Below, in pieces: positions 1 to 64,000 of a stretch of 64,000 nucleotides of DNA (positions are counted from its first letter, which is position 1; every line of letters starts with the position of its first letter). The notes beneath the pieces are model-generated. The model searched no databases. It was not told the origin of the DNA and saw only the letters and a program-made list of their open reading frames with translations. A program made the position numbers and the translations under genes. The DNA lies in assembly GCA_016218705.1 (NCBI GenBank), contig JACRDC010000017.1, positions 1 to 64,000 of the forward strand, given 5' to 3'. Origin of the DNA: Desulfarculus sp. (GTDB taxonomy: Bacteria > Desulfobacterota > Desulfarculia > Desulfarculales > Desulfarculaceae).

Positions 1-224
1 GAAGCTCACTTACCGTGCGTGCGGTGGTCAATGCCTTCTTAGCCCTCTCCAAAACCTCCCTGCCTCTGGCCCTTCTACCCATTTGCCCACCTCCCTTGAG
101 ATGAGCTTATTATTACATATTTGAATTAGAAATGGAATTAGGCTTTCCTGGGCCGCCTATACCGTAAGGGCTGTACCCAGAGGAAACCTGACGAGAAAAC
201 CATACGTCTGATCTGAAATGCGTA

Positions 225-1328
225 TCAACTGGCCTGGAACAACCCGGGCTCCAGTTCCACGCCGGTCAGGACCAACTCCTTGAGGAAGCTGGGCTCCTGG
301 CCGGTGGCCTTTAGCTCTCCCAGCACCTTGCCGCTATCGGGGTCCTTGCCCTCCAGGTCAAAGACCAAGAGGGGATGGAAGCGGTAGTTGCCCTGGCTGT
401 CCAGCCCCAGCACCTCCACAATCTCGGTCAGGCGGCGGGAGCCGTCGGGGAAGCGCGATATCTGGGCCACCACCTCCAGGGCCGAGGCCACCTGGCCGCG
501 CACCGCGGTCAGCGGCAGTTCCACCCCTGACATGAGCGCCAGGGTCTCCAGGCGGCTTAGCGCGTCGCGGCCGCTGTTGGCGTGCACGGTGGTCAGGCTG
601 CCGGCGTGGCCGGTGTTCATGGCCTGCAACATGTCCAGGGCCTCGCCGCCCCGGCACTCGCCCACGATGATGCGGTCGGGGCGCAGGCGTAAGGATGCGG
701 CCACCAGGTCGCGGATGGTCACCGCCCCCCGGCCCTGGGCGTCGGGGTGGCGGGTCTCCATGGTCAGCACGTGGGGCTGGGCCAGTTGCAGTTCGCTGGC
801 GTCCTCGATGACGATGACGCGCTCGCCCGCGCCGATGAAGGACGACAGGATGTTGAGCAGGGTGGTCTTGCCGCTGCCGGTGCCGCCGGCCACCACCAGG
901 TTCTTGCGCGCCGCCACGCAGGCCTTCAGGAACCCCGCCGCCGCGCTGGTCAGCGAGCCCCGGGCCACCAGATCGTCCATGCCCAGAAGGCTCTTGGAGA
1001 AGCGGCGGATGGCCACGTAGGGACCGCGCCGGGCGATGGGCGGGATCATGGCGTGCAGGCGCGAGCCGTCGGGCAGGCGTGCGTCCAGAAAGGGCGTGTT
1101 CTGGTCAATGCTGCGCCCCACGAACTGGCTGACGTTGCGCACCGCGGCCAAGAGGCTCTCGGGCGAGGCAAAGGCGCGGTCGGTCTTGAGCAGCTTGCCC
1201 TGGCGCTCGATGTAGATGTCGCCGGGGCCGTTTATCATCACCTCGGTCACCGACTCATCTTCCAAGAAGTCGCGCACCGGGCCGAAGAACTGCAAGACCG
1301 TCTGGCTGAACAGGGGCTGGTCGCTCAT
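225..1328 (-). CDS. cpaF: Second, stand-alone CpaF/TadA-type pilus ATPase
   Basis: Cytoplasmic hexameric ATPase of the type II/IV secretion family that powers Flp (Tad) pilus assembly. The 367 residues hold the full catalytic core: Walker A GGTGSGKTT at 148-156, a Walker B-like IIVGECRGG at 220-228 and the TTVHAN histidine motif at 246-251. ATG is preceded by GAGGAAA. It is the last gene of the minus-strand Tad run, 54 nt after the TPR lipoprotein gene. Unlike the other CpaF in this locus (10111-12285) it has no ParA-like N-terminal part. Two CpaF motors in one cluster is unusual; a role in retraction or for a second pilin is inference only. Confidence 0.93.
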   Translation of the reverse strand: MSDQPLFSQTVLQFFGPVRDFLEDESVTEVMINGPGDIYIERQGKLLKTDRAFASPESLLAAVRNVSQFVGRSIDQNTPFLDARLPDGSRLHAMIPPIARRGPYVAIRRFSKSLLGMDDLVARGSLTSAAAGFLKACVAARKNLVVAGGTGSGKTTLLNILSSFIGAGERVIVIEDASELQLAQPHVLTMETRHPDAQGRGAVTIRDLVAASLRLRPDRIIVGECRGGEALDMLQAMNTGHAGSLTTVHANSGRDALSRLETLALMSGVELPLTAVRGQVASALEVVAQISRFPDGSRRLTEIVEVLGLDSQGNYRFHPLLVFDLEGKDPDSGKVLGELKATGQEPSFLKELVLTGVELEPGLFQAS

Positions 1329-1382
1329 GGCGTTTCCTCATGCCTCAGCGGGCCGCCTGGGTTGGGCCGGCGGCGCACGCCG

Positions 1383-3020
1383 TCATTGGCCGTGGCGCCC
1401 AAGCCAGGCGCGGGCCTTGTCGGCCCGGGGTCCCTGGGGCTCCAGCTCCAGGAAGCGCCGGAAGGCCTGGCCGGCGCAGGCGTTGTTCTGCAACTGGCCG
1501 GCGCAGACCCCGCCCAGGTTGTAGAGGGCCTGGGCGTGGCGGGGGTCGGCCTGGCTGGCGGCCTCGAAGGCCTGGCCAGCCTGGGCGTACTGCTTTTGCG
1601 CCAAGAGCGCCAGGCCGCGCAGGTTGTGGGCGGCGGCGTCCTGGGGTTCCTTGGCCAGTACCTCCTGGGTCAGGCGCTGGGCCTCCTGGGGCCGGTCCTG
1701 GGCCAGGCGCACCAGGGCCAGGTTGAAGCGGGCGGCTTGGTGGTCGGGCATGATCTCCAGCACCCGCGCTAGGCGCGCCCCGGCGGCCTGGCGGGTGGCT
1801 GGGGCGTCCATCTCCAGGCGGGCCAGGCCGATCAAGGCCGGCAGGTTGCCGGGCTGCAAGGCCAGGGCGGCCTGGTAGGGCGCGGCCGCCTGGGCGGCCT
1901 GCCCCTGGTCCTCCAAGGCCCAGGCCAGCACCAGGTGGGCCGCCGGCAACTCAGGCGAGGCCTTGACCGCCCGGCGCCCCAGGTCGGCCCGAGTTGCGGT
2001 CTCCTGTCCGGGCACCAGGGCCAGGGCCACAAGATTGACCCCGTCGCTGGGTTCGGCCTGCGCGGCCGCCTCCAGGTACTGGCGGGCCTTGGCCGGGCGC
2101 TCCTCCAAGATCATGGCCATACCCAAGGCCCGGCGGGTGGCCGCCGCGCCGGGATGGCGGCGGTACACGGCCACGGCCTTGGCCCTTAGCCGCGCCCAGT
2201 CGGCCGAAGGCGCCGGTTGGCCCTGTATGGCCAGGGCCAGCGAGCGCCAGGCCTTGGCCTCCACCATACGCGCGGCGGCCAGGGCGTCGCGGGGGTCCTG
2301 CTCGGCCCGGCGCTCGGCCTCCTGGGTGGCGCGGGCCAAAGTCGGCGGGTCCAGGCTGCATAGGGCCTGGCGGGGGCTCAGGGGACCCGCCGCCGGGGCC
2401 GGTGCCGGCGGCTGCGCCACCGGTGACTGGGCCGGGGCGTCCTGGCTGGGGGCGGGGGCCAGGCCCCAGGATTCCACCATGGACGCCAGGTCCAGCCCCG
2501 CGGCCTGGACGGGATGGGCCAGGGTGACCTGATACAGCCAGCCCTGGGCCGGCAGGTAGATGCGCCGGCATTGCTGCTCTGGCGTGGACCAAGTCAGCTC
2601 ATGGGCGGTCCTGCCAGCCAGCATCAGGGTCTGGCTCTGCCAGCCGCTGGCCCGGGGCAAGGCCATGGCCAGGCGCTCTTGCTCGGCCTGGGTCCAGGCC
2701 GGCTCCAGGGGCGGCTGGCTCGGGGACCGAGGGTTGGCCTCCACCACCAGCAGGTGTCCCGGCCAGGGCAGGGTGGCCCTGAACAGCAGGCCGGGCTGCT
2801 CGGCGCCGCCCGGCTCCAGGCGGCTGCCGGCGGGCAATTCCAGACGCAGGGGCGGGCTCTCCAGGCTGAAGACGACGGGCTGGGAGGCCTCCGGCGAAAG
2901 CTGCTCCAGGGAAGCGCGCATTTGAGCGCAGCCGGCGGCCGCCAGCAGCGCCCACAACCACGCCAGCAGCAGGCTGGCGGACAGAACTCGCTTGTTTACT
3001 GGCCTAATGTTTAGCGGCAC
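1383..3020 (-). CDS. tadD: TadD-like TPR lipoprotein
   Basis: Predicted outer-membrane lipoprotein of 545 residues: a hydrophobic signal at about 11-30 ends in a lipobox with Cys31, and TPR-like helical repeats fill roughly residues 240-545. The 200 residues between them are not recognised. TadD of Tad pilus loci is a TPR lipoprotein that supports secretin assembly, and position and architecture fit that role. I chose a GTG start at 3020 because an AAGGAGAAG ribosome site lies just upstream and a longer frame from 3092 would run deep into the preceding gene. The start overlaps the stop of the upstream FHA gene by 10 nt, implying translational coupling. Confidence 0.75.
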   Translation of the reverse strand: MPLNIRPVNKRVLSASLLLAWLWALLAAAGCAQMRASLEQLSPEASQPVVFSLESPPLRLELPAGSRLEPGGAEQPGLLFRATLPWPGHLLVVEANPRSPSQPPLEPAWTQAEQERLAMALPRASGWQSQTLMLAGRTAHELTWSTPEQQCRRIYLPAQGWLYQVTLAHPVQAAGLDLASMVESWGLAPAPSQDAPAQSPVAQPPAPAPAAGPLSPRQALCSLDPPTLARATQEAERRAEQDPRDALAAARMVEAKAWRSLALAIQGQPAPSADWARLRAKAVAVYRRHPGAAATRRALGMAMILEERPAKARQYLEAAAQAEPSDGVNLVALALVPGQETATRADLGRRAVKASPELPAAHLVLAWALEDQGQAAQAAAPYQAALALQPGNLPALIGLARLEMDAPATRQAAGARLARVLEIMPDHQAARFNLALVRLAQDRPQEAQRLTQEVLAKEPQDAAAHNLRGLALLAQKQYAQAGQAFEAASQADPRHAQALYNLGGVCAGQLQNNACAGQAFRRFLELEPQGPRADKARAWLGRHGQ

Positions 3021-4783
3021 AGCGGCAGCTTCTCCTTGATCTCCTTGTGGAGGGCGCCGTCCTCGGTAGTCAGTTGCAGAGCCTGGCGCCACTTGGCGCA
3101 GGCCGGCCCGCGCTTGCCCAGGCCCTCCAGCACGTCGGCCTCCTGGGCCAGGCGCACGGCCTGGCGCTCGGCCTCCTGCCTGGCCCTGGCCAGGCCAGCC
3201 TTGGCCTGGGGGTGCTCGGGCTGCAATTGCAGAGCCTGCCTGTAGGCGGCCAGGGCCTCGTTCAGACGGCCGGCCTTGTGCTGCTTGGCCCCCAGGGCGG
3301 CCAATTCGTCGGCCTTCTTGAGCGAGGCCTGCTCCAGGCGCTCCAAGGCCTGGCGTGCCTGGGCGGTCACGGCAAAGACGTTTTCGCTATCCAGGGCCAG
3401 GGCCTGCTCCAGGTCCTGGCGGGCTAGGATCAGGCTTTTCTTTTCCAGCTTGGCCAGGCCCTGGCGGTAGAGTTCCTGGGCCTGGGCCTCGCGTTGCCGG
3501 ACGGTTTCGGCGGCCTCCAGGCGCTGCCGCTCCTTCTGCTCCTGGGCGGCCTGGGCCTGCAAGATCAGGTGCCGGGCCAGGGCGTCGTTGGGGTCCACCT
3601 CCAGGGCCTGGCCGGCCAGCTCGCGCACCCGGGCGTAATCCTCCCGCTCCTGGGCGGCGCGGGCCTGGCGCCAGAGATCGTCCCGCCGCTGGCGGCGCAG
3701 GGTCTCCTGGCGCTCCAGGCTGGCTCTCTGGCTCTCGGCCTGGGCCAGGGCCTGCTGCGCCTGCTCCAGAAGCCGCCGGGCCTCCTCGTGACCGGGGTCG
3801 GCGGTAATGACGTTGCGCAGGAACTGGGCGGCCTCGGCATGGGCCCCGGCCTCCAGGGCCTGCTTGCCCTTGGTGAGGTTGATAACCACCAGGCGCTGGC
3901 GCTGCTCCTCCTGCTCGCTCTGCTGCCGCTGCTGCACGGCCTGGCTGACCTGACCGGGCTTGCCCTTGTCCCCGCCGCCGAAGACCAGGGCCAGGGCCAA
4001 CAGGGCCAGGGCCACTGCCGCCTCGCCGTAAAGGAGGAGCCGGCGGCGCGCGGAGGAGCCGGCGGCGGCGGGTTGTCCGGCGGGGGCCGGCGGGCTCTCC
4101 GGTTCCTGTGCTGCCAGGGGCGAGGCCTTGGCCCTGGTGTCGTCCGGGCCGGACAGGGGCGGCAGCAGCTCGATGGTCACGGTGCCGAAGCTCAAGCTCT
4201 GCCCCGGCGCCAGCCGGGCCTGCTCGATGGAGCGGCCCTCCAGCAGGGTGCCGGAGGTGCTGCCCAGATCGCGGACGCTAAAACCCTGGCCGTCCACGCT
4301 GATCTCGGCATGCCGGCGCGAGACCGAGGGGTCGGCCAGGCGCACGGCGCACTCTGGCGCGCGGCCCACCAGGCTGATCCCTGGTCCCAGGCTGAAGACC
4401 TGGCCGGTCTGCTCGCCGCTCAGCACCCTGAGCTGGGCCAAGACGCCGCCGGGGGGCTGCCCGGCCAGGCCCGCCGGGGGCGGGGGCTCCGGGGCGGGGG
4501 CCACCCTGGTCTGCGCGCCGGCCTCGGTTTCGGCCGTCTGCCAGTCCAGCACGAAAGGCCCCAGGGGCAGGGGCCTCTGGCCGCTAAGTTGGCCCTGCCC
4601 GCCGGCCAGGTCCTCGATCATGACGCCATGGGCCGAGACGGTCAGCCTGAGTTGGCTCTCGGCCACCGCCGGGTCGTCCAGCACCAGGTCGCTGTCCGGG
4701 CTGCGCCCCAGGGTGTAGCTGCCGGGCTCCAGGACCCTGAGCTCGATGTTGCGGCCATCGCGCGATACCGTGAGCCTTATCAA
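3011..4783 (-). CDS. Membrane protein with two FHA domains and a TPR/coiled-coil tail
   Basis: A 590-residue protein. A degenerate FHA domain at about 1-85 has the GR turn at 26-27 but lacks the SRRH phosphothreonine motif. A good FHA domain at 116-200 has GR at 140-141, SRRHAE from 155 and a GSTSGT turn. A proline-rich linker leads to one membrane helix at about 249-269, then a charged, Glu/Gln/Arg-rich TPR and coiled-coil region runs to the end. FHA domains bind phosphothreonine; here they should face the cytoplasm and the TPR part the periplasm. TTG start at 4783 is chosen for its AAGGAGAAG site. It is the middle of three FHA genes inside the Tad locus. Its partner kinase is not in the window. 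Confidence 0.8.
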   Translation of the reverse strand: MIRLTVSRDGRNIELRVLEPGSYTLGRSPDSDLVLDDPAVAESQLRLTVSAHGVMIEDLAGGQGQLSGQRPLPLGPFVLDWQTAETEAGAQTRVAPAPEPPPPAGLAGQPPGGVLAQLRVLSGEQTGQVFSLGPGISLVGRAPECAVRLADPSVSRRHAEISVDGQGFSVRDLGSTSGTLLEGRSIEQARLAPGQSLSFGTVTIELLPPLSGPDDTRAKASPLAAQEPESPPAPAGQPAAAGSSARRRLLLYGEAAVALALLALALVFGGGDKGKPGQVSQAVQQRQQSEQEEQRQRLVVINLTKGKQALEAGAHAEAAQFLRNVITADPGHEEARRLLEQAQQALAQAESQRASLERQETLRRQRRDDLWRQARAAQEREDYARVRELAGQALEVDPNDALARHLILQAQAAQEQKERQRLEAAETVRQREAQAQELYRQGLAKLEKKSLILARQDLEQALALDSENVFAVTAQARQALERLEQASLKKADELAALGAKQHKAGRLNEALAAYRQALQLQPEHPQAKAGLARARQEAERQAVRLAQEADVLEGLGKRGPACAKWRQALQLTTEDGALHKEIKEKLPLCR

Positions 4784-4814
4784 GGCTACTTCTCCTTGGG
4801 GGCCGATGGGAATC

Positions 4815-5753
4815 CTAGCGCCCCAGCTTGGCCCTGGCCTGGGCAATGTAGTCCGCGGCCTTCTGGTGCAGGGGGTGCTGAGGGTCGGGCAGCAGGCTCT
4901 GCACCACCAGCCAGTTCTGGATGGCCTTTTCGTAGTCCAGGTACTGAAAGCTGGTCAGCCCCCGTCGGTAGGCCTCCTCGGCCTTTTGCATGATCTCCTG
5001 CTCCACGCGCTCCAGCTTGCCCCGGGCCGCCTGAAGCCCGGGGTCAATTTCCAGGGCGCGGCGCCACTCCTGGGCCGCGTCCAGCAGTCGGCCGGCCTCG
5101 TGGTAGGTCTGGCCGTCGCGCAGGTGGGTGGCGGCCTTGGAGTCGTCCACGGGTGGAGAGGGTAGCGCCGCGGGGGTGGCCGGCCTGGGCGCGGCTGGCG
5201 CCGGGGCCGCCGCCGGAGTTGACGGGACCTGCTCCTTCTTGCCGCCACCCAAGAGCGAAACGGCCATGACCAGGGCCAGCACCCCCAGGGCGGCCAAGCC
5301 GCCCACCAAGAGCAGCCGGCGGGACTTGCCGCCGCCGGGGCTGGGCGGGACGGCGGCCTGCAAGGGCGAGGAACGCATCACCGTGGCCTGGCCGGCCTCG
5401 GGCGGGGCGGCGCCAACCGGGGAGCGGGAATCCAGGGACACCTCCACCACGCCCAGCAGCACCACCTGCCCCGGCACCAGCACGGCGCTCTCCACTCTGT
5501 GCCCGTTCAGCAACAGGCCGTTGGCCGAGCCCAGGTCGCTAATCAGGATGTCCTGGCCCTGGCGCTCGACCATGGCGTGGCGGCGCGAAACGCTGTCGTC
5601 CTCCAGCACCAGGCCGCACTCGGGCGAGCGCCCCAGCACGGTCTGTCCCTGGCCCAGCATGAACAGCTGGGGCGCAGCCCCGGGCCGGCGCACGCGTAGG
5701 TAGTCACCCGAAGGACGCCCGGCCACGGTCTGCTGGTCGAAATCCTGGCTCAT
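4815..5753 (-). CDS. FHA-domain membrane protein with TPR tail
   Basis: A 312-residue protein with a canonical FHA domain at about 30-108 (GRSPEC at 41-46, SRRHAM from 56, GSANG at 75-79), an Ala/Pro-rich linker, one membrane helix at about 147-169 and a TPR-like periplasmic region from about 208. It has the same layout as its downstream neighbour with one FHA domain fewer, so the two are probably paralogues. ATG overlaps the stop of the preceding gene as ATGA and has a GGGGAGG ribosome site. It likely reads a phosphothreonine signal inside the cell and passes it to, or anchors, envelope parts of the pilus; the target is unknown. Confidence 0.82.
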   Translation of the reverse strand: MSQDFDQQTVAGRPSGDYLRVRRPGAAPQLFMLGQGQTVLGRSPECGLVLEDDSVSRRHAMVERQGQDILISDLGSANGLLLNGHRVESAVLVPGQVVLLGVVEVSLDSRSPVGAAPPEAGQATVMRSSPLQAAVPPSPGGGKSRRLLLVGGLAALGVLALVMAVSLLGGGKKEQVPSTPAAAPAPAAPRPATPAALPSPPVDDSKAATHLRDGQTYHEAGRLLDAAQEWRRALEIDPGLQAARGKLERVEQEIMQKAEEAYRRGLTSFQYLDYEKAIQNWLVVQSLLPDPQHPLHQKAADYIAQARAKLGR

Positions 5754-7240
5754 GCTCGCGCCTCCCCTGGGGCGCCCAGGCCGCCCAAGACCACCAGCAG
5801 AGACGGCGCGCCCCCCGCCAAGGGGACCATGGCCGCCACGCTAAGGCGCACCATGCGGCCCTGGCCGTCGCTGACCTGGCGGGACAACACCTGCCCCGCC
5901 TGGGCCGTGGCCTGCTGAATAAGCTCCAGCAGCGGCGCCAGCAGGGCCGGGTCGGGCAAGGCCTCCAGGATGTGCCGGCCCGCCACCTGGCCCGGGTCCA
6001 GGCCCAGGGCCTGGCCAAAGGCCTGGTTGGCCAGGGTCACCTGGTTGTCGGCGTCCACCAGGAGCACAGGGTCGCCCACCGCCCCGGCCAGCAGGGTCAG
6101 GCCACCTTGCGGGCTGGCGGGGCCAGATGGAGCCAGGGGAGCGCCAGGCGCCTGGGCCGGCGCGGAAGGCGTCTGTGCCAGCTTGGCCAAGCCCCGGTTA
6201 ATGCTGGCCGCCAGGTCACTGAGTTGACCGCTGCCCTGGGTGGCGCTCACCTCGCGGGCGTCGCCCTTCAAGACCGCCTCCAACTGCTCGCGCAGGCGCG
6301 TCACCGGCCGGGCGCCCAGGTACAGCAGAAGATAGGCCACCGCCAGGGCCAAGAGCAGGGAGACCACCAGGCCCACCAGGGCGCCTTGCCAGAGACCGCC
6401 GCGCTGCCCGGCCAGCTTGTGCAGCGAAAACACCAGACGCGCCGTGCCCAGCCTCTCGAACTGCCCGCTCTGGGGCATGAAGACCTTGATGGGCTGGGCC
6501 AGGTCGTACTCGCCGGGGGCCGTGGTCTGCACCAGGAACTGCTCGGCCTGCAGGGCCTTGCGGGCCACCGCGTCGCCGGGCATCTGATGGAGCTGTGCAA
6601 GCGGTGCCCAGGTGCGCCCGGCGCGGTCATAGATGTAGGCCTGCACCACGCCCTCCATCTTGGCCACCTGCTTTACGTCCACCAGCATCTCGTCGCCCAG
6701 TTGCAGGGCCTCGCGGTTCAAGGCCGCCAGGGCCAGCACCAGGGCCGAGGCCCGCTCCAGGGCCTCGGTCTCCAGGGCCTCCTGTTGGCGGTTGACCATG
6801 GGCACGGCCACCACCAGGAAGCAGGCCAGAGCCAACAGAAGCAGGAGCAGGGCCACCTGCGCCCGCCAGCCCAGCCCGGCCAGCACGCCCGGCCGGGTGG
6901 CACCAGCCTCCTGGGTGGGGGCCGGCCCCGCCTTGGCCCGGGCCTGGTCCACGCGCAAAGCCATCTCGCTCAGGCCCACGCGTAGCACGTCGCCGTGCAT
7001 CAACTGCCCCCGCTCCACCCGCTGGCCGTTGATCCAGGTGCCGTTGGCAGAGCCCAGGTCCTCTACCTGAAGGCTGCGCTCGGCCAGCACCAGCTTGCAG
7101 TGGTGCCGCGAGGCCTCCTGGTCGCCCAGACGCAGGCTCGCGTCCTCGCCCCGGCCCAACAGGCTCTCGCGCCGGGTCAGTTCCAGCACCAGGCCCTTGT
7201 CCGGCCCCTTGAGGACCTCCAGGCTGAACCTAAGCTTCAC
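5750..7240 (-). CDS. FHA - membrane sensor - PAS protein without a transmitter domain
   Basis: A 496-residue protein: FHA domain at 1-98 (GRGED at 29-33, SRHH at 44-47, GSANGT at 63-68), membrane helix at about 126-148, periplasmic segment of about 135 residues, second helix at about 284-308, HAMP-like stretch at 309-355 and a PAS domain at about 383-490. It is built like a sensor kinase, but there is no histidine kinase, GGDEF or EAL domain, so output must be by protein contact. The GTG start at 7240 overlaps the preceding stop as GTGA and has a GGGGGAAGGA site. It lies between the DUF192 gene and the other FHA genes, so it is probably part of the same phospho-signalling group. Confidence 0.78.
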   Translation of the reverse strand: MKLRFSLEVLKGPDKGLVLELTRRESLLGRGEDASLRLGDQEASRHHCKLVLAERSLQVEDLGSANGTWINGQRVERGQLMHGDVLRVGLSEMALRVDQARAKAGPAPTQEAGATRPGVLAGLGWRAQVALLLLLLALACFLVVAVPMVNRQQEALETEALERASALVLALAALNREALQLGDEMLVDVKQVAKMEGVVQAYIYDRAGRTWAPLAQLHQMPGDAVARKALQAEQFLVQTTAPGEYDLAQPIKVFMPQSGQFERLGTARLVFSLHKLAGQRGGLWQGALVGLVVSLLLALAVAYLLLYLGARPVTRLREQLEAVLKGDAREVSATQGSGQLSDLAASINRGLAKLAQTPSAPAQAPGAPLAPSGPASPQGGLTLLAGAVGDPVLLVDADNQVTLANQAFGQALGLDPGQVAGRHILEALPDPALLAPLLELIQQATAQAGQVLSRQVSDGQGRMVRLSVAAMVPLAGGAPSLLVVLGGLGAPGEARA

Positions 7241-7656
7241 GCCGATCCTTCCCCCTGGGCCAGGGTTTCCCCGCCCACCTGTGGGCCGGCCACCGCCAGG
7301 TTGGGCGCCGGCCTGAACTCCAGCACGTCTCCCACGGCGATATCCCGGGCCGCGCCAGCGCCCAGTTCCAGGGCCGAGGCCGCGGTCCAGCGCCAGGGCG
7401 AAAGCCGCCAGGGGGGCAGATCGCGGCACACCCCCACCACTCGCTGCCCACGGTCCAGAAAAACCACGTCAATGGCAAAGCGCATGAAAAAAGTATGCAC
7501 CTGGCGGCAGGGAGAAATCCACAGACCCTGGCCCGGACCTAGGCCCCGGCTGCCCAGCAGGCCCCGCATGCGCTGGCCCAGGGACACCGCCGCCCGCGCG
7601 CGGCCGGCCACCTGGCCTGGGCGCGTAAGGTTGTGCACCTCAAAATCCGAGGACAT
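7237..7656 (-). CDS. DUF192 family protein
   Basis: A 139-residue protein of the DUF192 family. The signatures are R-MRGLLG near residues 29-34, the W-SPC-VHTFFM stretch near 46-58, and the IDVVFLD motif at about 62-68. The family is widespread, small and of unknown biochemical function. There is no clear signal peptide here. The start overlaps the end of tadC by 17 nt and the stop overlaps the next gene, so it is translated as part of the Tad operon. DUF192 genes are known next to Tad genes in other proteobacteria, so a role in pilus biogenesis is plausible but unproven. Confidence 0.85.
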   Translation of the reverse strand: MSSDFEVHNLTRPGQVAGRARAAVSLGQRMRGLLGSRGLGPGQGLWISPCRQVHTFFMRFAIDVVFLDRGQRVVGVCRDLPPWRLSPWRWTAASALELGAGAARDIAVGDVLEFRPAPNLAVAGPQVGGETLAQGEGSA

Positions 7657-8521
7657 ATTTGAGCACCAACGGGCCGATTATGACCACGAAGACCGCGGGC
7701 ATGATGCACAGGATCAGGGGCAGCAGTATCTTCTGGGTGGCCTGGGCCCCCAGGCGCTCGGCCTGCTGGAAGCGGTCGGTGCGCAGCTTGTCGCTCTGGG
7801 CGCGCAAGACCTGGCCGATGGACACGCCCAGCTTGTCGGCCTGGATCAGCACCGCCACGAAGGCGCTCAGGCTGGTGACGTTGCAGCGGTAAGCCAGGTT
7901 GCGCAGGCCCTCGGCCCGCGAGGCGCCCAGGCGAATCTCGCCCAACATCAGGCTAAGTTCCTCGATCAATGGGCCAGGCCGCGACTTGGCCACCACCTTG
8001 CCGATGGCGCCCATGAAGTCCAGGCCCGCCTCCACCGACAGGGCCAGCATGTCGGCCACGTTGGGCAAGGCGCGCACGATCTGCCGCTGGCGCAAATTGA
8101 CGCGGTCACGCACCCAGCGGTCGGGGAAGTAGAAACCCAGGAAGGCCGCCAGGGGCCAGGCCCACCAGGAGGCGTCGTGGTTGAACATGAACAGGAGCAC
8201 CAGGGCCACCAGGGCCAGGAAGAACTTGTAGGCCCACAGTTCGTCCACGGTGATCTCTTCGCTCAAGCCCCCGGCCAGGATGTCGCGCTGGCGCTTGAGG
8301 CGCCAGTGGGGGGCGCTGATGCCCCTGGTCAGGGGCACCATGCGGGTGATGAAGGGCCGGCTGAGCTTCAACAAAAGCGAGCGGGATACCTCTGCCTTGG
8401 CCTGGCCGCCCAGGGCCTGCACGGCCTGCTCCCGGGCGGCGCCAGCGAAGAACATCCGCGCCACCAGGAACACCGCCCCAAAGGCCAGCAGCAGGATCAA
8501 GATGAGCAGCAATTGGGTCAA
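7640..8521 (-). CDS. tadC: TadC-type inner-membrane platform protein
   Basis: Type II secretion F-domain protein of 293 residues, one of the two polytopic platform proteins on which the CpaF motor acts in Tad pilus assembly. An N-terminal hydrophobic helix is followed by a basic stretch, a helix pair at about 95-120, the conserved SVEAGLDFMGAI-type region in the middle and C-terminal hydrophobic segments. The start is TTG, supported by AGGAG six bases upstream; no better start was seen. TadB, its usual partner, is not adjacent: an RlpA-like gene and a small pilin gene lie between them. Confidence 0.9.
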   Translation of the reverse strand: MTQLLLILILLLAFGAVFLVARMFFAGAAREQAVQALGGQAKAEVSRSLLLKLSRPFITRMVPLTRGISAPHWRLKRQRDILAGGLSEEITVDELWAYKFFLALVALVLLFMFNHDASWWAWPLAAFLGFYFPDRWVRDRVNLRQRQIVRALPNVADMLALSVEAGLDFMGAIGKVVAKSRPGPLIEELSLMLGEIRLGASRAEGLRNLAYRCNVTSLSAFVAVLIQADKLGVSIGQVLRAQSDKLRTDRFQQAERLGAQATQKILLPLILCIMPAVFVVIIGPLVLKYVLGF

Positions 8522-8541
8522 GGCCCGCTCCTAACTCCTGC

Positions 8542-8715
8542 TCAAGGCTTGTTCTCGATGATGCGCTGAGCCAGGCCCCGCAGGCCGCCCTGCAAGGCCG
8601 GGGCCAGCAGATAGTAGGCCAGCACCACCTGGCAGACCAATAGCGCGATCACCAGCATGTATTCCGTGGTGGTCTGGCCGCGCTGGTCTTGCCAGAGTTC
8701 CCGCCAGGCGCGCAA
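8542..8715 (-). CDS. flp: Second Flp-like prepilin, 57 residues
   Basis: Small gene that is easy to miss. It encodes 57 residues with the Flp prepilin layout: a short basic leader, then DQRGQTTTEYML, in which a GxxxxEY processing motif precedes a hydrophobic helix, then a short polar tail ending IIENKP. The DQRGQTTTEYML segment is identical to that of the main pilin at 17211-17450, so the same prepilin peptidase should cut after the Gly. The start is TTG at 8715, nine nt after the rlpA stop, with AGGGG upstream. It lies between rlpA and tadC rather than at the head of the operon. It may be a minor or tip pilin (inference). Confidence 0.75.
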   Translation of the reverse strand: MRAWRELWQDQRGQTTTEYMLVIALLVCQVVLAYYLLAPALQGGLRGLAQRIIENKP

Positions 8716-8724
8716 GGGCCGCCC

Positions 8725-9144
8725 CTATCTGGCCAGGCGGTAGACCACGGTGGAGCGCCGCCGGTCCTGGATGCCCAGGGCCTGGGCCGCCGCAGCGCTG
8801 AGGCCCAGCTCATCGCCGGGCTCCAGGAAGCCCCGGTCATTGACCGTCACCACGGCGGCGCGGCCGTTGGCCGGGTTCCTGACCTCCAGGCGGGTGCCCA
8901 GGGCCAGGGTGGCGTGGGAGGCCGTCAACTTGCGCATGTCAAAATCCTCGCCGCTGGTGGTGGCGCGGCCCTGGTGCATCTGTCCGAACCACAAGGCCTG
9001 GGTGACGACCCCTTGCTCCAGTTCCTGGGCGGTGGGGGGCGGGGGAAGGGGCACGGACTCCGGCGTGGGCACGCAGCCCACAACCAGGAGAAGCGCCGCC
9101 GTCAGGGCCAGGGCCAGGGTGAATCTAGCGGTGGTCATTTTCAT
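8725..9144 (-). CDS. rlpA: RlpA-like lipoprotein (septal lytic transglycosylase family)
   Basis: A 139-residue lipoprotein with signal peptide and lipobox ending at Cys24, and a double-psi beta-barrel domain at about 45-139. RlpA proteins cut naked peptidoglycan glycans. The conserved LTASH histidine (His77) and the VNDRG aspartate (Asp103) of catalytically competent members are both present. There is no SPOR domain, so it is not targeted to division sites in the usual way. It is embedded in the Tad operon between tadB and the small pilin gene. The likely job is to open the cell wall for the secretin or pilus; that role is inferred from context. Confidence 0.85.
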   Translation of the reverse strand: MKMTTARFTLALALTAALLLVVGCVPTPESVPLPPPPTAQELEQGVVTQALWFGQMHQGRATTSGEDFDMRKLTASHATLALGTRLEVRNPANGRAAVVTVNDRGFLEPGDELGLSAAAAQALGIQDRRRSTVVYRLAR

Positions 9145-9183
9145 TTCTCCCTATGCGAATAAGTCCGCGGCCCTTGGGGGCCG

Positions 9184-10071
9184 CTAAACGTCAATGCTCA
9201 CTATCTTGCGGATCATCAGCCCGCCGATGGTCAACAAAAGGCCCATGAACCCCAGCATCACCCAGCCCAGGGCCGTGGTGAACAGAGGGCGCATATAGTC
9301 GGGGTTGATAAGGTAGAGCACCCAGGCCAGCACGAAGGGCATGGCCGTGAGTATCATGCCCTGGGCCACCCCCTGGGCGGTGAGCGTCTTGATCTTGCCG
9401 CGCACCTTGTCGCGCTCGCTGATGGTGTAGACGATGGTGTCGAAGGTCTCGGCCAGGTTGCCGCCGGTCTCCCTGAGGATGAGCACCGAATTGACCACCA
9501 GGCCCAGGTCCTCGCTGGGCACCCGCGTGGCCAGGGCCTCCAGGGCCTCGTCCAGGCCGCGGCCCATCTGCTGCTCCTTGAGCACCAGGGCCAGTTCCTG
9601 GCTCATGGGGTTGGGCATCTCCCGTCCCACCATGTCCAGGGACTGGGGCAGGGACAGCCCCGAGCGCAGGGCGCTGGCCAGCATGGTCAGAGCGTCCACC
9701 AACTGGTCGGCGAAGCGCCCCACGTAGCGGCGGCCCAGGTAGGCGGCCAGGCGTCGCGGCAGGCCCCAGGCCACATAGCCCAGCATCAGGCTGAAGAAGG
9801 CCTGCGCCGGCCAGGCCAGGTGCCAGGTCAGTCCCGCCCCCAAGGCCATCCCCGCCAGGGCCGCCCCCCAGACCATGAGCCGGCAATGGGCCAGCGGGAT
9901 TTCCTTGAACAGGCGCTCGCAGGTTTCGTGGATAAAGGCCGCGTCGTTCTCGCCCCGGCGCTGGAAGGCAGCCCACAGGCGCTGGCCGTAGCGGCTGCCC
10001 AACAGGTAGGCCGCCAGCCCGGCCATGAGGGCCAGGGCCAGCCCAGCCGCCTGCCATCCCAGGCCGCTCAT
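9184..10071 (-). CDS. tadB: TadB-type inner-membrane platform protein
   Basis: A 295-residue T2SSF-domain protein. An N-terminal hydrophobic segment, a helix pair around 75-110, the central cytoplasmic F domain (GLSLPQSLDMVG near 140, ending in the RETGGNLAETFD motif) and two C-terminal membrane helices match TadB, which with TadC forms the inner-membrane base of the Flp pilus machine. It follows the TadZ-CpaF fusion gene by 39 nt and starts at ATG with a GGGAG site. The conserved L-ETGGNL motif near the CpaF interface is intact. Confidence 0.92.
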   Translation of the reverse strand: MSGLGWQAAGLALALMAGLAAYLLGSRYGQRLWAAFQRRGENDAAFIHETCERLFKEIPLAHCRLMVWGAALAGMALGAGLTWHLAWPAQAFFSLMLGYVAWGLPRRLAAYLGRRYVGRFADQLVDALTMLASALRSGLSLPQSLDMVGREMPNPMSQELALVLKEQQMGRGLDEALEALATRVPSEDLGLVVNSVLILRETGGNLAETFDTIVYTISERDKVRGKIKTLTAQGVAQGMILTAMPFVLAWVLYLINPDYMRPLFTTALGWVMLGFMGLLLTIGGLMIRKIVSIDV

Positions 10072-10110
10072 GGCCGGGGCTCCCGCGTGGGGCGCCTATG
10101 GCTCCTGGTC

Positions 10111-12285
10111 TCAGGCATAGGTCTCCAGGAATATCTCGCGGGGCACGGACAGCCCCTTTTCCTCCAGGGTGGTCATGAAGCGCGGTATGAAGCCGCTGGC
10201 CAGGAAGCTGCCCAGCACCCGGCCTTCTTGGTCCACCCCGGTCTGGTGGAAGGTGAAGATGTCCTGCATGGTGATGACGTCGCCCTCCATGCCCGCCACC
10301 TCGGTGACCGACACCACGCGCCGCGAGCCGTCGGGCAGGCGGTTCTGCTGGATGACCAGATGGATTGCGCTGGCCAGTTGCTCGCGGATGGCCCGGCTGG
10401 GCAGATCGAAGCCGGCAAACATCACCAGGGTTTCCAGGCGGCGCAAGGCGTCGCGGGGGGTGTTGGCGTGCACGGTGGTCATGGAGCCGTCGTGGCCTGT
10501 GTTCATGGCTTGCAGCATGTCCAGGGCCTCGGCCCCGCGGCACTCGCCCACCACGATGCGGTCGGGGCGCATGCGCAGGGAGTTCTTGACCAGGTCGCGG
10601 ATGGTCACTTCGCCGGTGCCCTCCAGGCTGGCGGGCCGGCTCTCCAGACGGCAGACGTGGGGCTGCTTTAGCTTCAGCTCGGCCGAGTCCTCGATGGTCA
10701 CGATGCGCTCGTGGGCCGGGATGAAGGAGGAGAGCACGTTGAGCAGGGTGGTCTTGCCGCTGCCGGTGCCGCCGCTGATTACCATGTTCAGCCGGGCCTT
10801 GACGCAGGTCTCCAGCAGTTGGGCGATGGCCTGATTGAAGGTGCCGAAGCCCACCAGGTCGCTCACGCCCAGGGGCTTGGCCGCGAACTTGCGGATGGTC
10901 AGGAGGGCGCCGTCCACGGCCAGGGGGGGTATGACCGCGTTGACCCGCGAGCCGTCCTTGAGGCGGGCGTCCACCATGGGCGACAGCTCGTCTATGCGCC
11001 GGCCCAGGGGCGCCACGATGCGCTCGATGGTGGCCCGCAGGTGCTTGTCGGACAAGAAGCGGGCTTGGGTCAGCACCAGCTTGCCCTTCTGCTCCACGTA
11101 GATGGTGCGGGCGCCGTTGCACATTATCTCGTTGATGGCCGGGTCGGCCAAAAAGCCCTCCAGGGGACCCAGGGCCAGGGCCTCGTTTAGTATCTCGGCG
11201 GCCACCCGCTGGCGGGTATCGCGGTCGCTCAAGGCGGCGCCTTCCTCGTCCAGCAGGCGGTCAATGATGCGCCTGGTTTCTTGCTTGAGCGCCTGGGCCT
11301 TGGCGGGGTCCTTGGCCGCCTCCAGGTCCAGGCTCTTGAGGTCCATCTCGCCCAGCAGGCGCTCGTGCACCTTCAGCTTGATCTGGTCCACCTCATCGGG
11401 CTGGCCGGGGCTGGCCGGGGCGGCGGGAGCGGTGGGAGCGCCTTCCCCGGCGGAGCCGGCCGGGGCGAAGGCCGGCGATAGGGCCACCGCCGGGGCGGCC
11501 GTGGCCGGCCGGGCGCGGCGCTGGGACAGATCAGCCACCCCCCGGGTCCACAGGCTGGCCGCCAACTCGTCCAAGGCCTTGCTGATGGGGTGGCGGGGCT
11601 TGTCCAGGATGAGCAGGCCGCGCTGGCTTAAGGATTGGGCCACGGCGGCGGCGTCCTCGGGGATGGCCCCGGCCAGGGGGCGCTCCAGGCGGGCCTCCAC
11701 CGCCTTAGGCCCGAACTCGCTCTTGGGGTCGTGGCGGTTGAGCACCAGCGAGACCATCTGGCGGGGGAAGGCCAGGGCCTGCAGGCGCTCCAGGCCCAGA
11801 CGGGTGTGATTGACCGCGTAGAGGTCGGGGGTCAGCAGCACGAAGATATGCGACGCCAAATCCAGGCAGGCCTGGTTGAAGGGGCCGAAGCCGGTGCCCA
11901 GGTCCATGAGCACGATGTCGAAGGCCTGGGCCAAAAGCTCCAGGCAGCCGGACACGGCCTGGCTATCCAGGGCCAAGGCCTGCTCCGGGGAGTGGTAGGC
12001 CCCAAGGTAGGATATCCCGCTGGGATGCACGTCCAGGTAGCCCTTGAGCATGCTGGCCGGCAGCGAGGCCAACAGGGGCGCCAGGTCGCTCATGGCCCGG
12101 CGGGGCGGCGTCGTGCCCAAAGGCGCCAGGGCGTCGCCGGGCCACTCCAGGTCCAGGTCTACCAGCACCACGCGGCCCCGGGTCTCGCGCATCAGCGCCA
12201 CGGCGAAGTTGGGCGCGAAAAAGCTCTTGCCCACGCCCCCCTTGGCGCTGGTGACCGCGAAGACGGCTGCCCGGCCGGGGCTCAT
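10111..12285 (-). CDS. TadZ (ParA-like) - CpaF fusion ATPase
   Basis: A 724-residue protein joining two Tad components that are normally separate. Residues 1-250 form a ParA/MinD-like domain with the deviant Walker A KGGVGKS at 15-21, a VDLDLEWPG stretch at 42-50 and an IVLMDLG motif at 124-130, matching TadZ/CpaE polar-localisation ATPases. A Pro/Ala linker spans about 255-297. Residues 300-724 are a complete CpaF: Walker A GGTGSGKTT at 505-513, Walker B-like IVVGECRGAEA at 577-587 and TTVHAN at 603-608. There is no stop or frameshift between the halves. The fusion would place the localisation factor directly on the motor. ATG is preceded by a GGGGG tract. Confidence 0.92.
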   Translation of the reverse strand: MSPGRAAVFAVTSAKGGVGKSFFAPNFAVALMRETRGRVVLVDLDLEWPGDALAPLGTTPPRRAMSDLAPLLASLPASMLKGYLDVHPSGISYLGAYHSPEQALALDSQAVSGCLELLAQAFDIVLMDLGTGFGPFNQACLDLASHIFVLLTPDLYAVNHTRLGLERLQALAFPRQMVSLVLNRHDPKSEFGPKAVEARLERPLAGAIPEDAAAVAQSLSQRGLLILDKPRHPISKALDELAASLWTRGVADLSQRRARPATAAPAVALSPAFAPAGSAGEGAPTAPAAPASPGQPDEVDQIKLKVHERLLGEMDLKSLDLEAAKDPAKAQALKQETRRIIDRLLDEEGAALSDRDTRQRVAAEILNEALALGPLEGFLADPAINEIMCNGARTIYVEQKGKLVLTQARFLSDKHLRATIERIVAPLGRRIDELSPMVDARLKDGSRVNAVIPPLAVDGALLTIRKFAAKPLGVSDLVGFGTFNQAIAQLLETCVKARLNMVISGGTGSGKTTLLNVLSSFIPAHERIVTIEDSAELKLKQPHVCRLESRPASLEGTGEVTIRDLVKNSLRMRPDRIVVGECRGAEALDMLQAMNTGHDGSMTTVHANTPRDALRRLETLVMFAGFDLPSRAIREQLASAIHLVIQQNRLPDGSRRVVSVTEVAGMEGDVITMQDIFTFHQTGVDQEGRVLGSFLASGFIPRFMTTLEEKGLSVPREIFLETYA

Positions 12286-12371
12286 GGTCTACCCCCGCCT
12301 ATCCGCGCGCCCGGGCGGACAACCCTGGCGCCACGCGGGCCAGGGCCGCCGGTTGTGGCCCCCGCTAGGCA

Positions 12372-13808
12372 TCAGCGCTTGTTCTCCTGGTAGGTGTCGA
12401 ACTTCTCCTCCACCAGGCCCTTGAGGTCGCGGTGGGCCTCCGCCGCCCCCTGGCTGAGCACCGCCGGGGTGACGAAAACCACGAACTGGGAGCGCTTCTT
12501 CTGGAACTCCTCGGAGGCGTAGAGCTGGAACAGCGCCCCGCTGGCCCCGGTGGGCAGCTTGTCGAAGAGCTTGGTGTGGCGGTTGGTGATGAGCCCGCCC
12601 ACGGCCACGCTGTCGCCGGACTTGCAGTACTGCACCGTGGCCACGCGGCTCTTGGTGAAGTTGAAGTTGCCGCCGGGTTGGGCCTCGGTGGGCGAGGAGA
12701 CCACCACCTCTAGCTTGAGCGAGACGTTGTCGCCGTCGCTGATGGGCAGCACGTTGAGGAACACGCCGTATTCCTTGTAGCTGATGGTCACGGCCCCCGA
12801 GGACTGGGACACGGGTATGGCCACCTCGCCGCCGGACTGGAAGGCCGCCGGGTCGCCGGAGCGCACGCTCATGCTGGAGGTTTCCAGCACCTTGGCCCCG
12901 CCAACTTCCTTGGCCTGGCTCAGCTTGGGGAACAAGCTGCTGATGGTGCCCACGATGGAGCCGGTGAAGCCGGCGCCGGTGCCAATGGCCTGGGTGCCGG
13001 TGATCTGGTTGCCACCGTCGGAGGCGATGGGCAGCCAGGAGATGCCCCAGCCGTCAATGGTGGCGTTGTTGACCTCCATGAAGTTGGCCGTCACCTGGAT
13101 CATGTCGCCGGCCCCGGGGCGCAGCTCGCCAGGCTGCACCTGCAACAGGCTCTGCACGTCGGGGTAGTAGAGCCGGGCCATGGACTCCAGGCGGGCCGCC
13201 TGCTCCTGGCCGTAGGCCACGCCCTCCAGGACGATCTTCTGCCCCACCGGCCGCACGCGCACATTGTTGTTGGCCAGGTGCTGCTTGATGGAGTCGGCGA
13301 TGATGGACAGGGCCACCGGCGACAGGGTGACCATCTTTATCACCTGGGGCGAGTCGCCCACCATCTTGTCCAGGAGCTCGCGCTGCTGGGGCGTGGCCAC
13401 CTCGCCCTCGATGATGAGCTTCTCGCCGGCCACCCTAAAGCGCAGCCCCGGCGCCCGGCCCACCACCTGCTGTATCTCCTGTGTGAAGGCCTTGAGGTCC
13501 TTGACCAGCACCGTCAGGCCGTAGACGTCGCGCTGCTGGCCCTGGGCGTCCCACACGATGAGGTTGGTGGAGCCGGCCTTCTTGCCGTTGAGCAGTATCT
13601 CCGCCCCGCTGGCCTCGTTCTTCTGCACCAGGTAGTCGGCCACCGAGGGGTCGCCCACCGCCAGCTTGGAGAACTGATAGGGCAGGGTGAGGGTGGTGGA
13701 TTCGCCCAGGAAAATCCTCATGCCCTGGGCGCCGGCCGTGAGCCCCGCCAGCATCAGGACCATTGCCAGGGCCGCCAGGGCCGCCATCGTCACGCGCTTG
13801 AGCTTCAT
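12372..13808 (-). CDS. cpaC: CpaC/RcpA-type outer-membrane secretin
   Basis: A 478-residue secretin of the Tad pilus. A Sec signal peptide covers about 1-28, followed by the CpaC N-terminal domain (LPYQFSKLAVGDPSVAD near 40-57), BON-like modules (LIIEGEVATPQQRE) and the C-terminal secretin domain with its KEYGVFLNVLP and GLITN-type motifs. Multimers form the pilus channel in the outer membrane. I placed the start at ATG 13808 because GGGAGGA lies just upstream and the signal peptide begins there; a frame extending to 13856 adds an unlikely tail. It follows cpaB by 53 nt. Confidence 0.93.
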   Translation of the reverse strand: MKLKRVTMAALAALAMVLMLAGLTAGAQGMRIFLGESTTLTLPYQFSKLAVGDPSVADYLVQKNEASGAEILLNGKKAGSTNLIVWDAQGQQRDVYGLTVLVKDLKAFTQEIQQVVGRAPGLRFRVAGEKLIIEGEVATPQQRELLDKMVGDSPQVIKMVTLSPVALSIIADSIKQHLANNNVRVRPVGQKIVLEGVAYGQEQAARLESMARLYYPDVQSLLQVQPGELRPGAGDMIQVTANFMEVNNATIDGWGISWLPIASDGGNQITGTQAIGTGAGFTGSIVGTISSLFPKLSQAKEVGGAKVLETSSMSVRSGDPAAFQSGGEVAIPVSQSSGAVTISYKEYGVFLNVLPISDGDNVSLKLEVVVSSPTEAQPGGNFNFTKSRVATVQYCKSGDSVAVGGLITNRHTKLFDKLPTGASGALFQLYASEEFQKKRSQFVVFVTPAVLSQGAAEAHRDLKGLVEEKFDTYQENKR

Positions 13809-13861
13809 CGCCCGTCCTCCCGCCGCCTCTTGGGACGGCGCGCTAGTCAACACCACGCAAA

Positions 13862-14743
13862 CTACTTGCTCAGCTCCGTGCCTCGTATCTCCCGCCAGGC
13901 ATTGGGCTGGAACAACACCTTGTCGCGCACCCCCAGGAGGGTCTCCAGGGAAACCGGCACCACCGGCGCGCCCTCGCGCCCCTCGAACAAGGAGCGCAGG
14001 GCCAGGCTTATCTGACCCGAGTTCTGGGCCAGCACCAGGCCTTGGGTCTGCTGAGGGTCCAGGGCCAGGGTCACCGTGCGCACCGCGTCGGGCCGGGGCA
14101 TGCCCGTCATGCCCACGGGCATGCCGCCCGCCTTTTCGCGCCGCTGCTGCTCGGTCAGCGTCAGGGCCTTGGCGGCCTCGCTCTCCAGGCCCATCTGCTG
14201 GCCCACGGCCAGGACCAGCACATTCTGGAAGACCGTGAAGGTCTTATGGTCGCTACGCTTCATGTCGCCGAACTCGAAGGTGCCCAGCACGTCCACGAAG
14301 TTGCCCGGCTTGATGAGCCCGGCCAGGCCGCTGACGTCGTTGACGGCCACCGTGACCGCCCGCAGGCCCTTGGGCACCTTGATGGCCAGGCCGGTATCCA
14401 GGCCGTAGGCCACCAGCTTGGTGCCCAAGACCTGCTCGCCCTTGAGTATGGGCGCCGCCGTCACCTGGTTCAGGGCCTCCTTGATCTCGCTCAAGGCCCC
14501 CGGCTGCACGTACTGGCGCGGCACCTGCTGCACCTCCACCGAGGTTTCGTCCAGCCTGGTCATGCGCGGCAGGTCCTGCTTGGCCACCAGGGTGGGCACC
14601 GGCTCGGCCATGAGCCCCAGGGCCTTTTCGCGCTGGGATATGTATTGAAAGGTGAGCAGCAGGGCGATCACCCCCAGGGCAAGGGGGATGATAAGGCCTT
14701 TCTTACCCGCAAGGAACGATTGTGCCACGTCGGCCTCCGTCAT
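13862..14743 (-). CDS. cpaB: CpaB/RcpC-type pilus assembly protein
   Basis: A 293-residue protein with one N-terminal membrane helix (about 17-34) and a periplasmic SAF-type domain (VPTLVAKQDLPRMTRLD at 49-65), followed by the CpaB hallmark in which VPKGLRAVTVAV leads to LIKPGNFVDVLGT. CpaB sits in the periplasm and is thought to work with the secretin. Position directly before cpaC matches Tad loci elsewhere. A glycine/methionine-rich insertion (GMPVGMTGMPRP) near residue 212 is not typical. Confidence 0.92.
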   Translation of the reverse strand: MTEADVAQSFLAGKKGLIIPLALGVIALLLTFQYISQREKALGLMAEPVPTLVAKQDLPRMTRLDETSVEVQQVPRQYVQPGALSEIKEALNQVTAAPILKGEQVLGTKLVAYGLDTGLAIKVPKGLRAVTVAVNDVSGLAGLIKPGNFVDVLGTFEFGDMKRSDHKTFTVFQNVLVLAVGQQMGLESEAAKALTLTEQQRREKAGGMPVGMTGMPRPDAVRTVTLALDPQQTQGLVLAQNSGQISLALRSLFEGREGAPVVPVSLETLLGVRDKVLFQPNAWREIRGTELSK

Positions 14744-14766
14744 GGGGCGGGGCTGGCGCCCAAGCC

Positions 14767-15282
14767 CTACTGGATGGGCTGGGCTATCGCCACCCCCAGG
14801 TCAAGGGTACGGCGGCCGCTGCCCAGGCCATAGACCAGGCTGTCGGCAAAGGCCCCCGGTACCCAATAAAAAGCATTCTCGCCCTGGCCGGTGTAGGCCC
14901 CACCAAAGACCGCCAGGCGCCGCTTGACCGTGTACTGGCCCGGTGTGCCGCCCTGCTGGAAATGCCCCAGGGCCATCTCCACCCCGGGCAGGGCCTCCAT
15001 GCTCTTCTCCACCGCGATCACCTGGTAGGCGAAGCGCTTCTTCTCGTCCAGCTTGTGGATGTCGGTGGTGCTCTGGTAGTGCACGGCGGCCATGACGTAG
15101 GAGGCCAGGTCGGAGATGAAGAAAAGCTGGGCCATGACCACCAGCAGCAAGACCAGCACCGTCACCGCGAACATGGTTTCCACCACCGCCTGGCCCTCCT
15201 GCTGCCCGCCCAAACGCCGCAGGGGCCGCCAGGGGGCCGCCCACCCGGGGCCTACTCTTCTGCGTGAAATGGGGCGCTGCAT
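14767..15282 (-). CDS. TadE/TadF-like pseudopilin
   Basis: A 171-residue protein with a basic leader, a QQEGQAVVET motif at about 28-37 and a hydrophobic helix (about 38-58), which is the class III pseudopilin layout of TadE/TadF. The rest is a periplasmic domain that I do not recognise. The start is ATG at 15282, with GGGAGAG upstream, 10 nt after the tadG-like stop. It likely becomes a minor component processed by the TadV/CpaA peptidase. It is distinct in sequence from the TadE at 16219-16650. Confidence 0.78.
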   Translation of the reverse strand: MQRPISRRRVGPGWAAPWRPLRRLGGQQEGQAVVETMFAVTVLVLLLVVMAQLFFISDLASYVMAAVHYQSTTDIHKLDEKKRFAYQVIAVEKSMEALPGVEMALGHFQQGGTPGQYTVKRRLAVFGGAYTGQGENAFYWVPGAFADSLVYGLGSGRRTLDLGVAIAQPIQ

Positions 15283-15292
15283 CAAGCTCTCC

Positions 15293-16222
15293 CTAGTGCA
15301 GATAGCGCTGGCTGAAGGGCAGCGGCAGGTCGTACTTGAAGTCGCTGTTGACCGGCGCGAAGCGGGCGATGTAGTCGGACTTGCGGTTCTCCACGTGGCC
15401 GCCAGTGGGCATGGCCAGGCTCATGGCGTACATGGCCGGTATCTCAACGTCAAAGCCCAGGTCCGGCAGGTTGACAAAGGGCTTGATGGGCTGGCGCCAG
15501 ACCAGCACCCGGTAGTAGGTGGCGGTTTCGGGGTCGCGCTTCATCCAGGAGTCCCACACCGCCATGCCCGCTACTGGTATACCCACGGCCGAGGTGGGGC
15601 TGATGGGCATGAGCCGAAAGGGCACGTTGGTGATGGCCGGCTGCTGGCAGCAGAGCATGGGGATGATGTGCATGTAGAACCAAGAGCCTTGGCCAATGTG
15701 ATCCAAGGCCGTCAGGCGGAACCCGGGGTAGACCGGGTGCACCCAGGGAACCATGTAGAAGGGGCGCGAACCGCCGTACTCTTGGTTGTGCCAGGCCAGC
15801 ACCCGGTAGGCCACCGCGTGGGCGCTGCCTGCGTAGACGGTGCTGGCCGCCTGCTGCATGGCGGCGTTGATGCTCATGAGGTTGCTGAAAAAGCTCACCA
15901 GGCCCTGGGCCGCCCCGGCGTTGACCCAGGTGCCGGCTGAGAGCCAGCGCTTGAGGTCGCGCTCCAGGGCGTAGTATTCCATGTTGAGGTCAGCTATCTC
16001 GTTGAGCCCCGCGGCCTGCACGTTGGCCGCCGAAAGGGCCACCATATCGGCGATGTTCTGGGACAGTATCTTGTCGTGCACCAATTGGCCCACGTTGACC
16101 ATGAAGGCCAGGAAGCACACCAGCACCATGGCCGACAAGGCCACGAAGATGGTGGTCTGGCCGCGCTGGTCGGCCAAGAGCCGGCGCGGACCGCCGGTGG
16201 CCTGTGGCCTGGGCCTGGTCAT
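15293..16222 (-). CDS. tadG: TadG-like Flp pilus assembly protein
   Basis: A 309-residue protein that begins with the TadG N-terminal signature: DQRGQTTIFVALSAM followed by a membrane helix and a VGQLVHDKILSQNIAD-AALSAA-like stretch. The rest is a periplasmic region without the von Willebrand domain seen in longer TadG proteins, so it is a short member. The true start is ATG at 16222, forming ATGA with the tadE stop. A longer open frame reaching 17053 runs through two other genes and is not real. Confidence 0.82.
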   Translation of the reverse strand: MTRPRPQATGGPRRLLADQRGQTTIFVALSAMVLVCFLAFMVNVGQLVHDKILSQNIADMVALSAANVQAAGLNEIADLNMEYYALERDLKRWLSAGTWVNAGAAQGLVSFFSNLMSINAAMQQAASTVYAGSAHAVAYRVLAWHNQEYGGSRPFYMVPWVHPVYPGFRLTALDHIGQGSWFYMHIIPMLCCQQPAITNVPFRLMPISPTSAVGIPVAGMAVWDSWMKRDPETATYYRVLVWRQPIKPFVNLPDLGFDVEIPAMYAMSLAMPTGGHVENRKSDYIARFAPVNSDFKYDLPLPFSQRYLH

Positions 16223-16650
16223 CGGGGCTGGTTGTCTCCGCTGAATTCGGGTTCGCGGCCCAGGAAGGTCTCCCGGGTCAGCCAGGTGCGGTCGGAGCCG
16301 CCGAACATGGTGCGCAGGGGAAAGGCCTCGCGCACCTGGACCGATACCTTCACTCCCTCGCCCTCGCTCACCTCCACCCTGACCTGGCCCGTGGCCCCCG
16401 GCACCCAGGAGGCCGCCTTTTCGGCCGCCTTCTGGTGGTCGGCGTGGGCCAAGTAGGCCCGGGCCCCCAAGAAGGAAGCGTAGCGCACGAGCAGCATCTC
16501 GCTGCCCAGCCAGGCCAGGGAAAATACCACCAACACCACCAGCAGGGTGACCACCATCATCAGCATGAATTCCACGGTGGCCTGGCCCTCCTGCCGGCGC
16601 AGGAGGCGCCGTGCGCCCTGGGCCGAGGGCCTGGGCACCCCAGCGCTCAT
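16219..16650 (-). CDS. tadE: TadE-type pseudopilin
   Basis: A 143-residue protein with the RQEGQATVEFM prepilin motif near 20-30, followed by a long hydrophobic helix and a periplasmic tail. This is the standard TadE layout; TadE is processed by the dedicated prepilin peptidase and is needed for pilus assembly. ATG at 16650 overlaps the stop of the peptidase gene (ATGA), and its own stop overlaps the TadG start the same way, so the three genes are translationally coupled. Confidence 0.88.
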   Translation of the reverse strand: MSAGVPRPSAQGARRLLRRQEGQATVEFMLMMVVTLLVVLVVFSLAWLGSEMLLVRYASFLGARAYLAHADHQKAAEKAASWVPGATGQVRVEVSEGEGVKVSVQVREAFPLRTMFGGSDRTWLTRETFLGREPEFSGDNQPR

Positions 16651-17177
16651 GCCCGGAACCAGCCCGGCAGCACATCGAAAAAGCGCGCCCACAGGGCACC
16701 GGCGGCCAGGCAGACCGCGAAGGGGATGCCCGGCAGGCCCAGGCTCTGGGGCGGAGCCGGACGCAGGCCGGGGATGACCAGTCCCCGCAACAGCCGGCCC
16801 AGGTTGGCCAGGCCCTCCCACAGGCATCCCTTGACCAGCATGACCACCAAGGCCCAGGCCCCGCCCACCAGGCAGGCGTACACAGCCACCTTGAGGGCGA
16901 AGGCCGGCCCGCCCAGGGCGCCCACCGCCGCCAGCAGCTTGACATCGCCCCCGCCCAGGGCGCCCAACATGAAAGGCACCAGGAGCAGGCCGCCGCCCAC
17001 CAGCACCCCGGCCAGGGCGGTCCACAAGCCCCACCACCCCGCCTGCCAGCCACCCAGGAGCAGCCCCAGGCCGGCGGCGGGCAGGGTTAGCCAGTTGTAG
17101 ACCAGGCCGCTGCGCAGGTCAGTGACCACACCGGCGCCCAGCAGCACGGCCAAGCCCAGTTCTGCCGCCCAGGTCAT
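16647..17177 (-). CDS. cpaA: Tad prepilin peptidase (CpaA/TadV, A24 family)
   Basis: A 176-residue integral membrane aspartic protease that cuts the leader from Flp and TadE/F prepilins. Both catalytic aspartates are recognisable: one in the VVTDLRSGLVYNW stretch (Asp20) and one in the GALGGGDVKLL motif (about Asp78). The length fits the short CpaA/TadV type, which lacks the methyltransferase domain of PilD. It follows the main flp gene by 33 nt and overlaps tadE. Confidence 0.93.
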   Translation of the reverse strand: MTWAAELGLAVLLGAGVVTDLRSGLVYNWLTLPAAGLGLLLGGWQAGWWGLWTALAGVLVGGGLLLVPFMLGALGGGDVKLLAAVGALGGPAFALKVAVYACLVGGAWALVVMLVKGCLWEGLANLGRLLRGLVIPGLRPAPPQSLGLPGIPFAVCLAAGALWARFFDVLPGWFRA

Positions 17178-17210
17178 GCTAGCGCAAACCCGGGCCGGGA
17201 CCTCCCGGCC

Positions 17211-17450
17211 TCACTTGGACTTGAAGCCTTGGCTCAGGGTGTCCTTGATGTTTTTGGCCATGGTCTGCACGCCTTCCTTGAATGGGTCAATGAAGACGTA
17301 GGCCGCAGCCAGAATGGCCGCCACGATGACCCCGATGATGAGCATGTATTCCGTGGTGGTCTGGCCCCGCTGATCCCGATATAGGCTGCTCAGATTATGC
17401 ATGGGCTTAATCCAGTTTGAGAGGGAGCGTTCCCGGGTTGCCCGACTCAT
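17211..17450 (-). CDS. flp: Main Flp-type prepilin
   Basis: Flp pilin, the major subunit of the Tad pilus. The DQRGQTTTEYML motif gives cleavage after Gly, then a hydrophobic helix of about 20 residues and a short polar C-terminus rich in Lys. As drawn (79 residues) the leader is 29 residues; an internal ATG at 17402 would give a more typical 63-residue prepilin with a 13-residue leader. Neither start has a convincing ribosome site, so the start is open. It heads the Tad gene run, as flp genes usually do. Confidence 0.9.
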   Translation of the reverse strand: MSRATRERSLSNWIKPMHNLSSLYRDQRGQTTTEYMLIIGVIVAAILAAAYVFIDPFKEGVQTMAKNIKDTLSQGFKSK

Positions 17451-17649
17451 ACCCCTACCGATTAGCTATCATAGTTGGTTTAATGGCGTCAAGGACTCAT
17501 GCCCGCCGCCGGCAGGGGGGGCTGGCGGTCCTGTCGCCCAGTCCGGACTGGACGGGAAATCCCCCAAGGCGGTAACTTGATCGGTAGTGCTGGGTCTGGG
17601 CCGACACCGCCCCCCGTTTCATTCAATGATTTATCTGCACGGAGGAGCC

Positions 17650-18606
17650 ATGGCCCGCAGCGACGTTCATCCCGGCCACGAGTTCGCCGACTGGCAGGTC
17701 TGGCCCGGTGCCTATGGCACGCCGTCCCTGGCCGAGGCCTATCCCCAGGGACCGCGCCCCGGCCTGGTCCTTGACCAGCATACGCCCATCGCCTCCATGG
17801 GCTCCTGCTTCGCCCGCGAGATAAAACAAGTGCTCCAGGCGCGTGGCTACAACTACGTGGCAGAGGAGACCCATCACCCGGCGGCCCGGCACGCCAGCGC
17901 CGCCTGGGAGCGGCTGTACAACACCTTCTCCATGCGCCAGGTCCTTGAATACACCTTTGGGGATTGGCAACCCGGGCTGCGCTGGTGGCGGGTGCCGGAC
18001 AGCGGCACGGTCCAGGACCCCTACCGCCGCGTGGTGCTCTACGGCAGCCTGGAGCAGGCCGAGGCCGACTTCGCCCTACACCGCCAGCACTCGCGGCGCG
18101 CCCTGACCAGGGCGCGGGTGTTGATCCTCACCCTGGGCCTCACGGAAATATGGCAGGACCGGGCCGACGGCGCGGTCATCTGCCTGCCCGCCGGCCCCTA
18201 CGTCACCCAGGGCGGCGACATGGGCCGCTACCAGTTCCGGGTCAGCCGCTACCAGGAGAACCTGGACAACCTGGAGGGCATTCAGCAGATCATGGCCCTG
18301 CACAACCCCGCCTGCCACCTGGTGGTGACGGTCTCGCCCGTGCACCTGTGGGCCACCTTCCGCGGCGACGCCGACGTCATAAGCGCCAGTTGCAACTCCA
18401 AGTCCACCCTGCGCGCCGCGGCCGACGAGTTCGCCAGCCGCCACGCCAATGTCAGCTACTTCCCCGCCTACGAGATCGCCACCATCCTCTGTCCCCTGCT
18501 GGGCCGGCCAGCCTACACCAGCGGCCGCGAGAACTTCCACGTCAACCAGGCCACCGTGGAGCTCATCATGGACAATTTTTTCGCCATGTACGGCCAGGGG
18601 TCATGA
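17650..18606 (+). CDS. GSCFA-domain protein
   Basis: A 318-residue protein with the GSCFA signature (ASMGSCFAREI near residues 54-64) and the family's later TLGLTEIW and VTVSPVHLWATF motifs. GSCFA proteins are SGNH-hydrolase-like, of unknown substrate, and often lie in surface-polysaccharide clusters. The start at 17650 is set by GGAGGAG directly upstream. Its 3' end overlaps the convergent heparinase-like gene by 41 bp. Likely an O-acyl esterase or transferase acting on glycan; substrate not predictable. Confidence 0.85.
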   Translation: MARSDVHPGHEFADWQVWPGAYGTPSLAEAYPQGPRPGLVLDQHTPIASMGSCFAREIKQVLQARGYNYVAEETHHPAARHASAAWERLYNTFSMRQVLEYTFGDWQPGLRWWRVPDSGTVQDPYRRVVLYGSLEQAEADFALHRQHSRRALTRARVLILTLGLTEIWQDRADGAVICLPAGPYVTQGGDMGRYQFRVSRYQENLDNLEGIQQIMALHNPACHLVVTVSPVHLWATFRGDADVISASCNSKSTLRAAADEFASRHANVSYFPAYEIATILCPLLGRPAYTSGRENFHVNQATVELIMDNFFAMYGQGS

Positions 18607-20848
18607 GGCGCGCGGGCGGGCGGGCCGCCGGCGCCAGCACCAGCCGGTCCACTTGACCCCCTGGATGGCCGATGACCATGGAGACCTGGCCCCAGGCCAC
18701 GCGCAGATCAACCAAACTATAGCCCGCGTCGGGGGCCAAAAGCCACAGGGCCTGCATGGGCAAGGTCCCCCGCGCGGCCAGGCGCCAATGGGGGGCCGGG
18801 GTGTCCGCGCCGGCCAGGGAGACCCAGCCCCGGAGTGGCCGGCGCCGGCCTTGGTCCAAGTCCAAGGCCGCGCCGGCGGGGGCGTGCAGCAGACGCAGGC
18901 CAAAGCCGTCCGCCGCCTCCAGGGCTTTCTCCAGCCGCCGCCAGCGGCCGGGGAACATCTGCCAACCCACCCGCCATTCGTGCTCACCCGCCAGGCCCCA
19001 CACCCGGTCCCACACCAGGGCGTAGCGCCCGCCCACCATGACCAGCCAGCGGCTCAGGATGGCCCCGCCGGGCGTGGCCGCCTGGGCGATGGCCAGTTGC
19101 AGGCCCGGCCAGCGATGCAACGCGATGGCGCCGGGTCCCGGACTGGCGCCCAGGCCGTCCAGTAGGGGCTGGCTGTGCGCCCCAGCGCCACGGTACAGGG
19201 TGGTCAGGGGACTGGGGGCATAGGAGCTGATGCCCGGGTCCACCACCCGGGGACCGCCCGCGTGGACCTCCAGGGAAAGGCCGTCAGCATGGCCGTGGGC
19301 CAGACCGGGTGGCGCGGCCCGCAACAACAGCCACATATCCCCTGGTGGCCGGCCACCCCGCAATATCGCCAGCCCGGCCTGGAGCCAAAGCCTGGAGGAC
19401 ATGCGGGGCTGTCTGCCCTCCTGGCCGTGGCTGCCCAGCCAGCGCCAGACGGGCCGGCCCAGGTCCTGGCCAGCCCAGGCCATGAGCGCCGCATAATCGC
19501 CTAGCGCCCCGCCCGAGTCGTTGAGCGCCGGCCAGGAAAAATCAGGCCTGGCCAAGCCCGCCAGGTGGGTGAGCCCCCGCGCCAAGGCCGCCTGGGCCGC
19601 CCGGGGCCAGGGCCAGGCCGCGGCCAAGCAGGCCCGCCGCGCCAGTAATAGGGCCTGTAGGCAAAAGGCCTGGTACAGGGGCGACAGCTCAACATGGGAG
19701 CCGTCGCGGTTGAACTGCCGCCGGCATTGGGCGGCCAACCTGCGCAAGCCCAGGCTGGTCCATTCTTCCGACTCGGTGAACTCCGGCCAGGCCAGGCCGG
19801 CCAGGGCCAGGGCCGCGGCCTCCAGCAAGGCCCAGTTGTTGGGGTGGCCCTGGTGGTCGCATAAGTGCCGGGCGTGCTCCCATACCGAACGCCGCATGAG
19901 GTTTTGCAGGCCAGGTCCCAGGTCGGCCCAGGCCAGTCCCCTTACCCACAGCCATTCCATTATCCGCCAGGCCGTGGACAGGGTCTCCCAGGCCGGGCCG
20001 GCCCCGCCGTTGCTCTCCACGGGCACGGGATGCGCGCGTATCCAGGTAGCCAGCAGGCGGCGCAGAGCGCGCAAGTGCCTGCTTTGGCCGCTGCGCGCCC
20101 AGGCCAGGGCCAGGGTGCGCAGGTCGTGGTGGCGGTGCAGAAAGTGACGCCACTCCAGGGCGCGCAAGGGGTCGGCGCCCCAATCCCAGGGATAGCCGAT
20201 TTCTTGCCCCAGCAGCCGGCCGGCCAGCAGATCGTCAGGCGAGGAACGCGGCAACTGGTGGGGCGGCGGCAGCCAAAGACCGGGATGATCCAAGCCGTGG
20301 CCCGCCGGGGCTGGCCAGGGCGGGGGCCGTAGCCGGCAGGCCACGCCTTTCGCCGTCAGACGGGGGCCAGGCGGCAGGCTGCGCGCCTGGCCCCACAGCT
20401 CGCCCAGGCGCACCTTGGCCATGCCGGGCGCCTCGCCCTTCTCCCTGGCCAGCACCAGCTCCAGCCAGCGCGCGCCGGCCAAGGGACCGATCTGGCCGTA
20501 GGTGCCAAAGTCCTCGTCATGGAAAACCAGATTTGCCTTGGCGCGGAGTGGCAAGGGCGCGCGCCCACCGGAGAAGGCCAGGGGCGGCCGGCCGGGGGTG
20601 CCGTAGCACAGATAAAGGCCAGCCAGCAGGGAATGCTCCCCCAGATTATGCAGGCCTAGTTGCAGGGCGTCCACGCCGGCCAGATCAGGCGCGGCCAGGC
20701 GCAGGCGCAAGGGCGTTGGCCCCACCACATCCACCCCTTGCCCGCGCGCCTGGCCCAGGCAGCGCCAGGCCTGGGGACCGGCCAGACGGTGGGTGGCCGT
20801 CAAACGGTCACGCCGGAATAGGCCCTGGGGCAGCACCGGGTCCTTCAT
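18566..20848 (-). CDS. Heparinase II/III-like polysaccharide lyase family protein
   Basis: A 760-residue protein. The C-terminal half carries the heparinase II/III signature HGHADGLSLEVHAGG, then VVDPGISSY and a GAHSQPLLDG stretch. The centre is the alpha-helical toroid, with the SPLYQAFCLQALLLA and HPNNWALLEAA motifs. No signal peptide is seen. Family members cleave uronic-acid glycans or occur in polysaccharide export clusters; with a GSCFA gene beside it and glycosyltransferases upstream, a role in making or trimming a surface glycan is likely. The start at 20848 overlaps the preceding stop (ATGA); a longer frame to 21064 would cover the upstream gene. Confidence 0.83.
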   Translation of the reverse strand: MKDPVLPQGLFRRDRLTATHRLAGPQAWRCLGQARGQGVDVVGPTPLRLRLAAPDLAGVDALQLGLHNLGEHSLLAGLYLCYGTPGRPPLAFSGGRAPLPLRAKANLVFHDEDFGTYGQIGPLAGARWLELVLAREKGEAPGMAKVRLGELWGQARSLPPGPRLTAKGVACRLRPPPWPAPAGHGLDHPGLWLPPPHQLPRSSPDDLLAGRLLGQEIGYPWDWGADPLRALEWRHFLHRHHDLRTLALAWARSGQSRHLRALRRLLATWIRAHPVPVESNGGAGPAWETLSTAWRIMEWLWVRGLAWADLGPGLQNLMRRSVWEHARHLCDHQGHPNNWALLEAAALALAGLAWPEFTESEEWTSLGLRRLAAQCRRQFNRDGSHVELSPLYQAFCLQALLLARRACLAAAWPWPRAAQAALARGLTHLAGLARPDFSWPALNDSGGALGDYAALMAWAGQDLGRPVWRWLGSHGQEGRQPRMSSRLWLQAGLAILRGGRPPGDMWLLLRAAPPGLAHGHADGLSLEVHAGGPRVVDPGISSYAPSPLTTLYRGAGAHSQPLLDGLGASPGPGAIALHRWPGLQLAIAQAATPGGAILSRWLVMVGGRYALVWDRVWGLAGEHEWRVGWQMFPGRWRRLEKALEAADGFGLRLLHAPAGAALDLDQGRRRPLRGWVSLAGADTPAPHWRLAARGTLPMQALWLLAPDAGYSLVDLRVAWGQVSMVIGHPGGQVDRLVLAPAARPPARLMTPGRTWRKNCP

Positions 20849-21549
20849 GGCAGGGGCAAGGCTCGGCCGGGGTCCAGATAGCGCAGGCCGGCCAGGGCCA
20901 GCCTCGGCCCCAGGCTGACCAGCAGGGGGTTGGCGTTGGGCATGCGAAAGCGTGGCAAGCCGTGGCCAGCCAAAAGCCTGGTCAGGCCCCACAGGCAGAC
21001 CCCGTGCCCCACCACCAGTACCCGCTGCCCCTGGGCCAGGCTGGGGCGTAGGTCCTGCTCCCAAAAGGGCTGCAAGCGCGACAAGACCTGCCGCAGGGAT
21101 TCTCCCGCCGGCAGATCGCCGGCGGCCAGGCCGGCGTAACGCGGGTCGTGAGCAGGGTGGCGGGGGTCGCTGGGCGTCAGCGGGGGCGGCGGAGTTTCCA
21201 GACCATTGCGCCAGGCCTCCACCACCTCAGCCCCATAAAGCGCGTGGGCTTCTTCCTGGGCCAGGCCCTCCAAGGCCCCGCAGTGCCGTTCGTTGAGCCG
21301 CCAACTGGCCGCCTGGGGAGGGGCGGGGCGCTCCATGGCCAGCAGGGCCAACTCCAGGCTGCGCCGCGCCCGTTGCAGGCAAGAGACAAAGGCCAGGTCC
21401 AATTCCATGCCTGCCCCGGCCATGAGCCGCCCGGCCTGCCGGGCCTGCTGGCGGCCCAGAGGGGTCAGGTCCACATCGCGCCAGCCGGCGAAGCGCCCCT
21501 CCTGGTTGAACTGGCTCTCGCCATGGCGCAGCAGGACCAGGTGAGTCAT
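20845..21549 (-). CDS. Histidine phosphatase, phosphoglycerate-mutase-like
   Basis: A 234-residue histidine-phosphatase-superfamily enzyme closest to cofactor-dependent phosphoglycerate mutase: LLRHGES at 6-12 with the phosphorylated His9, WRDVDLTPLG, LNERHCGALEGL and a second His in VGHG. It departs from GpmA at the C-terminal end: VGHGVCLWGLT replaces the usual HGNSLRAL, and PNANPL replaces the PTG-P-VYEL motif. Because it sits between glycan genes with overlaps on both sides, it may dephosphorylate a sugar phosphate instead of acting in glycolysis. Confidence 0.8.
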   Translation of the reverse strand: MTHLVLLRHGESQFNQEGRFAGWRDVDLTPLGRQQARQAGRLMAGAGMELDLAFVSCLQRARRSLELALLAMERPAPPQAASWRLNERHCGALEGLAQEEAHALYGAEVVEAWRNGLETPPPPLTPSDPRHPAHDPRYAGLAAGDLPAGESLRQVLSRLQPFWEQDLRPSLAQGQRVLVVGHGVCLWGLTRLLAGHGLPRFRMPNANPLLVSLGPRLALAGLRYLDPGRALPLP

Positions 21550-22793
21550 GGCGTGGCCCCTTCATGGCGGGCGGCCAGCCATCCTTCCAGGTCCTCCACC
21601 AGCCGTCGCCCCACCGCGTATTTGTCGTAGCCGCCGCGCCCCGCCCCCCGGGGCAGGCAGCGCGCCCGCCGCATAAGGCCGGCGGCCCCACCCGCGATCA
21701 CCTGCTCCTCGCCGGCCACCACCATCTGATCTGGCGGCAGGCCCTGGCAGCGCTGTTCCTGCTCGCCGCTGGGGTGGCGCTCCGGCACCACCAGGGCCGG
21801 GGTGCCAGTCAGCATCAGCTCGGCCACGGTGTTGCAGCCAGCCCGGCAGATCACCAGGTCGGCTGCGGCCACCGCCTCGACCAGGTAGGGCACAAAGGGC
21901 ACGGCCTGGGCGCCATGCTCTTGGGCCATCTTCTGGAGCGCCGCCATGTCCGCCGGCGCCAGGTAAGGGTCCAACGCCATCACCGCCCCGCAATGGCCCA
22001 GGCCCGCCTGGGGCAACGCGGACAGCAGCGCGCGCGCCAGGGCCAGCACCGGCCCGCCACGGCCCAGACTGAGGAGGACCATGCCCCGGCCGGCCAGGCC
22101 GAAGCGGGCCAGCACCTCCTGGCGGGGCGGCAGCTCGCTGGCCAGGCGGCTGGTCACTGGCCCCAGATAGCACGGGCGGGAATTGGCGCCCCAACTCTGC
22201 GCGCCTTCTGCTTGGCCGCCCGGATGATGATCGAGGACGTAGAGAAAATCATAGGCCCCCAGCAGCTCGTCCAGGCCTGGCAGCTCCGCCTGGGGCCAAG
22301 GGGGCTGATGGGGCTGGCCTCGGCCCAGGTGCGCCAGGGCGAAAGCGCGCGCCCCAGCGCCGGCGGCGCCGCCCGGCGCCAGTAGGGGTAGCGCCTCACC
22401 CAGCAGACCAGCCGGGTAGTGCTCCACCAGCACCGCGTCGGGCGCGAAGCCCTCCACCGCCGCCAGGATCAGCCCTTGGCGCAGACTGACCACCTCCTGC
22501 ACCGGCAGGCCATGCATATAGCGGGGCCGCAGCAAGGGCTGGCCTTGCTCCAGTTCCTGGCGCAGGCTGGGCAGCTTGATGACTTCCACCTGTTCGGCCA
22601 AGAAAAGCTGAGGCAGGGCCGAGCCGGTCAGCACCAGGAAATCCAGGTCGGGCCGGTGGCGGCGCATGCCGGTGATTACCGCCAGGCAACGGATGGCATG
22701 CCCCAGGCCAATGGAGTTGTGCGTGTAGAGCAATACCCGCCGCAGTTGCCGGCGCGGTCTGTGGGGGGCGGGGTGCCTTGGCGGCCAGGCCAT
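21546..22793 (-). CDS. Predicted glycosyltransferase (COG4671 / GT28-like)
   Basis: A 415-residue protein with a GT-B fold pattern: LLYTHNSIGLGHAIRC near the N-terminus, as in MurG-like and COG4671 enzymes, and a C-terminal donor site with ICRAGCNTVAELMLTGTPALV. Such enzymes transfer an NDP-sugar to a lipid or glycan acceptor. No other domain is seen. Its stop overlaps the phosphatase start, and the phosphatase stop overlaps the heparinase-like start, so the three form one tight operon. The ribosome site before ATG (GGTGAAG) is weak. Confidence 0.8.
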   Translation of the reverse strand: MAWPPRHPAPHRPRRQLRRVLLYTHNSIGLGHAIRCLAVITGMRRHRPDLDFLVLTGSALPQLFLAEQVEVIKLPSLRQELEQGQPLLRPRYMHGLPVQEVVSLRQGLILAAVEGFAPDAVLVEHYPAGLLGEALPLLAPGGAAGAGARAFALAHLGRGQPHQPPWPQAELPGLDELLGAYDFLYVLDHHPGGQAEGAQSWGANSRPCYLGPVTSRLASELPPRQEVLARFGLAGRGMVLLSLGRGGPVLALARALLSALPQAGLGHCGAVMALDPYLAPADMAALQKMAQEHGAQAVPFVPYLVEAVAAADLVICRAGCNTVAELMLTGTPALVVPERHPSGEQEQRCQGLPPDQMVVAGEEQVIAGGAAGLMRRARCLPRGAGRGGYDKYAVGRRLVEDLEGWLAARHEGATP

Positions 22794-22884
22794 GCTTCAC
22801 CAATGGAGCAGAGGTTTTTGCCCAGGCCATGGCCCGATGGCGATACAATTTGAGCCAAATCCAGCGGGCCGCGCCGGCTGCCAC

Positions 22885-22890
22885 TATAAT
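22885..22890 (+). promoter_or_regulatory. Possible -10 element before the NTT-HEAT gene
   Basis: A perfect TATAAT lies 60 nt before the ATG at 22951 in the divergent spacer. No acceptable -35 hexamer is found 16-18 nt upstream, so this is a weak call. Confidence 0.3.
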
Positions 22891-22950
22891 ACCCAGCGGC
22901 CCCTGAAGATAGGGCAAACACTTTTCTCCCCCAGGCTCTCGGCGAGGCCC

Positions 22951-25578
22951 ATGCAAGGTTTCTGGCAACGCGTTCTGAATATCTTTCCCCAGGAGAGGGG
23001 CCTGGCCTTGCGCCTGGGCCTGGTCTTCCTGGGTCTGTTCCTGGCCGTGGCCTTTTGGCGCAACTACGTGGACAGTGCCTTTATCAAGCGCTACGGCGTG
23101 CAGGAAATGCCTTTCATGTTGCTGCTGAACGGCCTATTGACCTTTGCCATCCTGGGCTGGCTGGGCCGCCTGGGCCGCCGGCTGGACGATGTCCGTCTGC
23201 TCTCCGGGTTTGTCCTGGCCTACGCCCTGATGGTGCTGGGCCTGTATTTCCTGGCGGGCCGGGGCGTGAGCGCTGCCTACGCCGTGCTTTTCCAGCTTTT
23301 GTATCTGCAAGACTCGGTGCTCTTGGTCTATTTGTGGAACATAGCCTCCGACCGCTGCGACCCCCGCCAGGGCCGGCGGCTTTTCCCCCTGTTCACGGCG
23401 GCCCAAGTGCTTGGCACCGTCCTGGGCAACTTTCTCACCCATCCCTTGCAGGCCGCCGCCGACCCCAACTTGAGCCTGGTCCTCTTCGGCTTGGCCTGGC
23501 TGGGCCTGGGACTCTATCTGGCCAGCGGGGCCCTGGGTCCGGCCCAGGCCCATGCCGCGCCGGCCAGCGCCGGCCAGTCCATGCCCTGGTCCCGTATCCC
23601 CGGCCTTGTCAGGACCTATCCAGTGGTGCGCTTCCTGCTGGTCCTGGGGCTGGTACCCAACCTGCTCCTGCCCATCTTTACCTACCTGTTCAGCGTCATC
23701 GCCAACCAGGCCTTTGCCAACGAGGCGGACCTCATGTCCTTCCTGGGCCTGTTCCGGGGGGCCATGAGCCTGGCCATCTTCGTGGCCCTGGCCGTGGCCA
23801 GCCGCCTATACAGCCGTCTGGGTCTGGCCACGGCCAGCCTGGCGCAGCCGGTCTGCTTCAGCCTGGTTTTTGCCGGCCTGGGACTGGCCTTCAATATCTA
23901 TCTGGCCGCGCTGGGGCAGTTCACCCTGCGCCTGGTGCAGCAGGCCATCGCTGGTCCGGTGAACAAGGTGCTCTTCGGCCTGGTGCCAACCGAGGCGGCC
24001 CGCTGGTGCCGGGTCTTCGTGCGCGGCACGGTGGTCAAGATAGGGGTGCTCTTGAGCTCGCTGGTGATGATGCTCTTGAGCGAGGCACCACCACGCCTGT
24101 TGGTGGCGGTGGCCCTGGTCTTGTCAGCCTGGTGGCTGGCTGAAACCTGGCTCTTTCGCCGGCGCTACCAGCACAGCCTAAAGCAGGTCATCGCCGCCGG
24201 CCTGCCCGACTACGACCGCCTGCTCCCGGCCAATGCCGGTTATCATCTGGCCGACCCCGTGGAGATGGAGCAACCCTCGCCGGCCAATGAGGACAGCCCA
24301 GCCCCACCCCTGGACCCCGCGCAGGCTCTACCCTTCCTAGATGACCCCGATCTGGCGGTGAGGGTCCAGGCCGCCCAGGTCTTTGCCCGTTCCCCCGACC
24401 CGCGCGCCATACACCGGCTGCTCATCCTGCTGGATGACCAGGAGGCCGCGCGCCGGGCCGCCATCGAGGCCCTGGCCGCCGCCGGTCCCGCCGCCCAGCC
24501 CTTGCTCACCGGCGCCCTGCTCTTGGCCAGCCCCCGGGTGCAGCGGGGCATCCTGGAGGTGCTGCGGCGGGCTGGGCTACGCGATTTTGATCCCCTGCCC
24601 TTTGTGGGGCGCCAGGCCCTGGCCGTCTATGACCGCCTGGCCGCCCTGGCGGTGTTGCAGCGCCAGGGCCCCTCGCCCAGCCTGGCCTTGCTGGCCACCC
24701 ATCTGGAGCAGGTCAACCAGCGCTGTCTGGGGCTCATCTTCCAGGCCCTGTGGGTGCGCCACGCCGACATGCGCCTGATGTATTCGGCCCTGCGCACGGC
24801 CCAGACCGCGGCGGTGGTGGAGTTGGTGGAGTCGGCGCTCAGCCTCGAACTGGCCCGCTACCTGGTGCCCCTGATAGATACCATCCCGCTGGCGGCCAAA
24901 GTTGATAAAGGCAGGCGGCTATTGCCCGTGCGGCAACCCGCCGGTCTGGTCGAGGCCCTGAACCAACTGGCCCACGCCGCCGATCCCCTGACCCGCGCCC
25001 TGGCAGCCTTTGCCATGGGCCAGTACCAACCCGGCCCGCAGTGGCTGCCCACGGCGGCGGCCCTACTCTTCGACGACGATCAGGGCGTGCGCTGGGCGGC
25101 CACCTTTGCCGCGCGGCGCTGCACGGGCCGCGAGGCCCCCCTACCGGAGGCCATAGCTCACATGGACAAGTTCAAGGGACTGAAGATTTTCGCGGGCCTG
25201 TCCCTGGCCGAGATCATGGCCCTGGTGCAATTGGGCCGCAAGGTGGCCCTTGACGCCGGCCAGGTTGTGCTCGGCGCCGATCAGCCCCCTGCTGACCTCT
25301 ATGTGATCGTGGAGGGCCGCGTGGGCCTTTATCGCGGCCCGGCCGATTTTGGCCAAGCGCCCATGGCCGAACTCGGGGCGGGCGATGTCCTGGGCGCGGT
25401 GGGCCTGTTCACCCAAAGCCCCACCAGGCTATGGGCCGTTGCCCTGGAGCCTGGCCAGGCCTTGGTGATAAAGGGCAACGAGTTGGAAGAGGCCATGCTG
25501 CTGTACCCGCAGATTGCCGTCAACCTGTGCCGCCATCTGGCCTCGCGCCTGCAAGCCGCCGGCCTGGAACAAGCATGA
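22951..25578 (+). CDS. NTT-type nucleotide transporter fused to HEAT repeats and a cNMP-like domain
   Basis: An 875-residue protein in three parts. Residues 1-410 are a polytopic membrane domain with about 11-12 helices, matching the ATP/ADP translocase (NTT) superfamily. Residues about 440-735 are HEAT-like helical repeats (DDPDLAVRVQAAQVFARS and similar). Residues about 738-870 are a cyclic-nucleotide-binding fold (KIFAGLSLAEI, ADLYVIVEGRVGLYRG). The phosphate-binding cassette of that fold reads LGAVGLFTQSPTRL, without the usual GE...PR-A residues, so cyclic nucleotide binding is doubtful. NTT-HEAT fusions are known in free-living bacteria; the substrate is not established. The next gene overlaps as ATGA. 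Confidence 0.8.
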   Translation: MQGFWQRVLNIFPQERGLALRLGLVFLGLFLAVAFWRNYVDSAFIKRYGVQEMPFMLLLNGLLTFAILGWLGRLGRRLDDVRLLSGFVLAYALMVLGLYFLAGRGVSAAYAVLFQLLYLQDSVLLVYLWNIASDRCDPRQGRRLFPLFTAAQVLGTVLGNFLTHPLQAAADPNLSLVLFGLAWLGLGLYLASGALGPAQAHAAPASAGQSMPWSRIPGLVRTYPVVRFLLVLGLVPNLLLPIFTYLFSVIANQAFANEADLMSFLGLFRGAMSLAIFVALAVASRLYSRLGLATASLAQPVCFSLVFAGLGLAFNIYLAALGQFTLRLVQQAIAGPVNKVLFGLVPTEAARWCRVFVRGTVVKIGVLLSSLVMMLLSEAPPRLLVAVALVLSAWWLAETWLFRRRYQHSLKQVIAAGLPDYDRLLPANAGYHLADPVEMEQPSPANEDSPAPPLDPAQALPFLDDPDLAVRVQAAQVFARSPDPRAIHRLLILLDDQEAARRAAIEALAAAGPAAQPLLTGALLLASPRVQRGILEVLRRAGLRDFDPLPFVGRQALAVYDRLAALAVLQRQGPSPSLALLATHLEQVNQRCLGLIFQALWVRHADMRLMYSALRTAQTAAVVELVESALSLELARYLVPLIDTIPLAAKVDKGRRLLPVRQPAGLVEALNQLAHAADPLTRALAAFAMGQYQPGPQWLPTAAALLFDDDQGVRWAATFAARRCTGREAPLPEAIAHMDKFKGLKIFAGLSLAEIMALVQLGRKVALDAGQVVLGADQPPADLYVIVEGRVGLYRGPADFGQAPMAELGAGDVLGAVGLFTQSPTRLWAVALEPGQALVIKGNELEEAMLLYPQIAVNLCRHLASRLQAAGLEQA

Positions 25579-26615
25579 GGGTCGCGCTGCTGTTTCCGCA
25601 TGACCCACTGGCCAGACCGCCGGGCATAGACCTGGCGCGCCTGCTGGCCCTGACCGGGGGCCTGCGCGCCCAGGGCGTGGAGACCGATATCGTGGCCCCG
25701 GTGGGGAGGGCGCGGCGCCTGCAAGGCCTGCCGGTGCGCCCCCTGGCGGCCCTGCGCGGCGCGCCGGCCTACGACCTGGTCAAGACTTGCTACCACCAGG
25801 CCATCTTTCTGGCGGATGGCTATACTGGGCCGCTGGTGGCCCGCCTGGTGCGGGTGGTGGACCAGCGCCACCCAACCCGCGACCGGCGTCAACGTGAGCA
25901 GCTTCTCTTGGCCCAGGAACTCATCAGCCAGCGCGCCCAGGCCCTGGCCTTCAACAACCCCCAAAACCAACGGCGCTGGCGGCGCCTTCATGGCCCGGGG
26001 CTGCCCAGCGTCCTTACGCCCACTGGCTGCCCCACCCGCCTGCCAGCCCTGGGCCTCAACCCCTTTGGCCAAGACATGCCGGCGGTGGTCTACGCCGGCT
26101 CTTTGGCCAGCCCGCGCCAGGTGGCTATACTTAACCAGGTGGCCCAGGGCCTGCGCGGCCAGGCCCAGGTGCACCTGGTGGGGCGCAATAAAAGCGCTCT
26201 TTACGGCAGCGCGCGCCGGTTGTCGCCGCTGGTGCGGGAGCATGGCGAAAAGCCGCCCCGGTTGGTCTGGGACTACCTGCGCTGGGCCTCGGCGGGGCTG
26301 GCCCTGGCCGTGGGACCAGAGCCCTTTGACAACGACAGCTCCAAGGCCGCGCACTACCTGCGGGCCGGCCTGCCCCTGGTCTGCGAGGCGCCCATCCTGC
26401 AAGGACCCCTGGTTAGGGGCCTGGGCCTGGGTAAGGTCTGTCCCTACCATGACGCTCCCGGATTGGTGGAGGCCCTGCGAGGTATCCTGCGCGATCCGCC
26501 CAGCCCTGGACGGCGCCGCGCGGTCCGCGCCTACATGGCCCGGCATTACGCCTGGCCGATGATGGTCCGGGCCTACGTCGAGCTTTTCGCCAGCCTCCTG
26601 GGAGAGAGGCCTTAG
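25575..26615 (+). CDS. Glycosyltransferase, GT-B fold
   Basis: A 346-residue protein. It starts with RVALLFPHDPLARPPG and has a Rossmann-like C-terminal half (VVYAGSLASPRQV, then an FDNDSSKAAHYLRAGLPLV donor-site stretch), as in family 4-like glycosyltransferases in which the acidic E-x7-E region is varied. No signal peptide or membrane segment is seen. The start overlaps the transporter stop (ATGA) and the following radical SAM gene begins 3 nt after its stop, so the three are co-translated. Acceptor unknown. Confidence 0.72.
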   Translation: MRVALLFPHDPLARPPGIDLARLLALTGGLRAQGVETDIVAPVGRARRLQGLPVRPLAALRGAPAYDLVKTCYHQAIFLADGYTGPLVARLVRVVDQRHPTRDRRQREQLLLAQELISQRAQALAFNNPQNQRRWRRLHGPGLPSVLTPTGCPTRLPALGLNPFGQDMPAVVYAGSLASPRQVAILNQVAQGLRGQAQVHLVGRNKSALYGSARRLSPLVREHGEKPPRLVWDYLRWASAGLALAVGPEPFDNDSSKAAHYLRAGLPLVCEAPILQGPLVRGLGLGKVCPYHDAPGLVEALRGILRDPPSPGRRRAVRAYMARHYAWPMMVRAYVELFASLLGERP

Positions 26616-26618
26616 GCC

Positions 26619-28031
26619 GTGACCCCGCGCCTGCTGCTCATGGAGCCGCCCTTCTACCGCCTCATGGAAGGCGGCTATGGGCTCACCCGCTATCCCCTGG
26701 GCCTGGGCTACCTGGCCGCAGCGGTAAGAGCGGCCACGGACTGGGAGGTCACGGCCTACAACGGCGACTTCGTGCCCCGGGCGGCGCCCTTTCGCGTGAC
26801 CTACCTCACCGGCCAGGGCTTCGCCAAATATCAGGCCAACCTAGCCGACCCACAGGCCCCGCCCTGGCAAGAGGCCAGGCGGGTGCTGGCCTCCTGCCGC
26901 CCGGGAGTGGTGGGGCTCTCGCTCAAGTCGCCGACCCTGGCCGCCGGCCTTGCCCTGGCCCGCCTGGCCAAGGAGTTGGACCCGGGTGTGCTGGTGGTGG
27001 CTGGCGGCCCCCACGTCACGGCCGTCGGGCCGGCGGTGCTCAGGCATCCAGAGTTGGATATGGCCGTGCTGGGCGAGGGCGAGGCCACCCTGGTGGAGTT
27101 GCTGCGGGCATGGGAGCAGGGGCGCGACCCGGCCCAGGTGGCGGGCCTGGCCCTACGCCGCGGCGGCGAGTTGGTGGCCACCGCCACCCGCGCGCCCTTG
27201 CGCGACCTGGATTCCCTGCCCTGGCCGAGGCCGGCGGCCAACCAGGCGCTCTGGGATTACAGGCGCTACCCCGCCAGCGCCTTCCGGGGTCTCCTGGCCA
27301 GCCGGGGCTGCCCGCGCGGTTGCTCCTATTGCGGCTCCCGGCGAATTTGGGGAGGGGTGCGCCGCCGCCGGCCAGCGGCGGTGGCCGCCGAGGCGCGGTC
27401 ACTCTGGGAGCAACGCGTTGGGCCGCTTCACTTCGAGGATGACACCTTTGGCGTGGACGCGGCCCATCTGCCCGATCTCTGCCAGGGCCTGGCCCAGGGC
27501 TGCCCAGGACTGGCCTTCACCTGCGAAACCCATGTCAGCCTTGTCACCCCCCAAGCCCTGGACTCCCTGCAAAAGGCCGGCTGCCTGGGCATTCAACTGG
27601 GCATCGAGTCAGGCGATGACCGCGTGCTGAAAACCATGCGCAAGGGCTTTTGCATTAGGCAAGCCCTGGAGGCCTGCCGTCTGATCCGTGAGCGCGGCCT
27701 GCGCCTGGAGTGCTTCTTCATGGTTGGCCTGCCCCAGGAGGACGAGTCCAGCCTTGGCCGGACCTTGCGGGTGATCCAAGCCCTGGACTGCGACAAGGTG
27801 ATCTACAGCATCTTCACGCCCTACCCCGGTACCGAGGCCTTTGCCCACTGCCAGCGACGGGGGCTCATAGGCCCTGGTTTCGACCCCTCCCTGCACAACC
27901 ACCAAAGCCCGGCCAACTGCTTTAGCCAGCACATCGCGCCCACCCGTTTTCGCGAGTTGGCCGCGCAGGTGGAAGAGGCGGTGGAGATCAAGAACGCCGG
28001 CCGCCGCCCTTTGGCCGAGCCTGAACCATGA
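26619..28031 (+). CDS. B12-binding-domain radical SAM protein
   Basis: A 470-residue class B-type radical SAM enzyme. The N-terminal cobalamin-binding fold spans about 1-170 (GLSLKSPT, VVAGGPHVTAVGP, VLGEGEATL). The radical SAM core follows, with the 4Fe-4S cysteines CxxxCxxC at 231, 235 and 238. Later motifs are the HFEDDTFGVD stretch and the GIQLGIESGDDRVL motif. Relatives methylate or rearrange unactivated carbons in lipids and sugars, so it could modify a membrane lipid or glycan here. GTG start with GGGAGAG upstream. Its 3' end overlaps the convergent methyltransferase gene by 44 bp. Confidence 0.88.
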   Translation: MTPRLLLMEPPFYRLMEGGYGLTRYPLGLGYLAAAVRAATDWEVTAYNGDFVPRAAPFRVTYLTGQGFAKYQANLADPQAPPWQEARRVLASCRPGVVGLSLKSPTLAAGLALARLAKELDPGVLVVAGGPHVTAVGPAVLRHPELDMAVLGEGEATLVELLRAWEQGRDPAQVAGLALRRGGELVATATRAPLRDLDSLPWPRPAANQALWDYRRYPASAFRGLLASRGCPRGCSYCGSRRIWGGVRRRRPAAVAAEARSLWEQRVGPLHFEDDTFGVDAAHLPDLCQGLAQGCPGLAFTCETHVSLVTPQALDSLQKAGCLGIQLGIESGDDRVLKTMRKGFCIRQALEACRLIRERGLRLECFFMVGLPQEDESSLGRTLRVIQALDCDKVIYSIFTPYPGTEAFAHCQRRGLIGPGFDPSLHNHQSPANCFSQHIAPTRFRELAAQVEEAVEIKNAGRRPLAEPEP

Positions 28032-28809
28032 GGCACCAGCCCAGGCGGTCAAGGGGCCGGCGCCAGCCCAGGTGCTCGTCCAGGCGGGTCAGGGACTCCA
28101 GGCGCAGGTAGCGGCCGCGCCCCCGGGGCAGCTTGTGGGGCACCATGTAGGATGAGCGCCAGGCCGTGGCCTCCAGTCCGGCCCGAGCCAATAGCCGTTC
28201 CAGCCCGGGCGGGGTGTAGAAACGTAGGTGGGTGGGGTCCCATCCCTGCCAGTGGCGGCGGCCCAAGAGGCGGCGCTGCACAAAGCCCTCCACCAGATAG
28301 TTCAAGGACCAGGCGTTCTGGGTGCTGATAACCAGGCGGCCCCGGGGGTGCAGCAAACGCGAGGCCGCTTGCAACAGGCCCAGGTCGTTGGGCAGGTGCT
28401 CGATGACGTCCTTGAGCAGGATGACTTCGAAGCTGGCGGCGGGAGAAAAGGGCCAGTCCCGCGCGCACACCAACAGGCAATCCACTTGCGGCCGCTGGCT
28501 CTCCAGCAGGAGCCTGGCGGCGGCCAGGGCCGTGGCCTCGGCCTCCACGCCCACCACCCGTAGCGCGCCGGCGTGGGCGGCGTGCAGCAAGAACCTGCCC
28601 GGCCCGCAGCCATAGTCCAGAAATCTTTTGCCGGCCAAATCACCCAGCAGTTCGCTGATGAACCGGTTTTTCACGCGGCTGTAGGCCTTGGCCTGCTGGC
28701 GGGCGTAGGCATCGAGGATCCCGCGCGGGTCGGAGTTTCTCAGCCAATGATCCGAAGGATAGCGCAGGTCTGGTGTGTGGGATGGGCGCTGTTGATATCC
28801 CTGGCTCAC
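27988..28809 (-). CDS. SAM-dependent methyltransferase
   Basis: A 273-residue class I methyltransferase with motif I FLDYGCGPGRFLLHAA, an acidic VGVEAEATALAAA second strand and the DVIEHLPNDLGLL motif of the Methyltransf_11/23 group, with a C-terminal region like those of O-methyltransferases in glycan clusters (THLRFYTPPGLERLLARAG). The start at 28809 is GTG, overlapping the upstream glycosyltransferase stop as GTGA. Probable role: methylation of a sugar or lipid intermediate. Confidence 0.85.
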   Translation of the reverse strand: MSQGYQQRPSHTPDLRYPSDHWLRNSDPRGILDAYARQQAKAYSRVKNRFISELLGDLAGKRFLDYGCGPGRFLLHAAHAGALRVVGVEAEATALAAARLLLESQRPQVDCLLVCARDWPFSPAASFEVILLKDVIEHLPNDLGLLQAASRLLHPRGRLVISTQNAWSLNYLVEGFVQRRLLGRRHWQGWDPTHLRFYTPPGLERLLARAGLEATAWRSSYMVPHKLPRGRGRYLRLESLTRLDEHLGWRRPLDRLGWCLMVQARPKGGGRRS

Positions 28810-29966
28810 GGCCACAACAGCTCCCGGTACAACTCCTGCCATTGTTGGCGCTCGCCCGCCGGGGCCAAGGCCCGCATGGCTTGGCGGGCTTGGCGACCCA
28901 GGCCGCGCGCCAGATCAGGCTGGGAGCGCAGGCGCGCCAGGGCCAGGCCCAGGGCCTCGGGGTCGGCCCAGGGCACCATGAGCCCCGAGACGCCGTCGGT
29001 CATCAGCTCTGGCACCGCGCCCACGCCAGTGGCCACGCAGGGCAGGCCGCAGGCCATGGCCTCCATGAGCAGGTTGGGGCAACCTTCGGAAAGCGAAGGC
29101 AGCGCCAGGGCGTCCAGGGACAAGAGCCAGGCCGTCACCTCCTGGGGCGCCAGCGGCGGCAGCACCCGGGCCTGGCCGCCCAGGGATTGCAGGGCCGCCT
29201 GTTCCTCGGCGCCCAGGCTGCCGGCCACCTCCAGTTCCCAGGGGCCGGTGGGCGGACACCGCCGCAGGGCCTCGGCCAGATAGGGCAGGCCCTTGCTCCA
29301 CTTGAACTTGCCCGCGCAGCCCAGCCGCCAGGGACCGCGGCCCCGGCGTGGACGCCAGGCCTTGGGCGGCATTTCCACCGAGTTGAGGATCACCCGGCCG
29401 CGCCCGTCCAGGTCGGCCAGGCACGAGGCGGTCTGCTGCATTTCGCGGCTCAGGAACACCACCGCGCGGGCGCTTTCTAGGGCCAGTTGCAGGGCCGCCA
29501 GCTTTTCGGGGCTGTACATGAAGCGGTTGAGGTCGTCGCCCACCACGGTGGCCAGGTGGGGCAGCCCCAATTTCCTGGCCGTCAGGCCGGCCACGAAGCC
29601 CATGGGGTAGAGGAAGAAGGAGTGCATCAGGCCAAAACCGTGCTGGCGGTGCAACAATTCCAGGCTTTGCCCCAGGGCGCGCAGGGCCAGGCCGTGGGCG
29701 CAGTCCCAGGGCTGACGCTGGGCCGGGTCGTGTTGCGGCCCCGGCAAGTCCAGAAAGTGTAAACATGGGCCCGGCTGAAGATGGTCGCGGCGCATCTGGT
29801 CCAGGCGCGTGGCGGCTGGCGAGTCCTGGCGCCTGGCCAGGACCACGTGCACCTCCAGGCCCATTTGGGAGGCGTAGGCCGCCACCCGCCCGGCGCTGGC
29901 CGCCAGGCCACCCCATTGCCAGGGCGGGAAGGCGGGAGTGAGCAGGCATATCTTGGCTGCGGACAT
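28806..29966 (-). CDS. Family 4 glycosyltransferase
   Basis: A 386-residue GT4 enzyme. The N-terminal acceptor domain opens with ICLLTPAFPPWQWGGLA. The C-terminal donor domain has the GKFKWSKGLPYLAEAL and SEGCPNLLMEAMACGLPCVAT motifs; the two acidic residues of the latter form the E-x7-E nucleotide-sugar site. ATG with GGAGAA upstream. It heads a two-gene minus-strand unit with the methyltransferase, divergent from the TolC operon. It likely adds a sugar during surface polysaccharide synthesis. Confidence 0.88.
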   Translation of the reverse strand: MSAAKICLLTPAFPPWQWGGLAASAGRVAAYASQMGLEVHVVLARRQDSPAATRLDQMRRDHLQPGPCLHFLDLPGPQHDPAQRQPWDCAHGLALRALGQSLELLHRQHGFGLMHSFFLYPMGFVAGLTARKLGLPHLATVVGDDLNRFMYSPEKLAALQLALESARAVVFLSREMQQTASCLADLDGRGRVILNSVEMPPKAWRPRRGRGPWRLGCAGKFKWSKGLPYLAEALRRCPPTGPWELEVAGSLGAEEQAALQSLGGQARVLPPLAPQEVTAWLLSLDALALPSLSEGCPNLLMEAMACGLPCVATGVGAVPELMTDGVSGLMVPWADPEALGLALARLRSQPDLARGLGRQARQAMRALAPAGERQQWQELYRELLWP

Positions 29967-30170
29967 GGTCGTTCTCCGGGGGGCCAGGCCTGGAGCGGCA
30001 CGCTGGCGGGTGACCGTGCCTATCCTTTATCCACGGCGACCCCTCCTGGTTAGGCCTGTTGTCTCTTCGCCGGTCTACCTAGGTTAGGTGCCTCGGCCCC
30101 GGCGGGTCAAGGCCCCGAGCCAATAGAGGCAAGCCGTCCCTGACAGGGCCGGATCGGCGCCCGGCCACCC

Positions 30171-30197
30171 GCAAACCCTGATACCCCTGGGGTTTGC
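30171..30197. promoter_or_regulatory. Operator-like inverted repeat abutting the efflux promoter
   Basis: An 8-bp perfect inverted repeat, GCAAACCC (30171-30178) and GGGTTTGC (30190-30197), with an 11-nt spacer. It ends one base before the -35 hexamer of the TolC operon promoter, where a repressor or activator dimer would control it. The regulator is not in the immediate neighbourhood. Confidence 0.55.
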
Positions 30198-30226
30198 TTG
30201 ACTTGCCAGCAGGGCCAACGTAACAT
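30198..30226 (+). promoter_or_regulatory. Sigma70-type promoter of the TolC-MFP-RND operon
   Basis: TTGACT (30198-30203), a 17-nt spacer and TAACAT (30221-30226). The -10 ends 8 nt before the ATG at 30235, so transcription should begin at or within a couple of bases of the start codon. No Shine-Dalgarno sequence is present, in keeping with a leaderless or near-leaderless mRNA. Confidence 0.6.
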
Positions 30227-30234
30227 GCCGCCAT

Positions 30235-31587
30235 ATGGGACACGGCATTAAAGCACGCCGGGGTTGGCCCTGGCTGGCCCTCTGCCTGGTCTGGGTGCTG
30301 GGGGTGCCCGTACCCTCCTCCGGCCAGGAGCGCCTCAGTCTGCCCCAAGCCGTGCAAATGGCTCTGGAGCGCAACCGGCACCTGGCCAACGCCCGCCTGG
30401 AAACCGAAAAGGCCACCGACCAAACCGCCGCCGCCCGCACCCACTACCTGCCCAAGTTCAACGTGGTGGCCCTGGGCGACCAGCGGGTGTATCCCCGCGG
30501 CACCAGCCTGGGCGACACCGCCCTGGGCATCTTCCCGCCCTTTGGCCTGCTGCCGGCCCAGAGTTCCGGCGATGCCAACGACCCCTTCCTGGTGGGGCTG
30601 TTCCAGATCAGCCAGCCCCTGAGCCAGCTCCACCGGGCGCGCCAGGGGGTCAAGCTGGCCGAGGCCGCCCAGGAGCTCTCCCAGGCCGAACTGCGCCTGG
30701 CCCGGCATCAGCTCGTCGCCCAGGTCAAGAAGCTCTACTACGCGCTCAGCCAGGGCCAGGCCACCCTGGAAGCCGCCCGGCAGGCCCTGGTGCTGCACCA
30801 GGAGGTGGCGCGGCTCAGCCAGGACCATTACGCCAAGGGGCTGATGTTGGAGGCCGAGCACCTAGAGGTCAGCGCCCGCCTGGCCAAGGCCCAGTACCAG
30901 ATGCAGGCCCAGCAGGCCAACCTGGCCAGCCTCAAGGAGCAGCTCAATCACCTGCTGGGGCGCTCGCCGGACCATGGCTTTGAGCCCGAGCTGGTGGCCG
31001 AGGAGGCGCCGGCCTCCGAAGAGGCTGCCCCCTTGGCCGCCCGCCCGGCCGCCCGCCAACCCGAGACCCAGGCCGCCCGCCAGCGCCTTGAGGTTGCTCG
31101 CCGCGACCTGGGCTACAAGCAGGCCGAGCGCCTGCCCGAGCTGAGCCTGGTGGGTAGCCACGTCACCCAGAAGAACCTGCCCGGCCTGCCGGAGAACGTG
31201 TCATCGGTGGGCCTGATGCTCACATGGGAGCCCTTTGACTGGGGCCGCGACGCCCGAGAGGCCGCGGCCAAGGCCCGCGCCGTGCGCCAGGCCGAGAACC
31301 AGCTCGAGGAGACCCAGCGTCAGGCCGAGCTGGATGTTCGTCAGGAGGCCCGCCGGGTGGGGCTGGCCCGGCGCATGTTGGGGGCCTCGCGCCTGGCCGT
31401 GGAGGCCGCCCAGGAAAAGACCCGCGTGGTTCTCAACCGCTTCGGCCTGCAAGCGGCCCTGGTCAAGGACCTCACCGAGGCCCAGGCCGTGTTGGCCGAG
31501 GCCCAGCGCGACCACGCCCAGGCCCTGGCGGCCTACTGGTCGGCCCGGGCCGACCTGGAAAAGGCCCGGGGGGAAGACGGCCCATGA
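30235..31587 (+). CDS. TolC-family outer-membrane efflux protein
   Basis: A 450-residue outer-membrane factor. A signal peptide (hydrophobic core about 12-26, ending near SSGQ) precedes the two TolC repeats of long coiled-coil helices (LSLPQAVQMALERNRHLANA at the start of the first; FDWGRDAREAAAKARAV in the second). It forms the trimeric exit duct for the adaptor and RND permease encoded next. No usable alternative start would keep the signal peptide, so the ATG at 30235 stands despite lacking a ribosome site. Stop overlaps the adaptor start (ATGA). Confidence 0.92.
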   Translation: MGHGIKARRGWPWLALCLVWVLGVPVPSSGQERLSLPQAVQMALERNRHLANARLETEKATDQTAAARTHYLPKFNVVALGDQRVYPRGTSLGDTALGIFPPFGLLPAQSSGDANDPFLVGLFQISQPLSQLHRARQGVKLAEAAQELSQAELRLARHQLVAQVKKLYYALSQGQATLEAARQALVLHQEVARLSQDHYAKGLMLEAEHLEVSARLAKAQYQMQAQQANLASLKEQLNHLLGRSPDHGFEPELVAEEAPASEEAAPLAARPAARQPETQAARQRLEVARRDLGYKQAERLPELSLVGSHVTQKNLPGLPENVSSVGLMLTWEPFDWGRDAREAAAKARAVRQAENQLEETQRQAELDVRQEARRVGLARRMLGASRLAVEAAQEKTRVVLNRFGLQAALVKDLTEAQAVLAEAQRDHAQALAAYWSARADLEKARGEDGP

Positions 31588-32705
31588 ACAGGAAACACCT
31601 GCCCGCGGCACTCTTGGCGCTGGTCCTGCTGGCCGCGACGGCCTGCGGCGAAAAACCCAAGGCCGACAAGCCGCCCACCCCGGTGACCGTGCAGGCGGTG
31701 TTAGCCACGGCCATGCCTGGCGGCCCGCGCTTCGCCGCCGACATCCGGCCCCGGCTGGAGGTGCCCCTGGCCTTCAAAGTGGGCGGCTACGTCAGCCATA
31801 TCATGCAGATGGAAGGCCCGGGTGGTCCGCGCCCCCTGCAGGAGGGCGACCGGGTAGCCGCCGGCGCGGTTCTGGCCCAGCTAAAAGAGGAAGACTACGC
31901 GGTAAAAATCAGCCAGGCCCGCGCCCAACTGGCCGAGGCCCAGGCCGCCCAGGAAGAGGCCGCCCTGTCATATGACCGGGCCTCCAAGCTGCTGGCCAGC
32001 AAGAGCCTCACCCGGCTCGATTACGAGGCGGCCAAGGCCCGCCACGAGGCCGCCCAGGCCCGCGCCAACCTGGCCCGCGCCCAACTGCGCGAGGCCGAGT
32101 TGGCCCTGGCCGAGACCCGGCTCAAGAGCCCCGCCGGCCTGCTGGTGCTCAAGCGCGGGGTGGAGGCGGGCTCCCTGGTGGCCCCGGGCACCCTGGGATT
32201 TTTGCTGGCGGACGTGTCGGCCTACAAGGCCGTCTTCGGGGTGCCCGAGGGCCTGTTGGCCCAGGTGCGGCCCGGCGCCATGCTTGAGGTGACCAGCGAG
32301 GCCTTGCCAGGGGTAGCCTGGCCTGGACGCGTGAGCCAAATCTCGCCCGCCGCCGACCCCAAGAGCCGGGTCTACGAGGTGGAGCTGACCCTGGCCGCCA
32401 CTGACCCCCGCCTGCGCCTGGGCATGATAACCTCCCTGCGCCTGCCCGGCCAGGCCGCGCCGGCCCCGGCACTGGCCGTGCCCCTGGCCTCCATCGTGCG
32501 GCCGCCCCAGGACCCCCAGGGCTTTGCCGTCTTCGTGGCCGAGGGCTCCGGAGAGCTGCGCCAGGCCCGCCTGCAGGTGGTGGAGTTGGGCGCCACCCAG
32601 GGCAATGCCATCGGCATCGCCTCCGGGCTGACCCCCGGCCAAGAGGTGGTGGTCAAGGGCGCCTCCCAACTGCGCGATGGCCAGGCCATTCGCGTGGTGC
32701 GCTAG
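31584..32705 (+). CDS. RND efflux periplasmic adaptor (MFP) lipoprotein
   Basis: A 373-residue membrane-fusion protein with a lipobox ending at Cys21 (AATAC), a barrel-sandwich domain (PLAFKVGGYVSHIM, VAAGAVLAQLKEEDYAV), an alpha-hairpin rich in Ala/Glu at about 100-175 and beta-barrel and membrane-proximal domains. It links the RND pump with TolC across the periplasm. Start overlaps the TolC stop, and the RND gene follows 13 nt later. Confidence 0.93.
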   Translation: MNRKHLPAALLALVLLAATACGEKPKADKPPTPVTVQAVLATAMPGGPRFAADIRPRLEVPLAFKVGGYVSHIMQMEGPGGPRPLQEGDRVAAGAVLAQLKEEDYAVKISQARAQLAEAQAAQEEAALSYDRASKLLASKSLTRLDYEAAKARHEAAQARANLARAQLREAELALAETRLKSPAGLLVLKRGVEAGSLVAPGTLGFLLADVSAYKAVFGVPEGLLAQVRPGAMLEVTSEALPGVAWPGRVSQISPAADPKSRVYEVELTLAATDPRLRLGMITSLRLPGQAAPAPALAVPLASIVRPPQDPQGFAVFVAEGSGELRQARLQVVELGATQGNAIGIASGLTPGQEVVVKGASQLRDGQAIRVVR

Positions 32706-32718
32706 CGCGGGCGCGGCC

Positions 32719-35700
32719 ATGTCCCACCACCCCAACCAGGCTTCCCCGGAGCGCCAACGCAACTCCTCCCGCTTCTTCACCGAGAACCGCCACGTGGCCT
32801 GGGTGGCCCTGGTCTTCACCCTGCTGTGGGGCCTGTACGGCTACCTGGGCATGCCCAAGAGCAAGGACCCCCACGTGCCGGAGCGGGTAGCCGCGGTGGT
32901 CACGCCCTGGCCCGGGGCCAGCGCCGAGAAGGTGGAGCTTTTGGTGGCGCGGCGTCTGGAAGAGAAGATCGCCGAGAACTCCAAGGTGCGCAAGATTGAC
33001 TCCCTGTGCCGGGGTGGGGTGAGCGTCATCCAGATCGAGCTGGACGAGGCCGCCCGCGACCCCGGCAAGGAATTCGACGACATCAAGCTCAAGCTGGACG
33101 CCGTCAGGGACCTGCCCCAAGGCGCGGGTCCCATGGAGTTCATGAAGGACTTCGGCGACACCGCCGCCCTAATGCTCACCGTGGCCAGCCCGCCGGCTGG
33201 CGAGGTGGACGTGGCCATCCGCGCCCGCGAGGTGCGCCAGGCCATCGAGACCGCCCGCGCTGGCGCCGGCCCAGGCCCCCGCCTGAGCGGCGTGGTCTGC
33301 CTGCCCCGCGAGCTCAATCCCGGCTATTTGGAGCGCCAAGTTGATCTAGTGGCCCGGCACCTGGCCGACACGGGCGCGGCCCGCGACATCCGTCCCCTGG
33401 CGGGGCCGGCCTTTTGGGGGCTGGACCTGGCCACCAGCCTGAGCCCGGAGGAGCTTCTGGCCCGGGTGGATGCCTTCCTGCGCGAGCGCCTGCGCGTCTC
33501 GGAGTTGCACCCCGACGTTTGGGACATCGCCCTCATCGGCGACCCGGCCCAGACCGAAGAACGCCTGCGCCTGGTCGCCGGTGACAAATACACCTACCGC
33601 CAACTGGACGACTACAGCGACCTCATCAAGCGCAGCCTGCAGGGCGTGCCCCAGGTGGCCAAGGTCTCGCGCTCGGGCGTCCTGGCCGAGCGGGTGTATC
33701 TGGAGTACTCCCAGGAGCGCCTGGCCGCCTACGGCGCGCAGTTCAGCCAGATTGACCAGGCCCTGAACGCCCGCAACATCACCCTGCCCGGCGGCATGTT
33801 GGAGGTGGCTGGCCGGGGCCTGGCCGTGGACCCCAGCGGCGAGTTCAAGAGCGAGGCTGATATCGGCGAGGTACCCATGGCCGCTTCGCCCAGCGGCGCG
33901 CCGGTGTACCTGCGCGACGTGGTGGAGATCGTGCGTGGCTACGAAGGCCCGCCCAGCTTCCTTAACTTCTTTGGCCAGCGGGATTCCAGCGGCCAATGGC
34001 GGCGGCACAGGGCCGTCACCCTGGCCGTGAGCATGCGCCCCGGCGAGCAGATCAGCACCCTGGGCCGCGAGGTGGACCGCTGCCTGGAGGGCCTCAAGGA
34101 CCGCCTGCCCCACGATCTCATAATCGCGCGCACCTCCGACCAGCCCTTGCAGGTCAAGGAGAGCGTTGACCTGTTCATGAACAGCCTCTACGAGGCCATC
34201 GTGCTGGTGGTGCTGGTGGCCCTGGTGGGCTTTTGGGAGTGGCGCTCGGCCCTGCTCATGGCCCTGTCCATACCCGTCACCCTGGCCATGACGTTTGGCA
34301 TGATGCACCTCTTGGGCATTGACCTGCAGCAGGTTTCCATCGCCTCGCTCATCATCGCCCTGGGGCTGTTGGTGGACGACCCGGTGGTGGCCGGCGACGC
34401 CATCAAACGCGAGCTGGACCAGGGCCAGCCGCGACTCACCGCCGCCTGGCTGGGACCCACCAAGCTGGCCACGGCCATCCTCTACGCCACCATCACCAAC
34501 ATCGTGGCCTACCTGCCCTTGCTCATCCTGAGCGGCGATCTGGGCCGCTTCATCTACAGCCTGCCGGTGGTGCTCACCTGCTCCCTGGTGGCCAGCCGCG
34601 TGGTCTCCATGACCTTCGTGCCCTTATTGGCCTATTATCTGCTGCGCCCCAGCCGCCAGCGCCCAGACCAGGCCGGCCCCCGCCGGGGCTTTCCCGCCCT
34701 CTACGCCCGGGTGGTGTGCTGGTCGCTCAGGCACCGCTGGGCGGTGGTGGGCATCGCCCTGGTCAGCCTGGGCGGCGGCTGGTTCATCATGCAGGGTGTC
34801 AAGAGCCAGTTCTTCCCCAACGACCTGTCCTATCTCTCCTATGTGGAGGTCTGGCTGCCCGAGGACGCCACCCTGGCGGCCACCCACGAGGCGGCCCAGG
34901 AGGCCGAGCGCATCATCGCCGACGAAGCCCAGGCCTGGGGCCGCGAGCACTCCGGCCCCGATGGCCGGCCCAGCCGGGCGCTGGCCTCGCTGACCACCTT
35001 TCTGGGCGGCGGCGGGCCACGCTTCTGGTTCTCCATAAGCAGCGAGCAACAGCAGCCCAACTACGCCCAGATCGTGGTGCAGCTCGATGACAAGCACCAC
35101 ACCGAGGCCTTTCTGGCCCGCATCCAGCGCAGGCTATCGGCCGAGGTGCCCGGCGCCCTGATTGACGCCCGACGCCTGGAGACCGGCACCCCCGTGGGAC
35201 TGCCGGTGGCGGTACGCATCAGCGGCGAGGACATGGGCCAACTGCGCTCCCTGGCGGCCCAGGCCAAGGAGATATTCTGGCGCCAGCCCCTGGCCGAGCG
35301 GGTGCGCGACGACTGGGGCGAGGAGGCCTTCAAGGTCAAGCTGGCCATTGACCCCGAGAAGGCCAACCTGGCCGGAGTGACCAACCTGGATGTGGCCCTG
35401 TCCTCTGCCGCCGCCTTGAGCGGCCTGCCCATTGACAACCTGCGCGACGGTGACAAGCTCATCCCCATCGTCGTCCGCCTGCGCCAGGAGGAACGCGCAC
35501 AGCTCAGTGGCCTGGGCGATTTGCTGGTGCACGCCCAGGCCGGCCCCCAGAAGGTGCGGCTCAATCAGATCGCCAGCATCCATCAGCAGGCCGAGACCGA
35601 GAAGATAAAACGCCGCAACCAGTTCCGCACCATCACCGTGTCCTGCTTCCCCGTGGAGGGCGCCCTGCCCTCCCAAGTGCTGGAGGCGGCCATGCCCGCC

Positions 35701-36315
35701 CTGGAGCGCCTGCGGACCAGCCTGCCTCCCGGCTACCGCCTGGAGCTGGGCGGCGAGAAGGAGGAACAGGACAAGGGTTTTGGCGAGATGGCCGTGGTGA
35801 TGCTGGTGTCGGTGGCCGGCATCTTCCTGGCCCTGGTGGCGCAGTTCAAGAACGCCGTCAAGCCGCTCTTGGTCTTCGCGGCCATCCCCTTCGGCCTGGT
35901 GGGGGCCTGGGCCGGCCTGGCGGTAATGGACCAGCCCTTCGGCTTCATGGCCTTCCTGGGCGTGGCCAGCCTTATCGGAGTCATTGTCAGCCACATCATC
36001 GTGCTCTTTGATTTCATCGAGGAGCGCCGCGAGGAGGGCGCGCCCCTGGAGCAGGCGCTGACCGAGGCCGGCATCGTGCGCCTGCGGCCGGTGATGGTCA
36101 CCGTGGGGGCCACGGTGCTGGGCCTGTTCCCCCTGGCCATCAACGGCGGCCCCCTGTGGGAGCCCCTGTGCTACACCCAGATCGGCGGCCTGACCCTGGC
36201 CACCCTGGTGACCCTGATCCTGGTGCCGGTGCTCTACACCATCTTTGTGCGCGACCTCAAGATCATCGCCTGGGACAGCGCCCCCCAGCCGGGCCTGCCG
36301 GACCGCAACCCCTAG
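32719..36315 (+). CDS. RND efflux permease with an enlarged first porter domain
   Basis: A 1198-residue proton-driven RND exporter of the AcrB-like (HAE1) type. The proton-relay pair DD is at 553-554 in the GLLVDDPVVAGD motif of TM4, and two six-helix halves flank the large periplasmic loops. It is about 150 residues longer than AcrB; most of the extra length is an insertion at about 160-287 in the first periplasmic loop, before the YRQLDDYSDLIK motif. Start chosen at ATG 32719, because the frame upstream runs into the adaptor gene. Substrate unknown; the inserted segment may line the entry cleft. Confidence 0.9.
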   Translation: MSHHPNQASPERQRNSSRFFTENRHVAWVALVFTLLWGLYGYLGMPKSKDPHVPERVAAVVTPWPGASAEKVELLVARRLEEKIAENSKVRKIDSLCRGGVSVIQIELDEAARDPGKEFDDIKLKLDAVRDLPQGAGPMEFMKDFGDTAALMLTVASPPAGEVDVAIRAREVRQAIETARAGAGPGPRLSGVVCLPRELNPGYLERQVDLVARHLADTGAARDIRPLAGPAFWGLDLATSLSPEELLARVDAFLRERLRVSELHPDVWDIALIGDPAQTEERLRLVAGDKYTYRQLDDYSDLIKRSLQGVPQVAKVSRSGVLAERVYLEYSQERLAAYGAQFSQIDQALNARNITLPGGMLEVAGRGLAVDPSGEFKSEADIGEVPMAASPSGAPVYLRDVVEIVRGYEGPPSFLNFFGQRDSSGQWRRHRAVTLAVSMRPGEQISTLGREVDRCLEGLKDRLPHDLIIARTSDQPLQVKESVDLFMNSLYEAIVLVVLVALVGFWEWRSALLMALSIPVTLAMTFGMMHLLGIDLQQVSIASLIIALGLLVDDPVVAGDAIKRELDQGQPRLTAAWLGPTKLATAILYATITNIVAYLPLLILSGDLGRFIYSLPVVLTCSLVASRVVSMTFVPLLAYYLLRPSRQRPDQAGPRRGFPALYARVVCWSLRHRWAVVGIALVSLGGGWFIMQGVKSQFFPNDLSYLSYVEVWLPEDATLAATHEAAQEAERIIADEAQAWGREHSGPDGRPSRALASLTTFLGGGGPRFWFSISSEQQQPNYAQIVVQLDDKHHTEAFLARIQRRLSAEVPGALIDARRLETGTPVGLPVAVRISGEDMGQLRSLAAQAKEIFWRQPLAERVRDDWGEEAFKVKLAIDPEKANLAGVTNLDVALSSAAALSGLPIDNLRDGDKLIPIVVRLRQEERAQLSGLGDLLVHAQAGPQKVRLNQIASIHQQAETEKIKRRNQFRTITVSCFPVEGALPSQVLEAAMPALERLRTSLPPGYRLELGGEKEEQDKGFGEMAVVMLVSVAGIFLALVAQFKNAVKPLLVFAAIPFGLVGAWAGLAVMDQPFGFMAFLGVASLIGVIVSHIIVLFDFIEERREEGAPLEQALTEAGIVRLRPVMVTVGATVLGLFPLAINGGPLWEPLCYTQIGGLTLATLVTLILVPVLYTIFVRDLKIIAWDSAPQPGLPDRNP

Positions 36316-36331
36316 ACCCCGGGAGGCGCCC

Positions 36332-36985
36332 ATGACCGCCAAGGCATGCCGACTTACACTGGTTATAATGGCCATGGGCCTTGGCGCGGCCTGGCTGCTG
36401 GCCGGCTGCGCCGCGCCCCAGGTGCGCCCCTCGGGCTTTTTGGCCCACCACCCCGAGCTCAAGGCCGTGCCCGGCCTGGAAAGCATATCCTACTGGGAGA
36501 AGCCGGGGGTGAAGTGGGAGCGCTACCGCCGCCTGCTGCTGGAGCCCGTGAGGGTGCGCCTGGACGAGAGGCAATCCACCCGCGAGATGAGCGCCGAGGA
36601 GACGGCCCGCCTGGCCGAGGCCCTGCGCCAGGCGGTCATCAAGGCCACCACCGACCGCTTTCCCCAGGCCTCGGCCCCCGGCCCGGACGTGCTAGTGGTG
36701 CGGGCCGCGCTCACCCACCTCAAGCCGGTGAACCCGGCGCTCAACATCGCCACCACCGCCGTGGTCTTCATGCCCGTGGACGTGGGCCAGGCGGCGGTGG
36801 AGGCCCAGTTCCTGGATGCCCAGAGCGGCGAGGTGCTGGCCGAGGCGGCGGCCAGCCGTTCGGGCAGCCCCGTGGAGCTGACAACCCTGTGGACGCGCTG
36901 GAGCCAGGTAGAGGCCTGCTTCGCGGTCTGGGCCGACATGCTGCGCCAGGCCATGGAGGAGCCGCCACCGCCCGCCAAGCGCTGA
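36332..36985 (+). CDS. DUF3313 family lipoprotein
   Basis: A 217-residue lipoprotein (signal peptide, lipobox Cys26 in LAGCA) with the DUF3313 pattern: SGFLAHHPELK, an ISYWEKPGVKWERYRRLLLEPV-like stretch (in part), and a conserved C-terminal half with an LxxWSQVEACFAVWADMLR end. DUF3313 function is unknown, but members are exported and often occur near RND pumps. It starts 16 nt after the RND gene with GGGAGG upstream, so it is probably part of the pump operon. Confidence 0.85.
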   Translation: MTAKACRLTLVIMAMGLGAAWLLAGCAAPQVRPSGFLAHHPELKAVPGLESISYWEKPGVKWERYRRLLLEPVRVRLDERQSTREMSAEETARLAEALRQAVIKATTDRFPQASAPGPDVLVVRAALTHLKPVNPALNIATTAVVFMPVDVGQAAVEAQFLDAQSGEVLAEAAASRSGSPVELTTLWTRWSQVEACFAVWADMLRQAMEEPPPPAKR

Positions 36986-37057
36986 TTTTGCCGGCTGACA
37001 GCCGCGCGGTATAGTATCAGCCGCTGATGCATCCATAATCTTCACCGCGAGGCGATC

Positions 37058-37867
37058 ATGCGGCGCACGATCATGCTGGCGGCCCTTTGTCTAATTGCCT
37101 TTTCCGCGACCACTGCCCCGGCCCAGGATGACCAAGCCGCGGCCCAAATGACGGTCCTGCGCGAGCAGGTGCAGGCCAGGCTGGATCACCTGGACCGCGG
37201 TGTGGCCCGCGCCGCCCAGGGCCTGGCCCAAGCCGGCCTTACCGGACCGGCGGCCCGCCAGGTGCTGCATGAGTTGCTGCTGGCCTGCCCGGAGGCCATT
37301 GACGTGGCCGCCGTGGACTCGGCTGGCCGCATGGTCACCATGGAGCCGGCGGCCTATCGTCACCTGGAGGGCACCGACATCAGCCGCCAGGAGCACATGG
37401 CGCGCCTGCTGGCCACCCGGGGCCCGGTGATGAGCCAGGTCTTCCGCACCGTGGAGAAGGTGGACGCCGTGGACCTGGAGCAGCCCGTGCTGGGTCCGGA
37501 GGGCAGGATGGTGGGCTCGGTCAGCCTGCTTTATAGACCCGACGCCCTCTTGGCCGAGGTGATAAAAGGTTTGGCCGCCGGCCAGGGCCAGGCCCCGGAG
37601 GTCTGGGCCATGGACCTTGAGGGCCGCATCATCTACGACCAGGACCCCCAGGAAGTGGACCGCAACCTGTTCAGCGACCCTCTTTACCAGGACTACCCCG
37701 AGCTCGTGGCCTTGGGCCGCCGCATCCAGGCCCAGGGCGCCGGCCAGGGGGGCTACAGCTTCCTGGCCCAGGGCAGCGACAAGGCGGTGAACAAGCAGTG
37801 CCTTTGGGACAGCATAGGCCTGCACGGCACCTGGTGGCGCCTGGTGCTGACACGGGTGGTCAGGTAG
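37058..37867 (+). CDS. Secreted Cache-like sensory protein without membrane anchor
   Basis: A 269-residue protein with a cleavable signal peptide (about 1-22) and a single Cache-type fold: a long N-terminal helix (about 27-70), a VAAVDSAGRMVTMEPAAYRHLEG-like first sheet and a later GRIIYDQDPQEVDRNLFSD motif. Cache domains bind small ligands outside the cell and normally belong to chemoreceptors or sensor kinases; here there is no second membrane helix or output domain, so it should be a free periplasmic ligand-binding protein. GAGGCG precedes ATG. It lies 72 nt after the DUF3313 gene. Confidence 0.75.
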   Translation: MRRTIMLAALCLIAFSATTAPAQDDQAAAQMTVLREQVQARLDHLDRGVARAAQGLAQAGLTGPAARQVLHELLLACPEAIDVAAVDSAGRMVTMEPAAYRHLEGTDISRQEHMARLLATRGPVMSQVFRTVEKVDAVDLEQPVLGPEGRMVGSVSLLYRPDALLAEVIKGLAAGQGQAPEVWAMDLEGRIIYDQDPQEVDRNLFSDPLYQDYPELVALGRRIQAQGAGQGGYSFLAQGSDKAVNKQCLWDSIGLHGTWWRLVLTRVVR

Positions 37868-37888
37868 GGACCGGCCTCGCCTTAAGCC

Positions 37889-40800
37889 TCAGCCCTGGTC
37901 GCCGGCCCGCGCCGCCTGGAGGGTCCCGCGCCGCAGCGCCCGCCGCTTCATCAGGGCGAAGATCAGCGGCGTGATGATGAGCACGTGGATGGTGGAGGCC
38001 ACCATGCCGCCGATGATGGGCGCGGCGATGGGCTTCATCACGTCGGAGCCCACCCCGGCCGACCACATGATGGGCAAGAGGCTGGCCAGCACCACGCTCA
38101 CTGTCATCAGCTTGGGCCGAAGCCGCAGCACCGCGCCGTCCATGGTGGCCTGGTCCACGTCCCCCACGGTCAGCGGCCCGCGCGCCCGCCGCTGGTCCAA
38201 GGCCTCGTGTAGATAGATGACCATCACCACGCCGGTCTGCACCGCCACGCCGTAGAGGGCGATATAGCCCACCCACACCGCCACGCTGAAGTTGTAGCCC
38301 AGGAGCTTCTGCAGGATCACCCCGCCGGCCATGGCGTAGACCACCGAGATCATCACGATGGCCGCCTCGGTGGCCGATCGCAGGGTGAGGTAGAGCAGCA
38401 CGAAGATGATGAAGAAGACCAGCGGCAGTAGGAACTTCATCTTCTCCTCGGCCCGCAGCTTGAACTCGTACTGGCCGCTGAAGGCCAGGGTGTAGCCCTG
38501 GGGCAGCTTAAGCTGTTGGGCCACCTCCCGCTTGGCCTCATTCACGTAGCCGCCGATGTCGCGGCCACTGACGTCCACGTAGACATAGCCGGTCAACAGG
38601 CCGTTCTCGTCGCGGATCATGGCCGGCCCGGTCGTCAGGCTGATGTCGGCCACCTGGCCCAGGGGCACCATGGCCCCGCCACCGGGGCTGGTTGCCCCGC
38701 CGCCGGCCATGCCCCCACCCACGCCGGACGCTCCGGCGGCGCTGGCGCCCTCCGCGGGAATGGGCACCAGGATGCGCGCCAGCTTTTGGGGATCGTCGCG
38801 CAGCTCGCGCAGCACGCGCAGGTTGACGGTGTAGCGCTCGCGCCCTTCCACGGTGCGGGTGATGACCATGCCGCCCAGGGCGGTCTGGATGACGTCCTGC
38901 ACGTCGCCCACGGTCAGCCCGTAGCGGGCCAGATCGGTGCGCCGGGCCGCGATGTCCACGAAATAGCCGCCGGCGGCCCGCTCGGCGTACACCGAGCGCG
39001 TGCCCGGGATGTCCTTGAGGATCATCTCCAGGTGCCCACCCAGCTCCTCTATGACCTTGAGGTCGGCGCCGGCCACCTTGATGCCCACGGGCGTGCGGAT
39101 GCCGGTGGAGAGCATGTCTATGCGCGCCCGGATGGGCATGGTCCAGGCGTTTTGCACCCCAGGCATTTGCAGGCGCTGGTCCAGGTCGGCGATGAGTTCC
39201 TCGTAGGTCAGACGGCGCTGGGCGCCCAAGAGCCAGCGCGCCGGGGGCCGCAGAAAGGCGGGCAGCCAGGCGAGGTCGCGCTCCACCTGGCGCCACTGCT
39301 CGCGCGGCTTGAGTTGGATCACCGTCTCCATCATGCTAAACGGCGAGGGGTCGGTGCTGGTCTCGGCGCGGCCCGCCTTGCCGAAGACCCTATTCACCTC
39401 GGGCACCTCCTTGAGCACCCGATCCTGGATGGCCAAGAGCCGGCCAGCCTCGGCGGCCGAGAGCCCGGGGTTGGTCACGGGCATGTACAAGACATCGCCC
39501 TCGTAAAGCGCGGGCATGAATTCGCTGCCCATGGGCGACACCCACAGCCATAGGGCCGTGGCCGGTATCACCGCCAGGTTGACCAGCAGGGTGGCCCAGG
39601 GAAAGCGCAGGGCCAGGCGCAGCACCGGCTCGTATAGCCGGATAAAAAATCGCGACACCGGGTTCTGGCTCTCGGGCTTGAGGCCCTTGCCCTTGATGAA
39701 CATGGTCATCAAGACAGGCACCAGGGTCACGGCCAGCAGGGAGGCCCCGGCCATGGCGAAGGTCTTGGTGAAGGCCAGGGGCCGGAACATGCGCCCCTCC
39801 TGGGCCTCGAGCATAAACACGGGCACGAAGGAGACGATGATGATGACCAGGGAGAAGAACAAGGCACGGCCCACCTGCTGGGCCGCCGCCACCACCGTGC
39901 CGGCCGAGTCGGCCTGCTCGGCGGCGCCGCCCTCGGCCAGGCGGCGGTGGGCATTCTCCACCATGACTATGGCCGCGTCCACCAGCACGCCGATGGCCAG
40001 GGCGATGCCGCCCAGGCTCATGATGTTGGAGCTGACGCGCAAGTGGTACATGGGGATGAAGGAGAGGACCACGGCGATGGGCAAGGCCAGGATGGGCACC
40101 AGGGCCGAGCGGAAGTGCAGCAGGAAGACCACGATCACCAGGCTGACCACGATCATCTCTTCGATGAGGGTGCGTTGGAGGTTTTCGATGGATAGCCGTA
40201 TAAGCTCGGAGCGGTCGTAAGTGGGCACGATCTTGACCCCAGGGGGCAGGCCCGGCTCGATCTCCTTGAGCTTCTGCTTGACCCGCTCGATCACCTCCAG
40301 CGCGTTCTCGCCGTGGCGCATGACCACGATGCCGCCCACCACCTCGCCCTGGCCGTCCATCTCCACCAGGCCCCGGCGTATCTCCGGCCCCAGGACCACC
40401 TGGGCCACGTCGCCCAACAGCAGGGGCGCCCCCCGCTGGCCACTGGCCACCACGATGCCCTTGATGTCGTCCAGGTCCTTGAGGTAGCCCCGGCCGCGCA
40501 CCATGTACTCGCGGCCGCCCAACTCCAGCAGGCGGCCCTCCACGTCCTGGTTGGAGCGCCGGATGCGCTCGGCCAGCCCGCCCATGGTCAGTCCGTGGGC
40601 CGCCAGGCGGTTGGGGTCCACCTGCACCTGGTACTGCTTGACGAAGCCGCCCACCGAGGCCACCTCGGCCACGCCGCCGACGCTGCTCAAGGCGTAGCGC
40701 AAAAACCAGTCTTGCAGGGTGCGCAGGCTGGCCAGGTCGTGGGAGCCGTCGGGGCTGGTCAGGGCGTATTGATAGACCCAGCCCACGCCGGTGGCGTCGG

Positions 40801-41191
40801 GGCCCAGGGAGGGCACGGCCCCGCTGGGCAGCTTGCCGGTGATCTGCTGGAGATACTCCAGCACCCGGGGCCGCGCCCAGTAGATGTCCGTGCCGTCCTC
40901 GAAGATGACGTAGACGTAGGAGACGCCGAAGTCCGAGAGCCCGCGCACCGTCTTGACCTTGGGTGCCGAGATGAGCGCCGTGACGATGGGGTAGGTGACT
41001 TGGTCCTCCACCAGGTCGGGGCTGCGCCCCTCCCAGGGGGTATAGATGATGACCTGCGTGTCGGAGATGTCGGGCACCGCGTCCAGGGGGATGTTCTTGA
41101 GGGAGTACACCCCCCAGACCATAAGGAGCAACACCGAGACGAAGACCAGGAAGCGGTTGCCGGCGCACCAGGCTATGGTCCGTTCGATCAT
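37889..41191 (-). CDS. cusA: CusA-type Cu(I)/Ag(I) RND efflux permease
   Basis: An 1100-residue heavy-metal RND pump. The three methionines that carry Cu(I)/Ag(I) in CusA are retained: Met570 (VLYMPVTNPG), Met620 (PFSMMETVIQ) and Met693 (RIDMLSTG), and the TM4 proton-relay Asp405 is present in GVLVDAAIVM. Two insertions are unusual: about 24 residues after 634 (hydrophobic, Trp-rich) and a Gly/Ala-rich loop (SAAGASGVGGGMAGGG) in the second half. It is the last gene of the cusCBA operon, 9 nt after cusB. It works with CusB and CusC to expel monovalent copper or silver through the envelope. Confidence 0.93.
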   Translation of the reverse strand: MIERTIAWCAGNRFLVFVSVLLLMVWGVYSLKNIPLDAVPDISDTQVIIYTPWEGRSPDLVEDQVTYPIVTALISAPKVKTVRGLSDFGVSYVYVIFEDGTDIYWARPRVLEYLQQITGKLPSGAVPSLGPDATGVGWVYQYALTSPDGSHDLASLRTLQDWFLRYALSSVGGVAEVASVGGFVKQYQVQVDPNRLAAHGLTMGGLAERIRRSNQDVEGRLLELGGREYMVRGRGYLKDLDDIKGIVVASGQRGAPLLLGDVAQVVLGPEIRRGLVEMDGQGEVVGGIVVMRHGENALEVIERVKQKLKEIEPGLPPGVKIVPTYDRSELIRLSIENLQRTLIEEMIVVSLVIVVFLLHFRSALVPILALPIAVVLSFIPMYHLRVSSNIMSLGGIALAIGVLVDAAIVMVENAHRRLAEGGAAEQADSAGTVVAAAQQVGRALFFSLVIIIVSFVPVFMLEAQEGRMFRPLAFTKTFAMAGASLLAVTLVPVLMTMFIKGKGLKPESQNPVSRFFIRLYEPVLRLALRFPWATLLVNLAVIPATALWLWVSPMGSEFMPALYEGDVLYMPVTNPGLSAAEAGRLLAIQDRVLKEVPEVNRVFGKAGRAETSTDPSPFSMMETVIQLKPREQWRQVERDLAWLPAFLRPPARWLLGAQRRLTYEELIADLDQRLQMPGVQNAWTMPIRARIDMLSTGIRTPVGIKVAGADLKVIEELGGHLEMILKDIPGTRSVYAERAAGGYFVDIAARRTDLARYGLTVGDVQDVIQTALGGMVITRTVEGRERYTVNLRVLRELRDDPQKLARILVPIPAEGASAAGASGVGGGMAGGGATSPGGGAMVPLGQVADISLTTGPAMIRDENGLLTGYVYVDVSGRDIGGYVNEAKREVAQQLKLPQGYTLAFSGQYEFKLRAEEKMKFLLPLVFFIIFVLLYLTLRSATEAAIVMISVVYAMAGGVILQKLLGYNFSVAVWVGYIALYGVAVQTGVVMVIYLHEALDQRRARGPLTVGDVDQATMDGAVLRLRPKLMTVSVVLASLLPIMWSAGVGSDVMKPIAAPIIGGMVASTIHVLIITPLIFALMKRRALRRGTLQAARAGDQG

Positions 41192-41200
41192 GGCCGCCCC

Positions 41201-42376
41201 CTACTTGCCGTGCCCGGCGTGGGCGCCGCCGCCCCCGCCACCGCTCACCGCCTCCTTGAACCTGGCCTCGGAGTCAATGAGGAAGCCGGCGCTGGTCACC
41301 ACCCGCTCGCCGGCCTTGAGGCCGCCCAGCACCTCCACGTATTCGCCGGCCCTGAGCCCCGCCCTGACCTCGCGGGCCTCGAAGGCCCCCTCGCCCTGGG
41401 CCACGAAGACCATCTGCCGGGCGCCGGTGTCCACCAGGGCGCTCTCGGGTATGGCCAGGCGCTCTCCCAGGTCCAGGTAAATCTGCACCTGGGCGTACAT
41501 CTCCGGCTTCAGGAGGCCCTGGGGGTTGGCCAGTTCCAGGCGCACCCGGCCGGTGCGGGTCTTGGGGTCCAGGAAGGGATTGATGTAGACCACCTTGCCG
41601 CGCATGTCCCCCTCGGGCAGGTTGGGCAGGCTGACCACGGCCCACAGCCCGGGGCGCACCTGGGGCAGGTCGGCCTCGTAGACATCGGCGGAGACCCAGA
41701 CCACCGAGAGGTCGGCCAGCTTGAACAGGGCCTGGCCGGGCATGATGCTCATGCCCTTGTAGGCCTGGCGCTCCAGCACCACGCCACCATAGGGGGCGTG
41801 GAGGGTCAGGGTGCGCTGGGCCTGGCCGCTCTGCTCCAGGGCCTTGATCTGCCCGTCGCTGATGTCCAGGAGCTTCAGCCGCCGCCGTGCGGCCTGGGCC
41901 AGGGCCTGGCCGCTGTCGCGCACCTCGGCGAAGCCGCTCTTGGCCAATTGCTCGCGGGCGCGCAGGGCCAGCAGGTATTCCTCCTGGGCGGCCAGCAGGT
42001 CTGGGCTGAAGATGGTCAGCAGCGGCTCGCCCTTCTTGACCTGGCGGCCGGTGAAGTCCACGTAAAGCTCCTCGATCCAGCCGCCGATCTTGGGCGACAC
42101 CGTGACCAGGCGCCTCTCGTCGTAGTCCACCTTGCCCGTGGCGCGGATGGTCTTCTCCATGGACACCATCTGGGCCTGGCTGGTCTTGAGCCCGATGAGG
42201 CGCTGGCGCTCGGGCGGCACCTGGATCAGGCCGGCGGCGGCCGGGGCGGCCGGCCCTGGCTGGGGGCTTGGCGCGGCCGCCGGGGCACCGTGCCCCTGGT
42301 GGCCACCCTGGGCCAACAAGGATTGGGCCGGTAAAAGCAGGGCAGCCAGGGTCAGCAGGCAGGCCAGGGCTCTCAT
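41201..42376 (-). CDS. cusB: CusB-type periplasmic adaptor
   Basis: A 391-residue membrane-fusion protein with a signal peptide, a His/Gly-rich N-terminal stretch (GGHQGHGAPAAA), then barrel-sandwich, hairpin and beta-barrel domains with CusB-like motifs (IRATGKVDYDERRLVTVSPK, EGWV-type lipoyl halves). The C-terminus is Gly-rich and His-containing (AHAGHGK). His/Met-rich tails fit metal capture. No signal-anchored lipobox is seen. The start at 42376 overlaps the cusC stop (ATGA); the open frame upstream to 43648 is an artefact of the cusC gene. Confidence 0.9.
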   Translation of the reverse strand: MRALACLLTLAALLLPAQSLLAQGGHQGHGAPAAAPSPQPGPAAPAAAGLIQVPPERQRLIGLKTSQAQMVSMEKTIRATGKVDYDERRLVTVSPKIGGWIEELYVDFTGRQVKKGEPLLTIFSPDLLAAQEEYLLALRAREQLAKSGFAEVRDSGQALAQAARRRLKLLDISDGQIKALEQSGQAQRTLTLHAPYGGVVLERQAYKGMSIMPGQALFKLADLSVVWVSADVYEADLPQVRPGLWAVVSLPNLPEGDMRGKVVYINPFLDPKTRTGRVRLELANPQGLLKPEMYAQVQIYLDLGERLAIPESALVDTGARQMVFVAQGEGAFEAREVRAGLRAGEYVEVLGGLKAGERVVTSAGFLIDSEARFKEAVSGGGGGGAHAGHGK

Positions 42377-43671
42377 TGGTCTTCTCCCCGGGCAGGCAGG
42401 GGCCTGCCCACCAGGGCCTCCAGGGCGGCCAGGTTCTTGGCCTGCTCGGTCAGGGCCTGGTGGTAGTCCAGCTCGAACTTGTACAGGGCCATCTGGCTCT
42501 CCAGGAGGGGCATGAACTCGCCCTTGGCCCCGGCGTAGGAGCGCAGGTTGGAGGCGGCCTGCAATCTGGCCTGGGGTAAAATGCCGCCTTGATACAACTC
42601 CAGTTGGCGCTGGTTGCGCTCCAGCATGGCGTGGGTCTCGGCCAGCATGTAGAAGAGCTCGTTCTGCATGGACTGCCAGCGGCGCTCTGCCCCCTGGGCC
42701 TCGGCCTTGGTCTCGGCCTGCCGGCGCTCCAGCTTGGCCTCGCGCCAGATGGGCAGGTTTATCTCCACCATGCCGGTTACCAGGTCGCGGCGGGGGTAGT
42801 CCTCGGCGTTGTCGCGGAAGCCATAGGCCAGGCGCAGATTGAAGTCGGGGTAGTATTCGGTCTTGGCCAACTCCTGGGCGGTGGTCTTGGCTTGGGCCAT
42901 GTTGCGCATGGCCTTGAGGGTGGGGTTGTGCTCCAGGGCGGCCTGGCGCAGCTCGGCCAGGCCCCAGGCCAGGCGGCGCGGCAGGGGGTCCGCGGGGCGG
43001 CCCAGGGCGGCCTCGGGCGGCCGGGCCGCCAGGCTGGCCAGGCGGGACTCCACCGCCTTTTGGCGCTGCTCCAGCATGATGATCTCGTCCAGCATGCGCG
43101 AAACCTCCACCTGGGCCTTGAGCAGTTCGCCCTGGCTGGCCTGGCCCAGGGCGTAGCGGCTCTCGGCAAACCCCACCAGGCCTTCCAACACCTGCTTGTT
43201 CTGGCGGGCCACCTCCAGGGCACGGTATAGGTGCGACAGCTCCAGGTAGGCCTGCTTGATCCCCCTCACCACCTGGTTGGTCTTCTCGGCCACCTCCTGC
43301 CGGGCGGCCTGGGCCTCCTGGGTGGCCATCTCGGACATGAGCGCGCGCTTGCCGGGGAAGGGCAGCTTCTGGGAGATGCCCACCTCGGTCATGGTCATGT
43401 CCTCGGAGCGCAGATTGAGGCTGCTGGGCACGTTGACCAGCCCCAGGCTCAGCATGGGGTCGTCCAGGGCGGCGGCCTGGGCCGGCTTGTGGCTCAAGGC
43501 CTCCCACTTCTTGACCGCGGCCTGTATCTCGGGGTTTTGGCTGGTGGCCTCCTTGACCAGGGCCTCCAGGTCCAGGTCCGGCGGGTCGGCCTGGGCCAGG
43601 GCGGCGGCGGGCCAGGCCCAGGCCAGGGCGACCGCCAGCGTCAAGCATCCCAAGAGCCTCGCGGGCTTCAT
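42373..43671 (-). CDS. cusC: CusC/TolC-type outer-membrane efflux protein
   Basis: A 432-residue TolC-family duct with signal peptide (about 1-26) and two coiled-coil repeats. The LNLRSEDMTMTEVGISQKLPFPGKR region is the CzcC/CusC-like first strand-turn, in which Met residues cluster. A strong AGGAGG ribosome site precedes ATG. It is the first gene of the cusCBA operon, behind a 143-nt spacer containing a CCTTATC/GATAAGG dyad. No sensor kinase, response regulator or MerR-type gene accompanies the operon in this window. Confidence 0.88.
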   Translation of the reverse strand: MKPARLLGCLTLAVALAWAWPAAALAQADPPDLDLEALVKEATSQNPEIQAAVKKWEALSHKPAQAAALDDPMLSLGLVNVPSSLNLRSEDMTMTEVGISQKLPFPGKRALMSEMATQEAQAARQEVAEKTNQVVRGIKQAYLELSHLYRALEVARQNKQVLEGLVGFAESRYALGQASQGELLKAQVEVSRMLDEIIMLEQRQKAVESRLASLAARPPEAALGRPADPLPRRLAWGLAELRQAALEHNPTLKAMRNMAQAKTTAQELAKTEYYPDFNLRLAYGFRDNAEDYPRRDLVTGMVEINLPIWREAKLERRQAETKAEAQGAERRWQSMQNELFYMLAETHAMLERNQRQLELYQGGILPQARLQAASNLRSYAGAKGEFMPLLESQMALYKFELDYHQALTEQAKNLAALEALVGRPLPARGEDQ

Positions 43672-43757
43672 CGGCGCCTCCTATCCGGACACGGTGCCTG
43701 AGGGATTAAGTATGCGCGCACGAGCTGGCGCCCCAGGGATGACGGCCAGCGTCCCGA

Positions 43758-43783
43758 CCTTATCGCTATGATTTATGATAAGG
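43758..43783. promoter_or_regulatory. Dyad upstream of the cus operon
   Basis: CCTTATC (43758-43764) and GATAAGG (43777-43783) form a perfect 7-bp inverted repeat with a 12-nt spacer, about 90 nt before the cusC start and 31 nt after the asmA stop. The centre is AT-rich, unlike its surroundings. It could be a metal-regulator operator or a weak terminator stem for asmA; it has no T-run. Confidence 0.4.
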
Positions 43784-43814
43784 CTTGGCGAGGGGCTTGA
43801 CCAGCCCCCAGCGT

Positions 43815-45938
43815 TCAGCGGCCCAGGAAACGCCGCACGGCGCCGCCCAGGTCCTCGCCCAGGCGCTCCAGGGGCTGGGTAATACCCGTCTTGGGCTCGT
43901 AGGGCATGCCCTGGCTGGCCGCGGCCCAGGCCTCCTGGCAGAGTTGGGAGTCGCTGGGTCCGCTGGAGGTCAGGGCGGCGGCCAGGCCCAGGGGTCCCAG
44001 GGCCGCCAGGCCGCCCAGGGCCTTGCCCAGGGTGACGAGGACCTCGCGCTCATCCAAGGTCAGACGGGGCTGGGCCAGGGGGCCGCTGAGCTTGAAGGGC
44101 CTGGCCAGGTTGCCCAAACCCACGCCCAGCCCGCCGGGAGCGGCCAGGCCCTCCTTGGGCAGGGGCCGGGCGGCCAGCTCCATCTCCTCGGTCTTGAGGT
44201 TGAGGCGGCCCCGGCCCAGCAGCACCAGGCGTTGGCTGTCCAGGGCCAGGGCGGTGGTGCTGGCCTGGCCGTTCTTGGCCACCAGTCCCAGCACCAGGCA
44301 GTGCAGCAGGCTGCCCTCGTCCCCGCTGGCCAGGTCGCCCAGGGCGTTGAGCAGGCCGCCGGTGAGGTCGGCGCCCCACAGGCCCAGGAATTTTTTATGC
44401 AGGCGCCCCCGCCGCACCGCGGCCATGGCCTTGCCCTCCAGGCTGGCCATGATGGCCGCCAGGGAGTCGCCCTGGCCCTTGCATTCCACCAGGGCCTCCA
44501 TCTCGCCGCTGATGACCTCCTCGGCCCCGGCCCGGCGCAGCACCTGGCCAATCTGGCACTGGTTCAGCTTAAGCCACAGTAAGGCCTGCTGGCCCGCGCC
44601 CTGGGGCGTCAGGGTCAGGCGAAGATGGGCCGGGCCGCCGGCCAGGCGGGCCTTAAATGGCTCCAGGCTCAGGCCGCCCTGGCCGAGCCGCATGGTCATG
44701 GCCACCTCGGCCAGGTCCAGGCGCGGCATCCTCACCGCCGAGGCCTCTAGCTTGAGGTCCAGATCCAAGGCCTTAAGGACGGCCAGGGGCAGGGGATCGT
44801 CAGAAAAGACCTTGCCCGGCCGGCGTCCGCCCCCAGGGGCGCCCGCGGAGGAGGCCTGGGGGGCTGGCTGGCTTGGCCCCCACAGGGGCGCCAGGTCCAG
44901 GGCCGGCGAGGCCACTTGGCCGCTCAGCCTGGGCCGGTCAGCGTCCATCTCCACCTCGGCCCAGCCCGCCAGCGCGCCCAGGGGGCTGTCCAGTTGCAGG
45001 CCCTCCATCCGGTAGACGGCGGGACGGGGATCGCTGAGGCGGCCGCGCAGCCGCCCGGGGCCGGACAAGACCTTGGGGGCCAAGGCCGCCAGGTCGGCCA
45101 CCTTGGCGTCCAGGCCCAGGTCCAGCCCCTTGCCCGCCAGCAGATCGTTGACCTGCCCCTCCAGGTCCAGTTCCAGCCCAGGTTGGCGCCAAGAGGCCTT
45201 GATCGCCCAGGGACGGCCTGGCTGAGCGGGCTCTTGCGCCTGGCCGCTAAGGTCGAAGGATTTGTCCCCCAAGCTGCCCATGGCCGCCATCCCTATGGGT
45301 CCCGCTTCCTGGGGCTGCTCCAGGTGCACGGACTTGAGGTGGGCCAGCCAGGGATCGTGGCCGGGCCGGCGCCATTCCAGGCGTGCCTCTTTGATCTCCA
45401 CGCGCCGGAAGCTAAGCCATGACAGGCCGCCGGCCTCCTGGGAGGCGGTGGTTTCGAGCGCCTGCTGGCCGGTACGGGGGGTGGCAGCCGGGCCTGGCAG
45501 AAGGTCATCCAGGTTGGTGTTGCCGCTGGCGTTGCTCTCCACCCACAGTTCCACGCCCTCCAAGGTCAGGCGCTCCACCACCAATTGCCGCCGGCGCAGC
45601 AAGGGCCAAAGCTCGACCTCGATCTCGGCGCGCCGCAGGCTGGCCATGTGGGGGCGGCTGGCCCAGGCGGGGTTGGCCAGGGATATGTCTTCCAGCACCA
45701 GCCTGGGGTGAAAGGAGACACGCAGGCCCAATGGCCCGGCCAGCACCAGTTCCCGGCCGGTGGCCTCTTTGACGGCCTGGGCCAGGCGGGGCTTAAGCTC
45801 GTTGTAGTCGTGGGTGATGACAAGATAGTATGCGAACAATATCAGCGCGGCTGGGAGCAATGCCAGGCTGGCCAGAAGCCAAGGCCAGAGGCGCATGGCA
45901 GGCTTCAAGGATGGCTTGTGCCTGCTTGAGTTGCTCAT
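43815..45938 (-). CDS. asmA: AsmA family protein
   Basis: A 707-residue AsmA-like protein: an N-terminal membrane anchor (about 17-42), the AsmA opening (NELKPRLAQAVKEATGRELVLAG, LGLRVSFHPRLVLEDISLANP) and long repeating beta-strand stretches typical of RBG-type lipid-transfer proteins, with a conserved C-terminal AsmA_2-like region (MEALVECKGQGDSLAAIMASLEG). Family members move or sort phospholipid between membranes. The start codon has no ribosome site, and a TATAAT lies directly upstream on the same strand. Confidence 0.87.
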   Translation of the reverse strand: MSNSSRHKPSLKPAMRLWPWLLASLALLPAALILFAYYLVITHDYNELKPRLAQAVKEATGRELVLAGPLGLRVSFHPRLVLEDISLANPAWASRPHMASLRRAEIEVELWPLLRRRQLVVERLTLEGVELWVESNASGNTNLDDLLPGPAATPRTGQQALETTASQEAGGLSWLSFRRVEIKEARLEWRRPGHDPWLAHLKSVHLEQPQEAGPIGMAAMGSLGDKSFDLSGQAQEPAQPGRPWAIKASWRQPGLELDLEGQVNDLLAGKGLDLGLDAKVADLAALAPKVLSGPGRLRGRLSDPRPAVYRMEGLQLDSPLGALAGWAEVEMDADRPRLSGQVASPALDLAPLWGPSQPAPQASSAGAPGGGRRPGKVFSDDPLPLAVLKALDLDLKLEASAVRMPRLDLAEVAMTMRLGQGGLSLEPFKARLAGGPAHLRLTLTPQGAGQQALLWLKLNQCQIGQVLRRAGAEEVISGEMEALVECKGQGDSLAAIMASLEGKAMAAVRRGRLHKKFLGLWGADLTGGLLNALGDLASGDEGSLLHCLVLGLVAKNGQASTTALALDSQRLVLLGRGRLNLKTEEMELAARPLPKEGLAAPGGLGVGLGNLARPFKLSGPLAQPRLTLDEREVLVTLGKALGGLAALGPLGLAAALTSSGPSDSQLCQEAWAAASQGMPYEPKTGITQPLERLGEDLGGAVRRFLGR

Positions 45939-46022
45939 GGATTGATTATAGCACCCTGCCCCGGGCGGGAGTGGGCGGTCCGGTCCATCACCCGGCCGGC
46001 CATGCCCTTGTCAGGCATGCCC

Positions 46023-46823
46023 CTACATTATCAGGCTTGCCACTTCCTCGATGGGCCGGTCGGTGACGTCAATGATGTGTATGTTTTTGACCTTGGCGAA
46101 TATCTGCTGGGCGTAGGCCAACTCGGCGCTGATGGTGGGCAGATCGCAATAGCCGTCAAGCATCGTGCCCTTGAAACGGCCCCGCCGGATCAGGGCCAGC
46201 TTTTCGGGAGCAATGGTCAGGCCCACCATGAGGGGCCGTTGCAGTTGGAATATCTTGGTGGGCGGTTTGACCCCCAGGATGATGGGCACGTTGGCCACCT
46301 TCTGGCTGTGGTTGCAGGAGATGAACAGGCTGGTGGGCGTCTTGGAGGTGCGCGACACCCCCAGGATGATGATGTCGGCATTGCCGATGGTGTCCTCGCC
46401 CAGGCCGTCGTCATGGCGCAGGGTAAAGTCTATGGACTCGGCCAGCCGCAGGGAGGCGTCGCCCAGTACCCGGTGCAAGAGCTTGCGGTCCAGGTCGGGC
46501 TTCATGTGGAAGCGCCGGCCCACCTGCTCCATCACCGGCCCCACCAAGTCCACCATCTCGATGCCGCGCCGGGGGCGCTCCTTGTCCAGCCACTCCCGCA
46601 GGCTGCGGTGCACGATGGAATAGACCACCACGCCCTCCTGGGACTCGGCTAGGTCTATGATCTTGGCCAACTGCTTGGTGGTCTTGATGAAGGCGTGGCG
46701 CACGAACACGGCCTCGTAGCGCTTGTGGAACTGCACCAGGGCCAGGCGGGCGGCCCGCTCGGCGGCTATGCCGGTGGCATCGGAGATGATGTGGGCATAG
46801 AGATGCTTGCGCGGGTGGGCCAT
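46023..46823 (-). CDS. ppsR: Pyruvate, phosphate dikinase / PEP synthase regulatory protein
   Basis: A 266-residue bifunctional kinase and pyrophosphorylase of the PSRP (DUF299) family. It inactivates PPDK or PEP synthase by phosphorylating a threonine with ADP and reverses this with phosphate. The P-loop GVSRTSKTPTS and the ISDATGIAAERAA opening are clear. The start at 46823 is chosen because GGAAGG sits eight bases upstream and the family begins there; a longer frame to 46907 is not conserved in character. The dikinase target is not in this window. Confidence 0.93.
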   Translation of the reverse strand: MAHPRKHLYAHIISDATGIAAERAARLALVQFHKRYEAVFVRHAFIKTTKQLAKIIDLAESQEGVVVYSIVHRSLREWLDKERPRRGIEMVDLVGPVMEQVGRRFHMKPDLDRKLLHRVLGDASLRLAESIDFTLRHDDGLGEDTIGNADIIILGVSRTSKTPTSLFISCNHSQKVANVPIILGVKPPTKIFQLQRPLMVGLTIAPEKLALIRRGRFKGTMLDGYCDLPTISAELAYAQQIFAKVKNIHIIDVTDRPIEEVASLIM

Positions 46824-46861
46824 GGGCAAGACCTTCCGTGACAACTGCGCCGCCAACCGAC

Positions 46862-46896
46862 GGTGGGCGTGGGTGGGCAGCCTACCAACGCCCACC
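46862..46896 (-). other. Hairpin in the leader of the PPDK regulator
   Basis: Arms GGTGGGCGT (46862-46870) and ACGCCCACC (46888-46896) pair perfectly over 9 bp with a 17-nt loop, and a shifted pairing GGGTGGGC/GCCCACCC competes with it. It lies between the likely promoter and the start codon of the PSRP gene. It could be a terminator of the upstream PilZ transcript or a leader structure. Confidence 0.4.
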
Positions 46897-46905
46897 CTGG
46901 ACAGC

Positions 46906-46935
46906 ATACTATGCCAGCACCCCCCGGCCAGTCAA
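46906..46935 (-). promoter_or_regulatory. Candidate promoter of the PPDK regulator gene
   Basis: On the minus strand, TTGACT (46935-46930) and TAGTAT (46911-46906) are separated by 18 nt, placing the transcript start near 46900 and leaving a leader of about 75 nt that contains the hairpin at 46862-46896. Confidence 0.4.
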
Positions 46936-47000
46936 ACCCCGGCCTGCGGCCGCTCCCCCTGGGGCGGGCGTCTACCTCCGGGGCGGTGGCTGGCCTGGTT

Positions 47001-48098
47001 TCATTTGAGAAGCTTGAGCCCCTGGATGGCGGCGCACTCGCTCAAGAGCAGGCGCCGGCGCTCGCGCACCGCCGGCTCGCCGTGTTTCTCCACCCAGGCC
47101 CGCACCAGCTCCCGGGCCTTGACCATGGCCGCCATGCTGCCGCCCAGGCCCCGCACCCCCAGGATGGCGGCGGCCCGCTCGGCGGGCATGTCCTCCAGGG
47201 TCACCTTGGTGGCCGTGGTGTCCACCCGCAGATGTTCGGGCACCTCGAAGACCCGGGGACCGTCGGCCGGCGGCGGCTGGTCCCGGCCAGCCTGGGCCGC
47301 CAGGGGCGCGGTGTCCAGGGGCAGCGCGGGCCCTGGCCGGGATGCCGGGGCGGGAGTGGGGGCCGGAGCGGCGGGCGCCGGGGCGGGGGGCAAGCCCCCG
47401 GCCAGGCCGGCAGCCGGCTCCAGGCACAGGCGCAGCATGGGCGCCAGCAGCAGGTGCATGCGCTCCAGGGCCGGGGCCTGCCCCTCCTCGAAGCGCAGGC
47501 CCATGACCACCTCCGAGCCGGTGATCTGGGTGTTGCGAACCTGGGCCAGCACATCCAGGGCCTGGGGGAACAGGGGCACCTGCAAGCTTATGCGCACCAG
47601 GCGGCCCTGCTGAAAATCGGCCAACGGCAGGCCGGCGCGCTTGCCCTTGGCCTGACAGCCGCCCAGGGAGATGTCGGTGAGCAGGGCCTCGCAGGCAGTG
47701 GACTGGCTGCCGTCGCGGTTCAAGGGCGCGACGTGGATGGGCACGTGCACCACGCAACGGGTCTCTGAGCTGAGCGGCACCTTGTCCAGCTGCTTGGGCC
47801 ATTCCAGGATGACCAAGAGCGGCGACTTGATCACCGTGAGCACCTTGGCGGTGAAGCCGTAGAAGCTGCCCAGGGAGACGAAGCGCACCAGCAGGCGGTT
47901 CTGGGCGAAGAGCTGCCCCATGCCCACCCACTGGGCCGGCCCGTCCAGGATCACCACCCCCTCGGGCACCCAGCCCACCAGTTTGGCCCAGGTCCGCTCC
48001 TGGCCCACCTCCTTCTGCACGATCACCTGCAGGCCCACCTGCAAGGTATCCTCTATCTGGGCCGGCCCTTGGACCACCACCGATTGCCTTTCCTTCAT
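47001..48098 (-). CDS. PilZ-domain protein with a C-terminal orphan domain
   Basis: A 365-residue protein. Residues about 12-105 resemble the YcgR/PilZN flagellar-brake domain and about 110-230 a PilZ domain, the c-di-GMP receptor. The D-x-S-x-x-G motif is present (Asp142, Ser144, Gly147), but the RxxxR motif reads R114-C-V-V-H118, so the second arginine is lost and binding may be altered. A Pro/Ala linker (about 235-280) leads to a C-terminal domain at about 298-365 that is similar to the 104-residue protein encoded at 60225-60539. No flagellar gene is nearby. Start supported by AAGGGG. Confidence 0.75.
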   Translation of the reverse strand: MKERQSVVVQGPAQIEDTLQVGLQVIVQKEVGQERTWAKLVGWVPEGVVILDGPAQWVGMGQLFAQNRLLVRFVSLGSFYGFTAKVLTVIKSPLLVILEWPKQLDKVPLSSETRCVVHVPIHVAPLNRDGSQSTACEALLTDISLGGCQAKGKRAGLPLADFQQGRLVRISLQVPLFPQALDVLAQVRNTQITGSEVVMGLRFEEGQAPALERMHLLLAPMLRLCLEPAAGLAGGLPPAPAPAAPAPTPAPASRPGPALPLDTAPLAAQAGRDQPPPADGPRVFEVPEHLRVDTTATKVTLEDMPAERAAAILGVRGLGGSMAAMVKARELVRAWVEKHGEPAVRERRRLLLSECAAIQGLKLLK

Positions 48099-48306
48099 GC
48101 CACCCCTTGCCCGCGATTACCCCTGCCTGACGCGGCCGCAAGTCCGGCCCTGGGCCATGCCCCCGGGCGTCTGACCCTGCATTCTCACTATAGACTTTTC
48201 CCCCGGTTTAGCCAACCGCCGCCTGCACCGCCGCCTGCTCCCGCCCTGCCCTGGCCGCCGGGCCGGGAAGGCCGCCCATCGCCATGTTTTTGACAGGCCC
48301 AGAAAA

Positions 48307-48489
48307 ATTTGGCGCCCCACGGGCCTGCCGTGGCTGGCCAGGGACCTGACACGCGAGGCCTTCTGGGTGACGGGAGTCAGCCGCTACCAGACAACCCCCA
48401 CGCACGCCAATTTTATTCACAACTATTTCCAGGAGGGCTGCCCACTACATATTGTGGGCGATAACCCGCCCCACACCAACATGGCGTAA
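48307..48489 (+). pseudogene. Probable gene remnant, C-terminal end only
   Basis: A 61-codon open stretch ending in TAA that reads like real protein: mixed hydrophobic and polar residues, few Ala/Pro/Gly runs, and segments such as THANFIHNYFQEG and PLHIVGDNPPHTN. By hand count, about three quarters of third codon positions are G or C, as in the neighbouring genes. There is no ATG or GTG start at its head; the frame stays open upstream to a TGA near 48172, through a low-complexity Arg/Pro stretch. No family is recognised. Best read as the 3' remnant of a decayed gene; a chance frame in GC-rich DNA is the alternative. Confidence 0.3.
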
Positions 48490-48697
48490 GCCTAACGGGA
48501 CATCACCTCGTTTTTACTAACTTAATGGCGCCAGGCCCGGCCCGGCGGCCTGGGCGCGGCCCTGGTCACCCAAAGTTAGGCACCTTTATTGCAGTAGACC
48601 TGTGCAAAACGTGGCGCGGGCCTGGCGCCAGCCAGCCGGGACGCCGCCGGGGCCGGGGGCAGACAGATTTGGGCACAGGAAAATAACAAATTAACTG

Positions 48698-48725
48698 TTG
48701 AAACATCACCTGGTTGGTATACAAT
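48698..48725 (+). promoter_or_regulatory. Promoter before the winged-helix gene
   Basis: TTGAAA (48698-48703), a 16-nt spacer and TACAAT (48720-48725), in an AT-rich island 76 nt before the ATG. The -10 overlaps an inverted repeat built from GGTTG-GTAT and ATAC-T-CAACC. Confidence 0.5.
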
Positions 48726-48787
48726 GATACTCAACCCTAATGTGCCAAGCTGTGAAATTAACAACCAGGGCCAAGGCCTCGGTTGTT
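48712..48787. promoter_or_regulatory. Cluster of GGTTG/CAACC half-sites (operator-like)
   Basis: Four half-sites in 76 bp: GGTTG at 48712, CAACC ending at 48736, CAACC within AACAACC (48760-48766) and GGTTG within GGTTGTT (48781-48787). They form two inverted pairs, one over the -10 element and one in the leader just before the ribosome site. The pattern suggests binding of a dimeric regulator, perhaps the winged-helix protein encoded next. Confidence 0.45.
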
Positions 48788-48788
48788 G
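48775..48788 (+). repeat. 14-bp direct repeat, left copy
   Basis: GGCCTCGGTTGTTG, in the leader of the winged-helix gene. An exact second copy lies at 50276-50289, just after the gene. Confidence 0.7.
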
Positions 48789-48800
48789 AGGACTGAACCC

Positions 48801-50219
48801 ATGGAAAGCCCGCCCTCCCCACCGCGCAAGGAACCCGTCCGGCTGGACGCCTGGGTGGCGGCCAGCCTGCCCAACCTGGGTCCGGCCCGGCGCAACATCC
48901 TCATGATGGCCGCCGAGTTGACCGCCGATGGCTCCTGGGTGCCCAGCAGCCAGATCAAGGAGCACTTCGGAGCCCAGCGTCAGCCGGTCAACCGCCATCT
49001 GCGGGCCTTGCAGGCCGACGGCCTGGTGCTGTTGGACAACCGCGGGCGGGGGCTGCCCCTGTACGTCAAGGTCACCGCCGCCGGCCGCCGCGCCCTGGGC
49101 CTGCGTGGCCCCCAGCGCCCGGCCGAGTCCCTGGCCGAGGTCTCCCCCGCCTTGGAGACGGCCAGCGCCCCAGCCGCCGACCCCGAGCCCGCCACCGTGC
49201 CGCCGCCCTCCCCGGCCACCAACGGCCAGCCCGCCGCCCCCAGCCGTGGCGAACGTTTCGCCCAGAACCTCTACGAGTCTCTGCGCCCCTTCCTGCGGGG
49301 CCTGGAATATCAGGATTTCCGCCGCCTGCTCATGCAGACCCTGGCCGAGGCCCTGGGCCGCGTGCCCGCCGGACAGATCGCGGCCCCGTCCCAGCCCCAG
49401 CAGCCGGCGGCCCTGCTTCTCCGGCAGGTCATCCCCCTGGCGCCGGAGCCCCAGCCCGCCGCCCCGGCGGTGGAGGTGCTGGCCCCCGCCCAGACCCTGC
49501 CGGCCCTGGGCGCCGCCGAGGAGGCCCTGGAGGAGCGCCTGAACGTCAGTTGCCACCCCGAGAGGCGCGACGAGCCCTGGTGGGAGCGCACCAGGGAGTT
49601 CAGCACCCTGTGGGACCAGATCGCCCGCTGGCGCCTGGGCTCCCTGGGCACCAGCTTCACCACCTTCGGCCCCCGCTGGCAACACCCCGAGTGGAACAAC
49701 TTCAACCGGGCGCGCCGCCAGGCCGACGCCCGGGGCGCCCGCTACCTGGACTGGATCCAGGCCCAGTTCGACCGCCTGAACGGCCCGGTGGTGCCCAGCG
49801 AGTTGCACGGCGAGGAGGCCCTGGCCGCCTGGCACAAGAAGGTGGCCAGCCAGGGCGGCCTGCCCGGCCCCGCCCCCCTGGGTCCGGCACCCTATACCAT
49901 TGACAGCTTCAACGCGCACAACCCCGACCATGTGGCCCACGCCGAGGAGCTGCTGGGCCAGATCACCTCCCTGGCCTACCGGGTCTACGGCCAGGAGTTG
50001 GACGGCCCCATTCGCCTGCTGACCCAGGCCATCGCCGGCGGCAACCTGCCCGAGGGCGCCCTGGACCTGCGCCCCCAGTGGAAGGACCGGGTCCTGGCCG
50101 CCCTGGGGCGCCAGACCGCCTACCAGGCGGCGCCAGCGGCCCCCCAGCCCCCCGCCGCGCCGCGGCCCGGCGTCTACGGCCCGGCCAAGGTCGCACCCAA
50201 CAAGGCCTTGATTATCTAG
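48801..50219 (+). CDS. Winged-helix protein of unknown function
   Basis: A 472-residue protein. Residues about 28-100 form a MarR/ArsR-like winged helix (QIKEHFGAQRQPVNRHLRALQADGL as recognition segment, then a LYVKVTAAG wing). A Pro/Ala linker, a helical segment at about 155-195 (FAQNLYESLRPFLRGLEYQDFRR in part) and another linker follow. The C-terminal part (about 255-430) is rich in Trp and aromatic residues (EPWWERTREF, TTFGPRWQHPEWNNF, GARYLDWIQAQFDRL) and is not recognised. Start at ATG 48801 with GAGGA upstream. It is a lone gene, flanked by exact 14-bp direct repeats. Confidence 0.65.
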   Translation: MESPPSPPRKEPVRLDAWVAASLPNLGPARRNILMMAAELTADGSWVPSSQIKEHFGAQRQPVNRHLRALQADGLVLLDNRGRGLPLYVKVTAAGRRALGLRGPQRPAESLAEVSPALETASAPAADPEPATVPPPSPATNGQPAAPSRGERFAQNLYESLRPFLRGLEYQDFRRLLMQTLAEALGRVPAGQIAAPSQPQQPAALLLRQVIPLAPEPQPAAPAVEVLAPAQTLPALGAAEEALEERLNVSCHPERRDEPWWERTREFSTLWDQIARWRLGSLGTSFTTFGPRWQHPEWNNFNRARRQADARGARYLDWIQAQFDRLNGPVVPSELHGEEALAAWHKKVASQGGLPGPAPLGPAPYTIDSFNAHNPDHVAHAEELLGQITSLAYRVYGQELDGPIRLLTQAIAGGNLPEGALDLRPQWKDRVLAALGRQTAYQAAPAAPQPPAAPRPGVYGPAKVAPNKALII

Positions 50220-50251
50220 ACTATCGCGGACAGATCTTGCATTGAACCATC

Positions 50252-50280
50252 AGGCCATCCCCATCAAGCGGGGATGGCCT
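50252..50280. terminator. Hairpin between convergent genes
   Basis: AGGCCATCCCC (50252-50262) and GGGGATGGCCT (50270-50280) form an 11-bp perfect stem with a 7-nt loop, between the stops of the winged-helix gene (50219) and the convergent glycosyltransferase (50299). No T-run follows on either strand, so termination strength is uncertain. Confidence 0.6.
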
Positions 50281-50289
50281 CGGTTGTTG
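50276..50289 (+). repeat. 14-bp direct repeat, right copy
   Basis: GGCCTCGGTTGTTG, identical to 48775-48788 and in the same orientation. It overlaps the right arm of the hairpin at 50252-50280. Confidence 0.7.
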
Positions 50290-50298
50290 GCGGGCGGG

Positions 50299-52788
50299 TC
50301 AGTTTTCCAAAGGAACCTGGGCCGAGGGCTGGAAATCCCTTTCGCACAGCCGCTTGCGGGCCTGGTAGGTCTTGGAGGCCACCGGCCGCAGGTCCTTGAT
50401 GTAATTCAAGGGCACGCCCAGGCGCTCCACCGTGGCCAAGGTCACGCCGTTGGTGGCCTGGTGATAGTCCCAGCGGGTGAAGTCCACATGGAAGTCAGCC
50501 CGCAGGGGATCGCTGGCGCGCTGGAGCGTGGGCGGCAGGGCCGTCCCCAGGTAGGACATCACCTCGCGGTCCCCGCCCCGGAAGAACACATGATAGACCC
50601 GCTGGCCAGAAGCAGGGCCGCTGGCCTTTTCTTGCCTGACGATGTCCCCCAGCTTGACCAGGGCCTCCCCGTAGGCCGCACCCCGGTAATCCAGTTCGTA
50701 CTTGCCCTGCGCCCCCTTTAGCCCGCCGATGAGGGAATTGAAAAAGACGTACTCATAGGGATACAGCCTGGCCATCAGGCTGGCCTGATAAAGCAGGGCC
50801 AGGGCCAGGCAACCGGCCAGCACCCGCCCCGCCCCACGGCGCCAGCCCCCCAGCAGGCCGGCGAGCCTGTCCACGCCGGCCCCTCCCAGCACGGCCAGGG
50901 GCGGCGCCAGGAAGATTAGGCCCCCGGGGCCGCCGGCCACGTCCGAGCCGCTGACGGCGGCCAGGGCCGAGGGCAGGGCCATGGCGCCCAGCAGGCAGAT
51001 CCACCCCAGGGACACCGCTTGTTTCCGGCCTTGTCCACCGGCGGGGCGCGGGCGCCCGGCCCCCAGGATGGCCAGGGCGGCCAGGGCGACGATGAACACC
51101 TCCGGTAGCGTGTACAGCAGATACTTGGGGATGTAGCTTGGCGGCAGGCTCAGGGAGCAATAATACAGGCCATCGAAGAGCTGAAGTTGCCCCTGGCCTG
51201 GCCAGACCCAGGCCCGCAGTGCCAAATAAGGATGGTACAGGGGGCTCCCTTGCGCCCAGGGCCAGCCCAGCAGCATGACGGCATAGGCGATGGCCCCGGC
51301 AGGCAGGCACCACCTGGCCAGCAGCGCGGCCAGGTCGCGGGTTATGGCCCGTGCTGGCCGGGCCGGTAATTGTCCCACCGCCCACAGGGCCATCAGCAGG
51401 GCCATCCAGACCACCAAGATGACGCCGCCCACCTTGACGCCCAGACCGGCCCCCAGGGCCAGGCCCAGTTTGAGGGTCAGGCCCCGGGGTACCCTAGGCA
51501 GGTTCCCCAGAGAGAGCGCCAGGTAGTAGACAGACCACACGAAGGCGGCCGCGAAGGGTATGTCTTGGCTGTTGTTGAATATATTGCCGTAGTACAGCGG
51601 CGTGGCCGCCAGCAAGGCCACCGCCCAGAAGGCCGCGCGGGGGCCGGCCATGTACCCCGCCAACCGCCAGGCCCCGGCTATGCCCAACAGGCCCGCCAAG
51701 GCTGTGAGCAGGTGCCGCGACTGATAAGGCCCCCAGGGCAAACCCTTGCCCAGGACAGCGGCCACGGCCTCGAAAAGCCCGCCATGAAGGTACGGGGCGG
51801 GCGCGCTCAACGCCGACTTGTCGCCAAAACCCGAGGCATAATAGTTGACGACCTGCCGCCCGTATGCGGCCTGGGTGCTCTCGCCGGCCGTGAGGCCGTG
51901 GTCCTGGAAGGTGCAGAAGACCAACACCAGCAACGCCAGCCCCAACAGCAGGGACAGGCGCTGGTGGAGCAGGTCCTGGGCCTGGGCCAGCCCCGGCCTG
52001 GCCAGCCCCAGCCTGAAGCGCAGGATGAAGCTGGTTTCTATCCTCAGCACCTCCATGAGCATCCTGAAGGCATCGGACAGAGGTTTGATCTTGCTGCCGG
52101 CAATTGCCGTCCAGGTTATGGGCAGGGCCTGCACCACGCAGCCCAGCTCGCCCAGGACCTTGCTGATCTCCACGTCGTGCGCCCAGCCCCAGTTGATCAC
52201 CAGCTCGAAGCAGCGCTGGGCGGTTTCAAGGGGATAGAGCTTGAAGCCGCACTGGGTGTCGTCCAGGGGCAGGCCGGTGACGGTCTGGACCAGGGTGTTG
52301 AAGACCTTGCCCATAAGACGCCGGTAGGTCTCGTCGTTGACCTGGGATGTGGGGTGCTCACGGCAGCCGTAGAAGGCCCGTAAGGGGTCGGGGGCCTCCC
52401 GCAGGTTTACATAACCCCTCTCCTGCCACTCCAGGAGCTGGCTGGGCGGACAGGCCATGTCCGCGTCCAGGGTCAGGACCCAAGCGCCCCGGGCGGCCAT
52501 GACTCCCGCGCGCAGGGCCTGACCCTTGCCCTGGTTGCGCGGCTGGTTGATAAGCCTGACTTCCAAAGGTCCACCGCCGCCCTGGCCTCGGACGGCCCGC
52601 CACTGCTCCCGCAGGCGCTCCATCAGGGCCGGGGTGTCGTCTTGGCTGCCGTCGTTGACCAGAATGACCTCGTAGGCCAGCCCTCCGGCGCGCGGGCCGA
52701 ACTCGTCCAGGCCCCGGCGCAGGCGGTCAAAGCGCTGGGCCTCGTTGTATAGAGGGATGACCAGGCTGAGATGAAGGGTGGTGGTCAT
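50299..52788 (-). CDS. GT2 glycosyltransferase fused to a GT-C membrane glycosyltransferase
   Basis: An 829-residue fusion. Residues 1-265 are a GT2 (GT-A) enzyme like dolichyl/polyprenyl-phosphate sugar synthases: VIPLYNEAQRF, VNDGSQDDT, GKGQALRAGV, DADMACP and the QCGFKLYP motif. Residues about 285-700 hold around 11 membrane helices with GT-C features (GEST near the first luminal loop, ALSAPAPYLHGG), like ArnT/PMT-type enzymes that use polyprenyl-phosphate sugars. The C-terminal 130 residues are a soluble outer domain. One protein may thus charge the lipid carrier and then use it. Its start codon is 205 nt after the stop of the molybdopterin oxidoreductase gene. Confidence 0.82.
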   Translation of the reverse strand: MTTTLHLSLVIPLYNEAQRFDRLRRGLDEFGPRAGGLAYEVILVNDGSQDDTPALMERLREQWRAVRGQGGGGPLEVRLINQPRNQGKGQALRAGVMAARGAWVLTLDADMACPPSQLLEWQERGYVNLREAPDPLRAFYGCREHPTSQVNDETYRRLMGKVFNTLVQTVTGLPLDDTQCGFKLYPLETAQRCFELVINWGWAHDVEISKVLGELGCVVQALPITWTAIAGSKIKPLSDAFRMLMEVLRIETSFILRFRLGLARPGLAQAQDLLHQRLSLLLGLALLVLVFCTFQDHGLTAGESTQAAYGRQVVNYYASGFGDKSALSAPAPYLHGGLFEAVAAVLGKGLPWGPYQSRHLLTALAGLLGIAGAWRLAGYMAGPRAAFWAVALLAATPLYYGNIFNNSQDIPFAAAFVWSVYYLALSLGNLPRVPRGLTLKLGLALGAGLGVKVGGVILVVWMALLMALWAVGQLPARPARAITRDLAALLARWCLPAGAIAYAVMLLGWPWAQGSPLYHPYLALRAWVWPGQGQLQLFDGLYYCSLSLPPSYIPKYLLYTLPEVFIVALAALAILGAGRPRPAGGQGRKQAVSLGWICLLGAMALPSALAAVSGSDVAGGPGGLIFLAPPLAVLGGAGVDRLAGLLGGWRRGAGRVLAGCLALALLYQASLMARLYPYEYVFFNSLIGGLKGAQGKYELDYRGAAYGEALVKLGDIVRQEKASGPASGQRVYHVFFRGGDREVMSYLGTALPPTLQRASDPLRADFHVDFTRWDYHQATNGVTLATVERLGVPLNYIKDLRPVASKTYQARKRLCERDFQPSAQVPLEN

Positions 52789-52932
52789 GACGCGCTCAAG
52801 GGCACCTCGCGGCCCCGCAAAAAAGATGGCCCGCGCCGGCGCCCCTGGCCTGGCCTTGCGCGGCCAAGGCCTTCCAGGGCGGGTGGCTGCCCGGCAACCT
52901 ACGCATGCTACCGCAGGGTAGGCCGGTGGTCA

Positions 52933-52960
52933 ATCCAAGCGCCGCCATCCAAGCGCCGCC
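52933..52960. repeat. Tandem 14-bp duplication
   Basis: ATCCAAGCGCCGCC occurs twice head to tail (52933-52946, 52947-52960) and is followed by ATCCC, the start of a third unit. It lies in the 205-nt spacer between the glycosyltransferase and oxidoreductase genes, beside a CCATCC/GGATGG stem (52959-52973). Confidence 0.8.
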
Positions 52961-52993
52961 ATCCCGGGGATGGGCGGGGGCACCGGGCCGGGC

Positions 52994-55021
52994 CTATTGG
53001 CGGGGTGCCACCTCCACCAAATTACAGTGGAAGGCGCATGAGCCGCCCAGGTCAGCCAGGACCTGGCTGGTCAGGTGGTTGATACCCTGGCCACCCGGGG
53101 TGTGCCTGCCCCAGTAGAGCCCCTCGGCCACGGTCACGCCCGGCCGGGTCTCCTGGCTGACCCGGGCCCGCAACAGACACTGGCCTCGGCCGTTGAAAAC
53201 CCGCACCTCCTGGCCGTCGGCGATGTCGCGGGCGGCGGCGTCCCGGGGATGAATCAGGATGGCCGCCGGGCCGGCCTGGGCCACCAGCGCCGGCACCTCG
53301 TTGAAGGTGGAGTTCAGGAACTGGTGGCGGGGCGGGGTGATGAGTTGCAGGGGATAGCGCCCCAGGCCCTCATCGTCCTGGCTAGGCGCGCCCTCGGGCA
53401 GGGGGTCCAGGCCCAGATCGGCCATGGACTGCGAGTAGAACTCCACCTTGCCCGAGGGCGTGAGGAACCCGCTGGCGTAGGGGTTGGCCGGGGCGTTGAC
53501 CCTGAGGGGACGGCCCTGGGCCAGGGCCTCCAGGGTGATGCCCTCCAGGTAGGGCGAGCCGCCTTGCAGCAGCCAGGATATGATCTCCTCCTCGCCGGCC
53601 CGGAAGACCGGCTCCGTGAAGCCCAGGCGCCCGGCCAACTCCTGGAAGACCCCCAGCAGGGGGCGGGCCTGGCCAGGTGGCGGGATGAGCGGCCGGGCCA
53701 TCTGCACGTGGTAATGACCGTAGGCGCGGTAGAGGTCGGTCATCTCCAGGGAGCAGGCGCTGGGCAGCACCAGGTCGGCCAGACACGCCGTCTCGGTCAG
53801 AAACATTTCCTGCACCACGGTGAAGAGGTCCTCGCGCATCAGGCCGGCCAACACCTGGGAGGAATCCGGGGCCACCACCGCCGGGTTGCACAGGTAGACG
53901 TACAACAGGCGCACCGGCGGCTGGGCCTGGTTGAGCGCCCGGCCCAACTGCACCATGTTGAAGGCGCGCACCCCTGGTGGGGCCAGGTCGGGGCGGGTGA
54001 GGGCCTTGAGGTTGAAGGGCGCGGCCTCGCCGGTGGTGCGGGTGATGCCGCCGCCGGGGCACTGAAAAGCGCCTACCAGGGCCGGCAGCAGGGCCACGGC
54101 GCGCATGGCCATGCCGCCCCTGCTCTGGCGGGCCATGCCGAAGCCGGTGCGGATGTAGGGCGCGCGGGCCTGGCCGTAGGCCTGGGCCAGATCCACGATC
54201 TGCCCGGCCTCCAGGCCGCAGACCTGGGCGGCGCGCGCCGGCGGCCACTCCCCCGCGCGCTGGGCCAGTTGCTCGAAGCCCAGGGTGTGCCGGGCGATGA
54301 AGTCGCGGTCCAGCAAGCCCTCGCCGATCAGCACGTTCATCATGGCCAGGGCCAGGGCCGCGTCCGTGCCGGGCTTGAGCATCAGGTGCTGGTCGGCCCG
54401 CTGGGCGGTGCGGTTGCGGTAGGGGTCAATCACCACCAGGCGTGCCCCCCGGCGGCGGGCCTCCTGGAAAAAAGGCCAGGCGTGCAGGTTGGTGGTCAGG
54501 GTGTTGGAGCCCCAGATGAGAATCAGGTCAGAGTCCACCGTGGACTCTATGTCCGTGCTGGGGCCGCGCCCCAGGCTATGGCTGAAGCCCAGGCCGGCGG
54601 TGGTGCCGCAGATGGTGCGCTCCAGGCGGCTGGCCCCTAGCTTGTGGAAAAAGGCGTCCCCTGCTTGGCGCTGCACCAGGCCCATGTGCCCGGCGTAGGA
54701 ATAGGGCAATATGGCCTCGGCCCCGTGGCGGGCCACGGTCTGGGTGATCTGGCGCTCGATGATGTCCAGGGCTTCTTCCCAAGCGATGGGGCGGAAGGCG
54801 CCGGAGCCCTTGGCGCCGCCGCGCAACAGCGGCTGGGTCAGGCGCTCTGGCGAGTGTATGCGCTCAGGGTAATGGCGCATCTTCTGGCAAATGAAGCCCC
54901 GGGTGAAGGGATGCTCCGGGTCGCCGCTGACCGAGACTACCCGCTGCTCCCTCACCTTCACCAAAAGCCCGCAGGTGTCGGGGCAGTCAAAGGGACAGAC
55001 CGAGGGCAACAGGCGCTCCAT
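52994..55021 (-). CDS. Molybdopterin-dependent oxidoreductase
   Basis: A 675-residue DMSO-reductase-superfamily protein. The N-terminal 4Fe-4S cysteines are Cys9, Cys13, Cys17 and Cys45, and the molybdopterin domains carry IWGSNTLTTNLHAWPF, KPGTDAALALAMMNVLI and a C-terminal dinucleotide-binding domain (INHLTSQVLADLGGSCAFHC in part). No twin-arginine signal is present, so it is cytoplasmic. No partner iron-sulphur or membrane subunit is adjacent, so the electron partner and substrate cannot be predicted. The ICGTTAG stretch near residue 136 may supply the metal-ligand cysteine. ATG has AAGGAG upstream. Confidence 0.85.
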   Translation of the reverse strand: MERLLPSVCPFDCPDTCGLLVKVREQRVVSVSGDPEHPFTRGFICQKMRHYPERIHSPERLTQPLLRGGAKGSGAFRPIAWEEALDIIERQITQTVARHGAEAILPYSYAGHMGLVQRQAGDAFFHKLGASRLERTICGTTAGLGFSHSLGRGPSTDIESTVDSDLILIWGSNTLTTNLHAWPFFQEARRRGARLVVIDPYRNRTAQRADQHLMLKPGTDAALALAMMNVLIGEGLLDRDFIARHTLGFEQLAQRAGEWPPARAAQVCGLEAGQIVDLAQAYGQARAPYIRTGFGMARQSRGGMAMRAVALLPALVGAFQCPGGGITRTTGEAAPFNLKALTRPDLAPPGVRAFNMVQLGRALNQAQPPVRLLYVYLCNPAVVAPDSSQVLAGLMREDLFTVVQEMFLTETACLADLVLPSACSLEMTDLYRAYGHYHVQMARPLIPPPGQARPLLGVFQELAGRLGFTEPVFRAGEEEIISWLLQGGSPYLEGITLEALAQGRPLRVNAPANPYASGFLTPSGKVEFYSQSMADLGLDPLPEGAPSQDDEGLGRYPLQLITPPRHQFLNSTFNEVPALVAQAGPAAILIHPRDAAARDIADGQEVRVFNGRGQCLLRARVSQETRPGVTVAEGLYWGRHTPGGQGINHLTSQVLADLGGSCAFHCNLVEVAPRQ

Positions 55022-55112
55022 GACGCGCTCCTTGGGGCTGGGGTTTTTCGCCGGACCTCCATTATGGCAGACCGGGCCAGGGGATGTCTCGCCCGGGGGT
55101 AAGGCCGCTCGG

Positions 55113-55141
55113 TTGACAGGGTGGTGGCCATCAATTATAAG
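55113..55141 (+). promoter_or_regulatory. Consensus promoter of thrS
   Basis: TTGACA (55113-55118), a 17-nt spacer and TATAAG (55136-55141): the best sigma70 match in the window. It gives a leader of about 45 nt before the ATG at 55192; no T-box or operator hairpin is evident in it. Confidence 0.75.
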
Positions 55142-55191
55142 TTGGTGTGACCTCTACCATAATCATTTAGCGGGCAAGGAGCTTGTCCCCC

Positions 55192-56997
55192 ATGTACCAG
55201 CACCCGACCATGGACCCCCAGACCCAGGAGCGCCTCTCCACCATACGGCACTCCTTCAGCCACCTCCTGGCCGCCGCCGTGCAACAGATGCGCCCCGAGG
55301 CCAAGCTGGGCATCGGCCCGGCCATTGACGACGGCTTCTACTACGACTTCCTGGTGGACCAGCCCTTCAGCCTGGCCGACCTCAAGGAGATCGAGAAGCG
55401 CATGCGCAAGCTGGCCGGCCGCAAGCTGGCCTTCAGCCAGTCCAGCATGGGCATGGCCGAGGCGAAAGCCCTCCTGGCCGGCCAGGGCGAGGCGCTCAAG
55501 GTGGAGCTGGTGGAGGACCTGGCCAGCCAGGGCGAGACAGAGGTCTCCTTCTACCAACTAGGCGACTTCAGCGACCTGTGCAAGGGGCCCCACGTGGCCG
55601 GTACCCAGGAGCTGCCGCTCAAGGCCTTCAAGCTGGACCGCGTGGCCGGCGCCTACTGGCGCGGCGACGAGAAGCGCCCCATGCTCAGCCGCATCTACGG
55701 CCTGGCCTTTCTGACCCCCGAGGACCTGGCGGCCCACATAGAGCAGCGCGAGGAGGCCGAGCGCCGCGACCACCGCAAGCTGGGCAAGGAGATGGACCTC
55801 TTCGTCATCTCGCCCGACGTGGGCAAGGGCCTGCCCATGTTCACCGACAAGGGCACCACCATCCGCCGCGCCCTGGAGCGCTTTATCGTGGACGAGGAGC
55901 TCAAGCGCGGCTATCTGCACGTGCAGACCCCCATCCTGGGGCGCAAGCACCTCTACGAGATCTCGGGCCACTGGGAGCACTACCAGGACAGCATGTACCC
56001 GCCCATCAACGTGGACGGCGAGGACTACGTGCTGCGCCCCATGACCTGCCCCCACCACTTCATGCTCTACGCCGCCCGGCCGCGCTCCTACCGCGAGCTG
56101 CCGGTGCGCTACGCCGAGATATCGCCCATGTACCGCAAGGAGCGCAGCGGCGAGCTCACCGGCCTGATAAGGGTCATGGGCTTTCACCTGGCAGACGCCC
56201 ACATCTTCTGCAAGCCCGAGGACGTGAAACCGGTCTTCCGCGAGGTGGTGGACCTGATCGGCTTCGTCATGGAGACCCTGGGCCTGGCCGAGCGCTGCTG
56301 GTACCGGCTGTCCTTGCGCGACGACCACAAGGAGAAATACATAGACGCTCCCGAGAGCTGGGCCAGGGCCGAAAAGGACATGCGCGAGATATGCGAGGAG
56401 CTCAAACTGGATGCCCAGGTGGAACCCGGGCACGCCGCCTTCTACGGCCCCAAGCTGGACGTGCAGATGGCCACCGTGGGCGGCCGCGAGGAGACGCTCT
56501 TCACCAACCAGATTGACATCGCCCTGGCCCAGCGCTTCCACCTGGAGTACATCGCCGAGGACGGCTCGCGGCGCATGCCCTGGGTGGTGCACCGCTCCTC
56601 CATCGGTTGCCTGGAACGCACCATCGCCTTCTTGGTGGAGCACTACGCCGGGGCCTTGCCCCTGTGGATGATGCCGGTGCAGGTCAAGGTGCTGCCCATC
56701 ACCGACGAGCAGGCCCCCTACGCCGCCCAGGTCAAGGCCCAACTGGAGGCCTTGGGCCTGCGCGTGGAGCTGGACGACCGCAAGGAAACGCTCAACCGCA
56801 AGGTGCGCGAGGCCAAGATGCAGAAGATCCCCTATCTGTGCGTGGTGGGTAGCCGCGAGGCCTTGGAGGGCACGGTCACGGCCACCAACCGCGACACCGA
56901 CCGCAAGTCCACCCTACCCCTGGACCAGTTCGCCGCCGCGGTGCTCAAGGAGCACGCCGCCCGCTCGCGGGTGCTGGCCGCCGCTGGCGCGGCCTGA
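55192..56997 (+). CDS. thrS: Threonyl-tRNA synthetase lacking the TGS domain
   Basis: A 601-residue class II synthetase that charges tRNA-Thr. It starts directly with the editing (SAD) domain: HxxxH at His20 and His24, then the FSDLCKGPHV zinc-type motif. The catalytic core has MTCPHHFMLY with zinc ligand Cys286, the class II motifs (YRKERSGEL, VHRSSIGCLERT) and a C-terminal anticodon-binding domain. The usual 60-residue N-terminal TGS domain is missing; ATG at 55192, with AAGGAG ten bases upstream, follows directly on non-coding DNA. Some natural ThrRS are built this way. The usual neighbours infC and rpmI do not follow. Confidence 0.95.
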   Translation: MYQHPTMDPQTQERLSTIRHSFSHLLAAAVQQMRPEAKLGIGPAIDDGFYYDFLVDQPFSLADLKEIEKRMRKLAGRKLAFSQSSMGMAEAKALLAGQGEALKVELVEDLASQGETEVSFYQLGDFSDLCKGPHVAGTQELPLKAFKLDRVAGAYWRGDEKRPMLSRIYGLAFLTPEDLAAHIEQREEAERRDHRKLGKEMDLFVISPDVGKGLPMFTDKGTTIRRALERFIVDEELKRGYLHVQTPILGRKHLYEISGHWEHYQDSMYPPINVDGEDYVLRPMTCPHHFMLYAARPRSYRELPVRYAEISPMYRKERSGELTGLIRVMGFHLADAHIFCKPEDVKPVFREVVDLIGFVMETLGLAERCWYRLSLRDDHKEKYIDAPESWARAEKDMREICEELKLDAQVEPGHAAFYGPKLDVQMATVGGREETLFTNQIDIALAQRFHLEYIAEDGSRRMPWVVHRSSIGCLERTIAFLVEHYAGALPLWMMPVQVKVLPITDEQAPYAAQVKAQLEALGLRVELDDRKETLNRKVREAKMQKIPYLCVVGSREALEGTVTATNRDTDRKSTLPLDQFAAAVLKEHAARSRVLAAAGAA

Positions 56998-57046
56998 TGA
57001 TGATTAACGATTAGCCCACCCTAATTTGTCAAGCACGGGCGGTGGC

Positions 57047-57170
57047 AACCCCGCTCCTACATCAAGAATAAGTTTGCGATTACAATGTCTTAATGTAGGG
57101 GCGGGGTTTACCCCCGCCCTTGTATTTATGCGGATAAACCAAGACGGGAGGGGATAAACCCCTCCCCTAC
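57047..57170. repeat. REP-like palindromic repeat cluster
   Basis: Three related units. AACCCCGCTCCTACAT (57047-57062) is the reverse complement, with one mismatch, of ATGTAGGGGCGGGGTT (57093-57108). The second unit folds on itself as GGGCGGGG-TTTAC-CCCCGCCC (57099-57119). A third, GGGAGGGG-ATAAA-CCCCTCCC (57146-57166) followed by CTAC, repeats the plan in the first orientation. The shared pattern GTAGGGG-GGGGTTTA is typical of dispersed REP/REPIN elements. This accounts for most of the 323-bp gap between thrS and the THUMP gene; nothing else was seen there. Confidence 0.7.
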
Positions 57171-57320
57171 GAAAACCAGTGCCTCCAGGGCCGCCCTGTC
57201 TGCTCCCGGCCATCAACCGCGAAAGCCCTTCCCTTGCGCCCCCCCACCGGCCCTATACTATTAGTAAGGGCTGGCGCCAAGGCCCGGGCGCCAAAGAGGC
57301 ACACCCCAACGGAAGCCGGC

Positions 57321-57860
57321 ATGAGCGACTGGAACGTGGTGGTGACCATAGCCGAAGGGCGCTACCGGCAGGCCCTGGACCTGCTGGCCCGCCACGGCCA
57401 AGTGTGGCGCAGCGACTTCTACAACGTACTCACCCTCAAGACCGATGACGTGACCGGCTTCCTGGAGGGCCTGCGCCAGGCCTGGCAGGACGACCCCCAC
57501 CTGGCCGGCCTGATCGGCAAGGCCATCCCCGCCAGCCAGGCCTTCACCTTCCAGAGCCCCGAGGAATTCCAAACCAAGGCCCGGGAAATCATGGCCGGCC
57601 TGGCCCCCCAGGTGGCTGGGCGGGGCTTCCACGTGCGCATGCACCGCCGGGGCTTCAAGGGCCGGCTCTCCACCATGGAGGTGGAGCAGCTCTTGGACGG
57701 CCTGCTGATGGAGCTTACCGAACAGATGGGCCGGCCGGCGCGGGTGACCTTCAGCGACCCCCAGGTGGTGGTGGCCGTGGAGACCGTGGGTACCCGGGCG
57801 GGAGTGTCGGCGTGGGAAAAGGAAGAGCGGCGGAAATATCCCTTTTTGCGCCTGGACTGA
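57321..57860 (+). CDS. THUMP-domain (Tan1-like) protein
   Basis: A 179-residue protein built as a single THUMP module: an N-terminal ferredoxin-like half (WNVVVTIAEGRYRQALDLL) and the C-terminal THUMP half with FHVRMHRRGFKGRL, an EVEQLLDGLL helix and the VTFSDPQVVVAVETVG strand pair. THUMP domains bind RNA, chiefly tRNA acceptor stems. No methyltransferase or acetyltransferase domain is attached, as in stand-alone Tan1-like proteins, which act with a partner enzyme. Start chosen at ATG 57321 with GGAAG upstream. It lies between thrS and the hibernation factor. Confidence 0.8.
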   Translation: MSDWNVVVTIAEGRYRQALDLLARHGQVWRSDFYNVLTLKTDDVTGFLEGLRQAWQDDPHLAGLIGKAIPASQAFTFQSPEEFQTKAREIMAGLAPQVAGRGFHVRMHRRGFKGRLSTMEVEQLLDGLLMELTEQMGRPARVTFSDPQVVVAVETVGTRAGVSAWEKEERRKYPFLRLD

Positions 57861-57924
57861 GTCCAGGACTGGTCCCATATCCGGTGATGAGCAATCACCT
57901 TTGCCTTGTCAGGGAGGTTTGCCT

Positions 57925-58272
57925 ATGCAGTCACCATTGCAACTCAGCGTGCGCAACTGTAGCCTGACCAACCGCCTGGAGGAGGCCGTGCGCGAACGCG
58001 CCCACAAGCTGGACCGCTACTGCGACAAGATCATCTCCTGCCGGGTGATGATCGAGTGCCCCCACCGCAGCCAGCAGAAGGGGTCGTCATACAACGTCAA
58101 GATCAACCTGAGCGTGCCGGGCGAGGACCTGGTGGTGGGACGTGAGCCCCACGAGGACATGGAGGTGGCGGTGCGCGAGGCCTTTGACGCCGCCCGCCGT
58201 CAGTTGCAGGATTATGCCCGCCGCCAGCGCGGCGAGGTTAAGTTCCGCGAGGCCGCGCCGCCGGCCGAATAG
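57925..58272 (+). CDS. hpf: Ribosome hibernation factor, HPF/RaiA family
   Basis: A 115-residue short-form protein of the ribosome-associated HPF/YfiA family: LQLSVRNCSLTNRLEEAVRERAHKLDRY opens the fold, the basic ECPHRSQQKG loop and the NVKINLSVPGEDLVV strands follow, and the ADVYEAID-like motif appears as MEVAVREAFDAARRQL. Such proteins block the decoding centre in stationary phase. The long-form C-terminal dimer domain is absent. ATG at 57925 has GGGAGG upstream. Confidence 0.85.
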   Translation: MQSPLQLSVRNCSLTNRLEEAVRERAHKLDRYCDKIISCRVMIECPHRSQQKGSSYNVKINLSVPGEDLVVGREPHEDMEVAVREAFDAARRQLQDYARRQRGEVKFREAAPPAE

Positions 58273-58293
58273 GCCCTGGTTTCAACCGAAGCC

Positions 58294-58337
58294 GCCGGAG
58301 GCGGCCGGGTCCGGCAAGGGCCTTGGCCGCCTCCGGC
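58294..58337 (+). terminator. Strong hairpin after hpf
   Basis: GCCGGAGGCGGCC (58294-58306) and GGCCGCCTCCGGC (58325-58337) form a perfect 13-bp stem with an 18-nt loop, 21 nt after the hpf stop and before the convergent HD-GYP gene. No T-run follows. Confidence 0.6.
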
Positions 58338-58440
58338 CGTTAGCGGGATACCGGGAAACAACCCGCTGGCGGACCATGGGTTTACCCCAACCAACGAGTC
58401 GGCTGGGTAACCCGAGGGGGGCTTTGATTGCCACCACCCA

Positions 58441-59799
58441 TTAGGCGCGGGTAACGGGCTTGACGCGGTCTTCCACGTAGTAGGTGATGCGGGTGCGGGG
58501 GCTTAAGTAATCGAAGACCTCGCCGGGCAGTTGGCAGGGATGGATGCTGCCGGTGATGGCCAGGTCGGGGTCGTCCTCCATGTCCAGGATCAGGGCCTCC
58601 TGCTTGGGGATGTCGGGGTCGTAGATCATGAGCGAGGGCTTCAACGGGTTGCTGGAGTTGACTGAGATCACCAGGCCCAGGGCCTGGTTGTTGAGCTGCA
58701 CAATGGTGCCCGGCGGATAGACGCCCAGGCAGCGGATGAAGGCCACTAGGAGGTTATGGTCCAGTTGGTTCTTGCGTTCCTTGTACATGTAGGCCAAGGC
58801 CTGGTAGGGCGTCAGCGACTTCTGCAGCACCGGCTGGTTGCACAGCTTGTCGTAGCGGTCAACGATGGCGGTGATCCTGGCCAAATGGCTGATTTCGTCG
58901 CCCTTGAGGCCGTCGGGATAACCCTGGCCGTCCAGGGCCTCGTGGTGCTGCTGGATGACCTGCGCGGCGTCGGGCGGGAAGTTGCCGCAGCGCGAGACGA
59001 TATCCACGCCGTACTTGGGGTGTAGGCGCAAGAGGGCCTGCTCGGGCTTGGTCAGGGGCGTCTCTTTCTTCAGCACCTTCTTGGGGATGTTGTTCTTGCC
59101 CACGTCGTGGAACAGGGCGCCCATGCCTAGGGAGCGCATCTTGAGCTGCCCCAGGCCGGCTTGGCTGCCCAGGACCAGGGCCAGCACCGCCACGTTGAGC
59201 GAGTGGTAGAAGATATTCTCTTCCTTGCCGCGGATATTCACCAGGTGCACCACGGCGTCGGAGTCCTCCAGGAGGCTGTCCACCATCTGGCCCACCAGCA
59301 CCCCGGCCTGCTCCACGCTCTCCTCGCTGCCGGTCATGAGGTTCTGCATCAGGGTGGGTAGCTTGTGCACGCTCTGGTTGTAGCACTCCTCGGTGCGCTC
59401 TATCACCTCGCGCCGCTCCTTGAGCCGCTCGATGCGCTCGTTCTTCTGGCGCCAAAGCTCTTGCAGGTAGGGGTCGGCCTGGGCCGCGGCCCCCTGGCAG
59501 GTGGCCGGGGCGGCGGCCTGACCCGCCGGGACGGCCGGGGCGCACCCCTGAGCCTGGGCCTGCAGCTTGGCCTTGGCCCGGCGGCCCAGCGGCAGGCGGT
59601 CGCTCTTTTCGGGTACGCAAATGACCTCGGTGATGCCCAGGGACTTCAGGGTGTCAATCTGCTTCTGGTTCTTGATCTTGAACTTGCTGAACAAAAAGGG
59701 ATGATTGAACCATTGGCCCTCCAGACGGACGAAAACCCCTGGCTGTAGCAGGTCCACCGACACGCGGTATTCGGGCGAGAAATACATGGCTGCGCACAT
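58441..59799 (-). CDS. HD-GYP domain c-di-GMP phosphodiesterase
   Basis: A 452-residue protein. The N-terminal DUF3391-like region (about 1-70; VSVDLLQPGVFVRLEGQWF) precedes a linker and a charged helix (KNERIERLKERREVIERTEE). The HD-GYP domain spans about 170-360: FYHSLNVAVLALVLG, HDVGKNNIPKKVL and the HHEALDGQGYPDGL motif, with metal-binding His and Asp residues present. HD-GYP enzymes hydrolyse c-di-GMP to GMP. A small C-terminal domain follows. A GGAGGAAAA ribosome site precedes ATG. The divergent gene at 60225 shares a domain with the PilZ protein, which links both to c-di-GMP. Confidence 0.92.
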   Translation of the reverse strand: MCAAMYFSPEYRVSVDLLQPGVFVRLEGQWFNHPFLFSKFKIKNQKQIDTLKSLGITEVICVPEKSDRLPLGRRAKAKLQAQAQGCAPAVPAGQAAAPATCQGAAAQADPYLQELWRQKNERIERLKERREVIERTEECYNQSVHKLPTLMQNLMTGSEESVEQAGVLVGQMVDSLLEDSDAVVHLVNIRGKEENIFYHSLNVAVLALVLGSQAGLGQLKMRSLGMGALFHDVGKNNIPKKVLKKETPLTKPEQALLRLHPKYGVDIVSRCGNFPPDAAQVIQQHHEALDGQGYPDGLKGDEISHLARITAIVDRYDKLCNQPVLQKSLTPYQALAYMYKERKNQLDHNLLVAFIRCLGVYPPGTIVQLNNQALGLVISVNSSNPLKPSLMIYDPDIPKQEALILDMEDDPDLAITGSIHPCQLPGEVFDYLSPRTRITYYVEDRVKPVTRA

Positions 59800-60224
59800 G
59801 GGTTTTCCTCCGCTGTCTTAGCCCCAATTATAATCGTAATGCACGCTTGCGGGCGCCAATCTTTGGGTCCTAGGGGGGGCGGCCCCGCAAGCGGCAGTCC
59901 TTTACCACCGGCCCTGGTCCTGGCCATGAAATACCTAAAGCCAGACGGCCAAAGGGCCGATAAGTTGAATAGGGGTTTGGCCAATAGGCCCGTAAAAGCC
60001 TGGTCACAAATGGTGTGGATTATGGTATGGTTATTTGGGCTAGGTATCCGTGGCCCCAAGCGGCCGGACCTGGATGGACCGATAAATGCACGGTTGGCCC
60101 AGGTGGTTGGCGAAGGCTGGCCGTCATCCAGCACCGCCAACCTGGCCAGGGCCTAGGGGGACGAATAGAAGACCAGGCCGGGGGGATTGGCCGGACCGCC
60201 GGCAGCCAAGGAAGAGGTGATTAA
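59800..60224. other. Intergenic region between HD-GYP and the small orphan gene
   Basis: About 425 bp with no convincing gene. An AT-rich palindrome AATTATAATC near 59826 offers a TATAAT on either strand for the HD-GYP gene but lacks a matching -35. The section 59930-60060 is less GC-rich than its surroundings and contains an inverted GGCC-A pattern (GGCCAAAGGGCC, then TTGGCCAATAGGCC). No signal could be assigned with confidence. Confidence 0.5.
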
Positions 60225-60539
60225 GTGGGTCTGTTAAGCGATATCTTCGGGGGCAAGAAAAAGACCGCCGTGCCCCAGCCCAGGCGCAGGCGCGATGATA
60301 AGGTGGGCCTGGCCAAGGTCATTACCTTGGAGGAAATGACCAAGAAGCGCGTCTGCGAAATCCTGGGCATCGAGGATCTGCGCGGCCCCATGGTTTCGGT
60401 GGTCAAGGCGCGCAAGCTCATGTGCGACTGGACCTCGCGGGTGGGCGAAAAGGGCGCCTATGAGAAGCGCCAATTCCTCATGAAGCAGATGAAGCAGATG
60501 GAGGGCATCATCATCGTCGAGGAGGAAGAACAGAAATAG
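60225..60539 (+). CDS. Small orphan protein sharing a domain with the PilZ protein
   Basis: A 104-residue protein, not recognised by family. A short N-terminus (GLLSDIFGGKKK) and a basic stretch (PRRRRDDK) lead into residues 31-99, KVITLEEM...EILGIEDLRGPM...VVKARKLM..W. By hand alignment about 25 of 69 positions match residues 298-365 of the PilZ protein at 47001-48098. The C-terminus is a run of Glu. GTG start with GAGGTGA directly upstream. No signal peptide or membrane helix. It is transcribed away from the HD-GYP gene. Function unknown; a partner in c-di-GMP signalling is inferred from the two contexts. Confidence 0.8.
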   Translation: MGLLSDIFGGKKKTAVPQPRRRRDDKVGLAKVITLEEMTKKRVCEILGIEDLRGPMVSVVKARKLMCDWTSRVGEKGAYEKRQFLMKQMKQMEGIIIVEEEEQK

Positions 60540-60724
60540 CCTCCGCCTCCCTCCTTACCTTCCGCCAGCCTTCACTCCCCCGACCAAGCCACGGCCACGC
60601 CACCGCCCCCCGGGAGGCCTCGTGCCTTGCCGGCATTTTTCGCTTTTCTTGGCCGCGAGGTGACTGCTAGTTTGATTGACGGCGGCCACGCGGCGGCGGC
60701 ATCGGTCAGCCGCGCGGCGAGGCC

Positions 60725-61741
60725 ATGTTCCCTCCCGGTCTGCCCATGGGGATGCCCATGACCAACAAGCTCATCACCCTGGCCCAGGCGGTGGCCCGCT
60801 ACACCTGGGACGGCATGACCTACGCCCATGGTGCGGCCTTCCCCGTGGGGGCCGACTCGGTGGTCTTCGGCCGCGAGATGGCCCGCCAGGGCCGCCGCGG
60901 CCTGAACCTGATCTCCCACTGCGGCTCCCAGCAGCTCAACCTGCTGGCCGCCCTGGGCGCCGTGCGCCGGGTGGAGGTGGGCTTCTCGGGTCTGGAGGTC
61001 TACGGCTTCGCCAAGGGGCTCAACCGGGCCGTGGTCAGCGGCCAGACCATCATCGAGGACTACTCCAACGGGGCCATGGCCCTGCGCTTTTTGGGCGGGG
61101 CCTTGAACTGGCCCTTCGTGCCGGCCACGGTCTGCCTCAACAACGACCAGCAGTGGTGCAGCGGCGACCACCCCGACGAGTACCCCTGCGCCCGCAAGAT
61201 TCCCGAGATAACCGACCCCTTCAGCGGCAAGAAGCTGGGCGCCTTCAGCGTGCTCAGGCCCCAGGTGGCGGCCATCCACGTCACCATGGCCGACATGGAG
61301 GGCAACGCCATCATGCTGGGCTCGGAGTGGAGCCGCTTCGAGATGGCCCGCGCCGCCGGCCAGGTGGTGCTGGTGGCCGAGCGCATCGTGGACCAGGGCT
61401 GCATGCGCCAGTACCCCAACCTGGTGCGCATCATCTCCGAGGTGGTGGAGGCTATTGTCTACTGGCCCTGGGCGGCCTGGCCCCAGTCGGTGGTGGGGCT
61501 CTACGACAGTGACGAGGAGCACATGCTCCTGATGAACGACATGCTGGCCACGGCGGAGGGCACCGCCCAGTACCTGGAGCGCTACGTGCGCGCCTTTCAG
61601 ACCCGCGCCGAGTTTCAGGCCCTCATCGGCCCGGAGAAGATGGACCGCCTGGCGGCCACGGCCACGGCCTTTCTCATGGACCCCTACCGCCGCTGGATAC
61701 TGCCCGACGACCAGATCGCCGCCCTGGAGCAGGAGGGCTAG
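60725..61741 (+). CDS. CoA-transferase alpha subunit, GctA-like
   Basis: A 338-residue family I CoA-transferase subunit, like the A subunit of glutaconate CoA-transferase: it opens with the DGMTYAHGAAFPVGADSV phosphate-loop region, then LNLISHCGSQQLNLL and the conserved C-terminal EHMLLMNDML stretch. It pairs with the next gene to move CoA between acyl groups. ATG at 60725 is the outer start; an internal ATG at 60758 (MTNKLITL) is equally plausible. The beta-subunit gene begins 2 nt after its stop. Confidence 0.85.
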   Translation: MFPPGLPMGMPMTNKLITLAQAVARYTWDGMTYAHGAAFPVGADSVVFGREMARQGRRGLNLISHCGSQQLNLLAALGAVRRVEVGFSGLEVYGFAKGLNRAVVSGQTIIEDYSNGAMALRFLGGALNWPFVPATVCLNNDQQWCSGDHPDEYPCARKIPEITDPFSGKKLGAFSVLRPQVAAIHVTMADMEGNAIMLGSEWSRFEMARAAGQVVLVAERIVDQGCMRQYPNLVRIISEVVEAIVYWPWAAWPQSVVGLYDSDEEHMLLMNDMLATAEGTAQYLERYVRAFQTRAEFQALIGPEKMDRLAATATAFLMDPYRRWILPDDQIAALEQEG

Positions 61742-61743
61742 CC

Positions 61744-62532
61744 ATGGACTGCACCCGCCAGGAGTTCATGGCCATCGCCACCGGCCGCGAGCTCAAGGAC
61801 GGCGAGCTGGCCATCTTCGGCGTGGGGCTTAGCATGCTGGCCGGCTACTTCGCCAAGAAGAACCACGCCCCCAACCTGAGGGCCTTCACCGAGGGCGGGG
61901 TCTTCGGCTCCACCCCCGTGGGCGGCCTGCCCTGGGGCATCGAGTGCACGCGGCTCTCCGCCAACGCCACCAGCTTCACGGGAGCCCTGGACGCCCTGGG
62001 CTTTCTGGTGGCCAGCGGCCGCTGCGACGTGGCCATCATCGGCGCCGCCCAGATAGACAAGTACGGCAACGTCAACACCACCGGCATCTGGCGGGAGCCG
62101 CCCTGGAAGGCCGGCCGCTACGCCCCGCCCCGGGTGCGCCTCAACGGCAGCGGCGGGGCCAACGACATCGCCGTGGGGGCCAAGCGCTTCATCATCATGG
62201 CCGCCCACGACAAGAAGCGCTTCGCCGAGCGCGTGGACTACATCTCCTCGCCGGGCTATCTAAGCGGTGGCGACGCGCGCGAGCGCGCCGGCTTCATCGG
62301 CGGCGGCCCCAGCGCCATCATCACCACGCTGGGCATCCTGCGCCCCCACCCGGTGAGCAAGGAGTTCTATCTTGACGCCTATTTCCCCTTCTCCTCGGTG
62401 GAGGAGATAAGGGAACACACCGGCTGGGACCTGAAGGTTTCAGCAAACGTGCGCGTGGTGCCCGAGCCCACGGAGCAAGAACTGGCCAACCTGCGGGCCG
62501 TGGACAGCACCGGCTCGCTGCGCAAGAAATAA
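61744..62532 (+). CDS. CoA-transferase beta subunit, GctB-like
   Basis: A 262-residue family I CoA-transferase subunit that carries the catalytic glutamate: LRAFTEGGVFGSTP places it at Glu50, in the usual E-G/S-G setting. A GYLSGGDARERAG stretch and a C-terminal ADEDL-like tail follow family patterns. The two subunits and the crotonase gene downstream form one operon (gaps of 2 and 25 nt), so they probably activate and hydrate an unsaturated acyl-CoA. The substrate is not clear from sequence. Confidence 0.88.
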   Translation: MDCTRQEFMAIATGRELKDGELAIFGVGLSMLAGYFAKKNHAPNLRAFTEGGVFGSTPVGGLPWGIECTRLSANATSFTGALDALGFLVASGRCDVAIIGAAQIDKYGNVNTTGIWREPPWKAGRYAPPRVRLNGSGGANDIAVGAKRFIIMAAHDKKRFAERVDYISSPGYLSGGDARERAGFIGGGPSAIITTLGILRPHPVSKEFYLDAYFPFSSVEEIREHTGWDLKVSANVRVVPEPTEQELANLRAVDSTGSLRKK

Positions 62533-62557
62533 GCAGGCCCAAACAAAAGGGAGCGTC

Positions 62558-63343
62558 ATGGCCTATCAGCACATCCTGTACGAGGAAAAAGACGAGATCG
62601 GGCTCTTGACCCTCAACCGCCCGGCCAAGCGCAACGCCCTGTCGCGGGCCTGCGAGGAGGAGATCATCGCCTGCCTGGAGGAGGCCGCCGCCCGCCACGC
62701 GGCCAAGGTCATCATCCTGAGGGGCGCCGGCGATCTCTTCTGCGCCGGCCACGACCGCAGCGAAATCCTCAATCAGCCCGCCGGCGAGATCCGCCGCCTG
62801 TTCCACACCTCGGTCACGATGATGACCGCCATCCGCTCGGCCCCGCAATGCGTCATCGCCCAGGTGCACGGCATCGCCATGGCCGCCGGCTGCCATCTGG
62901 CCGCCGGCTGCGACCTCATCACCGCCGGGGCCGAGCACGCCCGCTTCGGCATGACCGGGCTCATCTACTCCTACAACTGCTCCACCCCCACGGTGGCCGT
63001 GAGCCGGGCCGTGCCCCAGAAGAAATGCCTGGAGATGCTCATGACCGCCAAGCTATACACGGCCGATGAAGCCGAGCGCTTCGGCCTGGTCAACAAGATA
63101 TTCCCCGACGCCAGCCTGGCCGAGGACACTTTTGCCTGGGCTCGTGAGATCGCCCAGTCCAGCAAGTACGCCATCGCCATGTCCAAGCAGGTCTTCTACG
63201 CCCAGTCGGAGATGACCGAGTGGCAGGCCTACCAGTACGCCAAGGAGATGATGGCCCTGGCCGGGGTCAGCCCCAACGCCACCGAGGGCTTCGACGCCTT
63301 CCTGAACAAGCGCCAGCCCACCTGGAACGACGACAGCTTTTAA
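62558..63343 (+). CDS. Enoyl-CoA hydratase/isomerase family protein
   Basis: A 261-residue crotonase-fold protein. The first oxyanion-hole segment FCAGHDRSEIL and the second, HGIAMAAGCHLAAGCDL, are clear. The region that normally supplies the catalytic acids reads FGMTGLIYSYNCSTPT and has no Glu at either usual site, as in ECHDC3-like members, so hydratase activity is not assured. KKCLEMLMTAKLYTADEAERFGLVNK is the typical helical section. It completes the CoA-transferase operon; GGGAG precedes ATG. Confidence 0.87.
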   Translation: MAYQHILYEEKDEIGLLTLNRPAKRNALSRACEEEIIACLEEAAARHAAKVIILRGAGDLFCAGHDRSEILNQPAGEIRRLFHTSVTMMTAIRSAPQCVIAQVHGIAMAAGCHLAAGCDLITAGAEHARFGMTGLIYSYNCSTPTVAVSRAVPQKKCLEMLMTAKLYTADEAERFGLVNKIFPDASLAEDTFAWAREIAQSSKYAIAMSKQVFYAQSEMTEWQAYQYAKEMMALAGVSPNATEGFDAFLNKRQPTWNDDSF

Positions 63344-63389
63344 GTGCCCTGTTCAAGCGCGGTAGTTGATTGGCGGGATTGGGGGCGGC

Positions 63390-64000
63390 ATGGATATTTT
63401 GGCGCCAATGGGCAAGGCAGCCCTGGCATGGGTCAAGAAAGAGATCAAGGCGTGGCAGTTGGACCAGGACATAGAGGCCGTTTTTCATCAGGCCTTTAGT
63501 GATGCCTCCGACGCCGTGGGGGTGCTCTGCGAAAAGAGCCCCCCGTTTATCAGCCAGATCATGGCCCTGGCCCAGGGCAAGACCCCGGACCTGGACCTCA
63601 TGCTTGAGGCCGCCGCCGCCTGCCATTCCCAGTACAAATATGACGAGTTCACCCAACCCCAGGTAGTGCGCGACCTGAAGGTCTTCAGCCGGAACCTCAA
63701 TAACCAATGGAGGGACAAGGCCGGCCCCAAGCTCGGGGACCTGCCGCTGGGGTATTCTTTTTTCTACCTTGATCTCTCCTACCGCCAGGACGGCCACCCC
63801 GCCGCCACCAGTGAAGCCCCGCCCCGCCCGGCTGGCCTGCCCTTCTACCTGCCCCGGCGCTACAACGGCCTGCTGCGCCACTTTCAGCACTGGCAGGATG
63901 AAATCCAGCGGCACCTGGCGGCAGGCGGCCAGGCCGCCCTGGAGCAAAGCACCGCGGGCCGCGACCTGGCCCTGGGCGGCCAGGGGGGCATAGGCAAGAC
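63390..64000 (+). CDS. P-loop ATPase, STAND-like, 5' part only
   Basis: Open frame with no stop, running off the window end after 203 codons. The first 190 residues are not recognised (helical, with a WVKKEIKAWQLDQDIEAVF opening and a GYSFFYLDLSY segment); they are followed at 196-203 by GGQGGIGK, a Walker A of the type seen in STAND ATPases (NB-ARC/NACHT group). The codon use is less GC-biased than in the neighbours (for example GTT TTT CAT and TAT TCT TTT TTC). Such proteins often act in anti-phage defence or signalling, with an N-terminal effector. Start at ATG 63390, with GGGGGCGG upstream. The C-terminal part is needed to assign it. Confidence 0.6.
   Translation, partial: MDILAPMGKAALAWVKKEIKAWQLDQDIEAVFHQAFSDASDAVGVLCEKSPPFISQIMALAQGKTPDLDLMLEAAAACHSQYKYDEFTQPQVVRDLKVFSRNLNNQWRDKAGPKLGDLPLGYSFFYLDLSYRQDGHPAATSEAPPRPAGLPFYLPRRYNGLLRHFQHWQDEIQRHLAAGGQAALEQSTAGRDLALGGQGGIGK

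Follow-up and report, generated by a model that had tools for sequence, protein, structure and literature searches.

The window, a stretch of 64,000 nucleotides of Desulfarculus sp. DNA, forms the start of contig C78 in a 4.2-Mb assembly (G000) that is 99.08% complete. It carries a Tad/Flp locus on the minus strand with the gene order Flp, CpaA, TadE, TadG, TadE, CpaB, CpaC, CpaE-CpaF, TadB, DPBB, TadC, DUF192, FHA1, FHA2, FHA3, a TPR lipoprotein, and CpaF2. Its features, listed from the pilin end, are the following:

14767..17450, minus strand: TadE-, TadG-, and TadE-like genes, CpaA prepilin peptidase, and Flp pilin (TadG by PF13400, the others by position and sequence, their order being conserved in relatives)
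13862..14743, minus strand: CpaB/RcpC (PF16976, E 6.4e-27)
12372..13856, minus strand: CpaC/RcpA secretin (PF00263, E 7.4e-20)
10111..12285, minus strand: CpaE-CpaF fusion, ParA/MinD-like protein plus secretion ATPase in a single ORF (CbiA, E 8.3e-11; T2SSE, E 9e-63)
9184..10071, minus strand: TadB (PF00482, E 2.7e-18)
8725..9144, minus strand: RlpA-like protein of the DPBB fold, encoded between tadB and tadC (PF03330, E 4.2e-14)
7640..8521, minus strand: TadC (PF00482, E 6.9e-14)
7237..7656, minus strand: DUF192 protein between tadC and FHA1 (PF02643, E 1.2e-15), its place kept in the distant loci L126 and L150
5750..7240, minus strand: FHA1, composed of FHA, TM, periplasmic sensor, TM, HAMP-like, and PAS parts
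4815..5753, minus strand: FHA2, composed of FHA, TM, and TPR parts
3011..4783, minus strand: FHA3, composed of degenerate FHA, FHA, TM, and TPR parts
1383..3020 (end approximate), minus strand: TadD-like TPR lipoprotein (TPR_19, E 1.3e-15; likely GTG start; lipobox assigned by eye)
225..1328, minus strand: CpaF2, a second CpaF-type ATPase (PF00437, E 1.3e-53)
1..224, no strand: contig start and end of synteny with the related genome G013, with an 88-base repeat at 138-225

Pilin, prepilin peptidase, secretin, CpaB, CpaF, TadB, and TadC thus occur together, as expected of a Tad/Flp locus, the pilin and the peptidase being predicted from sequence and gene order. Two CpaF-type ATPases are encoded, one within the CpaE-CpaF fusion (an ORF of 724 aa; the fusion is also found in G013, G003, and G333) and the other, CpaF2, at the locus end. 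Next to the Tad locus, at 17587-21064, a GSCFA-family gene and a gene of the heparinase II/III family face each other, and 22792-25578 codes for a protein of 928 aa that combines HEAT repeats with a cyclic-nucleotide-binding domain at its C terminus.

From tadC to the TPR lipoprotein gene the reading frames overlap or are separated by gaps within about 30 bases, and DUF192, FHA1, FHA2, and FHA3 form one tight operon behind tadC, with 4-base overlaps of DUF192 with FHA1 and of FHA1 with FHA2. FHA3 most likely starts at the TTG at 4783, which is preceded by AAGGAG. The original prediction, that three consecutive coupled genes encode membrane-anchored FHA proteins, agrees with the coordinates on the minus strand, the overlaps, the domain scores, and the hydropathy. 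The Pfam FHA model gives 60.1 bits for FHA1, 59.1 for FHA2, and 85.0 for FHA3, where it matches two stretches, the first being a partial, degenerate domain (26.4 bits, profile positions 1-43); the four FHA domains of these proteins are the only PF00498 matches in the 4.2-Mb assembly. Hydropathy places two TM segments in FHA1 (131-149 and 288-306; a further call, at 468-486, is marginal and falls inside the PAS region), one in FHA2 (147-165, with an extra marginal call within the FHA domain), and one in FHA3 (250-268). In FHA2 and FHA3 positive charges flank the TM segment towards the FHA part. As regards the architectures first proposed, the FHA and TM parts, the PAS domain of FHA1 (Pfam E 2.4e-9), and the TPR of FHA3 (Pfam E 2.6e-8) are clear, the TPR of FHA2 is weak (E 3e-5, below the Pfam cut-off), and the HAMP label in FHA1, which has no Pfam match, is based on weak sensor-kinase alignments. 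The block had also been placed between tadC and tadD; its tadC border stands, and at the other border lies the TPR lipoprotein (1383-c.3020), which matched no TadD-specific model and is plausibly TadD by its position.

FHA1 and FHA2 are predicted to have an FHA fold with a phosphothreonine pocket. In FHA1 the G-R, S..H, and N-G residues are invariant in all seven aligned orthologs, and they are kept also in G333, a genome of another family of the same phylum; in FHA2 the G-R and S..H residues are present in all six proteins having that part and N-G in five of them, the G of N-G being absent in G017. FHA3 appears to lack such a pocket, the canonical Asn of its second FHA domain being replaced in the window (STSG) and in G014 (STAG), and this domain is shortened in G013. 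An AlphaFold model of FHA1, obtained with an input of three sequences, is of low confidence (pLDDT 53.5), and a Foldseek search of the PDB with this low-confidence model returned mainly FHA domains (GarA, OdhI, FhaA).

The T3SS ring protein YscD/SctD is an FHA-TM-periplasmic protein that organises the inner-membrane platform of that system. The FHA domains of the block might likewise serve a purely structural purpose as scaffolds and not recognise phosphothreonine: they share this topology, the Pfam Yop-YscD_cpl model scores as high as the FHA model on all three proteins, the FHA3 pocket is degraded, and the G000 assembly holds no recognised kinase. Such a role is nevertheless unlikely: the pocket residues of FHA1 and FHA2 are kept over great divergence, the NCBIfam SctD/YscD model TIGR02500 does not reach its cut-off (best 47.8 of 86 bits, for FHA3), and a kinase and a PP2C phosphatase accompany the block in relatives, as described below. 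The cut-offs of the T6SS TagH/Fha model TIGR03354 (42.1 of 120.25 bits, for FHA2) and of the gliding motility GltG model NF033760 (best 50.1 of 650 bits) were not reached either.

FHA domains are present in 9 of the 20 family genomes, and an FHA1 ortholog in five, exactly those in which a Tad locus of this second type occurs. These five also possess a second CpaB; that of the other four genomes is 52-98% identical to the CpaB of the window, while the 18 further CpaB loci in the comparison are 29-37% identical to it. The identity of FHA1 within the family falls to 43-51%. In G013 the order TadC-DUF192-FHA1-FHA2-FHA3-TPR-CpaF2 is unbroken, and in G014 it is spread over two contigs; contig ends leave only TadC-DUF192-FHA1-FHA2 in G017, which is 71% complete, and only TadB-DPBB-TadC-DUF192-FHA1 in G003, a member of another genus. 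When the non-FHA part of FHA1 was used as a query, 6 of 63 class genomes gave a match, the sixth being weak (E 4.4e-6) and confined to the C-terminal part of the model; the five orthologs all lie in the second-type Tad locus, and FHA1 genes without a Tad link, which would have counted against the proposed association, were not encountered among these 63 genomes. The stretches read of the first Tad locus of G000 (contig C62) and of its counterparts in G013 and G016 gave no FHA or DUF192 match. Other FHA genes were seen near Hanks kinases at three loci (L076, L074, and L078, in G012, G019, and G009, respectively) of genomes without a second-type Tad locus.

A scan of genome contigs with FHA1 gave 80 loci, mostly of generic FHA proteins, and in three of them TadC directly precedes an FHA gene: L126 (Bacteriovoracaceae), L150 (a MAG labelled Nitrosovibrio), and L201 (Myxococcota); at L133 only a weak ATPase match was found. 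L126 and L150 share the order TadC-DUF192-FHA1-FHA2-FHA3, the L126 contig ending within FHA3; their proteins resemble those of the window in length and domains, identity being 19-23%, and a simple hydropathy scan called no TM segment in FHA3 of L126 or in FHA2 and FHA3 of L150. The L150 contig has a G+C content of 45% and a Tad-FHA block resembling that of the Bacteriovoracaceae contig, and because of this G+C value its bin label may be wrong. In G333 and G272, both from another family of the same phylum, the order is TadC-FHA1-FHA2-FHA3-PP2C, and no DUF192 match was found in the block. The conserved succession of tadC, DUF192, and three FHA genes, suggested originally as something to look for, is thus found both in relatives and across phyla, and to judge from sequence the three-FHA block of Tad loci is real and old.

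An FHA1 search of the whole phylum gave matches at E up to 1e-18 in 52 of 395 genomes, most matches in the genomes other than G000 covering the FHA part only, and among 16 of the other 51 genomes, in which larger regions were inspected, Tad genes adjoin FHA in two. That most FHA loci of the phylum are not Tad-linked would suit a block that travelled as a passenger with the Tad locus and has another function. So would the TadC tree, in which the FHA-linked TadCs are neither united nor clearly separated (the G013 TadC was left out, and one outgroup sequence, L201_TadB, forms a long branch and is partly in a wrong frame). A passenger or chance neighbourhood is very improbable, however, given that gene order and architectures are kept in other phyla although identity is down to about 20%, and that a Bdellovibrio operon needed for predation joins tadC with an FHA gene.

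The observation that the window contains no Ser/Thr kinase or phosphatase gene is borne out by the assembly of G000, in which PF00069 has no match at E up to 1 and the sole PF13672 match is on a contig other than that of the window. A PF00069 match is present in 18 of the 20 family genomes. The nearby PknB-type kinase looked for in relatives is found at the locus in G013, G003, and G333, and a PP2C gene lies beside it in G014, G003, G333, and G272; kinase and phosphatase are thus both at the locus in G003 and G333, the kinase only in G013, and neither in the assembled locus of G000. In G013 a kinase-TPR gene is located 3.1 kb from CpaF2 and followed by conserved genes, with no PP2C in this cassette. 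The G003 contig begins inside an ortholog of this kinase (TPR end only, 51%), after which come genes for a lipoprotein-like and a collagen-like protein, then a conserved gene, PP2C, and Flp. In G014 this conserved gene and PP2C abut CpaF2, the kinase ortholog (69%) and the lipoprotein-like gene being at the end of another contig. The finished 4.16-Mb genome of G333 has three kinase matches, one of them a kinase-TM-SH3-like gene about 1.5 kb before Flp, whose product has a different C-terminal part and only 33% identity; its PP2C gene overlaps the end of FHA3. A lipoprotein-like gene and, by eye, a zinc-ribbon FHA protein gene are situated between this kinase and Flp (positions 11699-12893 of locus L283). 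A kinase similar to that of G333 is on another contig in G272. The K, HRD, and DFG motifs are intact in all five kinases checked, and the metal motifs in three of four PP2C phosphatases. After the FHA block of L150 comes a degenerate PP2C-like protein (VGACR), which has no Pfam match and resembles the G003 PP2C (BLASTP E 2e-10). The cassette gene next to the kinase occurs in 3 of the 20 family genomes, all with a second-type Tad locus; it was not found in the G000 assembly, and neither it nor PP2C was found in the 71% complete G017. By rough, after-the-fact arithmetic, the chance of a kinase lying near the locus is 0.015 in G333 and 0.026 in G013.

It is improbable that the FHA proteins read phosphothreonine made by an unlinked or non-Hanks kinase, in which case the block would be connected to a general signalling network instead of forming a dedicated switch. 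This would accord with the absence of a PF00069 match and the unlinked PP2C in G000, and with the kinases of the L126 and L150 genomes, which are on contigs other than those of the Tad block; the linked kinases of G013, G003, and G333 speak against it, that of G333 being one of three in its genome and lying about 1.5 kb from Flp.

As to G000 itself, the kinase may be missing only because the contig breaks off at the very point at which G013 has this gene. C78 begins just past CpaF2, and the HK, FtsH, and Hsp20 genes that precede the kinase in G013 are in G000 at the end of contig C60 (15,506 bases), so an assembly gap may account for the absence. The assembly may have been broken at the contig start by the 88-base repeat, which recurs on C62, C31, and C125; a short ORF that by eye resembles the start of a transposase lies between the first base of the contig and this repeat. 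The last bases at the ends of both C60 and C78 differ from those of G013, and for that reason a real rearrangement is also possible. The kinase of the window genome is predicted to lie in the gap between C60 and C78.

Since distant relatives keep the block, some of them with a kinase and a phosphatase, protein phosphorylation probably acts as the switch of this pilus or secretion machine. The best reading, which we hold to be reasonably probable, is that the second-type Tad machine possesses a dedicated phosphothreonine switch consisting of kinase, FHA proteins, and phosphatase. The gene order, the domains, their conservation, and the linkage to kinase and phosphatase genes in relatives are observed; the phosphorylation, its targets, and the signal are inferred. 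On this view, a signal from the envelope or from contact would be sensed by a membrane Hanks kinase, with its catalytic domain in the cytoplasm and its TPR or SH3-like part outside it, and this kinase would phosphorylate threonines of Tad inner-membrane parts or of the FHA proteins. FHA1 would contribute periplasmic and PAS input, and FHA2 and FHA3 would bind phosphothreonine in the cytoplasm; through one TM helix, their TPRs would engage periplasmic partners such as the TadD-like lipoprotein or the secretin base. This engagement would license pilus assembly or firing, and the PP2C phosphatase would reset the switch. Several observations count against this reading: neither a PF00069 match nor the cassette gene was found in the G000 assembly; FHA3, of the three the protein closest to a published phenotype, has a replaced Asn and a degenerate first domain; the L126 and L150 genomes have their kinases away from the contig of the Tad block; the L150 phosphatase is degenerate; PP2C is missing from the G013 cassette; G017 yielded neither PP2C nor the cassette gene; and the G333 kinase is divergent. 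The phosphothreonine control of pilus assembly that was suggested originally is partly supported.

More tentatively, and with somewhat more doubt than belief, an ancient threonine-phosphorylation pathway dedicated to Tad may be envisaged, in which the three membrane FHA proteins, one of them acting as a periplasmic sensor, would together with a kinase and PP2C form a transmembrane switch licensing Tad on contact, common to predators (Bdellovibrio, Myxococcus-like) and to bacteria not known as predators. If so, attack or adhesion that depends on contact may be driven by it in the latter. The kinase and phosphatase candidates, both of which G003 and G333 supply within the locus, bear on the question of how contact switches a Tad machine. 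Searches of open-licence PMC papers turned up no description of a Tad locus that combines a kinase, PP2C, and FHA.

A close likeness is found in Bdellovibrio bacteriovorus, in which tadC (Bd0470) is in an operon with the FHA protein gene Bd0474, and a Bd0474 mutant attaches without killing (PMC6561027). Bd0470 to Bd0475 are reported as a single operon; its product Bd0473 is a 386-aa FHA protein, and Bd0474 (674 aa), which combines two FHA domains in the cytoplasm with a TPR part outside it, binds Bd0075 via the C-terminal parts (PMC12034629). These data, as far as the relevant parts of the two reports go, fit the block, because the operon runs from tadC through the FHA proteins and the FHA-FHA-TPR protein Bd0474 is needed for killing after attachment. 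By description only, Bd0473-Bd0474 equal FHA2-FHA3 in architecture, so that the conserved block links a killing gene to a defined three-FHA module; unlike in the loci of the relatives, a linked kinase is not described in those parts of the reports (PMC6561027, PMC12034629). The Kil system of Myxococcus xanthus, compared by description only, is also a Tad-like apparatus with several FHA proteins, of which KilD is essential for prey killing (PMC8460266, PMC10433427), and its authors propose contact signalling resembling that of T6SS (PMC8460266). It differs in that the ATPase KilF, too, carries a fused FHA domain, the genes form two clusters, TadG and TadD are missing, and the sections concerned name no kinase or phosphatase (PMC8460266, PMC10433427). 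FHA is tied to a Tad system in the CpaF class III proteins too, but it is there described as fused to the ATPase (PMC12019362), in contrast to the separate membrane proteins of the window. Certain T7SS subtypes are reported to encode a kinase-phosphatase-FHA set with the secretion machine, though this is the T7SS of Gram-positives (PMC11217815). In the T6SS PpkA-PppA-Fha pathway, according to the parts of the literature dealing with it, a membrane kinase, a phosphatase, and an FHA protein accompany the secretion locus, and FHA binds phosphothreonine of an inner-membrane part (PMC3953482, PMC3224232); among the relatives, kinase and PP2C genes are both at the Tad locus in G003 and G333, in G013 the kinase only, and in G014 PP2C, with the kinase on another contig. 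Here the machine is Tad, the TagH model is not matched, and the FHA proteins are three, all with TM segments and two with TPR; with these differences, the Tad kinase-FHA-phosphatase switch would best be read as an analogue of the T6SS threonine-phosphorylation pathway.

What the first reader, a model, noticed from the sequence alone, without database searches (positions are those of the whole stretch)
60225..60539. Undescribed domain of about 70 residues shared by a small orphan protein and a PilZ protein
Residues 31-99 of the 104-residue protein align with residues 298-365 of the PilZ protein at 47001-48098 without large gaps. By hand count about 25 of 69 positions are identical, including KV-TLE-M, ILG, VKAR and W-x4-GE. 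Both occurrences are next to c-di-GMP functions: one is fused to a PilZ domain, the other is divergent from an HD-GYP phosphodiesterase. This suggests a small output or adaptor module for c-di-GMP signalling.
Basis: partly seen in the sequence, partly recalled or inferred. Interest (0 to 1): 0.78.

Follow-up and report, generated by a model that had tools for sequence, protein, structure and literature searches.

The report
Genus-restricted domain on a PilZ protein
A small protein of unknown function and the tail of a PilZ signalling protein in the same Desulfarculus-type bacterium share a real 70-residue domain that no searched library describes and that was found only in one genus, so it is a genuine but narrow novelty whose role in cyclic-di-GMP signalling is plausible but unproven.

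Summary
Residues 30-99 of the 104-residue protein (60225-60539, +) align without gaps to residues 296-365, the extreme C-terminus, of the PilZNR-PilZ protein at 47001-48098 (-): 24 of 70 identical, score 125 against a best of 60 or less in shuffles. A third, independent copy (94-residue protein, 38 of 93 identical) from a genus relative aligns to both. The domain matches nothing significant in Pfam, NCBIfam, PHROGs or PDB, by sequence or (PDB) by fold. It was found only in one Desulfarculus-like genus (3 of 6 genomes). AlphaFold gives a compact model (domain pLDDT about 90, but only one of five models confident). The c-di-GMP interpretation is partly supported: one copy is fused to PilZ and one faces an HD-GYP gene, but the relative's copy lies beside gyrB and a hybrid kinase, with a GGDEF gene second downstream. 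The genome has roughly 50 c-di-GMP genes, so such neighbours are only modestly unlikely. The PilZ domain has RxxxH instead of RxxxR, so ligand binding is uncertain. Best reading: a lineage-specific, probably protein-binding module added by a Pro/Ala linker to a YcgR-type PilZ protein.

The parts
60225..60539 (+). 104-residue protein: low-confidence, basic N-terminal 29 residues (MGLLSDIFGGKKK...RRRR) followed by the shared domain; GTG start preceded by AAGAGGTG
   Evidence: codon-position pattern of differences to its orthologue; model
60312..60521 (+). shared domain, copy 1 (residues 30-99)
47001..48098 (-). 365-residue PilZNR-PilZ (YcgR-type) protein carrying the domain at its C-terminus
   Evidence: Pfam PF12945 residues 22-98, PF07238 residues 113-213
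47004..47213 (-). shared domain, copy 2 (residues 296-365)
47214..47423 (-). acidic Pro/Ala-rich linker (residues 226-295; 26% Pro, 23% Ala) between PilZ domain and tail domain
58441..59799 (-). divergent neighbour: DUF3391 + HD-GYP (HD_5) protein; HDxGK and HHExxDGxGYP motifs present by reading the sequence

Best explanation
The two segments are homologous copies of one domain of about 70 residues that exists free (with a basic, probably flexible N-terminal tail) and as a linked C-terminal tail on a YcgR-type PilZNR-PilZ protein. I think it most likely acts as a small protein-binding module. On the PilZ protein it would let the signalling core engage, or be tethered to, a partner; the free protein would bind the same partner, or pair with the tail, as a helper or competitor. 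Shown: homology, architecture, restriction to one genus in the genomes searched, protein-level constraint. Inferred: the fold (one confident model of five), protein binding, any c-di-GMP dependence.
For: Ungapped similarity far above shuffles, and a third independent copy. The domain sits at the end of a PilZNR-PilZ protein after a Pro/Ala linker, while the closest paralogue in the same genome ends without it, so it is an added module. Domain residues are modelled at pLDDT about 82-94 per block, and the PilZ tail is predicted with the same helix positions after a shift of 266 residues, at low confidence. No catalytic or nucleotide-binding family matches. c-di-GMP context: PilZ fusion, HD-GYP neighbour in G000 and G003, GGDEF gene second downstream in G002.
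Against: The neighbourhood is not conserved in G002. The genome has about 24 GGDEF, 18 HD-GYP, 9 PilZ and 6 EAL proteins, partly overlapping, so an adjacent c-di-GMP gene has roughly a 3% chance for any gene and one within two genes about 5% (my estimate, assuming about 3,900 genes). The PilZ domain has RCVVH where canonical ones have RxxxR, and replacing both arginines abolished binding in a YcgR homologue (PMC11800159). Four of five structure models had low confidence, and the tail model was made with the homologues in its alignment, so it is not independent.
Confidence: 0.42

Rival explanations
1. The domain is a lineage-specific orphan module with no particular tie to c-di-GMP; the PilZ fusion is a one-off recruitment and the HD-GYP neighbour is coincidence in a genome rich in such genes.
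For: Fusion seen in one genome only; G002 copy lies beside gyrB and a hybrid histidine kinase; roughly 50 c-di-GMP genes in the genome.
Against: All three independent settings have a c-di-GMP gene fused, adjacent or second downstream; a fusion is direct evidence for at least that copy.
Confidence: 0.38
2. The domain is a divergent helix-turn-helix (sigma region 4-like) DNA-binding domain.
For: One member (PilZ tail) weakly matches NCBIfam NF009164, an RNA polymerase sigma factor, at E 0.0014 for the tail alone, profile positions 120-175; the PilZ tail and the free protein are basic.
Against: The other three members do not match it and the score is far below the curated cut-off. The model has helix-strand-long helix-helix-helix-strand order rather than a helix-turn-helix, and Foldseek finds no HTH structure.
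Confidence: 0.07
3. The free protein is a regulator of the divergent HD-GYP phosphodiesterase, with which it forms a conserved pair.
For: Divergent arrangement kept in the 95-96% identical relative.
Against: The two genomes are close, so conservation is weak evidence; in G002 the free protein is not beside an HD-GYP gene in the 16 kb read.
Confidence: 0.1

Closest known systems
YcgR-type PilZN/PilZNR-PilZ proteins (YcgR, MotI, FlgZ)
   Same: PF12945 (PilZNR) followed by PF07238 (PilZ), as in the usual two-domain architecture (PMC11800159)
   Different: Adds a Pro/Ala linker and an unrecognised 70-residue C-terminal domain; second Arg of the RxxxR motif is His
YcgR homologues with an inserted GAF-like (GAZ) domain in Leptospirales (PMC11800159)
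   Same: A lineage-restricted extra domain added to a YcgR-type protein
   Different: There the domain is inserted inside PilZ and is GAF-like, and c-di-GMP binding was measured; here it is a C-terminal tail without a recognised fold that also exists alone
No known family for the 70-residue domain itself
   Same: No significant match in Pfam, NCBIfam, PHROGs, PDB sequences, PDB folds or viral folds
   Different: Found in one genus only

Membership tests
YcgR-type PilZ protein (47001-48098) | N-terminal PilZN/PilZNR-type domain | tested here: met
   PF12945 residues 22-98, E 3.4e-6, above cut-off
YcgR-type PilZ protein (47001-48098) | PilZ domain | tested here: met
   PF07238 residues 113-213, E 1.3e-6, above cut-off
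canonical c-di-GMP-binding PilZ domain | RxxxR motif | tested here: not met
   RCVVH in P0002; the paralogue at G000:C79 has RVRVH
canonical c-di-GMP-binding PilZ domain | [D/N]xSxxG motif | tested here: met
   DISLGG
canonical c-di-GMP-binding PilZ domain | binds c-di-GMP | not testable with these tools
   needs a binding assay
sigma-70 region 4-like HTH | sequence match to a sigma-factor family across members | tested here: not met
   one of four members, E 0.0014; 15.1 bits for the full protein against a cut-off of 185
sigma-70 region 4-like HTH | HTH fold | tested here: inconclusive
   model order is H-E-H-H-H-E and Foldseek finds no HTH, but only one of five models is confident
one shared domain (both copies) | significant similarity beyond composition | tested here: met
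one shared domain (both copies) | same predicted fold | tested here: inconclusive
   same helix positions, but the PilZ tail is modelled at pLDDT about 40-65 with homologues in its alignment

The most novel reading that the evidence does not exclude
A new, lineage-restricted adaptor fold that couples YcgR-type PilZ output to a specific partner and is also used free, as a trans-acting partner or competitor, in c-di-GMP signalling of Desulfarculus-like bacteria.
Probability: 0.2. Interest if true: 0.5.

Novelty: new variant of a known kind. Interest (0 to 1): 0.3.

Why it matters
If true, it adds one more way of extending PilZ proteins: a small dedicated module shared in trans with a free protein, which would make the output partner of a YcgR-type protein in this lineage easy to fish out. 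Its narrow distribution limits its general importance.

Tried and rejected
Chance similarity: rejected by shuffles and a third homologue. Weak phylum hits (CheA in G302, a related hit in G430, an aminotransferase-like protein, a GTPase) cover part of the domain at E 0.001-0.007 per genome over 395 genomes and lie in unrelated known proteins: rejected as chance. Family-wide weak hits at E 0.07-3 sit in unrelated or wrong-frame ORFs. Helix-turn-helix reading: see rivals. N-terminal amphipathic membrane helix MGLLSDIFG: its hydrophobic moment of 0.32 is close to the average for 9-mers of two other window proteins, so not supported, although the MGL-S start is kept in G002. Conserved synteny of the PilZ gene: the gene upstream of the PSRP-like gene's orthologue in G001 and G002 is not PilZ. 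Plasmid, phage and viral collections: no match.

Full report
OBSERVATION. The 104-residue ORF at 60225-60539 (+) and the 365-residue ORF at 47001-48098 (-) are as described. Local alignment pairs residues 30-99 with 296-365, ungapped, 24 of 70 identical, score 125; the best shuffled score was 50 in 2000 trials and 60 in 1000 trials. In the whole genome the small protein finds only itself and the PilZ tail (E 1.8e-10). The DNA of the two copies is 54% identical, with codon position 2 the most conserved (63%), so this is an old relationship kept at protein level rather than a recent DNA repeat.

GENE REALITY. A 95-96% identical orthologue exists in a Desulfarculus sp. groundwater MAG (L003; its contig has the same length as G003:C286, so these are probably the same record). 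Differences fall 2/1/12 on codon positions 1/2/3, and an AAGAGGTG motif precedes the GTG start. The upstream intergenic region differs in length between the two genomes.

DISTRIBUTION. Three of six genomes of the genus carry the domain: G000 (two copies), G003 (one, syntenic with HD-GYP) and G002 (one, 94 residues, 38 of 93 identical). A four-sequence profile found it in no other of 63 class genomes, in 395 phylum genomes (only chance-level hits), or in 46 genomes of another class of the phylum (that search has no positive control). The three genus genomes without a hit are only 54-71% complete, so absence there says little. Plasmids, phages and viral contigs gave nothing. A scan of 84,980 species genomes found only the near-identical relative, but that kind of scan reaches close relatives only. 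Other phyla were not searched with the profile.

ARCHITECTURE. The PilZ protein has PilZNR (22-98) and PilZ (113-213) domains, an acidic Pro/Ala linker and then the tail domain. The nearest paralogue in the genome (L041:5002-5670, contig C79) lacks the tail and lies directly downstream of a PAS-GGDEF gene. The PilZ relatives of other genomes that were read also lack the tail. The fusion is therefore known from one genome only. The DxSxxG motif is intact (DISLGG) but RxxxR reads RCVVH; in ten related PilZ proteins that second Arg column also varies. In a Leptospira YcgR homologue, replacing both arginines by alanine abolished binding (PMC11800159). Binding by this protein must be tested, not assumed.

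STRUCTURE. AlphaFold with four sequences: residues 31-99 at block means 82-94, the first 29 residues below 50; elements H40-47, E49-53, H56-73, H75-80, H82-90, E96-99. Mean pLDDT of the five models was 75, 59, 58, 49 and 49, so the fold is provisional. Foldseek gave nothing below E 2 in PDB or BFVD. The full PilZ protein modelled poorly (mean 40), with helices 306-313, 321-339 and 341-356, matching the free protein after a shift of 266; the homologues in its alignment make this supportive, not independent.

CONTEXT. Free copy in G000 and G003: divergent from a DUF3391-HD_5 gene with intact HD-GYP motifs, upstream of CoA-transferase genes. Free copy in G002: gyrB on the other strand, then on the same strand a PAS-GAF-HisKA-receiver hybrid kinase and a GGDEF protein about 3.4 kb on. 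The genome holds about 24 GGDEF, 18 HD-GYP, 9 PilZ and 6 EAL proteins, some with two of these domains. With roughly 3,900 genes (estimate), an adjacent c-di-GMP gene is expected for about 3% of genes and one within two genes for about 5%. The three settings together are suggestive, but they were singled out after the fact.

MECHANISM. I rank a protein-binding module highest: small, probably compact, charged, attached by a flexible linker, also free, with no enzyme or nucleotide-binding relatives found. Whether c-di-GMP controls it depends on an untested PilZ domain with a degenerate motif. The rival of a generic orphan module is nearly as likely.

VERDICT. A real shared domain, undescribed in the libraries searched and narrow in distribution; the c-di-GMP role is plausible only. 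Interest moderate to low.

Noticed in passing
window 47001-48098: The PilZ domain has RxxxH instead of RxxxR while keeping DxSxxG; the paralogue on contig C79 has the same change, so a subfamily may have altered ligand binding.
   Followed up: partly
L041:3983-7665 (G000 contig C79): A PAS-GGDEF gene is directly followed by a tail-less PilZ paralogue and then a chemoreceptor-like gene, a likely local c-di-GMP module.
   Followed up: partly
window 60725-63343: Two consecutive CoA-transferase subunit genes and an enoyl-CoA hydratase-like gene; from memory the arrangement resembles IpdAB-type ring-degradation CoA transferases.
   Followed up: no
window 57234-58272: A ribosome hibernation (Ribosomal_S30AE) gene and a conserved protein without a Pfam match lie next to the HD-GYP gene, kept in the G003 relative (L003).
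   Followed up: no
window 46023-46907: Gene resembling pyruvate phosphate dikinase regulatory proteins (from memory); the genome has three such places, at 100, 54 and 49% identity to it.
   Followed up: no
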